This document shows, one piece after another, positions 1-64,000 of a stretch of DNA of 64,000 nt. How positions within the stretch are numbered: the first letter of the stretch is position 1; each line of letters starts with the position of its first letter. Below the pieces are notes generated by a model. The model was not told the origin of the DNA. It ran no database searches and saw only the letters and a list, made by a program, of their open reading frames with translations. Origin of the DNA: Phoenix dactylifera (lineage: Eukaryota; Streptophyta; Magnoliopsida; Arecales; Arecaceae); contig NC_052402.1 of the NCBI RefSeq assembly GCF_009389715.1, forward strand, positions 20,778,956-20,842,955, read 5' to 3'. Position numbers and translations under genes: made by a program.

Positions 1-2505
1 AAGAATGAGATTAACATTATTTTTGCAATAAATTATGGAAAAATTCGTATAAGATGCCATTTTAGGAGTGTCATTTTTGTCCGTGTCTTTTGTATGTGTT
101 TCTGGATGCTTTTACTTCGTGTTTTATCATTCAACTGGATCGATACATGACATCTCTTGGGATGGTTTCATAAATTGCTCGATTTTAGCTCCATGAGTTG
201 AGCAGGGTGTTGAAGCCCTTCATGTCGCGTTTGTTGTCCATGGCCTCTTTGTTCACATTGGCTCTAGAGTTGGGATTGGCGGAGAAGATGTGGACGAATC
301 GCCCTTCTTCATGTCGAGGTGGGCAAGGCAAATGAAGTCGACGATGGCGAGGTTGTCGGGGTGGACAATGTTGTGGAATAGGATGAGGATCGTGGAGAGG
401 TTTGGGTTGTAAAGGAAGTTGGTGAGCAACATAGACGGAGTGATAGACGCTGTCGGGGTTGTAGCATGATAGAGTTTAGGGTGAAGAGCAGGAGAAAGGG
501 GTTGAAGGCAAGCAGAGAATGTGATAGCGAAGTAGTGCATGGGTTGAAACTGAGGGAACAAGAGAAGTATCTTGTCTCCCCGAGGGAAGAAGGTGGTCAC
601 TGAAGGTTGGGCTTCGAAAGATGTCATGATGGACGAAGTGAAGGAGAATGGACGAGTTTTTACTTTGATAGTTGAGTTATAACGAATCCACTTTCTTTTC
701 TTTTGAGGTGAAAAACAATTCGTCTTTCTGGATTTTTGACCTTCCACCAACGTTAAGAATTCTTATTTGTCGAGCTAATTTGGGCGAGGCCATCATTGGG
801 TGGGGAACACAAGGCTTTGTGGTGGGGAAGAGAGGTATGTATAGACCTGCCAGGAGAAAATCAAAGGAACATCAAATGCATGACCACTTTAATTATGGAG
901 CTCACAAGAGAGGTCGTGTAGAACTCATTTAGGCAATGGGAAGAGGAAGAGGGGGCGAAGGAGACTATGGTTAATGGGAAAATAAAGAGATGCTTAATAT
1001 TTGGTTGGAGTTTTTAGAGGAGAGAGATAAGAAAGTACCTTCCACCCTGGAAATAAAATTTTCGCATTTCATTAGAAAGAAAAATCAACATAGGCTATGG
1101 AAAAGTCCAATTTCCACCAGCTGAGAATTAAGATATAATTTTTTTTTTCCAAAAGTTCCTTTAAGCTTTTAGTGAGAATAGCGTAAGTTTTTTTTCTTTT
1201 TATAAAAGGTATAATAGGCATTTTGCACCACTACATATACTTTGCCTAACCAAATATAAGTCACTCTAGAATATGTCAATTTTTTATGGTCAACCAAACA
1301 TGCAAAGCCACTTTTTCATGTATCATATAAGTGAGCATTAGTTTCATAGAAAAATATTCGAGTGAGGAGAAATTCTTCTCGAGAACTAAATTAGTTCGTA
1401 TTGATCTAGTCGGGCCAATTAAATGGAGGGTAAAAGTTTCCAAGATTATGTACAGTGGATGCAAATGAAAATAATATTTTAAAAGGGTCGATTTTGCAAG
1501 AATGTAATCGTGCAAATTTTTCTATAATTTACGATAAGTTTTACTAGAAGGAGGTATTTATAGGAGAATTATGGGCTGTTGGCAGTTGGGCACTTGGCAA
1601 CCTCATCCAAGCTCTTGCATAATATATAATTGAGGCTTATATGTTCAACAAAACCTGTATCTGTTTTTCCAATATTTTGCCCTTTTTATGTACTTTCTGA
1701 AAGAGCACAGTACAACCTTCCACCAATTTTTATATTTTGTCTTTTTATGTACCTTCTAAAAAAGCACCATGCAACCTTCCACCAATATTTGCATGCAATA
1801 TGCTGAACCAACCTCCCAATTTAGTTGTTCAATCCAGCCTATGACCGTCTTCAATTTGTGGTCTGTATAATTCTTGCTCTTGGCAGTCCTCCTCAATAGC
1901 CTGACCTCTCACCAATCTTGATGAAATTAATATTTAAACAGTTTGCAGGTATGTCCACCAAGAGGCTAAACCGGGGGCTACTCGAACTGTTATTGTTGTT
2001 GTTTTTGAGAGAAAGGAGGGCTAAGCCTACCATAGACATTATGTTTATTAATATAAACCATATGATAGATACAGTTCAAGATAAGTCTCAGTCTCAAAAA
2101 AGACTCGTTTTTCATCAATAAAAATGCGTACTCGTGGAGATGGAACATTCTCACTCACTTCTGCTGTAAATCATTAATCTACATACATTTACAAGCACTG
2201 CAGTTCATCATAAATACAAACAATCCATTTTAAGCTTTTTAAGAAGCAATCCATTTGCTACCGCTGGCTAAGTACAAAAGAGTAACGGCCATCTGTTTGC
2301 ACAAAAAGAGTAACGTGGAGAGCTGGTGCGGCAGCAATGGACGGAGACCCTGAAACATTTTTCAGTAAATACTTTTTCAAAAAAAAAAAAATCCAGTAAA
2401 TAGAAATATTCTTCGGTGCTCTAAATAATGCAGTTTTCCCTACAAAATAGGAAACAGAAAGTCGATAAAGAGGGCGGTGTGATGGGCTGTACCTGTCTCA
2501 GTAGG
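1..2505. other. Intergenic DNA left of the NLR gene, no convincing gene
   Basis: No gene is recognised here. A 165-codon open frame on the minus strand (253-750) has no domain I can name and its codon content is unremarkable; it could be a decayed gene fragment, so I do not call it coding. The DNA is moderately AT-rich. Around 1,930-2,120 a stretch with GTTGTTGTT and a trailing AATAAAA resembles the 3' part of an old retroposon, but the match is too weak to name. The last 400 bases lie downstream of the NLR stop codon and may include its 3' untranslated region. Confidence 0.4.
1681..1797. repeat. Imperfect tandem duplication, about 59-bp unit, two copies
   Basis: Two adjacent copies start at 1,681 and 1,740. 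Each begins with CTTTTTATGTA and contains CAACCTTCCACCAAT. They differ by several substitutions, so the duplication is not recent. Confidence 0.75.
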
Positions 2506-5500
2506 CTACCAAACCACATCATGCGACTTTTTCATCATTTTCCTGTGCCTTTGCAATTGCTCCGTCAACACCGGATGACAATTATTGAAATGTAAATCTT
2601 CTAGGGATGAAGGCAGGCCCTTCTCTGGCAGCGAGCGGATCTCAGGGCAATTTGATATCGTCAAACGTTGGAGGGTGGAAAGGCTATGCAACTCTGTTGG
2701 CAGGGACTGAAGATTGTTGCAATTTACAAGAAATACCCATCTGAGAGATTTCAGTCCTTGCAACCATAATTGCTCCTCTCCAGCGAATAATATGAGTTCA
2801 GTTGAGCCCCAGATTCGGAGTATTTCAAGTGAGGGCGGGGTGATTGTGGAGAACAGCACCTTGACCAGGGCAGTGTCGTCGATGTGCAGGAAGCGAAGAC
2901 GTGCGAAACCCTCGCCCTGCTCTTCCTCATTAGCCAATACCGTGAGCCGAGGACATCCACTTACCGTCAAATTTTCAAATGATTTGAGAGCTCGTAAGTC
3001 CCCTAGCGACCTCAGTTCTCCGCAGTCCCGAATAGTCAAATTTCTGAGAGCAATCATGTGGCCGAGCACTTCTCCTGGAAGAGATGTTATGTGTGGGCAG
3101 CGGTTTAACTTCAATGAGGTAAGAGAGGTGAGATTGTGCAGGCAGCCGGGTAGTGACTCATCCAGATGACCACATGAATCCAATGCAAGCCATCGGATAG
3201 AAGAGGGAAGGATCAATTGCACTGGGGACGGGAGCAAGGGACAGTCCTTGATTCTCAAATTCTCGAGGGAGAGAAAGTCTTTAAACCTTTCCATTGGCAA
3301 CCGCACAACCTTTTGACAGTCAGCAATCGTCAAGTCCCTGATAGCTGGCAGGTGGTGTGACGACAGCCATCGCTCCAGATTTACCAGGTTTGGACACCGG
3401 CAGATACGCATGTGAGTAATTGAAGAGGTCCTGCTGCTGTTTCTGCTGTGCTGTGTCATACTGCTCTCATCGGTAAAACCATGGTCTCCGTCCCTTGATT
3501 CTCGGAGCATATTTATTCCCACATTCCAAAGGTATAATTCTCTGAGCGAGGGAGGGAGGCAGGGTAAACCCCTTAGCTTGGGACAGTTCTGGATATGGAG
3601 CTTAAGCAGTCGAGGAAATACTTGGATACCTTCTGCGCTGAACCATTCTTCCCATTCCAACATGTCTGAAATCTTCAGCTCTTTCAGTAATAGGAATCCT
3701 TTGACCTCTGGAGAGCCATAGAATTCATGACCAACTTGCTTCACCTCATGCATATTTTTGATGCGCAGAATCTCGAGGGATGGCAGCTGTCCAAGAGATG
3801 GAAGTTGCCCGCAGCTTTGGATATTTTCTAGGCAAATAGCTTTCAAATTTTTGAGCGATTGTGGCTCCAGCCAACTTGGAAATCGGACACCGCCATAGTT
3901 TCTGATTTCCAGCCTTCGGAGATTGGAATGTGGTTTGAGGCCTTCAAGTACCTCAACATGGTTCCCTGAGCTGGTGCTTCTATCAATATTCCATACCAAG
4001 GCCAATTCATCAAGGTACTGTTTATTATTCAGCTTAGCCTGACTGGCCTCTTCCTCACTTTCGATGCTCTCAAGATTTTTAATGCAAATTCTTCCATGAA
4101 GCTGTATCATGTCCTTTAATTCTTCAATCTTGTGCCCTCTCTGCTTTACAACTTTGAATACCCGCAACTCTTGGAGATATGTTAACTTGCTGATATCAGC
4201 CAACATACAAATTGTCTCCTCATCTGCTTTAAGCTGCCTTAATTTAACTAGGTTGGTCATGCGTGTAGGAAAATTTTCAATTGGGCAGCCAGATATATTT
4301 AACACCTGAAGATTGTAAAGGTTACACAGTGATTCAGGCAACCTTCGAATTTTGTTGATAGAGATATCAAGGTATCGAAGATGTTTTAAATTGCCAATAC
4401 TTTCAGGCAATTCTTTGATCCCACAATTCTCTAATTTCAACACACGGATCTTTGTTGACACTCTGAACAAGTAATCAAGCATAGAATCAAAGTTTGCATC
4501 ATACAAATTCTCAAAGACAAGGGTGCGTAGATTCTTATAATTGGCAAAGTCCATTAGCGTACTTGGCTCCAGATTCTCAGTACATATTGATAGGTGTCGA
4601 AGCCTGCTAGGAATTTCTTGCCACTTACCATCTTCTATTCTTAGATGTTCATCGACTGAGACAGATTGAACCAGATCGTGTATCAAATCATGCATCACAT
4701 ATACATCCTCCCATTTATGCTGAAAGAAAGATCTGTCAAACAAATCATGGAAGAACTCACTCCCTACCTCTTCAATCCGCACATTTCCTTGAGGTACAAT
4801 GAAGCCTTGTGCCATCCAGACTTGGACTAGCCCGTCTTTTGTGTATGCGTAATCTTTAGGAAATATAGAACAATATGCAACACACTGCTTCAGATATCCA
4901 GGTAGGTACTGATAGCTCAACTGTAGGACTGGTATAATGTCATCTTCACGTTGTTTTAGTTCCCATATTTCACTGTTCATGATGGTTCTCCAATGCCTCT
5001 CATCCCAGTCTAAATTCAATAGGCCTCCTAGCGTCTTTGCTGCAAGTGGAGATCCCTTCAGCCTGTCAGCAATCTTCCTACCAATAGCTTCCAACTCAGG
5101 ATATTCTTTGGGATTCTGAGAACCAAATGCATGTCTACTGAAAAATTCCCAATAGGCATCATTTGCTAAACCCTCTAAGAAGACTGCCTCCATTGTGCCC
5201 ATCATCTCTGCAACCTTTTGAGATCTAGTTGTTACCAAAATCTTGCTTCCCTGCAGCCCGGACCTTAATGGCGCAGACAGACGATCCCATTCGTTGTGGC
5301 CATCATTCCAGATGTCATCAAGGACGAGCAGGAATCTCTTTGACATTATCTTCTCCTTGAGGATCTCTTGGAGACAATTCAAATTTTGGTGATCACAGAG
5401 TCTCTCCCGGGTAACAGACTCTATTATCTCTTTAGTTAGCCTTTTCACATCAAAATTATCAGACACGCAAACCCAAATCTTTAAATCAAAATAACCATTC

Positions 5501-6228
5501 ACCTTCTGATCATTGTAAATGAGCTGAGCAAGCGTAGTTTTTCCGATCCCTCCAATACCGACCACTGGCAAAATAGAAACACTGTCTTTCTTTTGTCTCT
5601 TTAAACAAACACGGAGACGATCATCACCGGGTTCAGTTGCATATCCCGACTTTAATAGCAGCTTTATCACCTTTTCTTTTTCTTTTTCTCGCCCGAACAC
5701 TTCGGTTTCAGTTAAGAATGAGCTCGTCTCTCGTCTCGCCGATCTCTGATATTTTTTTCCTTCATCATCTATATCCAGGAGTCTGATGATTTTTTCCATA
5801 TCATCAGCAATGCTATCTAACCTCCCCATAACCTCCCTCACTTTAGCCATAGCATCACCGTCTCGATGGAACACATTTCTGGCAAGTGTAAGAGAAGAAG
5901 ATAAGAAGTTACCTCTCTGATTCTCTTGGCTTTCAGCCTTTTGCTGCAGGAGTTGGTATTCGAATTCGTCCAGTAAGTCTTCGGCATCGTATGCGGCGTC
6001 TTTGAAATCTTGGAGGATTTGGGCAAGGTTGTCGTCTTTGGTGCGCCTCTTCTCGGCGCTTGTAAGGATGAAGCGTGTCCGTAGCAAGGTAGTGCGCAGC
6101 CTCTTGAGGTCATCCTGAAGCCCCGAGTGCCGCGCGAACTGCTGGATGGCATCGGAGGTCACCTGGCCGACCAAGTTGTCCAGCACGGTGGAAGCGATGG
6201 ATCCTCCAACTGATAGTAGTGCCTCCAT
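2506..6228 (-). CDS. CC-NB-LRR disease resistance protein (RGA-like NLR), intact single exon
   Basis: Intracellular immune receptor of the coiled-coil NLR class; the ligand is unknown. The ATG at 6,228 gives 1,240 residues; the open frame extends three codons further only by using TTG. Residues 1 to about 150 form the Rx-type coiled coil with an EDLLDEF motif near 83-89. The NB-ARC domain follows: P-loop GIGGIGKTT (224-232), kinase-2 LLVLDDIW (300-307), RNBS-B GSKILVTTR (327-335), RNBS-D around CVAYCSIFPKDYAY, and MHD (512-514). About 20 irregular leucine-rich repeats fill residues 550-1,230. The usual GLPL motif reads GSPL (392-395). No stop or frameshift interrupts the frame, and length and motif order are normal for the RGA/R1B type. 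Transposons surround it, but none enters the coding region. Short + strand frames inside it are shadows. Confidence 0.96.
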   Translation of the reverse strand: MEALLSVGGSIASTVLDNLVGQVTSDAIQQFARHSGLQDDLKRLRTTLLRTRFILTSAEKRRTKDDNLAQILQDFKDAAYDAEDLLDEFEYQLLQQKAESQENQRGNFLSSSLTLARNVFHRDGDAMAKVREVMGRLDSIADDMEKIIRLLDIDDEGKKYQRSARRETSSFLTETEVFGREKEKEKVIKLLLKSGYATEPGDDRLRVCLKRQKKDSVSILPVVGIGGIGKTTLAQLIYNDQKVNGYFDLKIWVCVSDNFDVKRLTKEIIESVTRERLCDHQNLNCLQEILKEKIMSKRFLLVLDDIWNDGHNEWDRLSAPLRSGLQGSKILVTTRSQKVAEMMGTMEAVFLEGLANDAYWEFFSRHAFGSQNPKEYPELEAIGRKIADRLKGSPLAAKTLGGLLNLDWDERHWRTIMNSEIWELKQREDDIIPVLQLSYQYLPGYLKQCVAYCSIFPKDYAYTKDGLVQVWMAQGFIVPQGNVRIEEVGSEFFHDLFDRSFFQHKWEDVYVMHDLIHDLVQSVSVDEHLRIEDGKWQEIPSRLRHLSICTENLEPSTLMDFANYKNLRTLVFENLYDANFDSMLDYLFRVSTKIRVLKLENCGIKELPESIGNLKHLRYLDISINKIRRLPESLCNLYNLQVLNISGCPIENFPTRMTNLVKLRQLKADEETICMLADISKLTYLQELRVFKVVKQRGHKIEELKDMIQLHGRICIKNLESIESEEEASQAKLNNKQYLDELALVWNIDRSTSSGNHVEVLEGLKPHSNLRRLEIRNYGGVRFPSWLEPQSLKNLKAICLENIQSCGQLPSLGQLPSLEILRIKNMHEVKQVGHEFYGSPEVKGFLLLKELKISDMLEWEEWFSAEGIQVFPRLLKLHIQNCPKLRGLPCLPPSLRELYLWNVGINMLRESRDGDHGFTDESSMTQHSRNSSRTSSITHMRICRCPNLVNLERWLSSHHLPAIRDLTIADCQKVVRLPMERFKDFLSLENLRIKDCPLLPSPVQLILPSSIRWLALDSCGHLDESLPGCLHNLTSLTSLKLNRCPHITSLPGEVLGHMIALRNLTIRDCGELRSLGDLRALKSFENLTVSGCPRLTVLANEEEQGEGFARLRFLHIDDTALVKVLFSTITPPSLEILRIWGSTELILFAGEEQLWLQGLKSLRWVFLVNCNNLQSLPTELHSLSTLQRLTISNCPEIRSLPEKGLPSSLEDLHFNNCHPVLTEQLQRHRKMMKKSHDVVW

Positions 6229-6244
6229 ATCGATCAATTTTGGA

Positions 6245-6250
<6 letters not shown>

Positions 6251-6288
<38 letters not shown>
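6251..6288. repeat. (GA)19 microsatellite just upstream of the NLR start
   Basis: An uninterrupted GA run lies 23 bases upstream of the NLR ATG. On the coding strand it reads as CT repeats, like the pyrimidine-rich leaders of many plant genes. It probably lies in the 5' untranslated region and is likely to vary in length between individuals. Confidence 0.9.
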
Positions 6289-6291
<3 letters not shown>

Positions 6292-6480
6292 CCTCTAGGA
6301 AATAGACTTGCTTTCCGTCTTATTGTCATCCACACATTCAGCCGGAGTAAAATAGATTAAGCAAGTTGCTTTCTATAGACTTGCTTTCTACTTCAATCGT
6401 ACAGGTTGTCTATATATGATGTTAAAAAAAATCCATGACGGAGTGGCGGGCATCAGGCTGAAGTAGTCAAAAATAAATAT
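6289..6480 (-). promoter_or_regulatory. Probable promoter region of the NLR gene
   Basis: A TATA-like stretch, ATCATATATA on the minus strand, sits at 6,411-6,420, about 190 bases before the ATG, which leaves room for a leader with the CT repeat. A short direct repeat (ATAGACTTGCTTTC) occurs twice, near 6,302 and 6,377. There is no transcript evidence; this is placement by position only. Confidence 0.35.
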
Positions 6481-6594
6481 CTTATATTGATGGCGAACGG
6501 AGGGATCTGCCAATGGAGAGCCTCCGGTTCAATACAGAGAAGCAGCAGCAAAAATGTTGCGCAGATCTCTCCATGATTGTGCCCTGCAACCAAT

Positions 6595-6757
6595 TTCAGT
6601 AAGTGGATTTGTCATGATTCAAAAGTCAATAGCTAGAAACATGAGTATATCTAGAAACACCAACAGCTGCACGCCTGTGATGCAAACCTTTATTTTAACG
6701 TTATATATATATTTTTTCAGTAAGTGGATTTGTCATGATTCAAAAGTCAGTAGCTAG

Positions 6758-6760
<3 letters not shown>
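6595..6760. repeat. 45-bp direct repeat, two copies 76 bp apart
   Basis: Copies at 6,595-6,639 and 6,716-6,760 differ by one base in 45. Each starts TTCAGTAAGTGGATTTGTC. The second copy runs straight into the TA microsatellite. This is a local segmental duplication without coding sense. Confidence 0.85.

Positions 6761-6823
<63 letters not shown>
6761..6823. repeat. (TA)31 microsatellite
   Basis: A perfect TA run of 63 bases that can fold on itself and is likely hypervariable. Confidence 0.95.
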
Positions 6824-6826
<3 letters not shown>

Positions 6827-7833
6827 CATGGGCCAGATGTCTTGTGAAGTAGTTTCCTCTCACATCCGAGAGGCCTCATTGGCTCGTTCTTCGGAGGATA
6901 TAAAACTTCTATAAAAATCTATATTTTTCTAAATAAATATTCTTTAAATTAAATTTAGATAAAAAATAATTTATTCATATTTTTATGTATTGGAAAATAG
7001 TTTCAGATTCTGTTACTTATACTCTTTTATATTACTATTTTCCGGATTAGTTTCTCAAAACTATCCATATTTTCCATAATATTCTTTACTATATAAATAT
7101 TATATTATATTATATTATATATTATCATATAATGATATTTTAATAATATATCATATTATAATTAAAATAATATATTATACTAGAATAATAATATAATAAC
7201 ATATTATTATATGATAATACTATTGCATTATATATTATATTATATTATATTATATTATAATAATATAACATATATTATATCATCTTGTCATATTATTATA
7301 TTATTATAAGGTTAGGGATATTTTAGAAATAAAATAATAAGGTTATTTTTCTACTTGAGAAAACAATAACTTACAATTCTTATAGGTAGGTAAGAATTTT
7401 CCTCTATTTCATGAGTAAATGTTAATCATGGAAAAATAATTTATTCATATAGAGAAGCATAAAAATATGGGTAGGTTAAGTTGATAAATTTTTTCATGAT
7501 ATTTACCCACTAAATAATAGTGTCTAAAAGATTTTAACATAAGAGCTGGAGTTTAATGTGTCCTGGTATCTAATTTGTCCACTGCTCTATCATGGATTTT
7601 TTTGATATTATATCTAGACAACATGTATGAATGTTTAAATTAATCAGTTCTTTGCTTTCTCTATTTAATTCCCGCTAAATTAAATGCATGGATGACAGTA
7701 AGAGAGAGAGAGACAAAGTTGACTTATCCTGTTGAGCATTATCTAATCTCCTATCTTTCTGAAATAGACATGCTGCCAACAAACCAAACAAACGAGTAGG
7801 GCAACAGGACTTAAAAAAATATTTAAATCATCA
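6824..7833. other. AT-rich intergenic stretch left of the hAT-A insertion
   Basis: Between about 7,080 and 7,310 the sequence is almost only A and T, made of irregular TATTATAT blocks that can form extended hairpins. No coding frame is seen. Bases just before 7,834 should continue the older hAT-B element that hAT-A landed in, but I cannot follow its protein past the insertion point. Confidence 0.5.
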
Positions 7834-7854
7834 CTAAGGATTAGGGCTGGAAGT

Positions 7855-8070
7855 GGGCCGGGCCGGGTCGGGCCAAACCCCTACCCAAGCCCGGCCCGAA
7901 TTTTTTTCCCGGGCTTCGGGCCGGGCCGGGGCCCGAAAAATTTTTAAGAAACAAGGCCCGAGCCCGGCCCGAGCCCGGCCCGAGCCCATTTGGGCCGGCC
8001 CAGTTGGGCCCTAACCTGGGCCGGCCCGTTTGGGCCAGCTCGTTTGGGCCAGCCCGATCCCTAGCCCGGC
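7855..8070. repeat. GC-rich subterminal repeats, left end of hAT-A
   Basis: Many copies of GGGCC, CGGGC and GCCCG in both orientations follow the left TIR. Subterminal motif clusters are the known binding sites of hAT transposases; assigning that role here is inference. Confidence 0.75.
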
Positions 8071-8293
8071 CCAAAAAGGAAAACAAGTCTTTGAACAAGC
8101 AAAACAACCTATAATATAAGAAAAAGAAGGCATGCCTACAATGCTGCATCAAAAAGGATAAAGAGACTAACCAAGATGTTAGGAAGCTTTACAGTAACTT
8201 TCTCTCAGTTTTGGTAGTAAGAAGGGCCACCAAGATGATTTCTTGATTGCTAGATATAGTTAATATGTGTAGACAAAATCTCAAGAGACTAAC

Positions 8294-8718
8294 CATCTGG
8301 AGGAATTCATTCCAGGAATGCACTTTCACTCCAGAGTTAGTGGCAGCATCAATCTGTTCCCTTGTTGTTGAAGCAAATGAAACAATCGCTGTGATCAGAT
8401 AGAAGTCAGCAAGATGTCAGCCAAAGACGTTTAAACAACTGGGTTACTGGAGTACACAATATCACTATTCAGAACTTTTAATTCACACATTTCAGTCGCT
8501 GAGCAGATTTGCAATCGGCAGATAGAATCTGCAAAACGAGAGTTGGTTTAGAGTTCAAGAACAGAACATGCCATATGGTCGAAAAATAATGCTCAATGCC
8601 AAAGGAACCAGAATATTGGAAAGAAAGTACTAGATGCTTACTTCTTTCATGTTCTTATCTTGGACAAAAACAACATCAACTTCAGCATGCTCTATTATGT
8701 AATTGATAGCCCCTGATC
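8294..8718 (-). pseudogene. Captured fragment of a long-chain acyl-CoA synthetase gene (three exons) inside hAT-A
   Basis: Three exons join in one frame. Exon 8,642-8,718 encodes SGAINYIIEHAEVD then VVFVQDKNMKE. Exon 8,489-8,528 encodes ILSADCKSAQRLK. Exon 8,294-8,388 encodes IVSFASTTREQ, then NSGVKVHSWNEFLQM. Each follows an AG acceptor; donors are GTAAGC, GTGTGA and GTTAGT. The series matches the N-terminal half of plant LACS proteins (family motifs GAVNYIxxHAE, FVQDKK, DCKSAxRLK, VxxxSWxEFL), which activate fatty acids with CoA. The ATP/AMP signature and the rest of the enzyme are absent, so this is a gene fragment. Introns are kept, so it was copied at DNA level. It lies downstream of the transposase in the same orientation and could be read in its transcript. 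Confidence 0.85.
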
Positions 8719-9802
8719 CTGTTGCCATAAAAAGGCTGAGAGGCATTATGATAGAATATGTTGAATATTTAAACAGAATGCTATGGAAAACTGGATGCTT
8801 TTTTTCTTTTTTTGCAGCAACAAAAGCGGAACATCCATCAATGTAAAAATGGATTAATAACAACATAAATAACATCTTCTCAAGTTATAATTTTAAGCTT
8901 AACACAAAGCATCTTGATCAACCTACCGGGCTTCGTAGAGGAACATCAAGGTACGATGCAATAAGCAATACAGCCTGCAAAGCAAGGAAGAAAATAAATA
9001 ACAAGCCGACCCTGATAATCGATGAAATAGAATCTCCTGAGAAATATTTGTTTCATCTCAGTATACACTCCAGAAACCAAGAAACAGCAATAATATGAAA
9101 GATATTAAAAATGAAACATTGATCAATAACAATTATTGGGACATTCTAAAATCACTTGAAGACCAAACCTGCCACCCAATTTTCTGCTCTTCTGGAACTA
9201 CAGCTGGTTCCATGGTTCATCATAAAGTCACTGAAGCAACCCAGCAATGGATAATAGTGCACTTACCTTTAAAGAACCACAAAGAAACAGTAGATATACG
9301 GATCAAAATTCAGCTTTATAATGTCATTCCCCTGAGTGGTTCCATATGCTGCTCTTGTAAACATACAAGCAAAAATGTCGACAAGCAAACAACCTATTCA
9401 ACTTAAATCAAATATAAGATGGAACAAGTAGGCAATCAGACAGATCATTAACAAAATAGCATCTGATGGTTTGAAGATAACTTGCAAAAAAATTCATTCC
9501 ATGCAACCAACTGCAACGATACAACTGAAACCAAATAAAAGGATTCCATCAAAAACAGGAAGATAAAAAAAATCATCGGCCTGAAGTCGTTGTTCCCTGC
9601 ACAATAAGTTAATAACTAGATCTGATGAGGGTATCGTCATTCAGTTCTCCGAAATTGCCCACTCCAGGAGTCCAGGGTGTCGTCATCTACATTCAACGTT
9701 ACAGAACTCGAGCAATTTGCAACTGTTAACACAAATCAATCATAAATGTTTAAATTATAAGTACAATAAGCAAATAAAAAATATTAGATAAATTTAAAAG
9801 AT
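8719..9802. other. Unassigned interior of hAT-A between the LACS exons and the transposase
   Basis: About 1.1 kb without a recognised gene. A minus-strand segment at about 8,926-8,975 is bounded by AG and GTAGGT and may be a degraded earlier LACS exon, but the frame is unconvincing. Another exon-like piece at about 9,268-9,370 (minus) has an open reading and a GTAAGT at its end; its source is unknown. This DNA may be more of the captured gene, mostly intron. Confidence 0.4.
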
Positions 9803-11749
9803 TTATATACCTTCATCATATTGTTCACGAAGCCAATCTTGGGTACACACTAAGGCTTCTACGGTAGAAGGGCTCAAAGAGCTTCGATACTGATCCACAA
9901 CTCTACCACCAGTGCTGAATGCCGACTCAGATGAAACAGTGGAGACTGGAATAGCTAGAACATCTCGAGCCATTCTTGATAGTATAGGATAGACTGCTGC
10001 ATTGCTCTTCCACCAAGCCAAGATGTCAAACTCTTTATTCTCCAAATCAGGAAGTACATCATCATCCAAATAACTATCCAACTCGGATCTCTTAGGGCGT
10101 TTTGAAGAACTCTGATTTCTCAATTGAGCAAAGTCCATACCAAATTTTTTTTTGGAAGAAACTGAACTTATATCACCTTGTCCACCAAAATTAGATGTTC
10201 GCTCACTTGAACTCATAGAGGGATGCATTCTTGTTGCATCTACATACTCATTATACAATTGAAAAAGACAAGCACGAATATCATCAATCTTTTTCTTGCA
10301 CTCCTCCAACTCAAATGCCTTTTGATAACAAAATTCTACAAATATCAACTTTGATCTGGGATCCAAAATAGAAGCAATTACCAACAAATTATTGCACTGA
10401 GACCAATATTTGTTAAACTTCTTTAGCATCTCATTTGTTAATTGCTTTACTGTTTCATCAGTATCGATACTTTCATCCATCAACAAAGCCCTAATTCCCC
10501 AAACTTCTTTTAGGTATAAATTGGATGTGGGATACTTACAACCAGAAAATACTTTAGTGGCATCAAGAAAGGCTTCTAAAAATTTAAGAATTATAGAAGC
10601 CTTTTTCCATTCATCATTGGTGGGGCATACACATGAATGCTCAGTTGCATATCTAATAAGAGCATCTTTATAACCAAGTGCATCATGCAACATTTCATAA
10701 GTAGAATTCCATCTTGTAGGAACATCCAAAGTGAGTCCTTTTCTAGCAGGAAGTCTCATATGCTGTAGAATTTCATTAAATGCTTGCATTCGAGATGGGG
10801 ATGCAGAGACATATCTAACAATTTCTCTTATACATTCAATAGCTTCATGAATGATTTTCATTCCATCCTGAACCATAATATTTAATATATGTGCACAACA
10901 TCTAATATGACTGTACTCCCCACTAAACAACATTGAAGCACAAAAGTGATCTCGGAGCCTTCTCATTACAGCATCATTTGTGCTGCAATTATCCAAAGTA
11001 ATAGCACATATTTTATAATCCAATTCCCATTCAACAAGACATTTTTTTACAGCATCTTCAATTGCAAAGCTGGTGTGAGGGTATGGAAGTTTCTTGAAAC
11101 TAATAATCTTCTTATGCAGAGTAAAGTCAGAATCAATATAATGTGCTGTGAAAGAAATGTAACCGATTTTCTGATTTGATGTCCAAATATCAGTAGTGAA
11201 ACTAACTCGAGAACTTAGGTTCTTGAATACATCATGCAATTTTTTCCTCTCTTCTTGATACAAAGCCATACAATCATGTTTTACAGTCTTACGTCCCATA
11301 ATTTTGAATAATGACTGAAGAGATCTCATAAAATCCAGAAAAACAGTGTGCTCAACAATACGAAATGGAAGCTCAGCACATATGATAAATTTTGCAAGAA
11401 TTTTTCTATTCTCTTCTTGATTGAATTTGAAACACTTTATCGGATCTTTTGAACTTGGTAGTAAGAGCAACTGATTAGTCGGATTCTTTTGATACTTCTT
11501 GCAAACATTTTCAAGATGGCGTTTTAGATGACTCGTTCCTCCTTTAGTGCTCCCACTTAAAACTTTTTTACAATATTTGCACTTAGCTATTGACCCTTCA
11601 GAATTTTTTTCCTCGATAAAGTGATTCCATACCCAAGATCTTTTTCTAGAAGAATTGTCACAAACATTTTCAGAAGTATCTTCATTTATATCATCCTCAT
11701 TCCTTAAATCTTCAACAGTCTCATTTTCACCCACTTTAGAATGAGACAT
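9803..11749 (-). CDS. hAT transposase, zinc-finger BED / RICESLEEPER type, intact
   Basis: 648 residues from the ATG at 11,749; the frame runs seven codons further upstream only from a TTG. A BED zinc finger near the N terminus has C57, C60, H74 and H78 with SWVWNHF before it. The middle is the RNase H-like fold, with TDIWTS and TLDNCSTND carrying likely catalytic aspartates and a CCAHILN segment. The C-terminal 90 residues are the hAT dimerisation domain, with WWKSN, YPILSRMARD and SSESAFSTGGRV. It cuts and pastes DNA at the TIRs of its family and acts in the nucleus. No stop or frameshift is seen, so it could be functional or, less likely, a domesticated gene. The intact TIRs and target duplication around it argue for a transposon gene. 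Confidence 0.93.
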   Translation of the reverse strand: MSHSKVGENETVEDLRNEDDINEDTSENVCDNSSRKRSWVWNHFIEEKNSEGSIAKCKYCKKVLSGSTKGGTSHLKRHLENVCKKYQKNPTNQLLLLPSSKDPIKCFKFNQEENRKILAKFIICAELPFRIVEHTVFLDFMRSLQSLFKIMGRKTVKHDCMALYQEERKKLHDVFKNLSSRVSFTTDIWTSNQKIGYISFTAHYIDSDFTLHKKIISFKKLPYPHTSFAIEDAVKKCLVEWELDYKICAITLDNCSTNDAVMRRLRDHFCASMLFSGEYSHIRCCAHILNIMVQDGMKIIHEAIECIREIVRYVSASPSRMQAFNEILQHMRLPARKGLTLDVPTRWNSTYEMLHDALGYKDALIRYATEHSCVCPTNDEWKKASIILKFLEAFLDATKVFSGCKYPTSNLYLKEVWGIRALLMDESIDTDETVKQLTNEMLKKFNKYWSQCNNLLVIASILDPRSKLIFVEFCYQKAFELEECKKKIDDIRACLFQLYNEYVDATRMHPSMSSSERTSNFGGQGDISSVSSKKKFGMDFAQLRNQSSSKRPKRSELDSYLDDDVLPDLENKEFDILAWWKSNAAVYPILSRMARDVLAIPVSTVSSESAFSTGGRVVDQYRSSLSPSTVEALVCTQDWLREQYDEGI

Positions 11750-11770
11750 TAGTAAAAATAATCTGCCCAA

Positions 11771-13050
11771 ATAAAAAAATAAACATCACAAATTTAACCT
11801 ATAACAAAAAAAATATCATTTAATCTATAGCAATAGGAATACCAAAACTAATAAAGATAATGGAATACCAAAACTATAGCAATAGAAATACCAAAACCAA
11901 TAGAAATGATTCATGTAAAGCAAGATTAATTACTAACCATTGACAATTTATTTATCACAATGTAGCTTCATCATGCCTCAAACAAGAAGTTACAGTTTTA
12001 CAGACATTTATAAGTAGATACAATATGACCTGTCACTCTGTCAGATACTAAAATTTACAGGTGCACAACATTGCAGTTAACTCAAAGATTAAAAATATTC
12101 TAATAAGAGTTACATACTTACATGTCAACCTCAATGACAAGTGCACTATGTAGCCTGAAGATGTAGAATGTTATACCGTATACAGTAACCGTTAAAATGC
12201 AACAGAAATACAAAACAATTTGCACCATATCCAGAAAATATTGCAAGGAAAAGAACCAAAAATTTAACATAGGCATACATCCATGGGCTTGCCATTTGTT
12301 TATAGGCTAATTTGAGAATCTTTCCCATTGTTTTCATGTCAGCAATAGCCACTAACAATGTATAATATCCAGAGTAAACAATTTTCAGTGAAGTTTCTCG
12401 GTGATGCTAGCTTGGAAGTACCGAAGGTCCAAACTACCAAAACCAAAAGGCAAAAACTGACATTCAAAGAATCAAAATTGATAGAAATTCAAGTGAAGCT
12501 TGCATGAGCGGACTAAATGCCAAATCCCAAAACAAATAAAGATAACGGAAGATTGTGATGGACGGTCGAAGAGCCCTCAGATCTAGGGTTTCCCCGCTTC
12601 GCCGAGCTTGGACGGTCGACGACGATGGCTGGCGACCGGCGACGAGCTGACAAGAAAAAGCGAAGAAACCCTAGCTCCACGCCTTCGCCGCTCGTCCACT
12701 CTGCGCTTCTGCAAATCCTAACCAAAACGAAGGTAATCGTACCTCAAAACCTAGATTCGCCGATGATAGGGTGGTCGGGACTCCTCTTCACCACGACGGA
12801 CCGTCGAAGAGATGAAGATCTTGGACGGTCGACGACCGATGACGCCGATGATAGGGTGCTCGTCGCCTCGTCGCCTCCACCGGCCACTGCTCGTTCGCTC
12901 AGACCGAAGAAAGTAGAAACCCTCGTTGCCTCGTCGCCTTCAGTCGCCTCGTCGCCTCCACCGGCCACTGCTCGTTCGCTCAGACCGAAGAAAGTAGAAA
13001 CCCTAGCTTCAGTGCTGCCCGCGATGTCGATTCAGGATTTAGGGGATTCG
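11771..13050 (-). promoter_or_regulatory. 5' side of the hAT-A transposase gene: leader and promoter DNA, with a 59-bp duplication
   Basis: The stretch between the transposase start and the right TIR region has no long coding frame on the minus strand. Its distal part (12,500-13,020) is GC-rich. A 59-bp direct repeat at 12,865-12,923 and 12,946-13,004 begins GCCTCGTCGCCTCC and ends GTAGAAACCCT. This is the expected place for the promoter and an untranslated first exon, but no element can be fixed by sequence alone. Confidence 0.45.
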
Positions 13051-13262
13051 GGTTTGGGCCGGGCGGCAGACGGGCCCGCGATTCGGGCTGGAGGTAGGCT
13101 CTGACTTGGACGGGCCCGGGCCGGGCCCATGGTATACCCGAGCCCGGCCCGAAATACATATGGGCTAAATCATTCAGCCCGAGCCCGGCCCGAACTGTAT
13201 TGAGCCTAGCCCATAGCCCGGCCCGCGGGCGGCCCGGCCCGATGGGCTTCGGGCCGGCCCGA
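13050..13262. repeat. GC-rich subterminal repeats, right end of hAT-A
   Basis: Clustered GGCCCG and CGGGCC motifs precede the right TIR and mirror the left end. Confidence 0.75.
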
Positions 13263-13287
13263 GCCCACTTCCAGCCCTACTAAGGAT

Positions 13288-13375
13288 CAATAAGATCAAA
13301 CTATACTCAAACCAATACTTGTTAAATTTAACTTGCATCTCTCTAACCATATCAACCATAAAATCATATGGGCCA
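13288..13375 (-). pseudogene. hAT-B transposase fragment (central part), stranded by later insertions
   Basis: Read on the minus strand this encodes PYDFMVDMVREMQVKFNKYW, which continues without a gap from the hAT-B frame ending LIETANG just right of 34,354. The matching part of the hAT-A transposase reads LKKFNKYWSQC. The two pieces are now 21 kb apart because array A inserted between them, leaving the 5-bp duplication GGCCA at 13,371-13,375 and 34,355-34,359. The left edge is cut by hAT-A. Confidence 0.85.
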
Positions 13376-13508
13376 TGTGAGGCCCAATAGTCCCACATCG
13401 GAAAGACTCGTTCTAGAGCCTGGGCATATGAGGCGGGTGTCTCCTAATCCTGCAGACGCATTTTGGGTGGAAAACAAAATCGGGAAGGGGTGAAGGATGC
13501 TTGCGTGA

Positions 13509-13974
13509 AGCATCCTCGAAAAGAAGAGAAGTAAAATTTCAAGAGGGGGACTTTGTATTCTTAAAAGTTTCACCCTCGAAAGGTGTTACAAGATTTGGAA
13601 GACATAGTAAATTGAATCCTCGCTACATTGGACCCTTTGAGATTCTTTCCAGAGTAGGGGAGGTTGCTTACAAACTAGCTTTGCCACCAGAGTTATCCAG
13701 TGTGCATAATGTCTTTCATGTTTCTCTTCTACGGAGATACATTCCTGATCCCAGCCATATAGTACAGCACGAGCCCCTGCAGATTGATAGAGACCTGATT
13801 TATGAAGAGTATCCTTTACGCATCATTGATCATAAGGAGCAGGTCCTGAGGCGACGTATCATCCCCTATGTGAAAGTTCAGTGGAGCAACCATTCGGAGA
13901 GAGAGGCCACATGGGAACTTGAGGAGGATATGCGAGCAAGACATCCGCAACTCTTTGAGAATACAGGTATGTAA
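13509..13974 (+). pseudogene. Chromodomain Gypsy polyprotein, C-terminal fragment (integrase end plus chromodomain)
   Basis: The frame gives KRREVKFQEGDFVFLKVSP, then PRYIGPFEILSRVGEVAY, NVFHVSLLRRY and PYVKVQWSNHSEREATWELE before the stop at 13,974. These are the integrase C-terminal GPF/Y module and the chromodomain of Tekay/Del-type Gypsy elements. Everything upstream (gag, protease, RT, RNase H, integrase core) is missing: the sequence switches from TRIM LTR to Gypsy near 13,509. A purine tract (AAGGAGGGGAGAA) and the Gypsy LTR follow directly, as at a normal Gypsy 3' end. Confidence 0.9.
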
Positions 13975-14011
13975 ATTTCGAGGACGAAATTTTAATAAGG
14001 AGGGGAGAATA

Positions 14012-16628
14012 TGATAACCGCCCCACTCCCAAGAGAAACGGAGGGGGGGCATTACACTGTCGTGCAGGCGTTTGTAACGCCTGATGGTGGGCGGTTACAA
14101 CCGCCCGCCTTTCCCAGCAATCGGAGGCTACAAGAAGCCTCGATCGGTGGGGAATTTCATCATCCTCTTCCCTCTTCTCCACCGTCTCTCTCTCACAAAC
14201 CTTCACAGTTGGCAGGATCCGGTGTTAGACCCACGCCGTCGGAGCAGAGGGCTGCATCGCCGGAGTAGGAGACGAACGATCCCCTTCAGAGCAGGTAAAG
14301 CCCTTCTTCCTAATTTATTTTGTAGATCTAGTTAAAAAAAAAAAGAGAGGAAGAGGGTAGCGGGCGCCGGCTGCGGGCTGCGCCGGCTGCGGTGGCCGCG
14401 AGCTGCGTCGGCCGCAAGCCGCGGCGGTCGCAAGGGGCGGCCGGTGTCGCTGACAGGCCGGGGAGCGCTGCCGGCTGCGGCTCGGTCCCTCCCCGAGCCA
14501 GATCTTCCATCCGCGAGAGAAAAAAAAAAAAACATACCGGCGGTTGATCCGCAGCCGCAACCGCGGGCGCCGGCCTTGGCCGTGGGCCGCGGGTCGTCGG
14601 CCGTGGGATGCAGATCGCCGGCAGCAGGAGGCAGACGCGGCCGCGGGCCGCCGATGCGCCCCGAGCATGACCACGGGCACGGCCGCGGGCGCCGCAGGCC
14701 GGCCGCCGGGCGCCATCGGTCGCTGCCCGTTCCTCCCAAGCCTCTCGAGCTCGCCCTCCTCCCTCCATGGGAGAAGAAATGGGAAGAAAGGGGGAAGGAG
14801 AAATCGGGAGAAGAGAAGAGGAGGAGAAGAAAAAGAAAGAAAAAAAAATGGGAGAAGAAGCTTCGGGAAGGAAGAAGGAAGAAAAGAAAAAGAAGAAAAG
14901 AAGAAAAAGAAAAGAAAAAGAGAAGAAAAGGAAAGAAAAGAAAAAAAAAAAAAAAAGAGAGACCCTTAACGGGTCCGACCTAACGGGTCTGATCCGAGTA
15001 CGGGTCCGAACCTGTTAGGCCCAAATAAAAGAAAAGAAAAATGGGTTTAGCCAAATTTGACTAAAACCGAGCCCAGTCAGATTGGGCTAAGTCCGGACGA
15101 ACCCAAACTATAAATTGGGTTAAATCCGAACCAAATTAAGCCCAATTGAGTTAGGTCTGAACCTAATTAAACTGAGTTAGTCTCAGCAGACCTAAATTGA
15201 ATATGAATCAAGCCCAATTCAAAACCAGTTTAACTAAATTGAGACCGAATTGACTTTGGGCTGACCCTGACTCAAGCCTAGATGAGCCACATTGACCCTG
15301 GACCAAAATTAAACCTAATTGGACTTGAAATTGAGCCCAATAACATAATCAGAAGACCAAATTGACCCGATAGGGCTAGACCCAATCAAGAACCGAGCCC
15401 AATTCTTTAATTAAAGACCCAATTGACCTACGTGAACCCAATCTGGTTCTAAATCGAGGCCAAGGGCTCTAAATTAAATAAATTGGACTTGAGATCCAAG
15501 CAAGTAAATTCATGTTATGATAAATTAGAAAATTATGAAATAAATAGAGAATAATGTGACCCCTATGTGATTTATTTAGGTGATCAAGGATTTGTCACCC
15601 GGACGTGAGAAATTGGAAATCATATTGCTGTAAGTAACCTTGGCACTGATCTTAAAGTTTTTAAATTACTGTTTATTCATCATTATGAAAATGTATTGCT
15701 TATGATATATTTTCCTCAAAATTAGGATCAAGTATATGATTGCATGTGATACATGAATTTGATTAAAGAGCATCCTTCATGAATATTTGATGATGTATGA
15801 GTTATGAAATTATGATTATGTTAGACTGCATGAAAAATGATATTTGAGGCATGTTTATGCATTTTAAATTATATAATGCCATTTATCATTTTCAAACCTA
15901 TTTATGATGATTATGATTTATGAAAGAAAAAGAATATGATTTATGAACTCTCAGATAGCTATGACCACCTCTAGAAATAGAGGCCAGTCGACACCCTGGA
16001 GCTAGCATCCAAAGAATAACAGGCCCTCTGCCAACGGGTTAAAGTTGGTAACGAATAACAGAATTAGTCGACTAAGATTAACAGGCCCTGTCACGGGATT
16101 ATAGTGACCATAGCAGCACATCCGTCTGAGAGTATGTTTTATAAAATATGGATAAATGGCAATATTTTTATATGATTTGCATTATCATGATTATGAACTT
16201 TTATGGATAGAACATGCATTGCTTTATGACCTGATTTGTGTATATCATCTATAAAATGTTTTATTTTACATCAACTGTTGGCTTTTTAATTACTGCATTG
16301 GCATAATTGTACTTGATCCAATAAGATAGTACCTGGTTACTTACTGAGCTGTGTAGCTCATACCTTTTTATCTACTTTTTTTTCTTACAGATGATTAAGA
16401 CCACTAGGAGCAGGGAGCTTGATGTTATTCAGGGTTGGGGTAATTGAAAATGTTATGTAATAATCAGATTTTAGAAGCGCTGTACTGTTCCAACTTCTTC
16501 ACTAATGTTATGACATTAGTAAATGAAACTATTTATTTTTATTATGAAATTTTATGAGGCTTCGTGTTATTGTGTGCATAAGATAGCAATAGCACGGCCG
16601 TGTCATGATCCGGATTTGGGGCGTGACA
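14012..16628 (+). mobile_element. Gypsy (Tekay-like) LTR fused into TRIM array A
   Basis: A 2,617-bp LTR starts TGATAACCGCCCC after the purine tract and ends GGGGCGTGACA. It is followed by a primer-site sequence TTTAGTGGTATCAGAGCC, not by flanking DNA, and then by the TRIM internal region. It holds GC-rich DNA (14,350-14,760), a purine-rich stretch of GAA/AAG runs (14,770-14,960), degenerate CCCAATTGA-like repeats (15,000-15,450) and short repeats with AACAGGCCCT (15,960-16,120). Basic or glutamate-rich frames in it are composition artefacts. Confidence 0.8.
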
Positions 16629-17167
16629 TTTAGTGGTATCAGAGCCGAGGACGGCTCTTGTCCGATGGTGGGAAGGGTGTGAGGCCCAATAGTCCCACAT
16701 CGGAAAGACTCGTTCTAGAGCCTGGGCATATGAGGCGGGTGTCTCCTAATCCTGCAGACGCGTTTTGGGTGGAAAATAAAATCGGAGAGGGGTGAAGGAC
16801 GCTTGCGTGAAGCCCCGAAACCGGACAATATCTGGCAGGGGAGCCCCGCGGTCCCCCCTCATGTGGCCCCCATGTGGGCACTGGGTGCCTCACGTGCTCC
16901 GCAGAAGCAGGGGCGTGATATTGGTGTGAGGCCCAATAGTCCCACATCGGAAAGACTCGTTCTAGAGCCTGGGCATATGAGGCGGGTGTCTCCTAATCCT
17001 GCAGACGCATTTTGGGTGGAAAATAAAATCAGGGAGGGGTGAAGGACGCTTGCGTGAAGCCCCGAAATCGGACAATATCTGGCAGGGGAGCCCCGCGGTC
17101 CCCCCTCATGTGGCCCCCACGTGGGCACTGGGTGCCTCACGTGCTCCGCAGAAGCGGGGGCGTGACA

Positions 17168-17213
17168 TTTGGTATCAGCGCCGAGGACGGCTCTTGTCCG
17201 ATGGTGGGAAGGG
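17168..17213 (+). other. Complete internal region of the TRIM-like element (46 bp)
   Basis: The whole body between two LTRs is 46 bases. It opens with a variant of the tRNA-Met primer site (TTTGGTATCAGCGCC; other copies have TGGTATCAGAGCC). Then comes a short inverted repeat, GCCGAGGACGGC, and it closes with a purine-rich tract before the next TGTGAGG. Confidence 0.85.
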
Positions 17214-18929
17214 TGTGAGGCCCAATAGTCCCACATCGGAAAGACTCGTTCCAGAGCCTGGGCATATGAGGTGGGTGTCTCCTAATCCTGCAGACGCGTT
17301 TTGGGTAGAAAACAAAACCGGGAAGGGGTGAAGGACGCTTGCGTGAAGCCCCAGAACCGGACAATATCTGGCAGGGGAGCCCTGTCACGCCCCGAACCCG
17401 AACCTAGGCCCGGGACGCGCCAGACGCCGCACACCCGCACGGCGGACCGCACGGGCGTGCAAGGCTGAATAATCAGACACTCAAGTCACAACATCAGATC
17501 ACAATATCAATACTAAAAATCTATCATTTATGATAATCAAATCAACAATTCAATTTCAAATGTCTCAAATAAAGTTGATAACATTTATTTACAAGATCAA
17601 TTACTTATGACAAAATGAATCTAAATCTATCTATGTCCAGTGTCATAAGTCCTCTCCTCCCGAATTCCCCATCAATCATCTCCTGCAATTATGTCAAAAA
17701 CAGGTATGAGCTACAACAGCTCAGTAGGTAACAACATGCATAAAGTCACGATAACATGTATTAAAGCATATGCAATATAACTACAGGTCATGTGCACAAA
17801 TAAATATGATGATCCGCAAACCAATCCGATACTCAAGTAATATATATATATACCATCTCAGTCTATCATATCACGCATAACATAATCCACAGATCAAACC
17901 GCATGACTACGGCCACATCACCCAGTGGCATGGTCACACCAAAGTGTCAACACTCTGCTCCAAATGGAGCCCTGCACCGCAGTGCTGCACCCCAGGGTGC
18001 CCAATCTCTGCTCCTCAGAGCATGCTCCGCAGAGCCAAAACACCCCATAGTGCCGGAACTAGTTCCTCATACAAGTCGACAGGGCCAACGTTTCCACCCC
18101 ATTGGCGGAAATCCTAGACAATAATCACGCGGTCTCCAAAATCACATCCACAATTTCCAACAATCAAACTTAATATAAACATAAGTTTTCAAAACCAATA
18201 TCTACATAATAGATTTTCAGATGATCAATTTCCAGTCAAAAACATGCTTCTAAATAATAATGATGCCAAGAATATAAAACATATCAATATGCTGGAAATA
18301 ATCATACACATATGCATAATACATGTAAATCATACTTTGAGCAAGATTACCTACCTGGGCTCGCTTAAAAATCCCTGCCACAGATATCACGAACCCCTGG
18401 TTAAACATAAATATTAATTATTTAATTAACTAAGAAACATAATTTAAATTATTCCCAATTCCTTAAATTTCTAAGTTCATGGATCCAAGAATGGGCCCCT
18501 AAGATCAGACATAGACCCTAAGAACAGGTAAACCAAAACCCCAAAAATCAGGATCCTTTAAATCCAAAACCAATTGTAGCCCAAAACAGATTAGGCCCAA
18601 TTGAACCAAACCAGATTCAGGTCCAGATCAGATCTCAGGCCCATACCAAACCAGCCCACAGATCCAATGAGGTTCAACTCAGCCCAACACAGATTCTCCA
18701 ACCCAACCCAAACCAGATTTGATCAGACCAGATTAGATCAAATCCTGATGAATCAGTTTATACTCACACCAGGCTAACCCAAATTCCTGACTCAGGTTCA
18801 GACCCTAACCAAAACCCATTCACTCCAACTCGGATCAAACCCTATTCACAGCATAGGTGAAACCGGTTCACAGTTTGAACCCGGTCCAAGATCTGGTTCA
18901 CAAATCAAGCACGGAAATCGATGCAAGGA

Positions 18930-19320
18930 AAAACACCCAGCCGGAAGAAGAAGAAGAAGAAGAAGAAGAAGAAAAAGAAGGAGAAGAGGAAGAAGAAGGA
19001 GAAGAAGAAGAAGAAAGAAAGAAGGGGGGGGGTGGCTGGTGGCTCCGGTCGGCCCTCGACGGCCGACTGTGGCCCTCGACGGCGGCGCTCGGCCCGCCGC
19101 CGTCGGCCATCCCACTGTCACAAGCCGAGCGGAGGAAGAAGAAGAGAAGAAAGAGAGGAAGAAAGGGAGGAAAGAGAGGGAGACCGGGGCTGGAAGCCCG
19201 GCCCCCGTTCACCCACCTCCGGCCGAACTGTTTCGGCCGGATTGACCCCGGCCGGCCACCGTCGGCCGGCTGCATCTCACAAATCTTCCCCGAAACAGGG
19301 GAAGTGCAAGCGGTAACATC
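18930..19320. other. Purine-rich and GC-rich core of the G2 3' LTR
   Basis: A run of AAG/GAA units (18,945-19,030) leads into GC-rich DNA with inverted GGCCG/CGGCC motifs. The same block recurs in the other LTR at 33,515-33,890, with a length change in the adjoining G run. Long frames on both strands here come from skewed composition and are not genes. Confidence 0.7.
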
Positions 19321-20344
19321 ACTCAATCCTCCCCCCCTTAAATCAAAAAAAGAAACAAATAGATGATTGTCTTCCTCACCTCCGGTCGTCGACGATGAAC
19401 CCCGACGGCGTTGGCGGCTCCGGTGACGACTACGGCTCCGACGATTTTGACAAAGAGGGAAAACGAAGAGGAAGGGATGGGAAAGGGATGGGGCTCGGAT
19501 GAGGCTCTCAGAGGAGAGAAAGAGGGAGAGAGAGAGGGAGAGGGAGAGGGAAGAGGGAAGAGGGGGGGTGGGGCGGAGATCTCGCTGGCCGTTCGGCCGG
19601 CGTGGTCTTCGTGGGGAGACCATGAAGTGTTGGGAACCCGCCCATGCCGCTGATATTTCAAAAATTAATTAGATGGCAGCGGAAGAGGCATGTGCGGGAT
19701 CGACGTTCATCGCATGAACGTTGTTTCGAGACCTTTCGTAATTAGGTAAGAATTAAGAGTTTTAAAACTATTAGGAAGATCAGATCTTCACCTTGCGCGG
19801 GTAGATGATCACCGCAAATCTGAATTCGTGGTTTTGGAAGAGGGTTCGCTTGAAGCCGTTCAAACGTCCGGCCTCTACGGGTATCCACACGAAGCAGGAT
19901 CCGATCCAAGCTCTCTATCTCACCGGGGTGCTAGCTCCCTTGCAGAGATAGCTTTGATGGCTGATGTCCTCCCTCTCAATCAACTCTTGATTGTGCTTGG
20001 AAGGAGGAAGAAGAAGGATGAAGAAGAGGAAGAAGATGAGCCCCTATGCAGCCTTCTGCTGTTCCTTGCGTTGGATGAAGGAAGGGAAGGGAAAGGAAGC
20101 CGCCAACTCTTGGCTTTTCTTCTCCCTTTGCTTACGGCTGAACCAAGAGGAGGAGAGGGGGCTTCCACGGCTTGAAGAGGAGGAAAAAGATTCAACCTTG
20201 AGGGGGGCCGGCCCTAGTCCTCCTTTTAAAGTGAGTGGAGCTCCTAACAATTAGGAGCTCCATGATAACTTACCAAAGAAGGGGCGCCGGCCCTAGCTCT
20301 TCATGTCGCCCTAGCCAAGTGGAGAGGGGCTGATGTCCCTCTTA

Positions 20345-20806
20345 CTTGGTTAACCTAATCCTCTTCCAAAGAGGATTAGGTGCCTCTCTCATGGTTTAAT
20401 CCCAATCCAACTAGGATTAGCCAATTGGGTTCAATCTATGCTAGTCCTAATCCAATTAGGACTTGAATGAACCATGACTCAATTGAACTCTTCAATCCTA
20501 ATCCAATTAGGAGTCATGTTGATTCATTAGATTAATAATTAATTTAGACTTAAGGAATCCTAATCCAATTAGGATGTATTTAATTTTAGTCCTAATCCAA
20601 TTAGGACTCTATTTGAATCCGAAGTCCTAATCCAATTAGGATTTCTAGGAATCCTACTCCAAGTAGGAATCCAATTTTAATTCAAAATTCCTAATCTCAT
20701 TAGGATTGTAGGAATCCTATTCCAAGTAGGAATCCCAGTCCTACTCCAACTAGGATTTCCAGTCCTAATCCAATTAGGACTCTAGGAATCCTACCCGAAG
20801 TAGGAC
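20345..20806. repeat. Array of about 13 short palindromes in the C1 LTR
   Basis: The motif TCCTAATCCAATTAGGA and variants (TCCTACTCCAAGTAGGA, TCCTAATCTCATTAGGA) recur about every 20-40 bp. Each is an inverted repeat of seven bases around a 2-3 base centre. The series starts with a longer hairpin whose arms are CCTAATCCTCTT and AGAGGATTAGG. The other LTR has the same array at about 28,177-28,637. Confidence 0.85.
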
Positions 20807-21977
20807 TCTTGTTTCAAGTCCAATTAATTAATTCCCTTTGTTCCTTTCTTCAACTTCTTATCAATCAAGTTGATTACTTGTGATTCCTAATCACGATTTC
20901 AACCATCGGATCGGTCAATACTTCTAGTGTGTGTGACCCCATAGGTTCTATTCTGACTGGTAGTGAGAAATATTGTGATCTCTATCTCAATATCATTGAA
21001 AACTCCTTTCAATGGGTTGGAACGATTCCAACTCAACTCATTAGGGTTTATCGATCATCAAGATAATCCCTATGAGTCCCACCATCCACCAGTGACACCT
21101 AGCAGCATGTAGTGGCTACCCAGCAGAATGGAATGATGAACCTCTAGGTGCAGTTAACATGTGATACAGTCCTACTATCGTGGATCCCTACAGGACGGAG
21201 GTCATGGACAACTCGTCAAACCCCATCGTCTGTCATATGTCAAGATTTATTCGACTCGAGTTCGATAGTGGAAAACTCTTTCTCCACTTTATATTACTGC
21301 CCTGGCCAAGGTCTTAGAACTCAGTCTAACAAATCACATAGGATCACTCCTCTTCTATCAAGGTCGATAGATTCCTTATAGGTGCATACCCTACTCCTAC
21401 AGTGAACCTACTGCAGCCAATCTACACTGCATGGACCCATATGGCTAGAGACCATGTATGTGTGCAGTCAAACTACAATAACCTCACTGTGAGTAGCCGA
21501 AGCACCGCAGGTCAAAGGACCAGTCACACTACTGCAACATCAAGCAAGTCACTGACGAGTGGATAGACATCCAAGTGACTTCTTGTCTTGGTCACGCTCA
21601 GTACCCTTGTTCTCTAACAAGCACCTACACTATCACTTCAGTGTCCCTACACTGTGGACTCAAGTCTCGTCCATCCAGAAGAAAAGTGATCTGTGCACTG
21701 ATCGGATCGATCACCGTCCTCGTGATGATCCATTGATCAGGAGCATTTAGAAATTAATCACCAATGATACATGGCTCAAATTCTCAACTCTTGAGAATAT
21801 GTATCATCATCTTATTAATTCCTTGGACGATTCATAGACACATAAATAATATGAATGAAAAGATGCCTTTTATTTATTCAATAATAAACAGTCAAGTACA
21901 AAATTATGTCTCTAGAATCAACAATGTGTCAGCCAAATTGGCTTCTAGGGCATACATCTAACAATCTCCCACTTGCA

Positions 21978-23546
21978 CTAAAGCCAATTGGTCATATATC
22001 TTAGGCCCATCTTCTCAAGGTGGGCTTCAGTCTTTTGCTGACTCAGCTGCTTAGTGAACGGGTCTGCCACGTTATCCGCGGAGTCTACTCTCTGCACCTC
22101 TACATCATAGTCGCGTATGAAATGGAAGCGCCGCTCTATGTGCTTGGACTTCTGATGAGACCATGGCTCCATAGCTAGTGCTATGGTGCCAATGTTATCG
22201 CAGTAAAGTGTTATGGCATCTGATGACATTACACCTAACTCTGCAATTAACTTTTAATCAGAAGGTTTCTACTGCACCCTTAGATACGGCTTAACATTCA
22301 GCTTCTAAGGTAGAATCTATAATGATCGGTTGTTTGGAACTCTTCCAATTTACTGAATCACAATTGCAGATATTCTGATGTAGACTTTCTATCATCAATA
22401 TGTGTGCATCCTTCTACATTCAACTCTGATCTTCTCCCAAAGACCAAGAACATGTCCTTAGTTCTTCTCAAGTACTTAAGACTGTTCTTCACAGCTATCC
22501 AGTGCTTCTTGCCTGGATCCAACTGATATGTGCTTGTGACACTCACAGCAAGAGCTATATCAGGTCGTGTACACAGCATGGCATACATGAGGCTTCCTAT
22601 TGCCGATGCATAGGGAATCTTGCTCATGCGTTGAATCTCTTCAGATGTGTTGGGGCACATCTTCTTGGAGAGATGAATTCCATGCCTTAGGGGTAAGAGA
22701 CCCCTCTTGGAGTTTTCCATGCTGAACCTCTTCAGCACCTCCTCTATGTACATCTTCTGTGAAAGGCCAAGCATCCTTTTAGATCTATCTCTATAGACCT
22801 TTATTCCCAAAATATAGGATGCTTCCCCAAGGTCTTTCATGGAGAATTCTTTTTGACAACCAGACCTTGACCGAGGTTAGCATGGGAATATCATTCCCAA
22901 TCAGGAGAATGTCATCTACGTACAGTACGAGAAAAACGACAGCACTCCCACTAACCTTTTTGAAAGCACACGGTTCCTCTTCGTTTTTGATGAAATCAAA
23001 CATTTTGATTGCGTCATCGAAACGAGTGTTCCAACTCCGAGATGCTTGCTTTAGTCCATAGATGGACCTTTGCAGCTTGCAGACCTTGTGATCTCCATCA
23101 CTGGAAGTGAAACCCAAAGGCTGTTCCATATAGATGTCTTCATTAAGATATCCATTCAGGAAAGCAGTTTTCACATCCATCTGCCAGATTTCATAATCAT
23201 GAAATGCTGCAATGGCAAGCAGTGTTCGGATGGATTTCAGCATGGCTACAGGTGAAAAGGTCTCCTGATAGTCAATGCCTTCGCGTTGACTATACCCTTT
23301 CGCCACCAGCCTTGCCTTAAAGGTCTCTACCTTTCCATCCGAACCTATTTTCCTTTTGTAGATCCATTTACATCCAATAGGTACAATACCTTCTGGTGGA
23401 TCTACTAAGGTCCAGACTTGGTTGGAATGCATGGAGTCTAACTCTGACTTCATAGCTTCCAGCCATTTCTCGGAATCGATATCAGATATCGCCTCGTTGT
23501 AGGTTTTGGGATCCTGTATGTGATCCCTATCTTCCACTAGGAACAT
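21978..23546 (-). pseudogene. C1 pol, reverse transcriptase and RNase H part, broken
   Basis: In frame with the upstream gag-integrase frame but cut from it by one TAA stop at 23,547-23,549. RT motifs include KWIYKRKIG, FKARLVAKGYSQ, KTAFLNG and catalytic YVDDILLIGND. Near 22,850 the frame shifts at an A run: KVWLSK ends one frame and KDLGEASYILGIKVY continues in another. The RNase H part (22,000-22,420) has several further stops and small losses; the end is readable as DAITLYCDN, SHQKSKHIERRFH and DNVADPFTKQLS. It cannot make an active enzyme as it stands. Confidence 0.93.
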
Positions 23547-25904
23547 TTACTCGGTATCCTCTTCTAGTATACCTAAGTATCTATCGGGAGGATGGGAGGC
23601 CCTACTAGATCTACGAGGTGGTTGAGGGACATCGTGTACTGGCTCTTTATGAATGGGTTCAATAGGATCCATGACTCGTTGCTTTTCAGAGACTTTCTCT
23701 TCAAGCTCAATTTTCCTCCCACTGCCTCTATCAAGGATAAACTGATTTTCCAAGAAGATGGCATGACGGCTCACAAACACATTGTGATCCTCTGAGACGT
23801 AAAAATTGTATCCTAATGACTCTTTAGGATATCCTATAAAACGAGCACTTATGGTCCTAGCCTCTAACTTGTCCGCCTGTAGTCTCTTGACGTGGGCCGG
23901 ACATTCCCAAATCTTGAGATGACCCAGACTTGGTTTCTTACCATGCCATATCTCATACGGTGTGGTAGGAACAGATTTAGAGGGAACTCTATTCAATAAA
24001 TAAATTGCTGTGAGTAAGGCATCTCCCCAAAGGAATATAGGTAAATCAGTGAAGCTCATCATGGACCTGACCATGTCCAACAGGGTCCGATTCCTCCTCT
24101 CTGACACCCCGTTGAGTTGAGGTGTACCCGGAGGTGTCCATTGTGAGACTATGCCGTTTTCTTTGAGATAGTCCCGGAATTCTCCACTAAGGTATTCTCC
24201 TCCTCGATCTGATCGAAGAGCCTTAAGAGGTTTTTCAGTTTGTTTTTCTACTTCATTCTTGAACTCTTTGAACTTTTCAAAAGACTCAGACTTGTGTCTC
24301 ATAAGATACACATACCCATACCGCGAATAATCATCGGTAAAGGTAATGAAGTAAGAATAACGTCCCCTGGCTAGCACATCGAATGGGCCACATACATCTG
24401 TATGTACTAGGGTAAGTATTTCAGTGGTCCTCTCCCCATGTCCTACAAAGGGCAGTCTAGCCATTTTTCCTTGAAGACAGGACTCGCAAACTGGATATGA
24501 CTCAGAAGTCAATGAGCCTAAAAGCCCATCTTCATCCATTTTGTTCATTCTGTCCTCTCCAATATGGCCAAGCCTGAGGTGCCACAAATATCTTTGGTTT
24601 ATCTCATCTCTAGATCTTTTGGATCCTTTGGCACTCACTTCTTGCTCGGTAATATTCACAGATACATCCATATGTAAATGATAGAGACTGTCGATCATGA
24701 AACCACGTGCGACTATTTTATTTCTTAAATAAATAGAACAGCAGTCTTTGTTAAATGTAAAAATATGACCTTCCTGTGCTAGAAATGAAACAGAAATCAA
24801 ATTTCTGCTAGCAACAGGTACATAATAGCAGTCTCTAAGTATTAAACTAAATCCAGACGGTAGTCGCAGATGGTAGGTGCCCACAGCCACAGCAGCAACT
24901 TTTGCCCCGTTGCCAACCCGAAGGGTTACCGCACCTTCCGCCAGCCTTCTACTTTCCTTTAGACCCTGCATGGTAGTGCACAAATAAGCACTAGAACCAG
25001 AATCTATAACCCAACTAGAAGTAGAAGAAACCGTTAGATTAGTTTCAATTATGAGCAAGTCTATACCTTCTGAAGGTGTGTCACCTTTCTTGTTCTTCAG
25101 GCTTTCGAGGTATGAAGGACAGTTCCTTTTCCAGTGGCCTTCGACATTGCAGTGGAAACATTTTTCTTTGTCGTTAGCCTTTTTCTTTTGAACTTCCTTC
25201 TTTGGCTTCTTGTCTTTCTTCTGCTTCTTAGCAGGCTTCTTTTTCTTCCAAGTAGACTTTCTCTTGGAACTAGAAGTCAACTCAGCAGCAAGGACATTGC
25301 CCCTTGAACCTTTCAAGGCTCCCTCAGCAGTTACCAACATGTTTATGAGTTCAGTCTTAGTGCATTCAATCTTATTCATGTGGTAGTTTACTATAAACTG
25401 ACCAAATGAATCAGGAAGTGACTGTTGGATCAAATCCACTTGTAATTCCTTGTGCATGTCCATACCGAGCTTCTCAAGCTCCTCTAGGTCCTTGATCATG
25501 GTCAGACCGTGATCATGGACAGACTGCCCCTCGCGCATCTTCATTTTGAAAAGCCTCTTGGACACTTCAAAACGAGCTGTGCGACTCTGCTCACCATACA
25601 ACTCTTGCAGGTGTGCTAGTATGTCCCTAGCAGTCTTCATATTTTCATGCTGGCATTGGAGTTCATTTGACATGGATGCCATCATATAGCATTTTACTCT
25701 AATGTCATCATCCAACCACTTTTTATGCATCTCACGCTGAACATCAGTAGGACGTGTTGGTAGTGTGGGGATATCTGAATCGAGTATGTAGCCTATTTTC
25801 TCACAGTCCAAAACAATTTTGAGGTTTCTAAGCCAGTCTTTGTAATTGGTTCCGGTCAGTCGGTTGGTCTCAAGAATACGGGTCAAAGGGTTTGAAGCCG
25901 ACAT
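23547..25904 (-). CDS. C1 gag-protease-integrase open frame (785 aa)
   Basis: ATG at 25,904. Residues 1-200 are the UBN2-type Copia Gag. A lysine-rich linker follows, then a CCHC zinc knuckle (C249, C252, H257, C262). The protease active site is DSG (301-303). The integrase zinc-binding module has H442, H447, C473 and C476. The integrase core triad is D503, D566 and E602, with 35 residues between the last two, as usual in retroelements. The frame is open throughout and ends at a TAA one codon before the RT part resumes in the same frame. Gag and integrase could therefore be made while RT and RNase H cannot. It packages and inserts retroelement DNA. Confidence 0.93.
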
Positions 25905-27444
25905 TGTATCTGCAGAGAGTAAAGATTCTAGTTAGACTTTTGTACTTGATCCTAATCTGTTCTAAGGTCTTTTAGGACAAATGTAACTCCCACTATTTTC
26001 TCGAATCCCTCACACTCCCCTGGTAGGAAAACGGAAATCCTACGCGACTAGGGTTTCTAGTGGGTACTGCGGTCCCACCAATTTACATGCCACCTCACCT
26101 AACAGTTATTGGTGACACATAGATGGATGAGTGTACAACTCTTGTACAATGCTTCTCAAGCATGTTGCAGTGTAACTTGGTCTCTAAGCCATGAAGACCT
26201 CACCTAACAGTTATTGGTCCCATTTCTTAGTTAAGTCAGACCCACCGTATAACCGTAGGAATAAAGTCGTCATTGGGTCCTCACCTAATAGTTATTGGTG
26301 CCCAACCCCACCTTTACCCTACAACATCTCATGTCTATAGAGAGGTCCAGCCCCCCGATGCAACTTGACCACTGTGTCCGGCCGAGACAAATCAACATCA
26401 GAAAAGCCTTAGCAGCTCTACTACAGTGGAAGACCTATTGACTTAATATTGGTTAATCAGGTCTTAGTGTTTGCAACTTGAGCCCTTCATAAGAGGTAAT
26501 CGAACAATTGGCCAGGTAAGCAGGTGGGAGGCTCCCCTTACTCAGAGAGTAAGGTCCTAATTAAGTAACCACCTTTCATGCTTTCCTAGACACCAATTAG
26601 ATCAATTAATCTAATATGACTTGCTCATGTCGGTTCACTCTCGACTTGATTGAGGAGGTTTTGATTTAGGTCTCAATTGGGTTTGCTACATCACATGTAA
26701 ACCTATCTACCCGACTCGCATTCACATCTCATGCAAACGGTACATCACAGGCAGTTATAATCGCAGCATCAAATAAAGTTAAACTTTAAATAGGTGATGA
26801 TCATGGATTCTAATTAGGTCGTATTACAAGCACATGCACATCAATCGATCAAGTGGTCTTCAACTCTTGAATTGGTTCTAAGCCTCCTTGATTCGATCCT
26901 TGATTAACTCTTGATCCCATCGCCATCAACCGCTTAGATCACCTTTCATCTCATGCCTTTGCTTCAACTTGATCGTTGATGTACATCACATCACAGAAAT
27001 ACAACCAGATGTAAAATAAAAATAAAAATAAATTACATCTCCTTTTAGGAGGCACGCAGGCCTCTCAAAACATCAAATAAGATGCATGCAAGCATCTGAA
27101 AAATTACATGACATCGCAGATCACATCGCAGGTCATTATATTTGATACCAAAAGGGTTTGAATCCTATGATCATCACCGTATGCAACAATTATAATTTTC
27201 AGATCTGAAAACTAACTGATTGTATCATGACATAGGTCGCTGATCATGCTAATCATGATTCTAAACTTTATAATCCCATTAACAATGCATTTAGAATCAT
27301 CTTTTTATCACATAAAAATCAGCATGCAAAAATCAGCACCCCTGAAAAATCTGCATGCAGAATTTTTCAGCATGCATGATCATTCAATTTTCAGATCTAA
27401 TATGCCTTTAGATATTTAATTCTTACCTTAATCTACGAAGCCTA
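25905..27444 (-). other. C1 untranslated leader between primer site and gag
   Basis: About 1.5 kb without a coding frame, unusually long. It holds three copies of CTCACCTAACAGTTATTGGT (near 26,093, 26,199 and 26,279, the last with one change), spaced about 80-106 bp. This is where packaging and dimerisation signals would lie; that role is inference. Confidence 0.7.
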
Positions 27445-28176
27445 GGCTCTGATACCACTGTTGGGAACCCGCCCATGCCGCTGATATTTCAAAAATTAAA
27501 TCAGATGGCAGCGGAAGAGGCATGTGCGGGATCGACGTTCATCGCATGAACGTTGTTTCGAGACCTTTCGTAATTAGGTAAGAATTAAGAGTTTTAAAAC
27601 TATTAGGAAGATCAGATCTTCACCTTGCGCGGGTAGATGATCACCACAAATCTGAATTCGTGGTTTTGGAAGAGGGTTCGCTTGAAGCCGTTCAAACGTC
27701 CGGCCTCTACGGGTATCCACACGAAGCAGGATCCGATCCAAGCTCTCTATCTCACCGGGGTGCTAGCTCCCTTGCAGAGATAGCTTTGATGGCTGATGTC
27801 CTCCCTCTCAATCAACTCTTGATTGTGCTTGGAAGGAGGAAGAAGAAGGATGAAGAAGAGGAAGAAGATGAGCCCCTACGCAGCCTTCTGCTGTTCCTTG
27901 CGTTGGATGAAGGAAGGGAAGGGAAAGGAAGCCGCCAACTCTTGGCTTTTCTTCTCCCTTTGCTTGCGGCTGAGCCAAGAGGAGGAGAGGGGGCTTCCAC
28001 GGCTTGAAGAGGAGGAAAAAGATTCAACCTTGAGGGGGGCCGGCCCTAGTCCTCCTTTTAAAGTGAGTGGAGCTCCTAACAATTAGGAGCTCCATGATAA
28101 CTTACCAAAGAAGGGGCGCCGGCCCTAGCTCTTCATGTCGCCCTAGCCAAGTGGAGAGGGGCTGATGTCCCTCTTA

Positions 28177-28637
28177 CTTGGTTAACCTAATCCTCTTCCA
28201 AAGAGGATTAGGTGCCTCTCTCATGGTTTAATCCCAATCCAATTAGGATTAGCCAATTGGGTTCAATCTATGCTAGTCCTAATCCAATTAGGACTTGAAT
28301 GAACCATGACTCAATTGAACTCTTCAATCCTAATCCAATTAGGAGTCATGTTGATTCATTAGATTAATAATTAATTTAGACTTAAGGAATCCTAATCCAA
28401 TTAGGATGTATTTAATTTTAGTCCTAATCCAATTAGGACTCTATTTGAATCCGAAGTCCTAATCCAATTAGGATTTCTAGGAATCCTACTCCAAGTAGGA
28501 ATCCAATTTTAATTCAAAATTCCTAATCTCATTAGGATTGTAGGAATCCTATTCCAAGTAGGAATCCCAGTCCTACTCCAACTAGGATTTTCAGTCCTAA
28601 TCCAATTAGGACTCTAGGAATCCTACCCGAAGTAGGA
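28177..28637. repeat. Palindrome array, second C1 LTR
   Basis: Same array as at 20,345-20,806, with one or two base changes. It begins with the CCTAATCCTCTT hairpin and ends near CCTACCCGAAGTAGGA. Confidence 0.85.
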
Positions 28638-29924
28638 CTCTTGTTTCAAGTCCAATTAATTAATTCCCTTTGTTCCTTTCTTCAACTTCTTATCAATCAA
28701 GTTGATTACTTGTGATTCCTAATCACGATTTCAACCATCGGATCGGTCAATACTTCTAGTGTGTGTGACCCCATAGGTTCTATTCTGACTGGTAGTGAGA
28801 TATATTGTGATCTCTATCTCAATATCATTGAAAACTCCTTTCAATGGGTTGGAACGATTCCAACTCAACTCATTAGGGTTTATCGATCATCAAGATAATC
28901 CCTATGTGTCCCACCATCCACCAGTGACACCTAGTAGCATGTAGTGGCTACCCAGCAGAATGGAATGATGAACCTCTAGGTGCAGTTAACATGTGATACA
29001 GTCCTACTATCGTGGATCCCTACAGGACGGAGGTCATGGACAACTCGTCAAACCCCATCGTCTGTCATATGTCAAGATTTATTCGACTCGAGTTCGATAG
29101 TGGAAAACTCTTTCTCCACTTTATATTACTGCCCTGGCCAAGGTCTTAGAACTCAGTCTAACAAATCACATAGGATCACTCCTCTTCTATCAAGGTCGAT
29201 AGATTCCTTATAGGTGCATACCCTACTCCTACAGTGAACCTACTGCAGCCAATCTACACTGCATGGACCCATATGGCTAGAGACCATGTATGTGTGCAGT
29301 CAAACTACAATAACCTCACTGTGAGTAGCCGAAGCACCGCAGGTCAAAGGACCAGTCACACTACTGCAACATCAAGCAAGTCACTGACGAGTGGATAGAC
29401 ATCCAAGTGACTTCTTGTCTTGGTCACGCTCAGTACCCTTGTTCTCTAACAAGCACCTGCACTATCACTTCAGTGTCCCTACACTGTGGACTCAAGTCTC
29501 GTCCATCCAGAAGGAAAGTGATCTGTGCACTGATCGGATCGATCACCGTCCTCGTGATGATCCATTGATCAGGAGCATTTAGAAATTAATCACCAATGAT
29601 ACATGGCTCAAATTCTCAACTCTTGAGAATATGTATCATCATCTTATTAATTCCTTGGACGATTCATAGACACATAAATAATATGAATGAAAAGATGCCT
29701 TTTATTTATTCAATAATAAACAGTCAAGTACAAAATTATGTCCCTAGAATCAACAATGTGTCAGCCAAATTGGCTTCTAGGGCATACATCTAACATGAAG
29801 AGCTAACTGAAGTCGGCATCCATTGCCGACTTCAGTTACTTTGGGCCCAGTAACAGGCCCAAATTCAGATCTTTACACTCTAACCAACTAGAAAAAAATT
29901 TCGTCCTCGAAATTAAAACATACC

Positions 29925-30070
29925 TCAATCCGAGAACAAGACAGGAAACTTCTCTCTCATCTCCTCCTCCAGCTCCCAAGTAGCTTCTCTCTTACTGTGA
30001 TTGCTCCACTGCACCTTTACATAAGGAATCGTGCGCCTCCTCAAAACTTGGTCCTTCCTATTTACCACAC
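29925..30070 (-). pseudogene. Chromodomain remnant in the G2 internal region
   Basis: The minus strand reads DQVLRRRTIPYVKVQWSNH, then KREATWELEEEMREKFP, close to the chromodomain end of the Gypsy fragment at 13,860-13,950. It lies right beside the 3' LTR, where a Gypsy polyprotein ends. The rest of the polyprotein is absent, and upstream (plus-strand right) the sequence turns non-coding. Confidence 0.85.
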
Positions 30071-31605
30071 GTAGTAAGTTCTTTTGATCTCCTTCAAAAG
30101 AATTCCAAACTCCCAACCTTGGATTAAAATGCCATAATTATATCCCAAAAAAATTAATTTCTCTTGATTCTACATAGAGATCATAATTGGCTTAATAGAA
30201 ATAGGAGAAATCTTTAGTATCAAATCCTCTTAATATTCTATAATCATTTTTTTTTTCTTTTCTTTCTCCCACATCATTCCAACAAATAAGAGATCCATGT
30301 TAAAACATTCCAAGTCTAAGACCTACCAAGGAATCATCAATCGTAAATGCTAAATTTAACATGCCCAAGATTCTTCCAAAAGTTGTCAACAATAGAAGAT
30401 CCACTGGTGAAAATTACATAGCTACCTTTAGATCATCCATAGAATCAACAACATTCTCCTGAAACTAACTCAAGTATTTCATCATAATGCCTTTTAGATC
30501 AAATATTAATGATCTTAACCAGTTTCAAAATAAGTCAAACCACCAGACTTCCGCTGCACACTCTGATTTAATTCATTTAATTCTCTAAAGTCACAAATGA
30601 TTTCTGACTAAAGTATCACTTTGCATTAAGACTAAAAAACTCCAAATTTCAAATTTCCAAGTAGAACTAGAGCAAAACCTCTAGATCTTTTTGTCCTCAA
30701 TTTATATAGAGTATACTTACCATAACTAACCCCCAATCCTTTTGTCAAGTTTAAGGTCACTACGTGATCTCCACAACCTTCTTAGAATCCAAAAATATCT
30801 AGGTTTAATTTAAAGGGGTAATTCTTGTATTCCTTTAGCAATTTAATCAGAAAATCTATATTGATTTTCCTTCCAACAGAATTTACTTCAAATTCAATGG
30901 GTTAGAACTGTTGAGCCAATATCACTATGAGTAGGAATTAACCCTATCAACCTCCAAATTCTTTTTCACCAAAATTCTTAATGTCTATGATCAATGCTAC
31001 ACATAATAACTCACATAAGCATCTCAAAATCAAAATTTCTACTCAATTTTGTATTTTACAATGACAAAAATTTCTAGTTAGATCATAAACCGAGACTTGA
31101 GTTCAAATTAACACATCCAATAGTCTCCAACAATTATAAGAAAAATTCAGTAGCCCAATCTGAATATACAAATTCAAGTAATTAGAATTCTCCACCAATT
31201 TGCTTACTAGCCCTAAAAATTTAACCCACCAATAGAAATACATCTATTTAAAATATCCAAACATGTCAATACCAAATATAATTTCATATACAGATTTAAC
31301 CTCGAAGAACAATTTGCTTTAATATTATGAAAAATCGTTCTTAGCTCACTCCAATGCTATAATAGATCCATGCACAAACTCTACTCTAATAATTACCAAC
31401 AAAACCAAAAGTACTATTACATCTGCACCCATATCATGTTTGAACTTTCAGATCACTTACACAACATCTAAACATGATATAACTAATATGCCAAGGCTAA
31501 CCTTCCTATACATGCCTTAGGTCTACCCTCTCTTATCATGATCAAAGACAATTTATACTTTCCTTCCACACTCATCGAAAACCAAATCCGATGCATACAT
31601 TTTAT
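30071..31605 (-). other. Non-coding internal region of G2
   Basis: About 1.5 kb of AT-rich sequence with no frame over 60 codons on the element's sense strand. It is closely similar (about 90 percent or more by eye in sampled stretches) to 54,900-56,518 in Gypsy element G3. Shared landmarks are CACGTAGTAAGTTCTTTTGA (CATACG in the other copy), AATTCCAAACTCCCAACCTT and CACTACGTGATCTCCACAAC. This is a conserved non-coding body, as in LARD-type elements. Confidence 0.8.
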
Positions 31606-31927
31606 CACAATGCCCAGTGATCTCACACCTTAAGCACTGAATTTAATTACCATGTCCCAAATGATCATAACCTTAAGCTATGATATATTTCTGTCACGAT
31701 CCCTAGTGATCTTAAACATATGCTCAGATTCCAACTGGTCACATTTTCCAATAAGCTTAAACCTCAAACTTTAATGCCACTAAGGCCACAGTCCCTAGTG
31801 GTCTTAAACCTTAGATTATTATATCATTCTTGTTACAATCTCAAGTGATTATAAACCAAATCTCTGATAGTTTTTCTATCATAATTCTCCACTGATACTC
31901 ACCTGAACATAAACCCTAGGATACCTT
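31606..31927 (-). repeat. Degenerate tandem repeat of 45-47 bp next to the G2 primer site, about 7 units
   Basis: Units start at about 31,606, 31,651, 31,695, 31,740, 31,787, 31,834 and 31,881. Each opens with a CACxATxCC-like block, followed by AGTGATCTTAAACC or a variant. Spacing is regular although sequence is diverged. The series ends just before the primer site. The same series is in G3 at 56,519-56,833. Confidence 0.75.
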
Positions 31928-34359
31928 AACCTTAAGCTCTGATACCAATAAATCTGTCACGCCCCGAACCCGAACCTAGGCCCGGGACGCGCCAGACGCC
32001 GCACACCCGCACGGCGGACCGCACGGGCGTGCAAGGCTGAATAATCAGACACTCAAGTCACAACATCAGATCACAATATCAATACTAAAAATCTATCATT
32101 TATGATAATCAAATCAACAATTCAATTTCAAATGTCTCAAATAAAGTTGATAACATTTATTTACAAGATCAATTACTTATGACAAAATGAATCTAAATCT
32201 ATCTATGTCCAGTGTCATAAGTCCTCTCCTCCCGAATCCCCCATCAATCATCTCCTGCAATTATGTCAAAAACAGGTATGAGCTACAACAGCTCAGTAGG
32301 TAACAACATGCATAAAGTCACGATAACATGTATTAAAGCATATGCAATATAACTACAGGTCATGTGCACAAATAAATATGATGATCCGCAAACCAATCCG
32401 ATACTCAAGTAATATATATATATACCATCTCAGTCTATCATATCACGCATAACATAATCCACAGATCAAACCGCATGACTACGGCCACATCACCCAGTGG
32501 CATGGTCACACCGAAGTGTCAACACTCTGCTCCAAATGGAGCCCTGCACCGCAGTGCTGCACCCCAGGGTGCCCAATCTCTGCTCCTCAGAGCATGCTCC
32601 GCAGAGCCAAAACACCCCATAGTGCCGGAACTAGTTCCTCATACAAGTCGACAGGGCCAACGTTTCCACCCCATTGGCGGGAATCCTAGACAATAATCAC
32701 GCGATCTCTAAAATCACATCCACAATTTCCAACAATCAAACTTAATATAAACATAAGTTTTCAAAACCAATATCTACATAATAGATTTTCAGATGATCAA
32801 TTTCCAGTCAAAAACATGCTTCTAAATAATAATGATGCCAAGAATATAAAACATATCAATATGCTGGAAATAATCATACACATATGCATAATACATGTAA
32901 ATCATACTTTGAGCAAGATTACCTACCTGGGCTCGCTTAAAAATCCCTGCCACAGATATCACGAACCCCTGGTTAAATATAAATATTAATTATTTAATTA
33001 ACTAAGAAACATAATTTAAATTATTCCCAATTCCTTAAATTTCTAAGTTCATGGATCCAAGAATGGGCCCCTAAGATCAGACATAGACCCTAAGAACAGG
33101 TAAACCAAAACCCCAAAAATCAGGATCCTTTAAATCCAAAACCAATTGTAGCCCAAAACAGATTAGGCCCAATTGAACCAAACCAGATTCAGGTCCAGAT
33201 CAGATCTCAGGCCCATACCAAACCAGCCCACAGATCCAATGAGGTTCAACTCAGCCCAACACAGATTCCCCAACCTAACCCAAACCAGATTTGATCAGAC
33301 CAGATTAGATCAAATCCTGATGAATCAGTTTATACTCACACCAGGCTAACCCAAATTCCTGACTCAGGTTCAGACCCTAACCAAAACCCATTCACTCCAA
33401 CTCGGATCAAACCCTATTCACAGCATAGGTGAAATCGGTTCACAGTTTGAACCCGGTCCAAGATCTGGTTCACAAATCAAGCACGGAAATCGATGCAAGG
33501 AAAAACACCCAGCCGGAAGAAGAAGAAGAAGAAGAAGAAGAAGAAAAAGAAGGAGAAGAGGAAGAAGAAGGAGAAGAAGAAGAAGAAAGAAAGAAGGGGG
33601 GGTGGCTGGTGGCTCCGGTCGGCCCTCGACGGCCGACTGTGGCCCTCGACGGCGGCGCTCGGCCCGCCGCCGTCGGCCATCCCACTGTCACAAGCCGAGC
33701 GGAGGAAGAAGAAGAGAAGAAAGAGGGGAAGAAAGGGAGGAAAGAGAGGGAGACCGGGGCTGGAAGCCCGGCCCCCGTTCACCCACCTCCGGCCGAACTG
33801 TTTCGGCCGGATTGACCCCGGCCGGCCACCGTCGGCCGGCTGCATCTCACAAATCTTCCCCGAAACAGGGGAAGTGCAAGCGGTAACATCACTCAATCCT
33901 CCCCCCCCTTAAATCAAAAAAAGAAACAAATAGATGATTGTCTTCCTCACCTCCGGTCGTCGACGATGAACCCCGACGGCGTTGGCGGCTCCGGTGACGA
34001 CTACGGCTCCGACGATTTTGACAAAGAGGGAAAACGAAGAGGAAGGGATGGGAAAGGGATGGGGCTCGGATGAGGCTCTCAGAGGAGAGAAAGAGGGAGA
34101 GAGAGAGGGAGAGGGAGAGGGAAGAGGGAAGAGGGGGGGTGGGGCGGAGATCCCGCTGGCCGTTCGGCCGGCGTGGTCTTCATGGGGAGACCATGAAGAG
34201 CTAACTGAAGTCGGCATCCATTGCCGACTTTAGTTACTTTGGGCCCAGTAACAGGCCCAAATTCAGATCTTTACACGCCCCGTGTTCCCCCCTCATGTGG
34301 CCCCCACGTGAGCACTGGGTGCCTCGCGTGCCTCGTAGAGGCGGGGGCGTGACAGGCCA

Positions 34360-35146
34360 TTAGCAGTCTCTATCAATTTTCTATAAATCTCCCACACCCT
34401 CCTAAAATAAATGTTTGCTGTTGGATGCTTACTAGCAGAAAACTGATTAGTCACATCATAAAACACTTTCAAAAACTTATGAAGAATAGCAACTTTTTCC
34501 CACTCTTCTTCAGAAAGTGCAAAGATTCTAAATTCTCTATCACGATGTCCCCAGTGATCTAAAACAGCCTTAAAATAAAGAACACGGTCCAGCATTAAAA
34601 AAGTAGAATTCCATCTAATACAACAATCAGAACGCAATCTTTTTCTAGTATTCCAATGAAAACTTTTTTCAGCAATTTCATAAAACTTCTTCTTCTTTGG
34701 AATTGAATTTTTCAAATGCTTGGCCACATTTCTAATCTTACAAACAACACCATCAATGAGATTCAGACCAGCTTGCACAATAAGATTTATAATATGGCAG
34801 CAACAACGAATTTGAAAAAAATCAACACCATGCAAGAGAGATTTATTTGCAAGAAGACGAATCTTGAGAGAAATAGCCATGGTATTATTATAAGATGCAT
34901 TATCCAATGTCAAGGTAAAAACCTTACTATCAATTTTTCATTGAGCCAAGCATAAAGCAACCTCATAGTAATAGAAAGCCCATCAAAGGGAGGGGGGGTT
35001 AACGCTACAAATCTAATTATTCTTTTTTGCAACTTCCAACTATTGTCCATCCAATGTGCTGTGATGCAAATATATTCATCTTGTGTGTTATCATTTTTTC
35101 AATTATCAGAAGTCAAACAGATTCTCCCTGGTGCTTGTGCTAACTC
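34360..35146 (-). pseudogene. hAT-B transposase, middle part
   Basis: The minus strand reads DEYICITAHWMDNSWKLQKR, a stop-broken stretch, then TLDNASYNNT with the likely catalytic aspartate, CCCHIINLIVQAG and RWNSTFLMLDRVL, ending in LIETANG at array A. It is a relative of the intact hAT-A transposase but with stops and at least one frameshift near 34,930-35,000. The right edge is cut at the AACTC duplication by array B. Confidence 0.9.
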
Positions 35147-36254
35147 TGTCACGCCCCCGCCCCCTCGGGGCACGTGAGGCACCCAGTGCCCATGTGGGGG
35201 CCACATGAGGAGGGACCGCGGGGCTCCCCTGCCAAATATTGTCCGGTTTCGAGGCTTCACGCAAGCATCCTTCATCCCTCCCCGGTTTTGTTTTCCTCCA
35301 TAAATGCGTCTGCATGATTAGGAGACACCCGCCTCATATGCCCAGGCTCTAGAATGAGTCTTTCCGATGTGGAACTATTGGGCCTCACACCATTTCTACC
35401 ATCGAACAAGAGCCATCTCGGCTCTGATACCAAATGTCACGCCCCCACCTCCTCGGGGCACGTGAGGCACCTAGTGCCCACGTGGGGGCCACATGAGGAG
35501 GGACCGCGGGACTCCCCTGCCAGATATTATCCGATTTCGGAGCTTCACGCAAGCATCCTTCACCCCTCCCCGATTTTGTTTTCCTCCCAAAACGCATCTG
35601 CAGGATTAGGAGACACCCGCCTTATATGCCCAGGCTCTAGAACGAGTCTTTCCGATGTGGGACTATTGGGCCTCACACCCTTCCCACCATCGGACAAAAG
35701 CCATCCTTGGCTCTGATACCAAAAGTCATGCCCCTGCTTCTACGGAGCACGTGAGGCACCCAGTGCCCACATGGCGGCCATATGAGGGGGGACCGCGGGG
35801 CTCCCCTTCCAGATATTGTCCGGTTCCGGGGTTCACGCAAGCATCCTTCATCCCTCCCCGGTTTTGTTTTTCTCCCAAAACGCGTCTACAGAATTAGGAG
35901 ACACCCGCCTCATATGCCCAGGCTATAGAACGAGTCTTTCCGATATGGGACTATTGGGCCTCACACCCTTTCCACTATCGGACAAGAGCCGTCCTCAGCT
36001 CTGATACCAAATGTCACGCCCCCACCTCCGCGGAGCACGTGAGGCACCCAGTGCCCACGTGGGGGCCACATGAGGGGGAAACACGGAGCTCCCCTGCCAG
36101 ATATTGTTCGGTTCTGGGGCTTCACGCAAGCGTACTTCACCCCTCTCTGGTTTTGTTTTCCACCCAAAATGCGTCTGCAGGATTAGAAGACACCCGCCTC
36201 ATATGCCCAGGCTCTGGAACGAGTCTTTTCGATGTGGGACTATTGAGCCTCACA
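35147..36254 (-). mobile_element. TRIM-like array B: four LTRs and three internal regions in tandem, with TSD
   Basis: LTRs: 35,147-35,389, 35,435-35,677, 35,724-35,965 and 36,012-36,254, each 242-243 bp. Internals: 35,390-35,434, 35,678-35,723 and 35,966-36,011, 45-46 bp each. The primer site reads GCTCTGATACCA on the plus strand (35,421-35,432 in the first internal). The perfect 5-bp duplication AACTC lies at 35,142-35,146 and 36,255-36,259, and hAT-B coding sequence continues on both sides. The whole 1,108-bp concatemer therefore occupies a single insertion site. LTR copies differ from one another by several percent. Confidence 0.95.
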
Positions 36255-36259
36255 AACTC

Positions 36260-36534
36260 CTCCTTCACAACATTCATTTCATCCATGTAATATTTCAATG
36301 CATCTCTCCTAATAGTACGCATGCTCATGGTTTTGTATTGAGGACACATAACAGATACCATATATTTAAAATAAGGTTCCTCACAAGTTGTAAAAGGATG
36401 TGCACCAGCAATAATAAACATACAAATAGCTCTACGAATTTCTTCCGGATCAAACTTAGGATTTTTCGAATGCAAAACTGGGACAGCATACTTACCCTGG
36501 GGGTACACAGAGTCTTCAATAAGTACATTGACAA
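36260..36534 (-). pseudogene. hAT-B transposase, N-terminal third after the zinc finger
   Basis: The minus strand reads FDPEEIRRAICMFIIAGAHP, FTTCEEPYFKYMVSVMCPQY and KYYMDEMNVVKEEF. It corresponds to the hAT-A stretch with RKILAKFIICAELPFRIVEH. The frame is open here. It runs into array B at the AACTC duplication. Confidence 0.9.
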
Positions 36535-36782
36535 ATTAAGTCATTCTTAAATAGCCGAAAACATAAGCAGACTGATATCCTCGGGCTGAGGAGTGTCCAC
36601 ATGAGTTTGTTGAGGTGTCTACATGTCTGTGGCCCTCTTTTCTATTCTATCGAGAGTTCGGAGGAAGAGGAGAGGGAAGGAGGAAGTTTACGACCGACTT
36701 CCCAACTTACCTTATCGGACTTTCATATCTACCTCGAATGAAACTTGATCTCCAGGGTAGGTCGGTCATAAGAAATTTTCGA
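36535..36782. other. Unassigned segment inside hAT-B
   Basis: About 250 bp separating the hAT-B zinc-finger part from the rest of its transposase. It is GC-richer than its surroundings and may be a small insertion or an intron. No clear ends or duplication are visible. Confidence 0.35.
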
Positions 36783-37097
36783 CTAGTTAGTGTTAAGCAT
36801 ATGGGTGCTTCCAGAAGTTGTGGTTTCAGTTGAAATAGTGTAATTCCTTATGTTATGATGAAAACGTTTAGAACATCTTTTTAAGTAGCGCCATATATGA
36901 GATGTACCATTCTTAGAAGCAGTTGAAAAAATCTTCTTGCAATACTTGCATTGTGCTTTTAATATATCCTTATCTTCTGTTGGAAGCTTGACCATGTGCA
37001 TCCACACCTTTGATTTTGCTTTACTATCCTTGACATAACAATCCTCATGCTCATTATCCACCACAGGAATAGGTGAACTTTCGCTTGCCATTGACAT
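36783..37097 (-). pseudogene. hAT-B transposase, BED zinc-finger exon
   Basis: Starts MSMASESSPIPVVDNEHEDC and continues with KVWMHMVKL and a zinc finger CKYCKK, GTSHIWRYLKRC. This matches the C-x2-C plus late histidine pattern of BED fingers, although the final histidine region is altered. It ends at a stop at 36,783-36,785. Confidence 0.85.
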
Positions 37098-37660
37098 AAG
37101 CCTATCAAGCCTTGGAGAGGAAGAGGAGTGAAAGCCTCCATTTCCGAGCTCGGGCGAAATCCATTCGGAACCGAGCTCGAAGAGGAGGAGGAGGGGAAAA
37201 AAGGCTCACTAATCTGAAAAAAATAAAAACCAAGTCTTACCGGTGAGTCGGTGACCAGAGCCGCGAAGAGTTGCTGGCCTGTGGAGGAGGACGCGAAGAG
37301 CCACTGGTTGGTTGTTGAAGAGGCGACGGCATCGAGATGAGGCGGCGGCTACAGGGAAACCAGCGGAAAGGGGAGCGGCTCTCAAGCTCTTAGCGAGGAA
37401 AGGGGGGTTTAGGGTTTCTTAAGTCTTAAGTCTTAACTTAAGAGTTAAGACTTACCTTTATATATATATGGTGTTTTATATATAAAACACGGGTCGGACC
37501 GGGCCATTTTTAAAAGTTTCCAAGCCCAGCCCGATTTTTTGGTCGGGCCGCTTTTCCAGCCCAGGCCCGACCCATGGGCCTTTTTTTAATGTCCAAGCCC
37601 GAAAAATCTCGGGCCAAGCTGGGTGGGCTGGGCGGGCCAGAAGGCCCGTGATCAGCTCTA
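37098..37660 (-). mobile_element. 5' end of hAT-B: leader region, GC-rich subterminal repeats and TIR
   Basis: From 37,490 the sequence is packed with GGGCC/GGCCCG motifs, as in hAT-A. It ends with a TIR-like TAGAGCTGATCACGGGC (minus strand, ending at 37,660). The next bases are GCCCAGGC of a TRIM LTR, so hAT-B had inserted into array C. The opposite end of hAT-B is not found in the window: its transposase C terminus and left TIR are missing. Confidence 0.75.
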
Positions 37661-38458
37661 GCCCAGGCTCAAAGGACTTTCTAGCCGATGTAGGATTAAG
37701 GAGCCTCACAATCCACCCACCATCAGACCAGAGCCGTCCTCGGCTCTAATACCAAATGTCACGCCCCGCCTGCGCAAGACACGTGGCCATCAAGTGTGCC
37801 TCCACGTGGCGCCACATGAGGGAGAACACGGGGCTCCCTTGCTAGATATTGTCCGGTTCTGGGGCTTAACCCCTCTTCGGTTTTGCTTCTCCCCAAAACA
37901 CGTCTACAGGATTTGGAGACACCCGCCTCATATGCCCAGGCTCAAATGACGCTCTAGCTGATGTGGGATTAAGGAGCCTCACACTGTAATGTCATGCCCT
38001 GCCTGCAGGGGGGCATGTGGCCATCAGGCCCACATAAGGGGGAACACGGGGCTCCCCTGCTAGATATTGTCCAGTTCTAGGGCTTAACCTCTCCTCGATT
38101 TTGCTTCTCCCTAAAACACGTCTACATAATTTGGAGACACCCGCCTCATATGCCCAAGCTCGAAGGACGCTCTAGCCGATGTGGGATTAAGGAGCCTCAC
38201 ACTCCACCCACCATCGGACCAAAGCCGTCCTCGGCTCTGATACCAAAAGTCATGACCCACCTGCGCAGGGCGCGTGGCCATCGGGCCCACATGAGGGGGA
38301 ACATGGGGCTACTTTGCTAGATATTATCCGGTTCTGGGGCTTAACCCCTCCCCAATTTTGCTTCTCTCCAAAACACATCTACAGAATTTGGAGACACCTA
38401 CCTCATATGCCCAGGCTCAAAGGACTCTCTAGCCGATGTGGGATTAAGAAGCCTCACA
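37661..38458 (-). mobile_element. TRIM-like array C, a second subfamily with shorter LTRs
   Basis: A partial LTR (37,661-37,710) is cut by hAT-B. Then come internal 37,711-37,756, LTR 37,757-37,983 (227 bp), six bases CTGTAA, LTR 37,990-38,201 (212 bp), internal 38,202-38,247 and LTR 38,248-38,458 (211 bp). The primer site GCTCTGATACCA and purine tract match arrays A and B. The LTRs differ clearly (ends GATTAAGGAGCCTCACA, body GCGCCACATGAGG), so this is an older or separate subfamily. Confidence 0.88.
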
Positions 38459-39640
38459 AGGACCCTCTACTATGGTCGACCTGGGTCCACAAAAGAAACA
38501 TCTGGGATGCTCCTGCTAGGTTTATAGAACCATGCGAAGAGGGAGAAATAGAGGAAACAGATCAAGAGAGAGAGAGAGATAGGAGCGAGAAAGGAAGAGA
38601 GAGAAAGAGAAACCTCTCTTCTCTTCTTCACGAAGAGGGGAGTTTCATCTTCTCCTTCGTCTTCAGTCAAAACCAAGTCAGCGAGGGTGGACCGACCCTC
38701 AACGACGGTGGTGGCCAGCGGCAGCTCCCAGCCGTGGGCATCACCGGCAACAATGGCTCACCAACGGAAGGAAGAAGGAGAGAGGAAGAAAGTGAAGTAA
38801 GGGGTGATCAATCTCGGCCTAGAGTGTGGTCGATTCCACTGACCAATGGCCACACGTTCTCAATGGTCCTAGGCGGGGGCAAAACTTCGCCTATTCCGGC
38901 GGTCGGTGGTGGCAAAGTTCAGTGGAAGAACACTGAAATAGGCCACCCTTGTTTTAGATGAATTTTTGGCAATTGACTGGCTCCAATCATGGCGAATGAG
39001 GCTAAAACACCAAAGAAGAAAGGGAAGAAGATGAAGGAATCTTACCTCGGTCTGGCAAGGCATTCCGACGTCTCTTCCTGACGAAGATTTAAGGAAGAAA
39101 TCCAGAAAAAGAGCTTGGGCTTCATCAACAGAGGAGGGGGAGGATTTAAATAGAAGAATCCTATAGTTCTAGTCGAACTCGGATTACTTTGGGAGTCTTT
39201 GACTCTGCCGAAATTGGGAGAGAAAGAATACTCCCATCAGAGTCTCTCCTCCACTCAAATCGTGCCACAGTGCACAATCAAGCTTAGGCCTAACCTCTTC
39301 GGACCAGCCTACAAGCCCATGGGACTAGGCCGCTATGCCTGACCGACTTGGGCCTGGTCTCTTCGAGCCGGCCTACAAGCTAAAAAAAAACTGGGCCACA
39401 ACAAGCGATGGGTTTAGGCCTCGTCTATTTGGGCCGGCCCACAAGCCCAAGGGTTGTAGGAAGAAACGGTGAAAAAATGGGATCCCACGTCAAGCTTATG
39501 GGATGTGACTGACCGCCCTTCCCTTCTGGTACCCCAATATCATGTGAGCACCGGCCCATGCTGGTACCTTGGCTAAGCTCAAGAAAGGCTTTTTCTTATT
39601 TTTCCTATTACTCTTTTATATTATTTATAGAAAGTGAAGA
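38459..39640 (-). mobile_element. Probable truncated Gypsy LTR relic
   Basis: No gene is seen. The order of blocks (GA-rich leader, GGTGGTGGCCAGCGG-type GC-rich stretch, GAAGAAAGGGAAGAAGATG purine run, then repeated GGGCC...GGCCCACAAGCCC) resembles the LTR cores of G2 and G3 in the same orientation, but is much diverged and lacks clear ends. Confidence 0.5.
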
Positions 39641-39689
39641 GATATCGTGACCATCCAAAAGTTATTTGAGTATTTGAGTCTAATTCCAA

Positions 39690-41055
39690 GTAGGTGATCA
39701 GTGATGGACAGAGCGTGGACATGGTGGGAGACTCCTGGGTGGATTCACTTCCAGTAGGGTAGTGGCCGACCATAGTCAGCATCGACGCCCTAGGAGGGTT
39801 GCAGGTTTGTGACCTCCTTCGGCCCGGCGGGGCAGGATGGGACACTACCCACTTAGCCCAGCTGTTTGATGACCAACTTGTTGAGAGGATCCGGTCAGTA
39901 CCAGTTCCAGATTGTCCCTGCCCTGATATGCGGGTATGGAGCTCAACATACAGATTTAGAGTCAGGGTTGGCGATATCTTCGGCCTTCTCCAGAGTGTGC
40001 AGCACATAGGGGTTGACTACGCCTGGGTCTGGCGCTTTGATCTGCATCCAAGGGTAGCCTTATTTCTCTAGAAGGTGGCCTGGAGCAGGCTACCGACGAG
40101 GCTCGTCCTGAGTGGTAGGGGCCTGGAGATCCATTCCCAGTGCCCCTTGTGCCAGTGGCTGAGCCCGTGGACCATGCATTGTTCCAGTGCTAGCATGCGA
40201 GGAAGAATTGGGAGCTTGCCAAGGTCCCTTCAGGAGGCCAGCGTGACTCGATGTCCTTTTTGCTGATGACCAGATGGTGGGCGGCCTTACCACGCTACAG
40301 GCAAGCGGCTATAGTGGTGACTTATACGGCGTATCAGATCTGGCTATTCAGGAATGCCTGGACGTTTGGTGAGAGTTGTCCCCCTCCGCGGTTCGTGATT
40401 GAGCGGGCTCGGAGCCAGGCAACTGAGGTTATTCAGTTGCATTTGTTGGATGGACCCTTGATAGCTCGAGACACCAAGGTCTCCTCTCTTGCTCATGGAG
40501 CGTTTCGCATGGTGTTCTTCACCTGGGAGCCCCTACCCCCGAGTTTTCTCAAGGTAATTTTTGACAGTTGTGTACTGATGGTGGAAGTAGGGGAGGGGCA
40601 AGCTTCATCATTAGAGGTCCGGACTCTAGGACGATTGTGACGGGTGGATGCTAGATCTTTGATATCTTGATCTCGAGGGCGGAGTTGAGGGTAGCTTGGT
40701 CAGGCTTAAGTTATGCCCGGCGTTTATTGCGAGCATGTGCTATAGTACTGGGAGGGCGACCTAGCAACAGTTATTGGCTAGATCTAGCAAAGTATGGGTG
40801 GGGTGGGCAACAGCCACCCGCTGCTCAGAATATTCGAGCGATGGTGAGTGGGGGGATGGCATTTCAAGTAAAGTATGTGTACCGTGAGGCCAACAGAGCA
40901 GCAGATTAGGTAGCCTCCTTTGTGGCTAATCATTCTGTGGAGATCTTTGGCTGGGGGAGAGGGAATTGCCCGATGCGCTCCGGGATTTGTTATCTTTTGA
41001 CCTTTTTGGATGTATTCGTATCTGTGGTGATGCATTCGCCTTAAAAAAGAAGAAG
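39690..41055 (+). pseudogene. 5'-truncated LINE (L1-type): end of RT ORF with zinc-binding and RNase H domains
   Basis: Broken frames read in order. First is a post-RT segment, GDSWVDSLPVG then DLLRPGGAGWD. Next the RT zinc-binding domain (KVAWSRLPTRLVLS, CPLC, then WWAALPRYRQAA and YQIWLFRNAWTFGE). Last the plant LINE RNase H domain (SRAELRVAWSGLSYARRLL, MAFQVKYVYREANRAAD, then VASFVANHSVE). At least two frameshifts and several stops separate them. The catalytic RT core is absent on the left, as usual for 5'-truncated LINE insertions. The 3' end is followed by an A-rich GAAGAAGAC tail at 41,041-41,075. No target duplication was identified. Confidence 0.85.
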
Positions 41056-41221
41056 AAGACGACGACGACGGCGACTGCCCAGCTTCCCTGTTATTATTAT
41101 TGTTTTAAAAAAATATTATTTTTGGTTCTGACTTGGCCGAACCAAGAGGGGAAGCTGACTCAGCAGATTCTTCTTTTCCGTTTCGTCGAGCCCATTTTTA
41201 ATCCATCTTCTTCCCCGCCCC

Positions 41222-41645
41222 GGCACGCTGTGCTCCACCGACGTCATTCCAAACCTCGCCTAACGACGCTTCTTCCTCCTTCATTTATCCTCCTCTCTTC
41301 GACCACCATCAACGTCTTGCTCGACCGCTGGACGCCATGCTCCACCGCCCGTCATTCCAGACCTCGATTCACGGTACATCTTCCTCCTTCCTTCTTCCTC
41401 TCTCCTCGACCGCCGCCGGCTCCATGACCCATGCACCAGTGCCGTGCTCCACCACCGACGCTTGACTGGTTGTCTAAGCTTCTTTCATCACTGAGTTCCA
41501 CCTGCGTCCTTCTTCGTCTCTTACTCTCCCTCTTCTCCCCGGCATCGTAAGCTCCATCGCCGTCATTTCCCACATACGGTTAAGCGGCATCTTCCTCATC
41601 AGTCATCTTCCATCTCCTCTTCCCCCCGGAGCCCCATCGATGTCA
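41222..41645. repeat. Imperfect CT-rich repeats of about 90-110 bp, four units
   Basis: Units share TGCTCCACCGxCGTCATTCC, TTCTTCCTCCTTC and TCTCGACC blocks. They are diverged and have no coding pattern I trust. Confidence 0.5.
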
Positions 41646-44600
41646 ATCCCTATAGAAAACCGGGATTCCACGGCTCCACGGCTTCTTCACCAGGTAGGCG
41701 ACAAGGGAGGCGAGGTCGTCGTTCATCCGGGCAATCCTGGAGCTCCATCACCTTCTGGCATCTCGTGCCCAACCTATCGAGGTGAAACATAAAGTGTTTG
41801 GTGAAATGTTTCTTATAAAGGGACAAGGGAGACCCTCTCCGTGCTTCATACATGTACCATTTGGATGAAATGAAGAAGAGATCCATGGTTGGAGGAAATT
41901 ACCAGAAGGTTCTCTGCCAGTGAAAATACCATTAACCGTTGGGAGGCCATAGGTGTTGATCCCGAAACTACTGCGAAGTTCGAGGCCTCAACAACTCCGG
42001 GGAAGCTTGCAGCACTTAGACAGCATGAGCTGAAGCCTAAGTCAATTCTAACCATCTCTGCTGAGTCTAACACCAAAGCCTTGGATAGGACTCCCAAGTT
42101 TGGTTTGGCTCCTGCTCTTAAGTGACACAGGTGCTCAAGGAGAGTCCTTTTCAAAAGGGGGAGCCAAAAAGAAATTTTGTCTATGGCGGATTTTGACCAT
42201 GGGTGCTTAATGAGAGTCTTCTTCAATTGGGGAAGCCAAAAAGAAAATTTTGTATGGCAAATTTATTTTTGGTTTATGCCTAAGCAAAGGCAAATTTTGG
42301 AATGCCTATTTATGGCGTTTTTTCTTTTTCCCCAAGTTTAGGATGCCTTTTCCTCACATTTTTTGTTATAGTTTTTTTTCTTATGGTGTTTTTTCTTTCT
42401 CCTCATGTTTAGGATTATTGATTGTAATTACTTGAAAAGCATTCCAAACTGCCTATATAAAGGCATGCTCTGTGTTATGTTTTCAAAGAATTTAATTTCA
42501 AGTTTGAGTAACTTAAGGATTAAGCCTTTGGCTTGACGAGTTTCTTTCTTTTGGGTGTTCTGTATCTCTAGGCATTTCTTTTGGATTGTAAGCGTGTTCT
42601 TGCCTCTATATCTCAGAAAGATTGTCTGTGAGTGGTGATCACTAGAACTCTGTATCCCTAGGGTAGATTCATTTGGATGGTGAGTTTTCTTTTCATCTAA
42701 CTCTCTTTCCCTTGGTGGATTCCTTTGGGTGGTGGAGTTTTTATCTATGCCATTAAACTTGTCCTTGGAGATTTGGGTTTACCATTTATTCTTCAAATTC
42801 CTTGGTAGTTTTGGTTTGCTCATTGTTTGTCTTCCCCCTTTTATTTTCCCAGCATCATTTAGCCCATGACTTGCCTGTAGAAAGAGGGTGAAGCTTAATT
42901 TGTTTAGCTAGGCAGAAGTTACGGGCAATAAAAGTTATACCACATACATTATTTTCCTTGAAATTTGGGTTTCACTGTGAATAATTTGGTTGCATGCTGG
43001 TGCATGTTTAGGTTATTTACTGTTTCCCTTGTTATTCTTGGAAGTAACTTCACCTGTGGTTAGATTTTGTAATATGATTTCTTGTGGGAGGCGCCTGCCC
43101 TCATTAGACTGTGAGAAGTTATCACAGTAGTTTCTATCTTGCTGAATTTGTATTGGAGAATGATATGGTTTAAACTTTGCTTCTCTTAGCTTTGAACCAT
43201 GGAGCAGCTCATAAAATTCTGCTGATGGTACTATGGGGATTTCTTTGAATGGACTGACAAGCAAAGTATGGATGTAATTCTTGAAAGTACAAGGCTGCAT
43301 TTCAGGATCTGGGCCATATCTAGTGCCTACAATACGTGAGTTTTTCCTTGGGGGTGATGTTCTAGTGTGAACAGCTCAGATGCGTGTGCACAGGTGAAAC
43401 TCAACAAGGGTCAGCTATCATGATGCAGATGTATTTCCATTTTACATCCCCACATGACCGGAGTTGTATGAGATGAGACTGTGTATCTCTTTTCTTTGTT
43501 ATATATATTTTCCAGTATTGTTTTCTTACCATTATAATGATGTCTGTATCCTGCAACTCCTCAAGGTTGGCACATATGTTGGATGTTTGGCTTGGCCCTA
43601 GGTAAATTAAAGGTATTGCTTATACCCGAAACAAGTACAAATTAGTAGTAACTTGTATGACCATGCTATGAATTTCAAATACACTAGTAATTTATACAGG
43701 GTTTGGCTCTGCTGTGGATTGATTTGGATGGGTAACATAAAGACTTGATAATTATTAAGCAATTCAAAAAAATTCACTTGATATTTCAAAAGAGACATAG
43801 TAGTTAGAGACAAGTATGAGAATGATAATTCAGAAACTAGACATGGTTAAGTATTTATCAAATAAATAATCAATTTCTTTTAATGAATGAAGTTTCTACT
43901 TAAACATTTGTGATAATTTTCATTTGAAAATTTCATTAGGACTATGAATTTAATTTTTCTTTCTAGTAAGATATTAGAGTGGCATGTACAATGCATGCAT
44001 TTTATTATTTTCTAGTGATAATAAATGAAATCTATTCAAATGAATAATAAATATTCAGGGAAGGGTTTAAGTTTTGACATGTAGTTAATAACAAATGCTA
44101 TGAACGACTAATCTAGCCTAAACTTCCATGAGATAGCAAAAGAGCAGGATAGTGGGGAAATGGAGATGGTTGGACAAAACTGGAGGTAGAAACACATTAA
44201 GGAGTTAAAGAAATTAGTGCTATTTTGTAGAATAAATATTTTCAACCAGTATAGATGGTTTCTTTTGAAAAAAAAAATATAGAGTTACTAGTTTGTTTTA
44301 GGCTAAAAAAGATAACCTCCTGCATTTTGCATGAATTTGCAAATACCTTGCTATGTGTCTAATTGCCATAATGTCAATCCTGCATTTTTTGGATTATTAT
44401 AATGTTGCCCTCTCTCCTCCTAATAGGGGTTAGAGCTCGCCGGTGGTACCAACATGGCAAGTAATTTTTAGAATTTGCCTGATGTGGTTCTTTTTTTTGT
44501 TTTTTAAATAGAGACTGGAGCTGCCGTGGATGGACTGCAAACAGTAAAATACCTGCCAGTATGTGAGCTGCACATGCGGATCCCTTTCATTCAAAGGACC

Positions 44601-45267
44601 TTTCATTCCCTCCCCATTTCAGTCTGTTGCTCTCACCATCCCTTTCAATTAAATTTGTCTCTGCGGTATGTACTTGCTATGAGATTTACTTCAGAGAAGT
44701 AGGAAGAGAGGTTTCAGTCCAATCTCCAAACCTAATTTGCTTTAGAGATTATTCAATTTCATCAGGTATGGCAAGCATTTCGAATTTCACTCTTCTAATG
44801 AAATGCTACAATAATTTGACCTTTTCTTGGAGTTTTGATTCATATTTTATATGTATTTGCCTGAATCATAGCAAAAAATTATGCTTCATGAGTTATGTTT
44901 GTGATTTTTCCTAATTTAAGGTTTCTAAAATTAAGGTTTTTTTGTCCGAATCTTTCTACTGTGTTTACGATTCTTCATGAGTTATGTATGTGTTTATTTT
45001 GCTTCTTTTGCATGCATTTCAAGTGGTATTGCATGTGATTATTGGCATACGGAAGTTGTAAAATATTGAATGAGAGGGCATTGTTGGTACTGCAGGCACT
45101 ATGGCCTCATATAATATTGAATTAGTGCTTTGCCCACACTTAAACAAACAATTGTTTATCCCATTCCTTGGCAGTTGTTTATCCCATTCTTTGGCTAAGA
45201 CAAACAATGTGCATTGTAAATGTATTGCTTTGTAGTTATGTCAGATCCTGATGTGGTCTTTTTCTGA
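41646..45267. other. Unassigned 3.6 kb between LINE and MULE
   Basis: No gene could be supported. A 78-codon frame at 41,889-42,125 (+) matches nothing I recognise. A two-copy repeat of about 73 bp with GAGAGTC and GGAAGCCAAAAAG lies at 42,128-42,270. CTATATAAAGGCATG near 42,453 is a good TATA-like box followed by T-rich sequence, which could be part of an old LTR or the promoter side of the MULE. 43,000-45,200 is AT-rich with only short frames. Confidence 0.4.
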
Positions 45268-47265
45268 GTGTATTATGGAGGAAAATTTATTGACAAGTCT
45301 CGTAAATGGTGAACTGATGGAAGGATAGAATTTCATTATGATTTCGAAAGAGATCTTGTATCATATTTGAGATAGAGGGTATTGTAAAAAAATTTTAGGT
45401 ATGTAATGGGGGATCGGCTGTATTACTTGTTGCCACACAAGCAAATTCTAATTGGTGTTAGGCCTATTAGGGATGATAAGGACTGCATGGAGATGCTAGC
45501 ATATCATGAAGGTAGGAAGTGAATTGATATCTATGTAAAGTCCAGTTAGTCTATTGATCAAAGTCAAGTAGAGGGTTCTGCTATTATTGGGAATCCTAGC
45601 ATACCTAATAGGGACTTGCATGAGAAGCTGGTAGGTTACAGTCAGAAGGTTTAAGTGACAATGAAACTGATAATGAAGAAGAAGAAGCTGAGAAGGAAGA
45701 AAAAGATATTGAGAAGGAAGAAGAACAAGTAAGTGACAAGGATGCTGAAAAGATGATAAGATTCTGGCTGATGAAGATAGTGAGGTTGAGTGTTAATCGG
45801 GGAGTGAGGAATTTGATGACTGGGATATCATTGAAGAATCAAGTGAGAATGAGGACTTACTTGATGCAGGAGCTAAGTTTATAGCTGGACCACTTTCAAT
45901 TAGTCCTAAGTGTAGGTCATGGAGTCAAGGAACATAAGAGTGGGAGACCTACGGTCGGTGAAGATAAGGGTAAGAACCCAGGTAAGAAGTAGGAGATAAT
46001 GTTATGGAAGCCCCAAGTGATGAGTTGTGCACTCCATGACCTTCATATTGTGATGCTCTAGGGGACGCGGGGCTATTGAGTTTGATTCAAGAACCGTGGA
46101 TGATCCTCGTTATGTGTAAAGATGTTGTTCAAAGATGCTTATCAGTTCAGGAAGCGCTGAAAAATTTCACTATCAAGGATGGTAGGGATATAGTATTCAT
46201 AAGAATGAGAGAACAAAAGTAACTGTTGAGTACGAGCAGAAATATGGGTGGAGGCTTCATACTTTCAAAGTTACTGTAGAGATGTCCTTCCAGATTAAAA
46301 CATTTCAAAATGTTTATAACTGTGGAAGAAGTTTCATGAACAAATATGTCACAGCAAAATAGTTGAGCAAGAAATATATGGAGAACTGACCTCTGATTTT
46401 GATTAAAAAATCAAGGCTTTCAAGAACCAAGTTAGGAGACTCGAGAGAGTATCATGTACATGTGACAATGCATATGATTTATAGAGCAACAAAGTAAGCT
46501 GTAGAAGATGTGCATGGAGATAACAGGGAGCAGTGTACTAGAGTTTGGGACTATGCTGGGACTTTAAGAAAGCATAATCCTAACAACTGGGTAAAGGTAG
46601 GTGAAGAGAGACCTGAGAGGACATTGCATACTAGAGTTCAAAGATTGTTCATATATCTTGAAACACAAAAGTAGGGATTTCAAGGAGGGTGTAGCCTTTT
46701 ATAAGTTTGGATGGATGCTTCATAAAATAAATTTGGTGGGTAGATCCTAAATGCAGTGGGAAAAGATGACAACAATAATTTCTTCCCTCTAGCATATGCA
46801 ATTGTTGAAGTTGAGACAAGAAGCTCATGGGAGTTTTTTCTAGAGTGCTTATTGGATTACATTGGCCCAATGGAGCAGCATGGATGAGTTTTCATGTCAG
46901 ATAGACAAAAGGTATGCATTATTTTTCTAGTATTTGGTGTTTATTGCATCAATGTCTTCTAACTTCTCCTGTTATTTTGCTTGATTTGAAAGAGGCTTTT
47001 GATAGTATGGTTCCTGCAACAGAACAGAGAATATGCATGCGGTATTTGTTGTCAACTTTAAGAATAGGGGGCATAGAGGCAAGGCTTTGAAAGATGACCT
47101 GTGGGAGGCAGCATATGCATACATAGAATTTGATTTTAACAAGGTTATAGAGAAGCAGAAAATGAAATCTGAGTCAGCTTATGATTATGTGGCTGACATA
47201 AGGAGCCTTGAGCAAGATACACTTCAGCCTAAGGAGCAAAGTAGATCTATTAGTGTACAACCTAT
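45268..47265 (+). pseudogene. MULE (MuDR-type) transposase, N-terminal and catalytic parts, decayed
   Basis: In broken frames the plus strand gives MGDRLYYLLPHKQ and CMEMLAYHEGRK (plant MULE N-terminal domain), then an acidic stretch with SDNETDNEEEEAEKEEKD. The MuDR DNA-binding domain follows (FQIKTFQNVYNCGRSFMNKY), then the transposase core (NAVGKDDNNNFFPLAYAIVE, WEFFLECLLDYIGP, MSDRQK). An intron with GTATGC donor lies at about 46,913-46,992, and the next exon reads MVPATEQRICMRYL. Stops and frameshifts occur every 50-100 codons, so it is long dead. The gene continues after the Copia element at 51,951 and after G3 at 59,082. Confidence 0.9.
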
Positions 47266-50200
47266 TGTCAAATGATCTGAATACCTTCAGTGGAGGGTTC
47301 CTCTCATTAAATAGAAAATCTTTTCTTAATTACAGCCACTATCAATCTTCTCTCAATCAAAATCTCCTAAAACAAGGAAACTATATGCAGCTGTTGCTAT
47401 ATATGGATATACACTATATAGGAAACTATATACACACCCACACCAACACACACATAGCTGTACAACACACACACAGCTGTACACTGTACACACCGGCATC
47501 CCCCCCTCAAATTGATGCTGGCTGATCAAGAAGCATCAATTTGTCAACCATGAACTGATGCCGGTGACGTGGCAGAGCCTTGGTAAACACATCAGACATC
47601 TGAAAGTCAGTGGAAATGTGAGGGAGGGTAATCACATGTTGATCAAGTGCTTCACGAATGGAATGATAATCTACTTCAATCTGCTTGGTGCGTTCATTGA
47701 AGACCAGATTGGCAGCAATTTGATAGCATTTGTGTTGTCAGCATGAAGGGGAGTAGGGGTAAGTTGAGGATACCAAGTTTGCCCCAACAGACCCTGAAGC
47801 CACACAATCTCAGAGCATGCTGATGAACATAGCACGATACTCAGACTCGGTAGAGGACTTCGATACTTGATCTTGCTTCTTACTCTTCCAAGAAATAAGA
47901 GCATCATCAAAAAACATGCACCAACCAGTAACCGAACGATGAGTATCCGAACAACCGCCCAATCAGCGTCACTAAAACCCATCAACTGTAGAGAAGACCT
48001 AGTAGGAAAGAATAACCCTCGACCAGAAGTACCCTTTAGATAACGAAGAATACATCTCACCGCGGCAAGTGGGAATGTCGAGGTGCCTGCATAAATCGAC
48101 TAACCTGCTGGACTGCAAAGGAGATATCAGGCCTGGTAATCATCAAATAATTCAAACTCCCTACCAGCTGGCCTATATAGGGATGGATCAGATAATAGCT
48201 CACCTCCTGATGTAGCTTCAAATTTACCTCCATAGTTGTAAGTACCCGAGTTTCTTTGACTGAAGACCAGCCAAAGTAATAATCTCCTGGTATACTTATG
48301 CTGATGCAAACCGTACCAATCGGAGCAAAGTTGCACTTCAAGGCCAAGAAAATACTGCAGCGGACCCAAAATCTTTCATATGAAAGAAATCTTGAGGTGC
48401 TGCTACAGCTGCTCAATCAACTGAGAATCAGACCCTGTAATGACGATATCATCCCATACACAAACAGCACAACAATCCCAGTAGCAGTCTTTCTAAGAAA
48501 GAGAGGAATCAAAACTGACTCTGAGTAAATCAAATCAAGAAGAGTGGTATGAAACTTCTCAAACCATGCACTCGGTGCCTGCTTTAACCCGTACAGAGAC
48601 CACTTCACCGACAAACCTCAGAGGAGGAGTGAGTGAACATGCCTGGAGGAGGAGTCATGTAGATCTCTTCTTTAGATCCCTATATAAAAATGCATTCTTC
48701 ACATCCATCTGTCGAAGAGACCATCCTTTCGAGGCAGCGATGGCCATGATGGTTCGCATGGTAGTCATCTTAGCCACGGGTGCAAAGGTCTCTCATAATC
48801 AAGACCAATACTCCTGTCGATTCCTAATGCCACCAGACGTGCTTTATACCTTTCTATGGAACCATCAGGCCACAACTTGATTGTATATACCCATTGCATC
48901 CAACAAGCTTCACCCCATCGGGACAACGGTACAATATCCCAGGTGTGGTTGTCCTGAAGAGCTAAAGCTTCTTCTTGGCATAGCTCGCTGCCAACATGCT
49001 TGAGTAGAAGCCTGAGAGTAAGACGAAGCCATAGAAGTAGTATCCAGAGTTGCCTGAAGCGTTGTATGAGAGAAACCATACCTATCTGGAGGGTGAGTGA
49101 CACGAGTTGACCGTTGAGGTTCAGGCGCGACTGGATCAGGCGTTGGTTCAGTGTCAGGAAGAGGCATTAGGGACAGTGGGCGACGTCCTCTGATACACAC
49201 CCCTAGCTTAACGGAAGTGGAATCATGAGTGACACGAGACTGAAAAGAAATATTGGTTTTCAAAGAAAACACATTCGAGAGACACAAAGCTTGTTAGCAG
49301 CCGCATCATAACACACAAACCCTTTATGTGCATTAACTGTACCCTAGAAATGCACACCGAGCAGCTTGAGCAGCAAGCCTTAGGACGTTCAGGTGGGTGG
49401 CAGTGAACAAACAAACACAACCCAAATGTGTTGAGAGAGTGATACTCGGGAGCAACACCAAACAAACGAGAAATACGGAGAATCATAGTGTAAAATCTGT
49501 AGGGCAATGATTATCAAATAACAGCCGTAGACAAGGCTTCTACACCAAAATTTAGTAGGCAGAAGATTCAATCAACAGGTACAACATCCAAAAGATGACG
49601 ATTTTACACTCTGCTACCCCATCTGTTGGGAAGTGTAAGAACAAGAATGTTGGGAAGTATACCCTTCATTTTAGATAGCCTGAAAGTCATTGGACATATT
49701 CTCCCCCCCCCCCCCAGAGTGTAAGATTTAATACAGTAGAAATTGTGTCTCAACAAAAGCAACGAAAGCTTGAAAGTAGAAAACACTTCAGCTTTAGAGC
49801 GAAGAAAATATACCCAAGTGAAACGACTATAGTCATCAATGAATGTCACTAAATACTTGTACTGAGCATGTGAAATGACGGACTCACACCCACACATCAG
49901 TATGAATAATCTCAAAACATGTGGAAGCACGACTACCATGCAAAGGAAAAGGTACCAAGTTTACCCAAATAACCATGTTTCATAAGATGAGTCAAAACAA
50001 CAGAATTGGGATGTCCAATTTCTTATGCCAGACATTACTATCATTAGCTACAGCAGTACAAGCTAAAGAAACAGTACTAGGAATAGAAAACTGGAGGGGA
50101 AATAGACGTCCCACTTTAGACCCCTTCGCGATCACCTTCCCTGACACTTGATCCTGCACAAGACAACCACCACGACCAAAGTAAATGTCACAATTATTCT

Positions 50201-51945
50201 TCTACCAATTGTCCCAACAGAAATCAAATTCGTAAGATAACTCCGGTGACACAAATACATTGCTAAGGAAGGCCCAGATTTCCAACTGCAGTGATTGGAA
50301 GAGTACTGCCATTGGCTATCCGAATATGCTGCTTACCTTCATGATTTACAAAACGTCATGTAAGGCGGCCATACTATACCAGTCATATGATTCGAAGCAG
50401 CAGAGTCAATCAACCAAGGAGAGGTGGGTAGTTTTCCCTTACCTTGCAGTCCTAGGGCAGAAGAAAGTGGACACAATCATCTGTTGTACCATCTCGGGTG
50501 TGAGAGTAGGTGAATGACTGCTTATAGATGGCTGGTCACTAGCAGGGACGGACTGACAGCACTGACAAAGGCTGGACAGCAGCGTGAAGGTTGAGCCTGT
50601 CGATTCTGAGGCCGCACACTGCAGTCCTTAATGATATGCCCCTCCTTTTTGCAATAATTGCAGAACTTCTTGCTGCAATTCTTTGCAATATGCCCCAAAC
50701 TCCTTACAAACTGTAGCACTGTGTCTGTGACTTGAATTTTCCTCTTCCTTGAGCGGCATATGCCACGTTAACCATCTCAGAAGTCGCTGTTGCTTGTGTC
50801 ATCCCAAGCTGTGGGCTAGACGCTGCCCTTCTCCTAATAATTCTCCCAAGCATACATCCAAAGATGGAACAGGATGCGATTTAGCAAACCAGCCCATGCA
50901 ATCTCAAATTCTGGTCTTAGCTTCATCAAGAATTGATCTCTTTGACTCTCAGCATGGACTACTTGTAGTGCTGCTAGTGCTTTCTTGGGAACCTTAGAAT
51001 GAACTATCCCAGAATATTCGCTCCACAAATTAAGGAATCCAGCAAGAATTGTTCAATAGAGAGATCACGTTGACTGTAGTTAGCAATTTCTAACTCCAAC
51101 TGAAACGCTCCGGGCATTATTATTTTGATTATAAACACGCCTGAGATAATCCCACATCTCCTTAGCGATAGTGAATGATTGAAGATTATCACCATATGCG
51201 GCTCAATTGAACCCAGCACCAAGACACAATTCGTGCATCCTTGCTCTCCCATTGGTCAAGCTCCTTTGACTCAGTGGGAGCCTTTAGATGAGTCATCTAA
51301 TGACTCTACATTCCTTCCCTTCACAACATCTTGAATTGAGGTTGGGAGTAATTTTTTTCCATTAAAACGAACAATAGAATTTTCTCCGGACATTATAAAG
51401 CAAAATGGAAGAAACGGGCTGAAAAGTTTCAAAAGAAATATTGACTGAGAAAACCCGAAGCATTTCAAGAGAAGAAGATTCATATCTTAATAACCAGGTC
51501 AAGCCGAAACTTGCTTCTGCAGACCAGTTCTGAGAATCTCCAAGAGATCTTGCCTGCCGAGAATACTCCAAACTGCCGAGAACTTCAACCTCCAGAATAG
51601 CCGAGATTGGCTAGCACAGCCACTAGAACAAAGCTGACCAGAAAGTAGACAAATTCAAGAGCCCCGAGGGCTTTACCGAGAGATTGAGACCGAGAAATCT
51701 TAGGATTAGAGGGGAGCGCTCTGATACCATGTCAAATGATCTGAATACCTCTCATGGAGGGTTCCTCTCATTAAATAGAAAATCCTTTCCTTAATTACAG
51801 CCTACTATCAATCTTCTATAATCAAAATCTCCCTAAAACAAGGAAACTATATACAGCTGTTGCCTATCTATGGATATACACTATATAAGGAAACTATATT
51901 ACACAACCACACAACACACACAGCTGTACACTGTACACACTGACA
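47266..51945 (-). mobile_element. Copia element C2, decayed, inserted in the MULE gene
   Basis: LTRs at 47,266-47,498 (233 bp) and 51,730-51,945 (216 bp) start TGTCAAATGATCTGAATACC; the right one ends CTGACA. The left LTR holds extra CA-repeat bases. Target duplication CCTAT at 47,261-47,265 and 51,946-51,950. Primer site (complement of GCTCTGATACCA) at 51,718-51,729, directly against the LTR. Length about 4.7 kb. It differs from C1 in LTR size and protein sequence and is a separate, older Copia lineage. Confidence 0.95.
47510..51500 (-). pseudogene. C2 gag-pol remnants, many frameshifts and stops
   Basis: From gag to the 3' end: a CCHC knuckle CNYCKKEGHIIKDC near 50,660; integrase with YLVTFIDDYSRFTWVYFLRS near 49,800-49,860; RT start with ARLVALGIDRSIGLDY near 48,800; RT YGLKQAPSAWFEKFHTTL near 48,560; MRCILRYLKGTSGRG near 48,040; and RNase H end EVDYHSIREALDQHV, FTKALPRHRHQFM near 47,560-47,690. 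All domains are present in Copia order, but no frame exceeds about 130 codons, so nothing is functional. Confidence 0.9.
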
Positions 51946-51950
51946 CCTAT

Positions 51951-52493
51951 GAGAGTATTTTAAATTCTTATATATTGGAGGCAAGGGAAAAGCCAATCCC
52001 TCACAGTGGTAAAGTAGATTAAAACCATCCTTATGCAGAGGTTTCAAATGAAAAGAGATGGGAGTAAGAACATTTAATGGAAAATCAACTCCAAGTGCAT
52101 CAGAAGAGGCTTGAAGAGGAGAAAACAGCCTAAATTATATGTTTGCCTACATATACTGAAATTTGGTGTACCAAGTGAGTTGTGGCAATAGGTTTTTTTT
52201 TTTGCGTCGACTTAAACAATTGGTCTTGTGTTGTTGCATGTGGGAACTCACTGGAATCCATTGTAAGCATACAATTGCTGCAATATATGCATCAAAGCAG
52301 CAGCTTGAGATGCAACATTAGCTATTATAGGAAGGAGGACTATATAAAGGCTTATGAGCCTATGATATATCCTATTCCTAGTGGCGGAATAATAGGTGAA
52401 ACAAATTTGAACCTCTTGAATCGTCCTAGCAGAAAGAAGCACACCAGATGGCCTAAAAAAGAGTAGAAAGAGAGGTCCTAGAGAGCCCAAAAT
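51951..52493 (+). pseudogene. MULE transposase, C-terminal part with SWIM zinc finger
   Basis: It resumes the MULE gene right after the C2 duplication: ILEAREKPIPHS-like start, then a SWIM-type finger with CCCMWELTGIHCKHTIAAIY near 52,215-52,275, then YYRKEDYIKAYEPMIYPIPS and SRKKHTRWPKKERKRGPREP. SWIM fingers and this proline/basic tail are standard for plant MULE transposases. It is cut at 52,493 by G3. Confidence 0.9.
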
Positions 52494-53110
52494 TGTCACG
52501 TCCCCGAACCCAGCACCTGGGTCCGGTAACACGACCGGCCGCATGAAGCCCTAGAGCAGTGCCTAAAGATTATGCAAGGCCTATGATTAACAAAAATCCA
52601 ACAAATCCACAACTAATTTAGTAATTCAAATAGACAAATCCGACATGTCCAGATAATCAATTAGTTCATTTACAAAAGCTTTCAAATGTTCATCGACATC
52701 AAAGAAGGATAAACAAACTACTAGCTAATGACTCTGATATTTGCACTCTGCACCATTCCATCAAAATCTATGCATCCTGCAACTCTGGTAAAGAAAAAGA
52801 GAAGAGGGGGTGAGCTTTACAGCCTAGTAAGAATCCCTACAGCATCCATACCAACACAATAATAATATGAATTTTGAAAACCACGACAAATCAATGCACA
52901 TATCATAAAATCATATACCGGTTATCACCAAAGCTCGAATAATCAGTATAAATATGCAAGTCAAATGTCAACAAAAATCTAGCCACTCAAGTGTGATACG
53001 TCATACGATATCTCAAAATCTTCAATTAATGTTTTCAATGCTTTTCTTTCCATTCTCTATTAACTTGATCCAGATCAATTATCTTTCCGACTTTGGGCTA
53101 CATCCCGGTC

Positions 53111-53290
53111 CACGTTTCGGCCCGTGACGGAGCAATCGATAGTATCACATTTCCAGCTTGTGATGGGGCAATCGATAGTATCACATTTCTAGCCTGTAAC
53201 GGGGCAATCGATAGTATCACATTTCCAGCCTGTGATGGGGCAATCAATTAATATCACATTTCCAGCCTGTGATAGGGCAATCAATAATAA
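53111..53290. repeat. 36-bp tandem repeat, five units, left G3 LTR
   Basis: Units start at 53,111, 53,146, 53,182, 53,218 and 53,255, each CACATTTCCAGCCTGTGA or a variant followed by GGGGCAATCGATAGTAT. A stray unit lies at 53,384-53,419. The other LTR has four units. Confidence 0.88.
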
Positions 53291-54789
53291 CGAGATAAGC
53301 CCAAAGTTCCTATTCATTTAATCAATTCGCAAACACACATCAATCCCTTTTTCCACTTTATTTCCAATCTAGACGAACCAAGGTCACGTTTTCGGCCCGT
53401 GACAGGGCAATCAATATAACATGGTTAGTCCATACCACCACATCCATAAATTCAATTATGTAGGTATAGATTATACACATCCATGCATCCATCATAATAC
53501 AATCACAAGCCAACACGATCAAAATATAATTTAATATAAAACTATTTTTGCTTTGTCTGGATCATAGCATATCAACATATATGGTGCAAAAATATTTATA
53601 TCATGCAGGATTGGCGTACAAGGAATTCTTACCTCTTTGCTGACAACGAGACAGACCAATCATTTGCCTACACCCGCGATCTACGAATCGGAGTACATAA
53701 AACCCTACTCAACGACCCCTTGTCCAAAAGATCCTCCCCTACAGAACCAAATCAATATCAAAATAATTCGATTGATCATCTAAAGGGTCCACTAGTATCT
53801 AACACCCAGGACTATCCAGCTATCCTCTAGCCATGATCTCTCTGGATCAAGCTAGAGAAAGAAAACCTCAACTAGAAGAGAGAGAAAACTAGAGAGAGAA
53901 ATAATCCAAGTAGAGAGAAAGTCTAGAGAGAGGAACTAATAAACAAGAGAGAGAACCTAGGAGAGAGGAGAGAGGAGAGAGAAAACTCTTCCTTCTCAAA
54001 ATAGGGGGAACCGATCATCTCCCTCTCTTCTCGATCAGGGTGGCACAGCCACCAAGGTGCCCATCCTCGGCGACGACGGCCGGCCAGTGACGGCCATCAA
54101 CCTGCGGCACCACCGACGACGGTGGTCGGCCGGCACAAAAAAAAAGAGATGAAGACCCAAAAGATGGAGGATGATCCACGGCAAGTCGGTCCTAGATCTT
54201 GGCCGGCCCGCTGACTAGCTGCCACCCAATCTTAGGGGTCCTCGACGGCCGCAAAACCCAGCCAAACTCGGCAGCCGGTGGCGGTGGAACACAGGAAGAA
54301 AAGGGGCTAAGTAGAGTACTCTATTTTGGATGAATCCAGATGACCAGCCGGCTCAAACCTAAGAAAGGACAATGTATAGACATAGAAAAAGAAGAAGAGG
54401 AAGGAAAGCGACGCTCACCTCAATCCGGCGACGTTCCAGCGACGTTTCCGGTGACGAATCAGAGGGGAGAACTTGGAGAGGAAAAGCTTGGGACCGGTGG
54501 CGACTTTCGGCGGTTCAAGGGGCGAAAATCAGAGTAGAGGGAGGGGATTTATATAGGCAAGATCTCCGAGTACGAATCGAACTCGGAGATCCCTCAGGAA
54601 TCCCTCCTCCGTCGGAATCGGGGAGGAAGAAGACCCTAGCCAGGGTCTTCCGCCCTGATTGCCCCCGTGCCAAGCACGGGTCAAGTTTGGGCCTGTCCAT
54701 TCGGGCCGGCCCACAATCCTTTTTTTTCCGGGGTATTATATACTCTCCTCCTTAAAAAAATTTTGTCCTCGAAATTAACTTACTTAAAG

Positions 54790-56518
54790 TCTCAAACTTT
54801 AAAAATATACATCCATCATATCATCCTTGAGATCTCAAATAGTCTCCCTCTCGGAGTACCTACTCACAAGATTTTGACATACAAAAATCACAGCATCTCA
54901 AAACTTGATCCTTTCTATTTACCATACGTAGTAAGTTCTTTTGATCTCCTTCAAAAGAATTCCAAACTCCCAACCTTGAATTAAAATGCCATAATTATAT
55001 CCCAAAGAAATTAATTTCTCTTGATTCTACATAGAGATCATAATTGGCTTAACTGAAATAGGAGAAATCTTTAGTATCAAATGCTCTTAATATTCTATAA
55101 TCATTTTCTTTTCTTAACTTTGCCTGTGATTAAATGATCAACCTTTATCCTAGGAAAACCGCAAACCTGTTCAAATAGGTATATTAACAATGTCAGAGCT
55201 AGGAGTCGAAGAACTATGTTAAATCATTCCAGGCCCAAAGCTTAATCACAGAGCTATCAATCCATTAACGCTAAATTTGAGATGTCCCAAAATCTTCTTA
55301 GAATTATCAAAAATAGGAGAGCCCATAACTACTTCCAGTAGGCAAAGAATCAACGACATCCCCTCTACTAGAAAACTAACTCAAGTCTTCCATAATAATA
55401 CCTTTCAGATCAAGGTATTATTTTTTTTCTAATCGGTTTCAAAATAACTCAACCACTACACTTCCGCTGCGCACTCTGATCTAACTCATCAAATTCTCTA
55501 AAGTCACAAAATGATTTCTGACCAAAGTATCACTTTGCATCGAGACTAAGAAAATCCAAATTTTAAATTTTCAAGTAGAACTAGAGCAAAACCTTTAATC
55601 CTTTTGTCCTCGATTTATATAGAGTATACTTACCATAACTAACCCCCAATCCTTTAGTCAAGTTTAAGGTCACTACGTGATCTCCACAACCTTCTTAGAA
55701 TCCAAATATCTAGGTTTAATTTAAAGGGGGTAATTCTTGTATTCCCTTAGCAATTTAATTAGAAAATCTACATTGATTTTCCTTCCAACAGAATTTACTT
55801 CAAATTCAATGGGTTAGAACTGTTGAGCAAATATCACTATGAGTAGGAATTAACTCTATCAACCTCCAAATCCTTCTTCACCAAAATCCTTAATGTCTAT
55901 GATCAATGCTACACATAATAACTCACATAAGCATCTCAAAACCGAAATCTCTACTTAATATTGTATTTTACAATGACAAAGATTTCTGGTTAGATCATAA
56001 ACCTAGACTTGAGTTCAAGTTAACACATCCAATAGTCTCCAACAATTATAAGAAAAATTCAGTAGCCCAATCCAAATATACAAATTCAAATAATTAGAAT
56101 ACTCCACAATTTGCATACTATATGGCCTTAAGAATTTAATCCATTAATTGAAATACGCCAATTTACAATATTCAAACATGTCGATTCCAAATATAATCCA
56201 CATATAGATTTAACCTCGAAAAACATTATGCACTAATACTACGAAAAATCTTTCTTAGCCCACTCCAATAATACGGAAGATGTATGTATAAATCACACTC
56301 TAATAATTAGTAGCAAAACCAAAGTACGATCATATCACAACCCATATCAAGTTTGAACTTCCAAGTCATTTAAATAATATCTGAACATGGTATAACCGGT
56401 ATGCCATTGTTAACCTTCCTACACTTATCTTAGGTCAAACCTCTTTTATCATGATCAAAGACAATTTATACTTTTCTTCCACACTTATCGAAAACCAAAC
56501 CCGATGCATACATTTTAT
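54790..56518 (-). other. Non-coding internal region of G3 with a degraded chromodomain
   Basis: Next to the 3' LTR the minus strand reads SRYSERETIWDLKDDM, a worn version of the chromodomain end seen at 13,900 and 30,000. From about 54,900 the sequence follows the G2 internal region closely, with small indels and no long frame. Confidence 0.8.
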
Positions 56519-56833
56519 CACAATGCCCAGTGATCTTACACCTTAAGCACTGAATTTAATTGTCATGTCCCAAGTGATTAAGGCTATGATATATTTCTGT
56601 CACGATCCCTAATGATCTTAAACATATGCTCATATTCCAATTTGATACAATTTTCAATGATCTTAAACCTCAAACTCTGACGCCACTAAGGCCACAGTCC
56701 CTGGTGGTCTTAAATCTTAGATTATAATATCATTCTTGTTACAATCTCAAGTGATTATAAACCCAAATCTCTGATAGTTTTTCTATCATAATTTCCTACT
56801 CACACTCACCTGAACCTAAACCCTAGAATACCT
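56519..56833 (-). repeat. Degenerate 45-47 bp tandem repeat beside the G3 primer site
   Basis: Counterpart of the series at 31,606-31,927, with one shortened unit near 56,564-56,600. Retention in two elements with different LTRs suggests a conserved role or recent common origin of the internal region. Confidence 0.75.
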
Positions 56834-57466
56834 TAACCTGGCTCTGATACCACTCTGTTACGCCCCGAACCCAGCACCCAGGTCCGGTACGCGACCGGCC
56901 GCATGAGCCCTAGAGCAGTGCCCTAAAGATCATGCAAGGCCTATGATTAACAAAAATCCAACAAATCCATAACTAATTTAGTAATTCAAATAGACAAATC
57001 CGACATGTCCAGATAATCAATTTAGTTCATTTACAAAAGCTTTCAAATGTTCATCGACATCAAAGAAGGATAAACAAACTACTAGCTAATGACTCTAATA
57101 TTTGCACTCTGCGCCCATCCCATCAAAATCTATGCATCCTGCAACTCTGGTAAAGAAAAAGAAGAGGGGGTGAGCTTTACAGCCCAGTAAGAATTCTTAC
57201 ACATCCATACCAACACAATAATAATATGAATTTTGAAAACCACGACAAATCAATGCACATATCATAAAATCATATACCGGTTATCAAAAGCTCGAATAAT
57301 CAGTATAAATATGCAAGTCAAATGTCAACAAAAATCTAGCCACTCAAGTGTGATACGTCATACAATATCTCAAAATCTTCAATTAATGTTTTCAATGCTT
57401 TTCTTTCCATTCTCTATTAACTTGATCCGGATCAATTATCTTTTCGACTTTGGGCTACATCCTGGT

Positions 57467-57610
57467 CACATTTTCGGCCTGTGACGGGGCAATCGATAGT
57501 ATCACATTTCCAGCCTGTGACGGGGCAATCGATGGTATCACATTTCCAGCCTGTGACGGGGCAATCAATAATATCACATTTCCAGCCTGTGATGGGGCAA
57601 TCAATAATAA
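57467..57610. repeat. 36-bp tandem repeat, four units, right G3 LTR
   Basis: Units at 57,467, 57,503, 57,539 and 57,575, with the same motif as the left LTR. An open frame through it with repeated CDGAI is only a product of the 36-bp period. Confidence 0.88.
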
Positions 57611-59081
57611 TGAGATAAGCCCAAAGTTCCTGTTCATTTAATCAATTCGCAAACACACATCCATCCCTTTTTGCACTTTATTTCCGACCTAGACTAACCA
57701 TGGTCACGTTTCCGGCCCGTGATAGGGCAATCAATATAACATGGTTAGTCCATACCACCACATCCATAAATTCAATTATGCAGGTATAGATTATACACAT
57801 ACATGCATTCATCATAATACCAATCACAAGCCAACACGATCAAAATATAATTTAATATAAAACTATTTTTGCTTTGTCTGGATTATAGCATATCAACATA
57901 TATGGTGCAAAAATATTTATATCAAGCAGGATTGGCGTACAATGATTCTTACCTCTTTGCTGACAACGAGACAGACCTATCACCTGCCTACACCGCGATC
58001 TACGAATCGGAGTACATGAAACCCTACTCAACGACCCCTTGTCCAAAAGATTGCTCCCCTACAGAACCAAATCAACATCAAAATATATCTGAGGTATCCT
58101 ACAACCCAGAACCCTCTATTGATCATCTAAAGGGTCCACTAGTATCTAACACCCCAGGACTATCTAGCTATCTTCTAGCTATGATCTCTCTGGATCAAGC
58201 TAGAGAAAGAAAACCTCAACTAGAAAAGAGAGAAACTAGAGAGAGAAATAATCCAAGTAGAGAGAAAGTCTAGAGAGAGAGGAACTAATAACAAGAGAGG
58301 AGAGAGGAGAGAGAAAACTCTTCCTCCTCAAAATAGGGGGAACCGATCCATCTCCCTCTCTTCTCGGATCAGGGTGGCACAGCCACCAAGGTGCCCATCC
58401 TCGGCGACGACGGCCGGCCAGTGACGGCCATCAACTGCGGCACCACCGGCGACGGTGGTCGGCCGGCACAAGAAAAAAAAAGAGATGAAGAATCCAAAAA
58501 GATGGAGGATGATCCACGGCAAGTTGGTCTAGATCTTGGCCGGCCCGCTGACTAGCTGCCACCCAATCTTAGGGGTCCTCGACGGCCGCAAAACCCAGCC
58601 AAACCCGGCAGCCGGTGGCGGTGGAACAAGGAAGAAAAGGGGCCAAGCAGAGTACTCTATTTTTGGATGAATCCAGGTGACCAGCCGGCTCAAACCCAAG
58701 AAAGGACAATGTATAGACATAGAAAAAGAAGAAGAGGAAGGAAAGCGACGCTCACCTCAATCCGGCGACGTTCCAGCGACGTTTCCGATGATGAATCAGA
58801 GGGGAGAACTCGGAGAGGAAAAGCTTGGGACCGGCGGCGACTTTCGGCGGTTCAAGGGGCGAAAATTAGAGGAGAGGGAGGAGATTTATATAGGCAAGAT
58901 CTCCGAGTTCGAATCACACTCGGAGATCCCTCAGGAATCCCTCCTCCATCGGAATTGGGGAGGAAGAAGACCCCAGCCGGGGTCTTCCGCCCTGATTGCC
59001 CCCGTGCCAAGCATGGGTCAAGTTTGGGCCTGGCCCATTCGGCCCACGAGCCTTTTTTTTTTTCCAGGGTATTACAAAAAT

Positions 59082-59210
59082 ATAGGCTGGGGTTAGACTG
59101 AGGTATCATTCTCTGAGGTGCTCAAATTGTATGCAGTTTAGGCAAAGTTACAAGACCTGAAAGAAGCGAAGAAGACTTGACCTAAAAAATTGAAAGAGCA
59201 AGAAGAGAAA
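59082..59210 (+). pseudogene. MULE transposase, last fragment
   Basis: After the AAAAT duplication the frame reads LRYHSLRCSNCMQFRQSYKT, a worn CCHC knuckle like those ending plant MULE transposases, then a lysine-rich tail and a stop. It completes the MULE gene, which now spans about 14 kb because of the two retroelement insertions. Confidence 0.75.
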
Positions 59211-60808
59211 AGAAAGGGATGTAAATGTATGTCAGAGGTTATGTTCTTTATTTGTGATTACAAGACATTTATTTGTTGTGTATCCTGTTATTTATTTGTA
59301 TTTATGCAAATGTGTCATGTGGCAGGTAATAGGTGGAAGTACTAACAATTCTGGTCCCATGTATGTTGAAAATAGTAGCTGGTTTGGCATTGTGTATCAG
59401 GTGGGAGCTAAACATTATGTATCAGCTTGTTAATTATTAAACAATCACAAACAAGCTTTCACTTTGTTTTGTAGGAACTTGAGATCGAAAGGAGATCCAA
59501 CCTTTTTTTAGAAGTGGTGGTCACATGAGAAATAGTATTGCACCAAGTCAACACCAGGGGGTCACCCAGACATCCTATCAAGTCAAGACAACACTGTACC
59601 AACTCAAGACTTCACTGCACATGGTTCTGAAAGAAGACAGTGATTGTTACTGTTGAGAGGTTGCTAGGGGTTCTGAACATGGTCTAAGAGATTGCTAGGG
59701 GTTCTAAATATCTTTTGATTGCAATTGAGTTTTGAACATGGTTCTGATTGTGATTGAGAGGTTCTAAAAGTTCTGAACATAATCTAAATGTCTTGTGAAT
59801 GTAAATATTATCATTTCCATTTATGGATCTGAACATAATGTTATTCCTTCTAATGTCTTGTGAATAGATGTCTTGAACAATTAGTGGCGTGTATAGATCT
59901 GAATATTTCTCTGTCTATTGAACAATTCAATGCATATTGGTTCAAAGAAAGCAGAAATGAGTTTGTTCATGTATGGATACAGTGTGTCATATGACTGTAA
60001 ATGTGATACACAATGTAATAGGCGTCACTTTATTTTGTGATAAACAAAGAAAAATGTGCATTGAATTGATTGTATTGGAACTGTATTTGTTTAGGTTAAC
60101 AGATATGAGTCTGTTCATCCATTGAACTGAGTTTGTTTAGTGAAAGCAGAAATAAAAGCATATTGGTTCTATTAGTAGATGTGTAAAGTGATTCTTATAT
60201 GTAGCCGTTAGCTGGATTGATTTTCATGTATGGAACCGAGTAATGGTAGCTAGATTGAACAGCAAGCTATTTACAATCAGCAAACTGTAATGCCTTGAAC
60301 TAATTAGTAGGTCTTGAAAGCTATTTTCAATCAGCTGGGGCTTGTAATGATAGATATTCAGTTAACAGATTGCCTTTTAAGCATCAATCCAACAATGAAA
60401 GGGTGTTTATATGCCCTTTTAGCCTCAACATGGATTGTTGTTTTTGTCCTTTGGAACAGATTGTCTCAACATGGATTTATATGCTTTGTGTTATAGATGA
60501 CTTGTAAATAGATTGGCTTCGTTAACAGACTGGCTTTGCAATAAATTGGCTTTGTAACAGACTGGCTTTGTAATAAATTGGCTTTGTAACAAGCTGACTT
60601 TATAAATAGACATCAGTCTAATTACAATATAGGAAGAACAAGATTACAATTTAAACACCAGCAACAAATCCATTGTCATTAACAGGTTTCACAATAAGTC
60701 AATACATTCTCATGGTAAGTAAGGTTGAGAAACAGATGCATTAGGCTTATATGCTAAGAAAATCACAATAATTGTGATCATCCAAGATAAGGCTACAAAT
60801 CGAATACA

Positions 60809-60813
<5 letters not shown>
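59211..60813. other. Unassigned AT-rich DNA, possibly the 3' part of the MULE element
   Basis: No gene is seen. Loose repeats of GGTTCTGAACATGGTCT occur at 59,630-59,790. A short tandem repeat with TTGGCTTTGTAACAGACTGG runs from 60,512 to 60,608. No MULE terminal inverted repeat could be matched by eye. Confidence 0.4.
60512..60608. repeat. Short tandem repeat, about 32-bp period, three units
   Basis: Alternating ATTGGCTTTGTAACAGAC and TGGCTTTGTAATAA blocks. Confidence 0.7.

Positions 60814-60858
<45 letters not shown>
60814..60858. repeat. (CT)n microsatellite, about 22 units
   Basis: A perfect CT run just left of the GRF zinc-finger pseudogene end. Confidence 0.92.
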
Positions 60859-60861
<3 letters not shown>

Positions 60862-60923
60862 TCGTTTCTTCAAGACAGATTACATTTTAGCTCAGCAAGA
60901 TGAATTTCAGGCAGAAATTTTTC

Positions 60924-61317
60924 TCATTCTACACTTTCCTTTTCAATCTGAAGTTCTTTCTCATGCTCCAACTTCTCAATTCTTTCCCGCAATTTGCTAA
61001 TTATCTTGAGTGTATGTCCACCCTACTCTGGATCCAACTATTGAAGTAGTTGCAACGTCCATCAACCTGTAACAAAAATAATTATGGTCTTGAATCTCCT
61101 TTATTTTCCCACAGCAACAGAAAATGAACTTAACCAATTTTCTTACATTAAAATTAGGGCACACCCAAAACCTCCTTTCCAAATTGACATTCGACCATAA
61201 TATCTCTACCACGACTACAAGATGGCAAGATGGCAACAATATACCCTTAGACCTCCAATTGCCAAGGCTAGGTAAGTTCCCTTGCCAAATTTTAGAGTTT
61301 GAAGAGTTGTCTTCCAT
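60924..61317 (-). pseudogene. GRF-type zinc-finger gene with coiled-coil tail, two exons, broken
   Basis: ATG at 61,317 (MEDNSSNSKIWQG). Exon 1 ends at 61,147 with RRFWVCPNFN, the core of the GRF zinc finger. An 80-bp intron (GTAAGA to AG) covers 61,067-61,146. Exon 2 opens VDGRCNYFNSW, the expected C-x-Y/F-F-x-W end of the finger. The tail ISKLRERIEKLEHEKELQIE is a short coiled coil. One frame change within exon 1 (after SCSRGRDI), one after NSW and a stop before the coiled coil break it, so it is a relic. Plant GRF-finger proteins of this size are often unnamed; function unknown. A spliced role for the altered frames cannot be excluded. Confidence 0.6.
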
Positions 61318-61319
61318 CT

Positions 61320-61720
61320 AAGGGCTCGTTTGGTTCGCGGGAAGCATTTTCTTTCCTAGAAATATAATTCTTGGGAAGAAGATTCGTAGGAAGAGAATGC
61401 TTGGGAATATACTTCTAGCATGTTTGGTTAAACATGGAAAATTGATAGATTTTCAGAATACTTATGTTTGGTTGACCATCTACTTTTCTGAAAAAGTTAT
61501 GTGTAATTCCTATTATATCCTTAATAAAAATTAGGTCTTTAATGCCTGTTTAATGCTGAAAGATCTTTTTGGGAAAAAATAAAAATGTAGTGGTTCCCAC
61601 TTCATTAAAAAAAATTTTTTTTCATGTTTCTCATGGAAAAGACTTTTTCATAAAATATGGAAATCATATTCCATGGGAATACAACTTTTCTATCCTTGGA
61701 GCTTAAAATTTGTCACGCCT
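61320..61720. mobile_element. MITE-like sequence, copy 1
   Basis: Begins GGGCTCGTTTGGTTCGCGGG, an end typical of many plant MITEs, then GGTTGACCATCTACTTTTCTGAAA and TTATATCCTTAATAAA. A second related copy starts at 63,713. The right end of this copy is not clear, so the superfamily cannot be fixed. Confidence 0.55.
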
Positions 61721-61837
61721 TTCATTGGAATTCAGAGGATTAAAAGAGCACTCAGGTAAGGCTCAAGCATGCAGCCTCGCCAACACGTAGGTCTGGATGT
61801 CATGGTGCGGCTCTTGGCCGAGCCAGTCACAAAGGTA

Positions 61838-62159
61838 GGTATAAAATTTCACCGCTTTTTCGTTTGGGAAAATGTTGACATATGGCGACGGCAATAATAA
61901 TCCGCTAAAAAGCTAGGCGGCAGAGGCATAGCAGACTCCCACCACCTGATTAAGATCGGACGGTCAATGTTTTAATCAAGAAATTTAGGGTAGCGCCGTA
62001 TCATAAGGTATTAAGTTCTCTCAAATATCCCGTGGCCTCTTCCCCCTCCGAAAAAAAAGAAAAGCAGGAAACCTCTTTTCACCACTCTCTCTCGGTCTCT
62101 CGATTTCTGGGGCGGCCTGAGAGGAAGAACTGTGTTTTCGAAGCGTTTGAGATAGAGAG
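61838..62159 (+). promoter_or_regulatory. Probable promoter and first untranslated exon of a gene extending beyond the window
   Basis: TATAAAAT at about 61,850, a pyrimidine-rich CACTCTCTCTCGGTCTCTCG stretch at about 62,080-62,103 and a splice donor GAG|GTAAGC at 62,159/62,160 look like the start of a plant transcription unit. No ATG-initiated frame of any length follows. Confidence 0.45.
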
Positions 62160-62423
62160 GTAAGCGGTGTTTGCATTTCTCTTATCTCAGTCGAAGAAAT
62201 TCCATTTTTCTTGAGCTTCTAACCGGTCATTTCTTCAATTAAATCTTGTCTTTATTTATTTTTCTTAAATTTCTTCGATCACTGTTTCATTGGTTGACGA
62301 GCAGATTTCGTTTGCTTCTATTTGGTGTTTTTGTGGATGATTTATTGGAAAACTGTGTGGAAATCTTGTAACTGAAGTGACGTACTTGTGGGATTTTCAA
62401 TGAATCTTGAGTTTTGCCCGCAG

Positions 62424-62535
62424 GTGGGAGATTAAGAGGGCTTAGGGTTTTTCTTTTCTGTACGAGTTCGTGTTAAAAGGCTGCTGCTCGACATTGCTAG
62501 TGTTTGGTCTTGGGCGACTGTAAAGATCATTCAAG
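62424..62535 (+). other. Probable second 5' untranslated exon of the same gene
   Basis: Bounded by acceptor TTTTGCCCGCAG (ends 62,423) and donor AAG|GTTAGT (62,536). The 112 bases contain no ATG. The intron before it is 264 bp and T-rich, as plant introns are. From 62,536 to 63,710 the DNA is AT-rich and non-coding, likely a long leader intron. The coding region is not in the window. Confidence 0.45.
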
Positions 62536-63712
62536 GTTAGTTTTATTTTTTCATTTTTTTCCTTTTATTTCGTTTCTGTTGTTGTATGCTGTTTATTGGA
62601 TTCTTCTTCTTTTTTTCCCCTCGTTCTTAGCAAGTTCCATTTGATTGTGTAAATATGTGCTCTTTTTTGGGATTTATGATATAGGGTTCATTGAGTGCTT
62701 GTTTTATATAATTAGTGCAAACTTTGTAGATAGATTTCTGAAGTTTCTTGTCAGACAGCAACTTATTGTGCACAGATTTCTCCTTATTCATTAAAACTTA
62801 CCATTGTTTGATGGAAACACACAGATAGTTGTTCAATTTCACCTAAAATGGGAAGGTGTGCTTATCCCATTTCGTAAGTATAAATAGAACTGGATGTTTC
62901 TTAAGAGATTTATTTTATTCAAACCCTTTATGTCATGTAAAACCATAATTTTCTGAAAGTAACTTAGAAGTGTATGACATGCTTCCAAGAATCCTTAATG
63001 TCCTTGCTACCAATTCAAAAGTCGGAAACATATCTGACACTCAGAACAAGATCCTAAATTCTGGCGAAGACTATTCATTTTGGTCACTTTGAATCAGTTT
63101 CAGTGCAAGTTGATCCAGAAGTGATCTTAGTTCTGTGCTTTTAGTTGGTTTCTGTTGCAATTGGTCAGTTTTTCAAATTTTTAAATGAACTTTAACGGAA
63201 CCTTAATCTGATCAATGCCCATTGTTTCATTCAAATTAATTAAACCTAGCTGAAACCCCATTACTTATGGCGCTACTTTTGGATTGGGTTTGACCAAGAA
63301 GCAATACAGCACAATTGTAGTATTTTTGTTTCAACCCACACTTAAACCCTAGATAGCGTTTATATTGATGATATCTTGAAGAATGCTATTTTGAGGTAAA
63401 AGCTAAATGCCATTAGAACAGTCAAATGGTCCAAAACCAACTATTTTGATGGAAATAATATAAGGCTATACTATCAAATGCAAATTCAGCCCAAGCTCTC
63501 TCAATTAAATTTGAAAGTACAATTTATATTGAAAGCTTTATGAGATGGTACTATATCTTTGAGCATACACGTTCCCCTTTGGCTTTTCTCATGTTGACAA
63601 ATTCTTTTGGAAATGGTAATTTGATATTATTTGAATGGTTTGGATATAGTAATTAGATATAGTAAAAAGGTTAATACATTTCTAACTTTGCTTGTTTCCG
63701 TATACTTTTAAG

Positions 63713-64000
63713 GACTCGTTTGGTTCATGGGAAGAATTTTACGTCATTGGATTCTTTTTCTTGGAAAGCGGATGGCTGGGTATATGAAATCTGAGAAAGT
63801 AGTTTTTGCATATTTGGTTGACCATAGAAATGTTATATAGGAAACATACTTTTCATAGTAACTTATGTTTGATTAAGCTTTTACTTTTCTGAAAGAATTG
63901 TGCAAAATATCTATTATGCCCTTAATAAAGTTTCATAAAATACCTGTAAAACATCACATACATCTATATTTAGTAGCTATTTTTAAATATTTTTAGATAT
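63713..64000. mobile_element. MITE-like sequence, copy 2, runs off the window
   Basis: Starts GGACTCGTTTGGTTCATGGG and shares with copy 1 a GGTTGACCAT motif, CTTTTACTTTTCTGAAA and TTATGCCCTTAATAAA in the same order. It lies in the presumed leader intron of the downstream gene. Confidence 0.55.

Follow-up and report, generated by a model that had tools for sequence, protein, structure and literature searches.

Arrays in which the LTRs and internal regions of TRIM elements alternate in tandem have already been published under the name TA-TRIMs, and the array described here is a further example of them. According to the portions of the survey by Gao et al. 2016 (PMC4717578) that are used here, TA-TRIMs were found in 35 of the 43 genomes, with 129 subfamilies; nine TRIM subfamilies are listed for date palm, one of the genomes surveyed. 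Three other systems are drawn, likewise, from parts of the respective papers: Wukong, a maize TRIM of 532 bp with 230-bp LTRs, where three to seven LTRs were counted at 15 of 89 intact elements and most of the multi-LTR elements have TSDs (Liu et al. 2015, PMC4528315); Cassandra, whose LTRs carry a 5S rRNA-like sequence with a pol III promoter and whose long tandem arrays have been ascribed both to recombination and to template switching (Kalendar et al. 2020, PMC7215508); and the tandem LTR retrotransposons of rice, where the authors leave the mechanism open (Morales-Diaz et al. 2025, PMC11899658). An insertion with three LTRs, bounded by a TSD and made before integration, has been described by Sabot and Schulman 2007 (PMC1950507).

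The window, i.e. the whole stretch of 64,000 nucleotides of the date palm genome that we have analysed, contains an array of this kind, to which we refer as array B (35147-36254, minus strand): four TRIM LTRs alternate with three internals, and Tandem Repeats Finder reports one tandem array (period 288, 3.8 copies, score 1719). Listed from the 3'-most unit in the element sense, the array consists of LTR1 (35147-35389, 243 bp), internal 1 (35390-35434, 45 bp, with the PBS match at 35421-35432), LTR2 (35435-35677, 243 bp), internal 2 (35678-35723, 46 bp), LTR3 (35724-35965, 242 bp), internal 3 (35966-36011, 46 bp) and LTR4 (36012-36254, 243 bp), which is 5'-most; the sequence AACTC is located on both sides, at 35142-35146 and 36255-36259. 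The first-pass annotation was right about the four LTRs, the three internals, the flanking AACTC and the coordinates, with LTR lengths of 242-243 bp and internal lengths of 45-46 bp. In the element sense, the LTR reads TGTGAGG...GTGACA and is followed by TT and then by TGGTATCAGAGC, which we take to be a PBS of the initiator-Met tRNA type; GGGAAGGG precedes the next LTR. The 243-bp LTRs, and the 45-46-bp internals with their PBS-like and purine-rich stretches, which are too short to code, are those of a TRIM, a class of non-coding elements that stay below about 1-1.5 kb and have direct LTRs, a PBS and a PPT. A TA-TRIM has at least three LTRs and at least two internals in tandem; array B, of the form L4I3, is therefore a TA-TRIM, and its element a non-autonomous LTR retrotransposon. 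A lone LTR-internal-LTR of the same family measures about 532 bp, as is seen at loci L026 and L047, in agreement with the monomer size expected from the window.

The comparison of the flanks with a paralogous copy of the surrounding hAT sequence (L064, 401 bases, elsewhere in the genome) has revealed the empty site: both flanks align at about 95%, and the paralog continues across the insertion site with AACTC present once, where the window has it twice; because of this single copy, we regard array B as an insertion at one target site, with AACTC as its TSD. The hAT setting that had been proposed for the array is also borne out by dispersed paralogs of this stretch in the genome and by Pfam scans of three minus-strand fragments, one of which yields a hAT-like RNase-H match (E 0.0011, below the Pfam cut-off) and the second a zf-BED match (E 1.9e-5), the third having no match. 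A nested insertion has been ruled out, as the LTR-internal-LTR pattern is regular throughout, and so has a repeat artefact of the assembly, as the units differ at 20-34 sites. Next to the array, at 36477-36804, a 328-bp stretch that is missing from the hAT paralogs matches three separate places on contig C2390 at 95-99%, and looks like filler DNA from an organelle genome.

Array B probably reached its site in the hAT copy through a single integrase reaction, having been assembled into a concatemer beforehand. The relatives of the array elsewhere in the genome indicate, at the level of sequence, that concatemers of this family form before integration, since the family includes inverted arrays bounded by TSDs, junctions between LTR ends and a TSD-bounded chimera with another element. 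Of the two origins offered in the first-pass annotation, integration of a multimer and later expansion, the former, towards which the annotation leans, is supported at this level, i.e. for the family with its inverted halves, U5...U5 ends, scars and TSD-bounded chimera. It falls short of proof for array B itself, which carries neither a scar nor an inversion and could have grown in place, as could other plain head-to-tail arrays.

The family was located through its internal/LTR junctions, for which a 41-base pattern has 742 matches genome-wide with up to three mismatches, and the reversed control has none. The 100 exact matches that were listed group into 64 loci, and the first 20 of these were fetched without choice by structure: 13 hold at least three LTR pieces, six hold two LTRs (one of them cut short) and one holds an LTR with an inverted fragment, in a sample that is biased to arrays, since arrays contain more internals. 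Further loci were taken from a similarity list, with long arrays chosen deliberately; hence, the other counts given here are not frequencies. The 46 loci and the window together provide 53 LTR clusters. In 43 of these, the termini are intact and the flanks can be read; 25 of the 43 are bordered by perfect 5-bp TSDs, which vary in sequence, and the flanks of three more match at four of five positions. Thus, the family has several copies with different TSDs, as is expected of TRIMs, whose TSDs measure 4-6 bp. Among the clusters with at least three pieces, intact termini and readable flanks, perfect 5-bp TSDs are found in 20 of 32 (in 9 of the 11 multi-LTR arrays within the first 20 loci). The remaining 12 comprise nine that continue, on the U3 side, into internal sequence or into the element X that is introduced below, L049 with a 4/5 match, and L022 and array C with unmatched flanks (1/5 in array C). 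Array C is a diverged, related TRIM array of the window (37661-38458, minus strand), 67-74% identical to array B over the aligned stretches, with an LTR-TTACAG-LTR junction.

Of the arrays with inverted parts, all eight that have at least three pieces and intact ends are bounded by perfect 5-bp TSDs, and four of the eight (L004, L035, L040 and L050) have U5 on both ends. Since a monomer ends in U3 on one side and in U5 on the other, we infer that the U5...U5 arrays were built before insertion, and termini of this kind next to a TSD should not arise by later LTR recombination of a monomer. At L030, which consists of an inverted fragment and one LTR, the flanks match at four of five positions. 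In the TSD-bounded array L052, a palindromic junction of 36 bases (1386-1421) is derived from the PBS and joins two U5 ends tail to tail; it may be a record of fold-back synthesis.

A second class of evidence is found where one LTR directly follows another. We have searched the genome for the exact LTR end, followed by 0-14 bases and by the exact LTR start, and have found 31 sites; the reversed control gave none. The spacers end in GG at all 31 sites, begin with T at 23 and with TT at 21, and are distributed as TTTGG (8), TTGG (5), GG (4), TTAGG (3), TTTTGG (2) and nine singles; the TTGG spacers of array A and of L032 are outside this count, as they miss the exact pattern, and the TTACAG spacer of array C, unlike the 31, lacks the GG end. 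The layout of the element has TT between the LTR and the PBS and GG before U3; thus, TTGG is the product that is expected of two blunt, untrimmed cDNA ends. The third T of the longer spacers corresponds to the first PBS position, as if one base of the tRNA had been copied. Such copying would have a parallel in retroviral two-LTR circles. For such circles, an origin by NHEJ is given in the portions of PMC9324142 and PMC3148978 that bear on them. The exact U3-U3 junction is found at a single site genome-wide, with the spacer CCGG, matching the prediction for joined cDNA ends; the predicted U5-U5 junction has no exact site in a genome-wide search with 12-base flanks. The eight TTTGG spacers could alternatively be deletions of the internal at a microhomology of three bases, by which TTGG, GG and TTAGG are not so simply explained. 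Three of the arrays that bear such junctions are bounded by TSDs, namely L032 (TSD GTTGT, spacer TTGG), L027 (TSD ACCAA, spacer TTTGG) and array A; the other two that were examined are L054, a truncated array, and L057, the flanks of which do not match. A literature search of partial coverage found no title or abstract on LTR-LTR end junctions inside integrated TRIM arrays, which leaves their absence from the literature unproven.

The third class of evidence is the joining of TRIM sequence to a different element, as seen in array A of the window (plus strand). Array A had been described as a TSD-bounded multimer; the TSD stands, with GGCCA at 13371-13375 and 34355-34359, and the enclosed unit (13376-34354) is longer than the LTRs, being a chimera of TRIM and an element X. 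It begins with positions 1-139 of a TRIM LTR (13376-13514), fused to the 3' end of the X pol (13515-13974), and continues with the X LTR of about 2.6 kb (TGATAACC...GTGACA, 14012-16628) and with TTTAG, the PBS and the TRIM internal (16629-16677), the junction between X and TRIM being at the PBS; upstream of this first internal, the X segment ends with GATCCGGATTTGGGGCGTGACATTTAG before the PBS. There follow a TRIM LTR (16678-16920), the TTGG spacer (16921-16924), a proposed scar of cDNA end-joining, a second TRIM LTR (16925-17167), an internal (17168-17213) and the last TRIM LTR, which is split into two parts (17214-17382 and 34277-34354) and ends in GTGACA. Two domains are encoded in the upstream part of X, namely the C-terminal SH3-like domain of an integrase (E 3.1e-28) and a chromodomain (E 5e-6), and because of them we label the element a chromovirus, presumably of the Ty3/gypsy type. 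The later insertion that splits the last LTR (17383-34276, 16.9 kb) has direct repeats of 2.2 kb (99.3%) at its start and near its end, and a second pair of 2.3 kb (99.4%) inside; because of the two pairs, it is not a plain LTR element.

Array A is not the only chimera of this kind. The X-type LTR-PBS occurs at 68 sites genome-wide (up to two mismatches), and the X-type LTR is joined to a TRIM internal at the PBS at 18 sites (up to three mismatches, the window included), with none in the controls. At L039, an X fragment separates an inverted TRIM array from a TRIM LTR, and the whole is flanked by ACCAT, so that X chimeras bounded by a TSD are found at two places, array A (GGCCA) and L039 (ACCAT). 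L044 and L059 carry the full start of the X LTR and may be DNA-level fusions, because their flanks are unmatched (ATGTG/CATGA and ACCTG/AAATC, respectively). At L041 and L058, a second foreign sequence, which looks like the U5 end of another LTR, lies upstream of the first TRIM LTR and is fused at the PBS to a TRIM internal; given these two loci, X may not be the sole partner of the TRIM. An assignment of this foreign LTR to the 16.9-kb element in the window has been ruled out, as the match is confined to 58 bp at the end of that element.

Within array B, the pairwise differences amount to 20-34 of about 243 positions, gaps counted, with LTR1-LTR2 as the closest pair (20) and 30 for the outer pair, LTR1-LTR4. 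In a tree of 66 LTRs, LTR3 joins the LTRs of array A (98/93), LTR1 is weakly paired with LTR2 (71/68) and LTR4 is placed elsewhere. In the comparison of LTR phylogeny within and between arrays that had been proposed as a check, the tree does not unite the four LTRs of array B, but their union in a single clade is not rejected (p-AU 0.113). Neither is the corresponding constraint rejected for any of eight other arrays (p-AU 0.10-0.40). Two two-LTR loci, L026 (0.34) and L028 (0.40), behave in the same way, their LTRs being unpaired in the tree; at L043 and L023, the two LTRs are paired, as they should be. LTRs of 243 bp hold too little phylogenetic signal. Shared transversions set LTR4 of array B apart from LTR1-LTR3, and a separate lineage for LTR4 (transversion columns 94 and 189) was considered and dropped, as two-LTR loci show similar discordance: at family transversion sites, adjacent array LTRs are discordant in 128 of 688 comparisons and loci with two full LTRs in 9 of 59 (p 0.60; 12 control loci, three of which, WIN.1, L031 and L037, are parts of longer structures). 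The nearest relative lies outside the own array for 79 of 173 LTRs, with 20 ties, a weak argument, as old, star-like copies would show the same. Non-CpG differences are 7-12% between the LTRs of array B, as against 13 of 392 between the hAT copies, but for transversions there is no clear difference (3-8 of about 243, as compared with 7 of 400); the non-CpG gap, taken alone, would suggest that the units were already different at insertion.

It is unlikely, in our view, that a two-LTR monomer was inserted at AACTC and then expanded in place by unequal LTR recombination between sister chromatids or homologues. The plain head-to-tail order of array B agrees with such an expansion, as does the fact that its closest LTRs are neighbours; neighbours are also closer in L054 (mid-p 0.02) and L058 (0.08), as local duplication predicts, and the relevant portion of PMC11899658 describes a rice locus at which tandem, single and solo-LTR alleles occur. 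However, across 29 arrays (full LTRs on one strand, partial pieces dropped), neighbours are on average no closer than non-neighbours (mean mid-p 0.57, 0.5 being expected), and expansion in place does not account for the inverted halves, the U5...U5 ends with TSDs, the LTR-LTR end junctions and the chromovirus chimeras of the sister arrays; with every pair of array B at least 20 differences apart, any expansion would have been early.

A single canonical cycle, in which the template is switched once from R to R between RNAs packaged together, or in which one multi-LTR transcript is copied, would leave the outer LTRs identical at insertion (Sabot and Schulman 2007), and we give this route very little credence for array B. 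Outer pairs of the predicted closeness do exist, e.g. in L042 (2 differences between the outer LTRs, as against 15 on average from these to the inner one) and L006 (0 against 5), and the outer pair is strictly closest in five of nine three-LTR arrays and tied in one, but five of nine is no clear excess over one in three. The outer pairs are no closer on average in the 29 arrays (mean mid-p 0.56), nor in the 20 arrays of at least four LTRs (0.65); the outer pair of array B is not its closest, which speaks against a single cycle, and leans toward being no closer than the inner pairs. The same measurements bear on a resident monomer that gained units through integrase-independent recombination (single-strand annealing) with TRIM cDNA. 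Such recombination would keep the one original TSD and add units of other origin, and integrase-independent insertion has been described as creating tandems and suggested for plants in the pertinent part of PMC12786077; yet the resident outer LTRs should have stayed closest, which is the case neither in array B nor, on average, in the arrays of at least four LTRs, and neither the inverted arrays that end in U5 twice nor the end junctions are explained, so that this route is improbable.

The integration of a ready-made concatemer, which we prefer, would proceed as follows. Reverse transcription would take place in a particle that contains several short TRIM RNAs, at times also chromovirus RNA. 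The cDNAs would be linked into chains, some of them inverted, both by intermolecular strand transfer, at R and at the PBS that the elements share, and by the joining of finished cDNA ends; integrase would then insert a chain by its two outer ends, leaving one 5-bp TSD. The chains bounded by TSDs, inverted ones included, the junctions of cDNA-end type and the chromovirus chimeras are seen in the anatomy of the family; we infer the co-packaging, the order of events, the joining enzyme and the passage of array B along such a route. We lean towards reading the TRIM arrays of this genome as fossils of pre-integration concatemers of TRIM and sometimes chromovirus cDNAs, linked at the PBS through strand transfer and end to end through the joining of linear cDNA (with the scars TT(T)GG and CCGG), integrase being able to use any pair of LTR ends, even two of the U5 kind.

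The order of the units within arrays was searched for traces of the template. No heterogeneous ordered pair of LTRs (each LTR within three differences, neighbours at least five apart) is shared by two loci among 201 full LTRs, and the recurrence of one LTR order at other loci, by which a multimer might have been recognized, was accordingly not seen. The periodic order that a circular template would give has a combined p of 0.43 over 21 arrays (L020 alone, 0.0185). A cyclic order of LTR types runs across the end junction in L032 (2743-4392, 7-4-0|0-7-4) and in L027 (2796-6032, 1-3-0-1-3|3-0-1); with the 21-array test not significant, the two merely hint at a template that was circular or repeated.

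With junction scars whose form is set by the structure of cDNA ends, the origin of an array becomes testable from genome sequence, without population data. The chimeras with a junction at the PBS indicate that the cDNA of larger elements encountered that of the TRIM, and bear on the question of who mobilises TRIMs; if the arrays are fossil concatemers, chromovirus X would be a candidate for the helper of the TRIM, or for a companion in its particles.

Of the known systems, the three-LTR insertion of Sabot and Schulman (PMC1950507) shares with array B the single TSD (AACTC on both sides, one copy in the empty site) and differs in its highly similar outer LTRs, which are 30 differences apart in array B; end-joined and inverted chains, as in the present family, are absent from that paper. 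The tandems of rice (PMC11899658) are, in the parts concerned, also bounded by TSDs, and the authors argue for a link with a single insertion, but they are large coding elements and are presented there without end-junction evidence. Wukong, likened here by description, resembles the family in size and in its TSD-bounded multi-LTR elements, which the corresponding part of PMC4528315 attributes, unlike our reading, to recombination between elements. Cassandra, as far as the relevant portions of PMC7215508 extend, has head-to-tail TRIM arrays and the PBS TGGTATCAGAGC in common with array B. The passages of PMC4717578 on TA-TRIMs give no array mechanism, junction scars or helper chimeras, in which the present family differs, and describe L3I2 and L5I4 structures and inverted arrays with 5-bp TSDs, to which, by description, the family of array B is closely alike.
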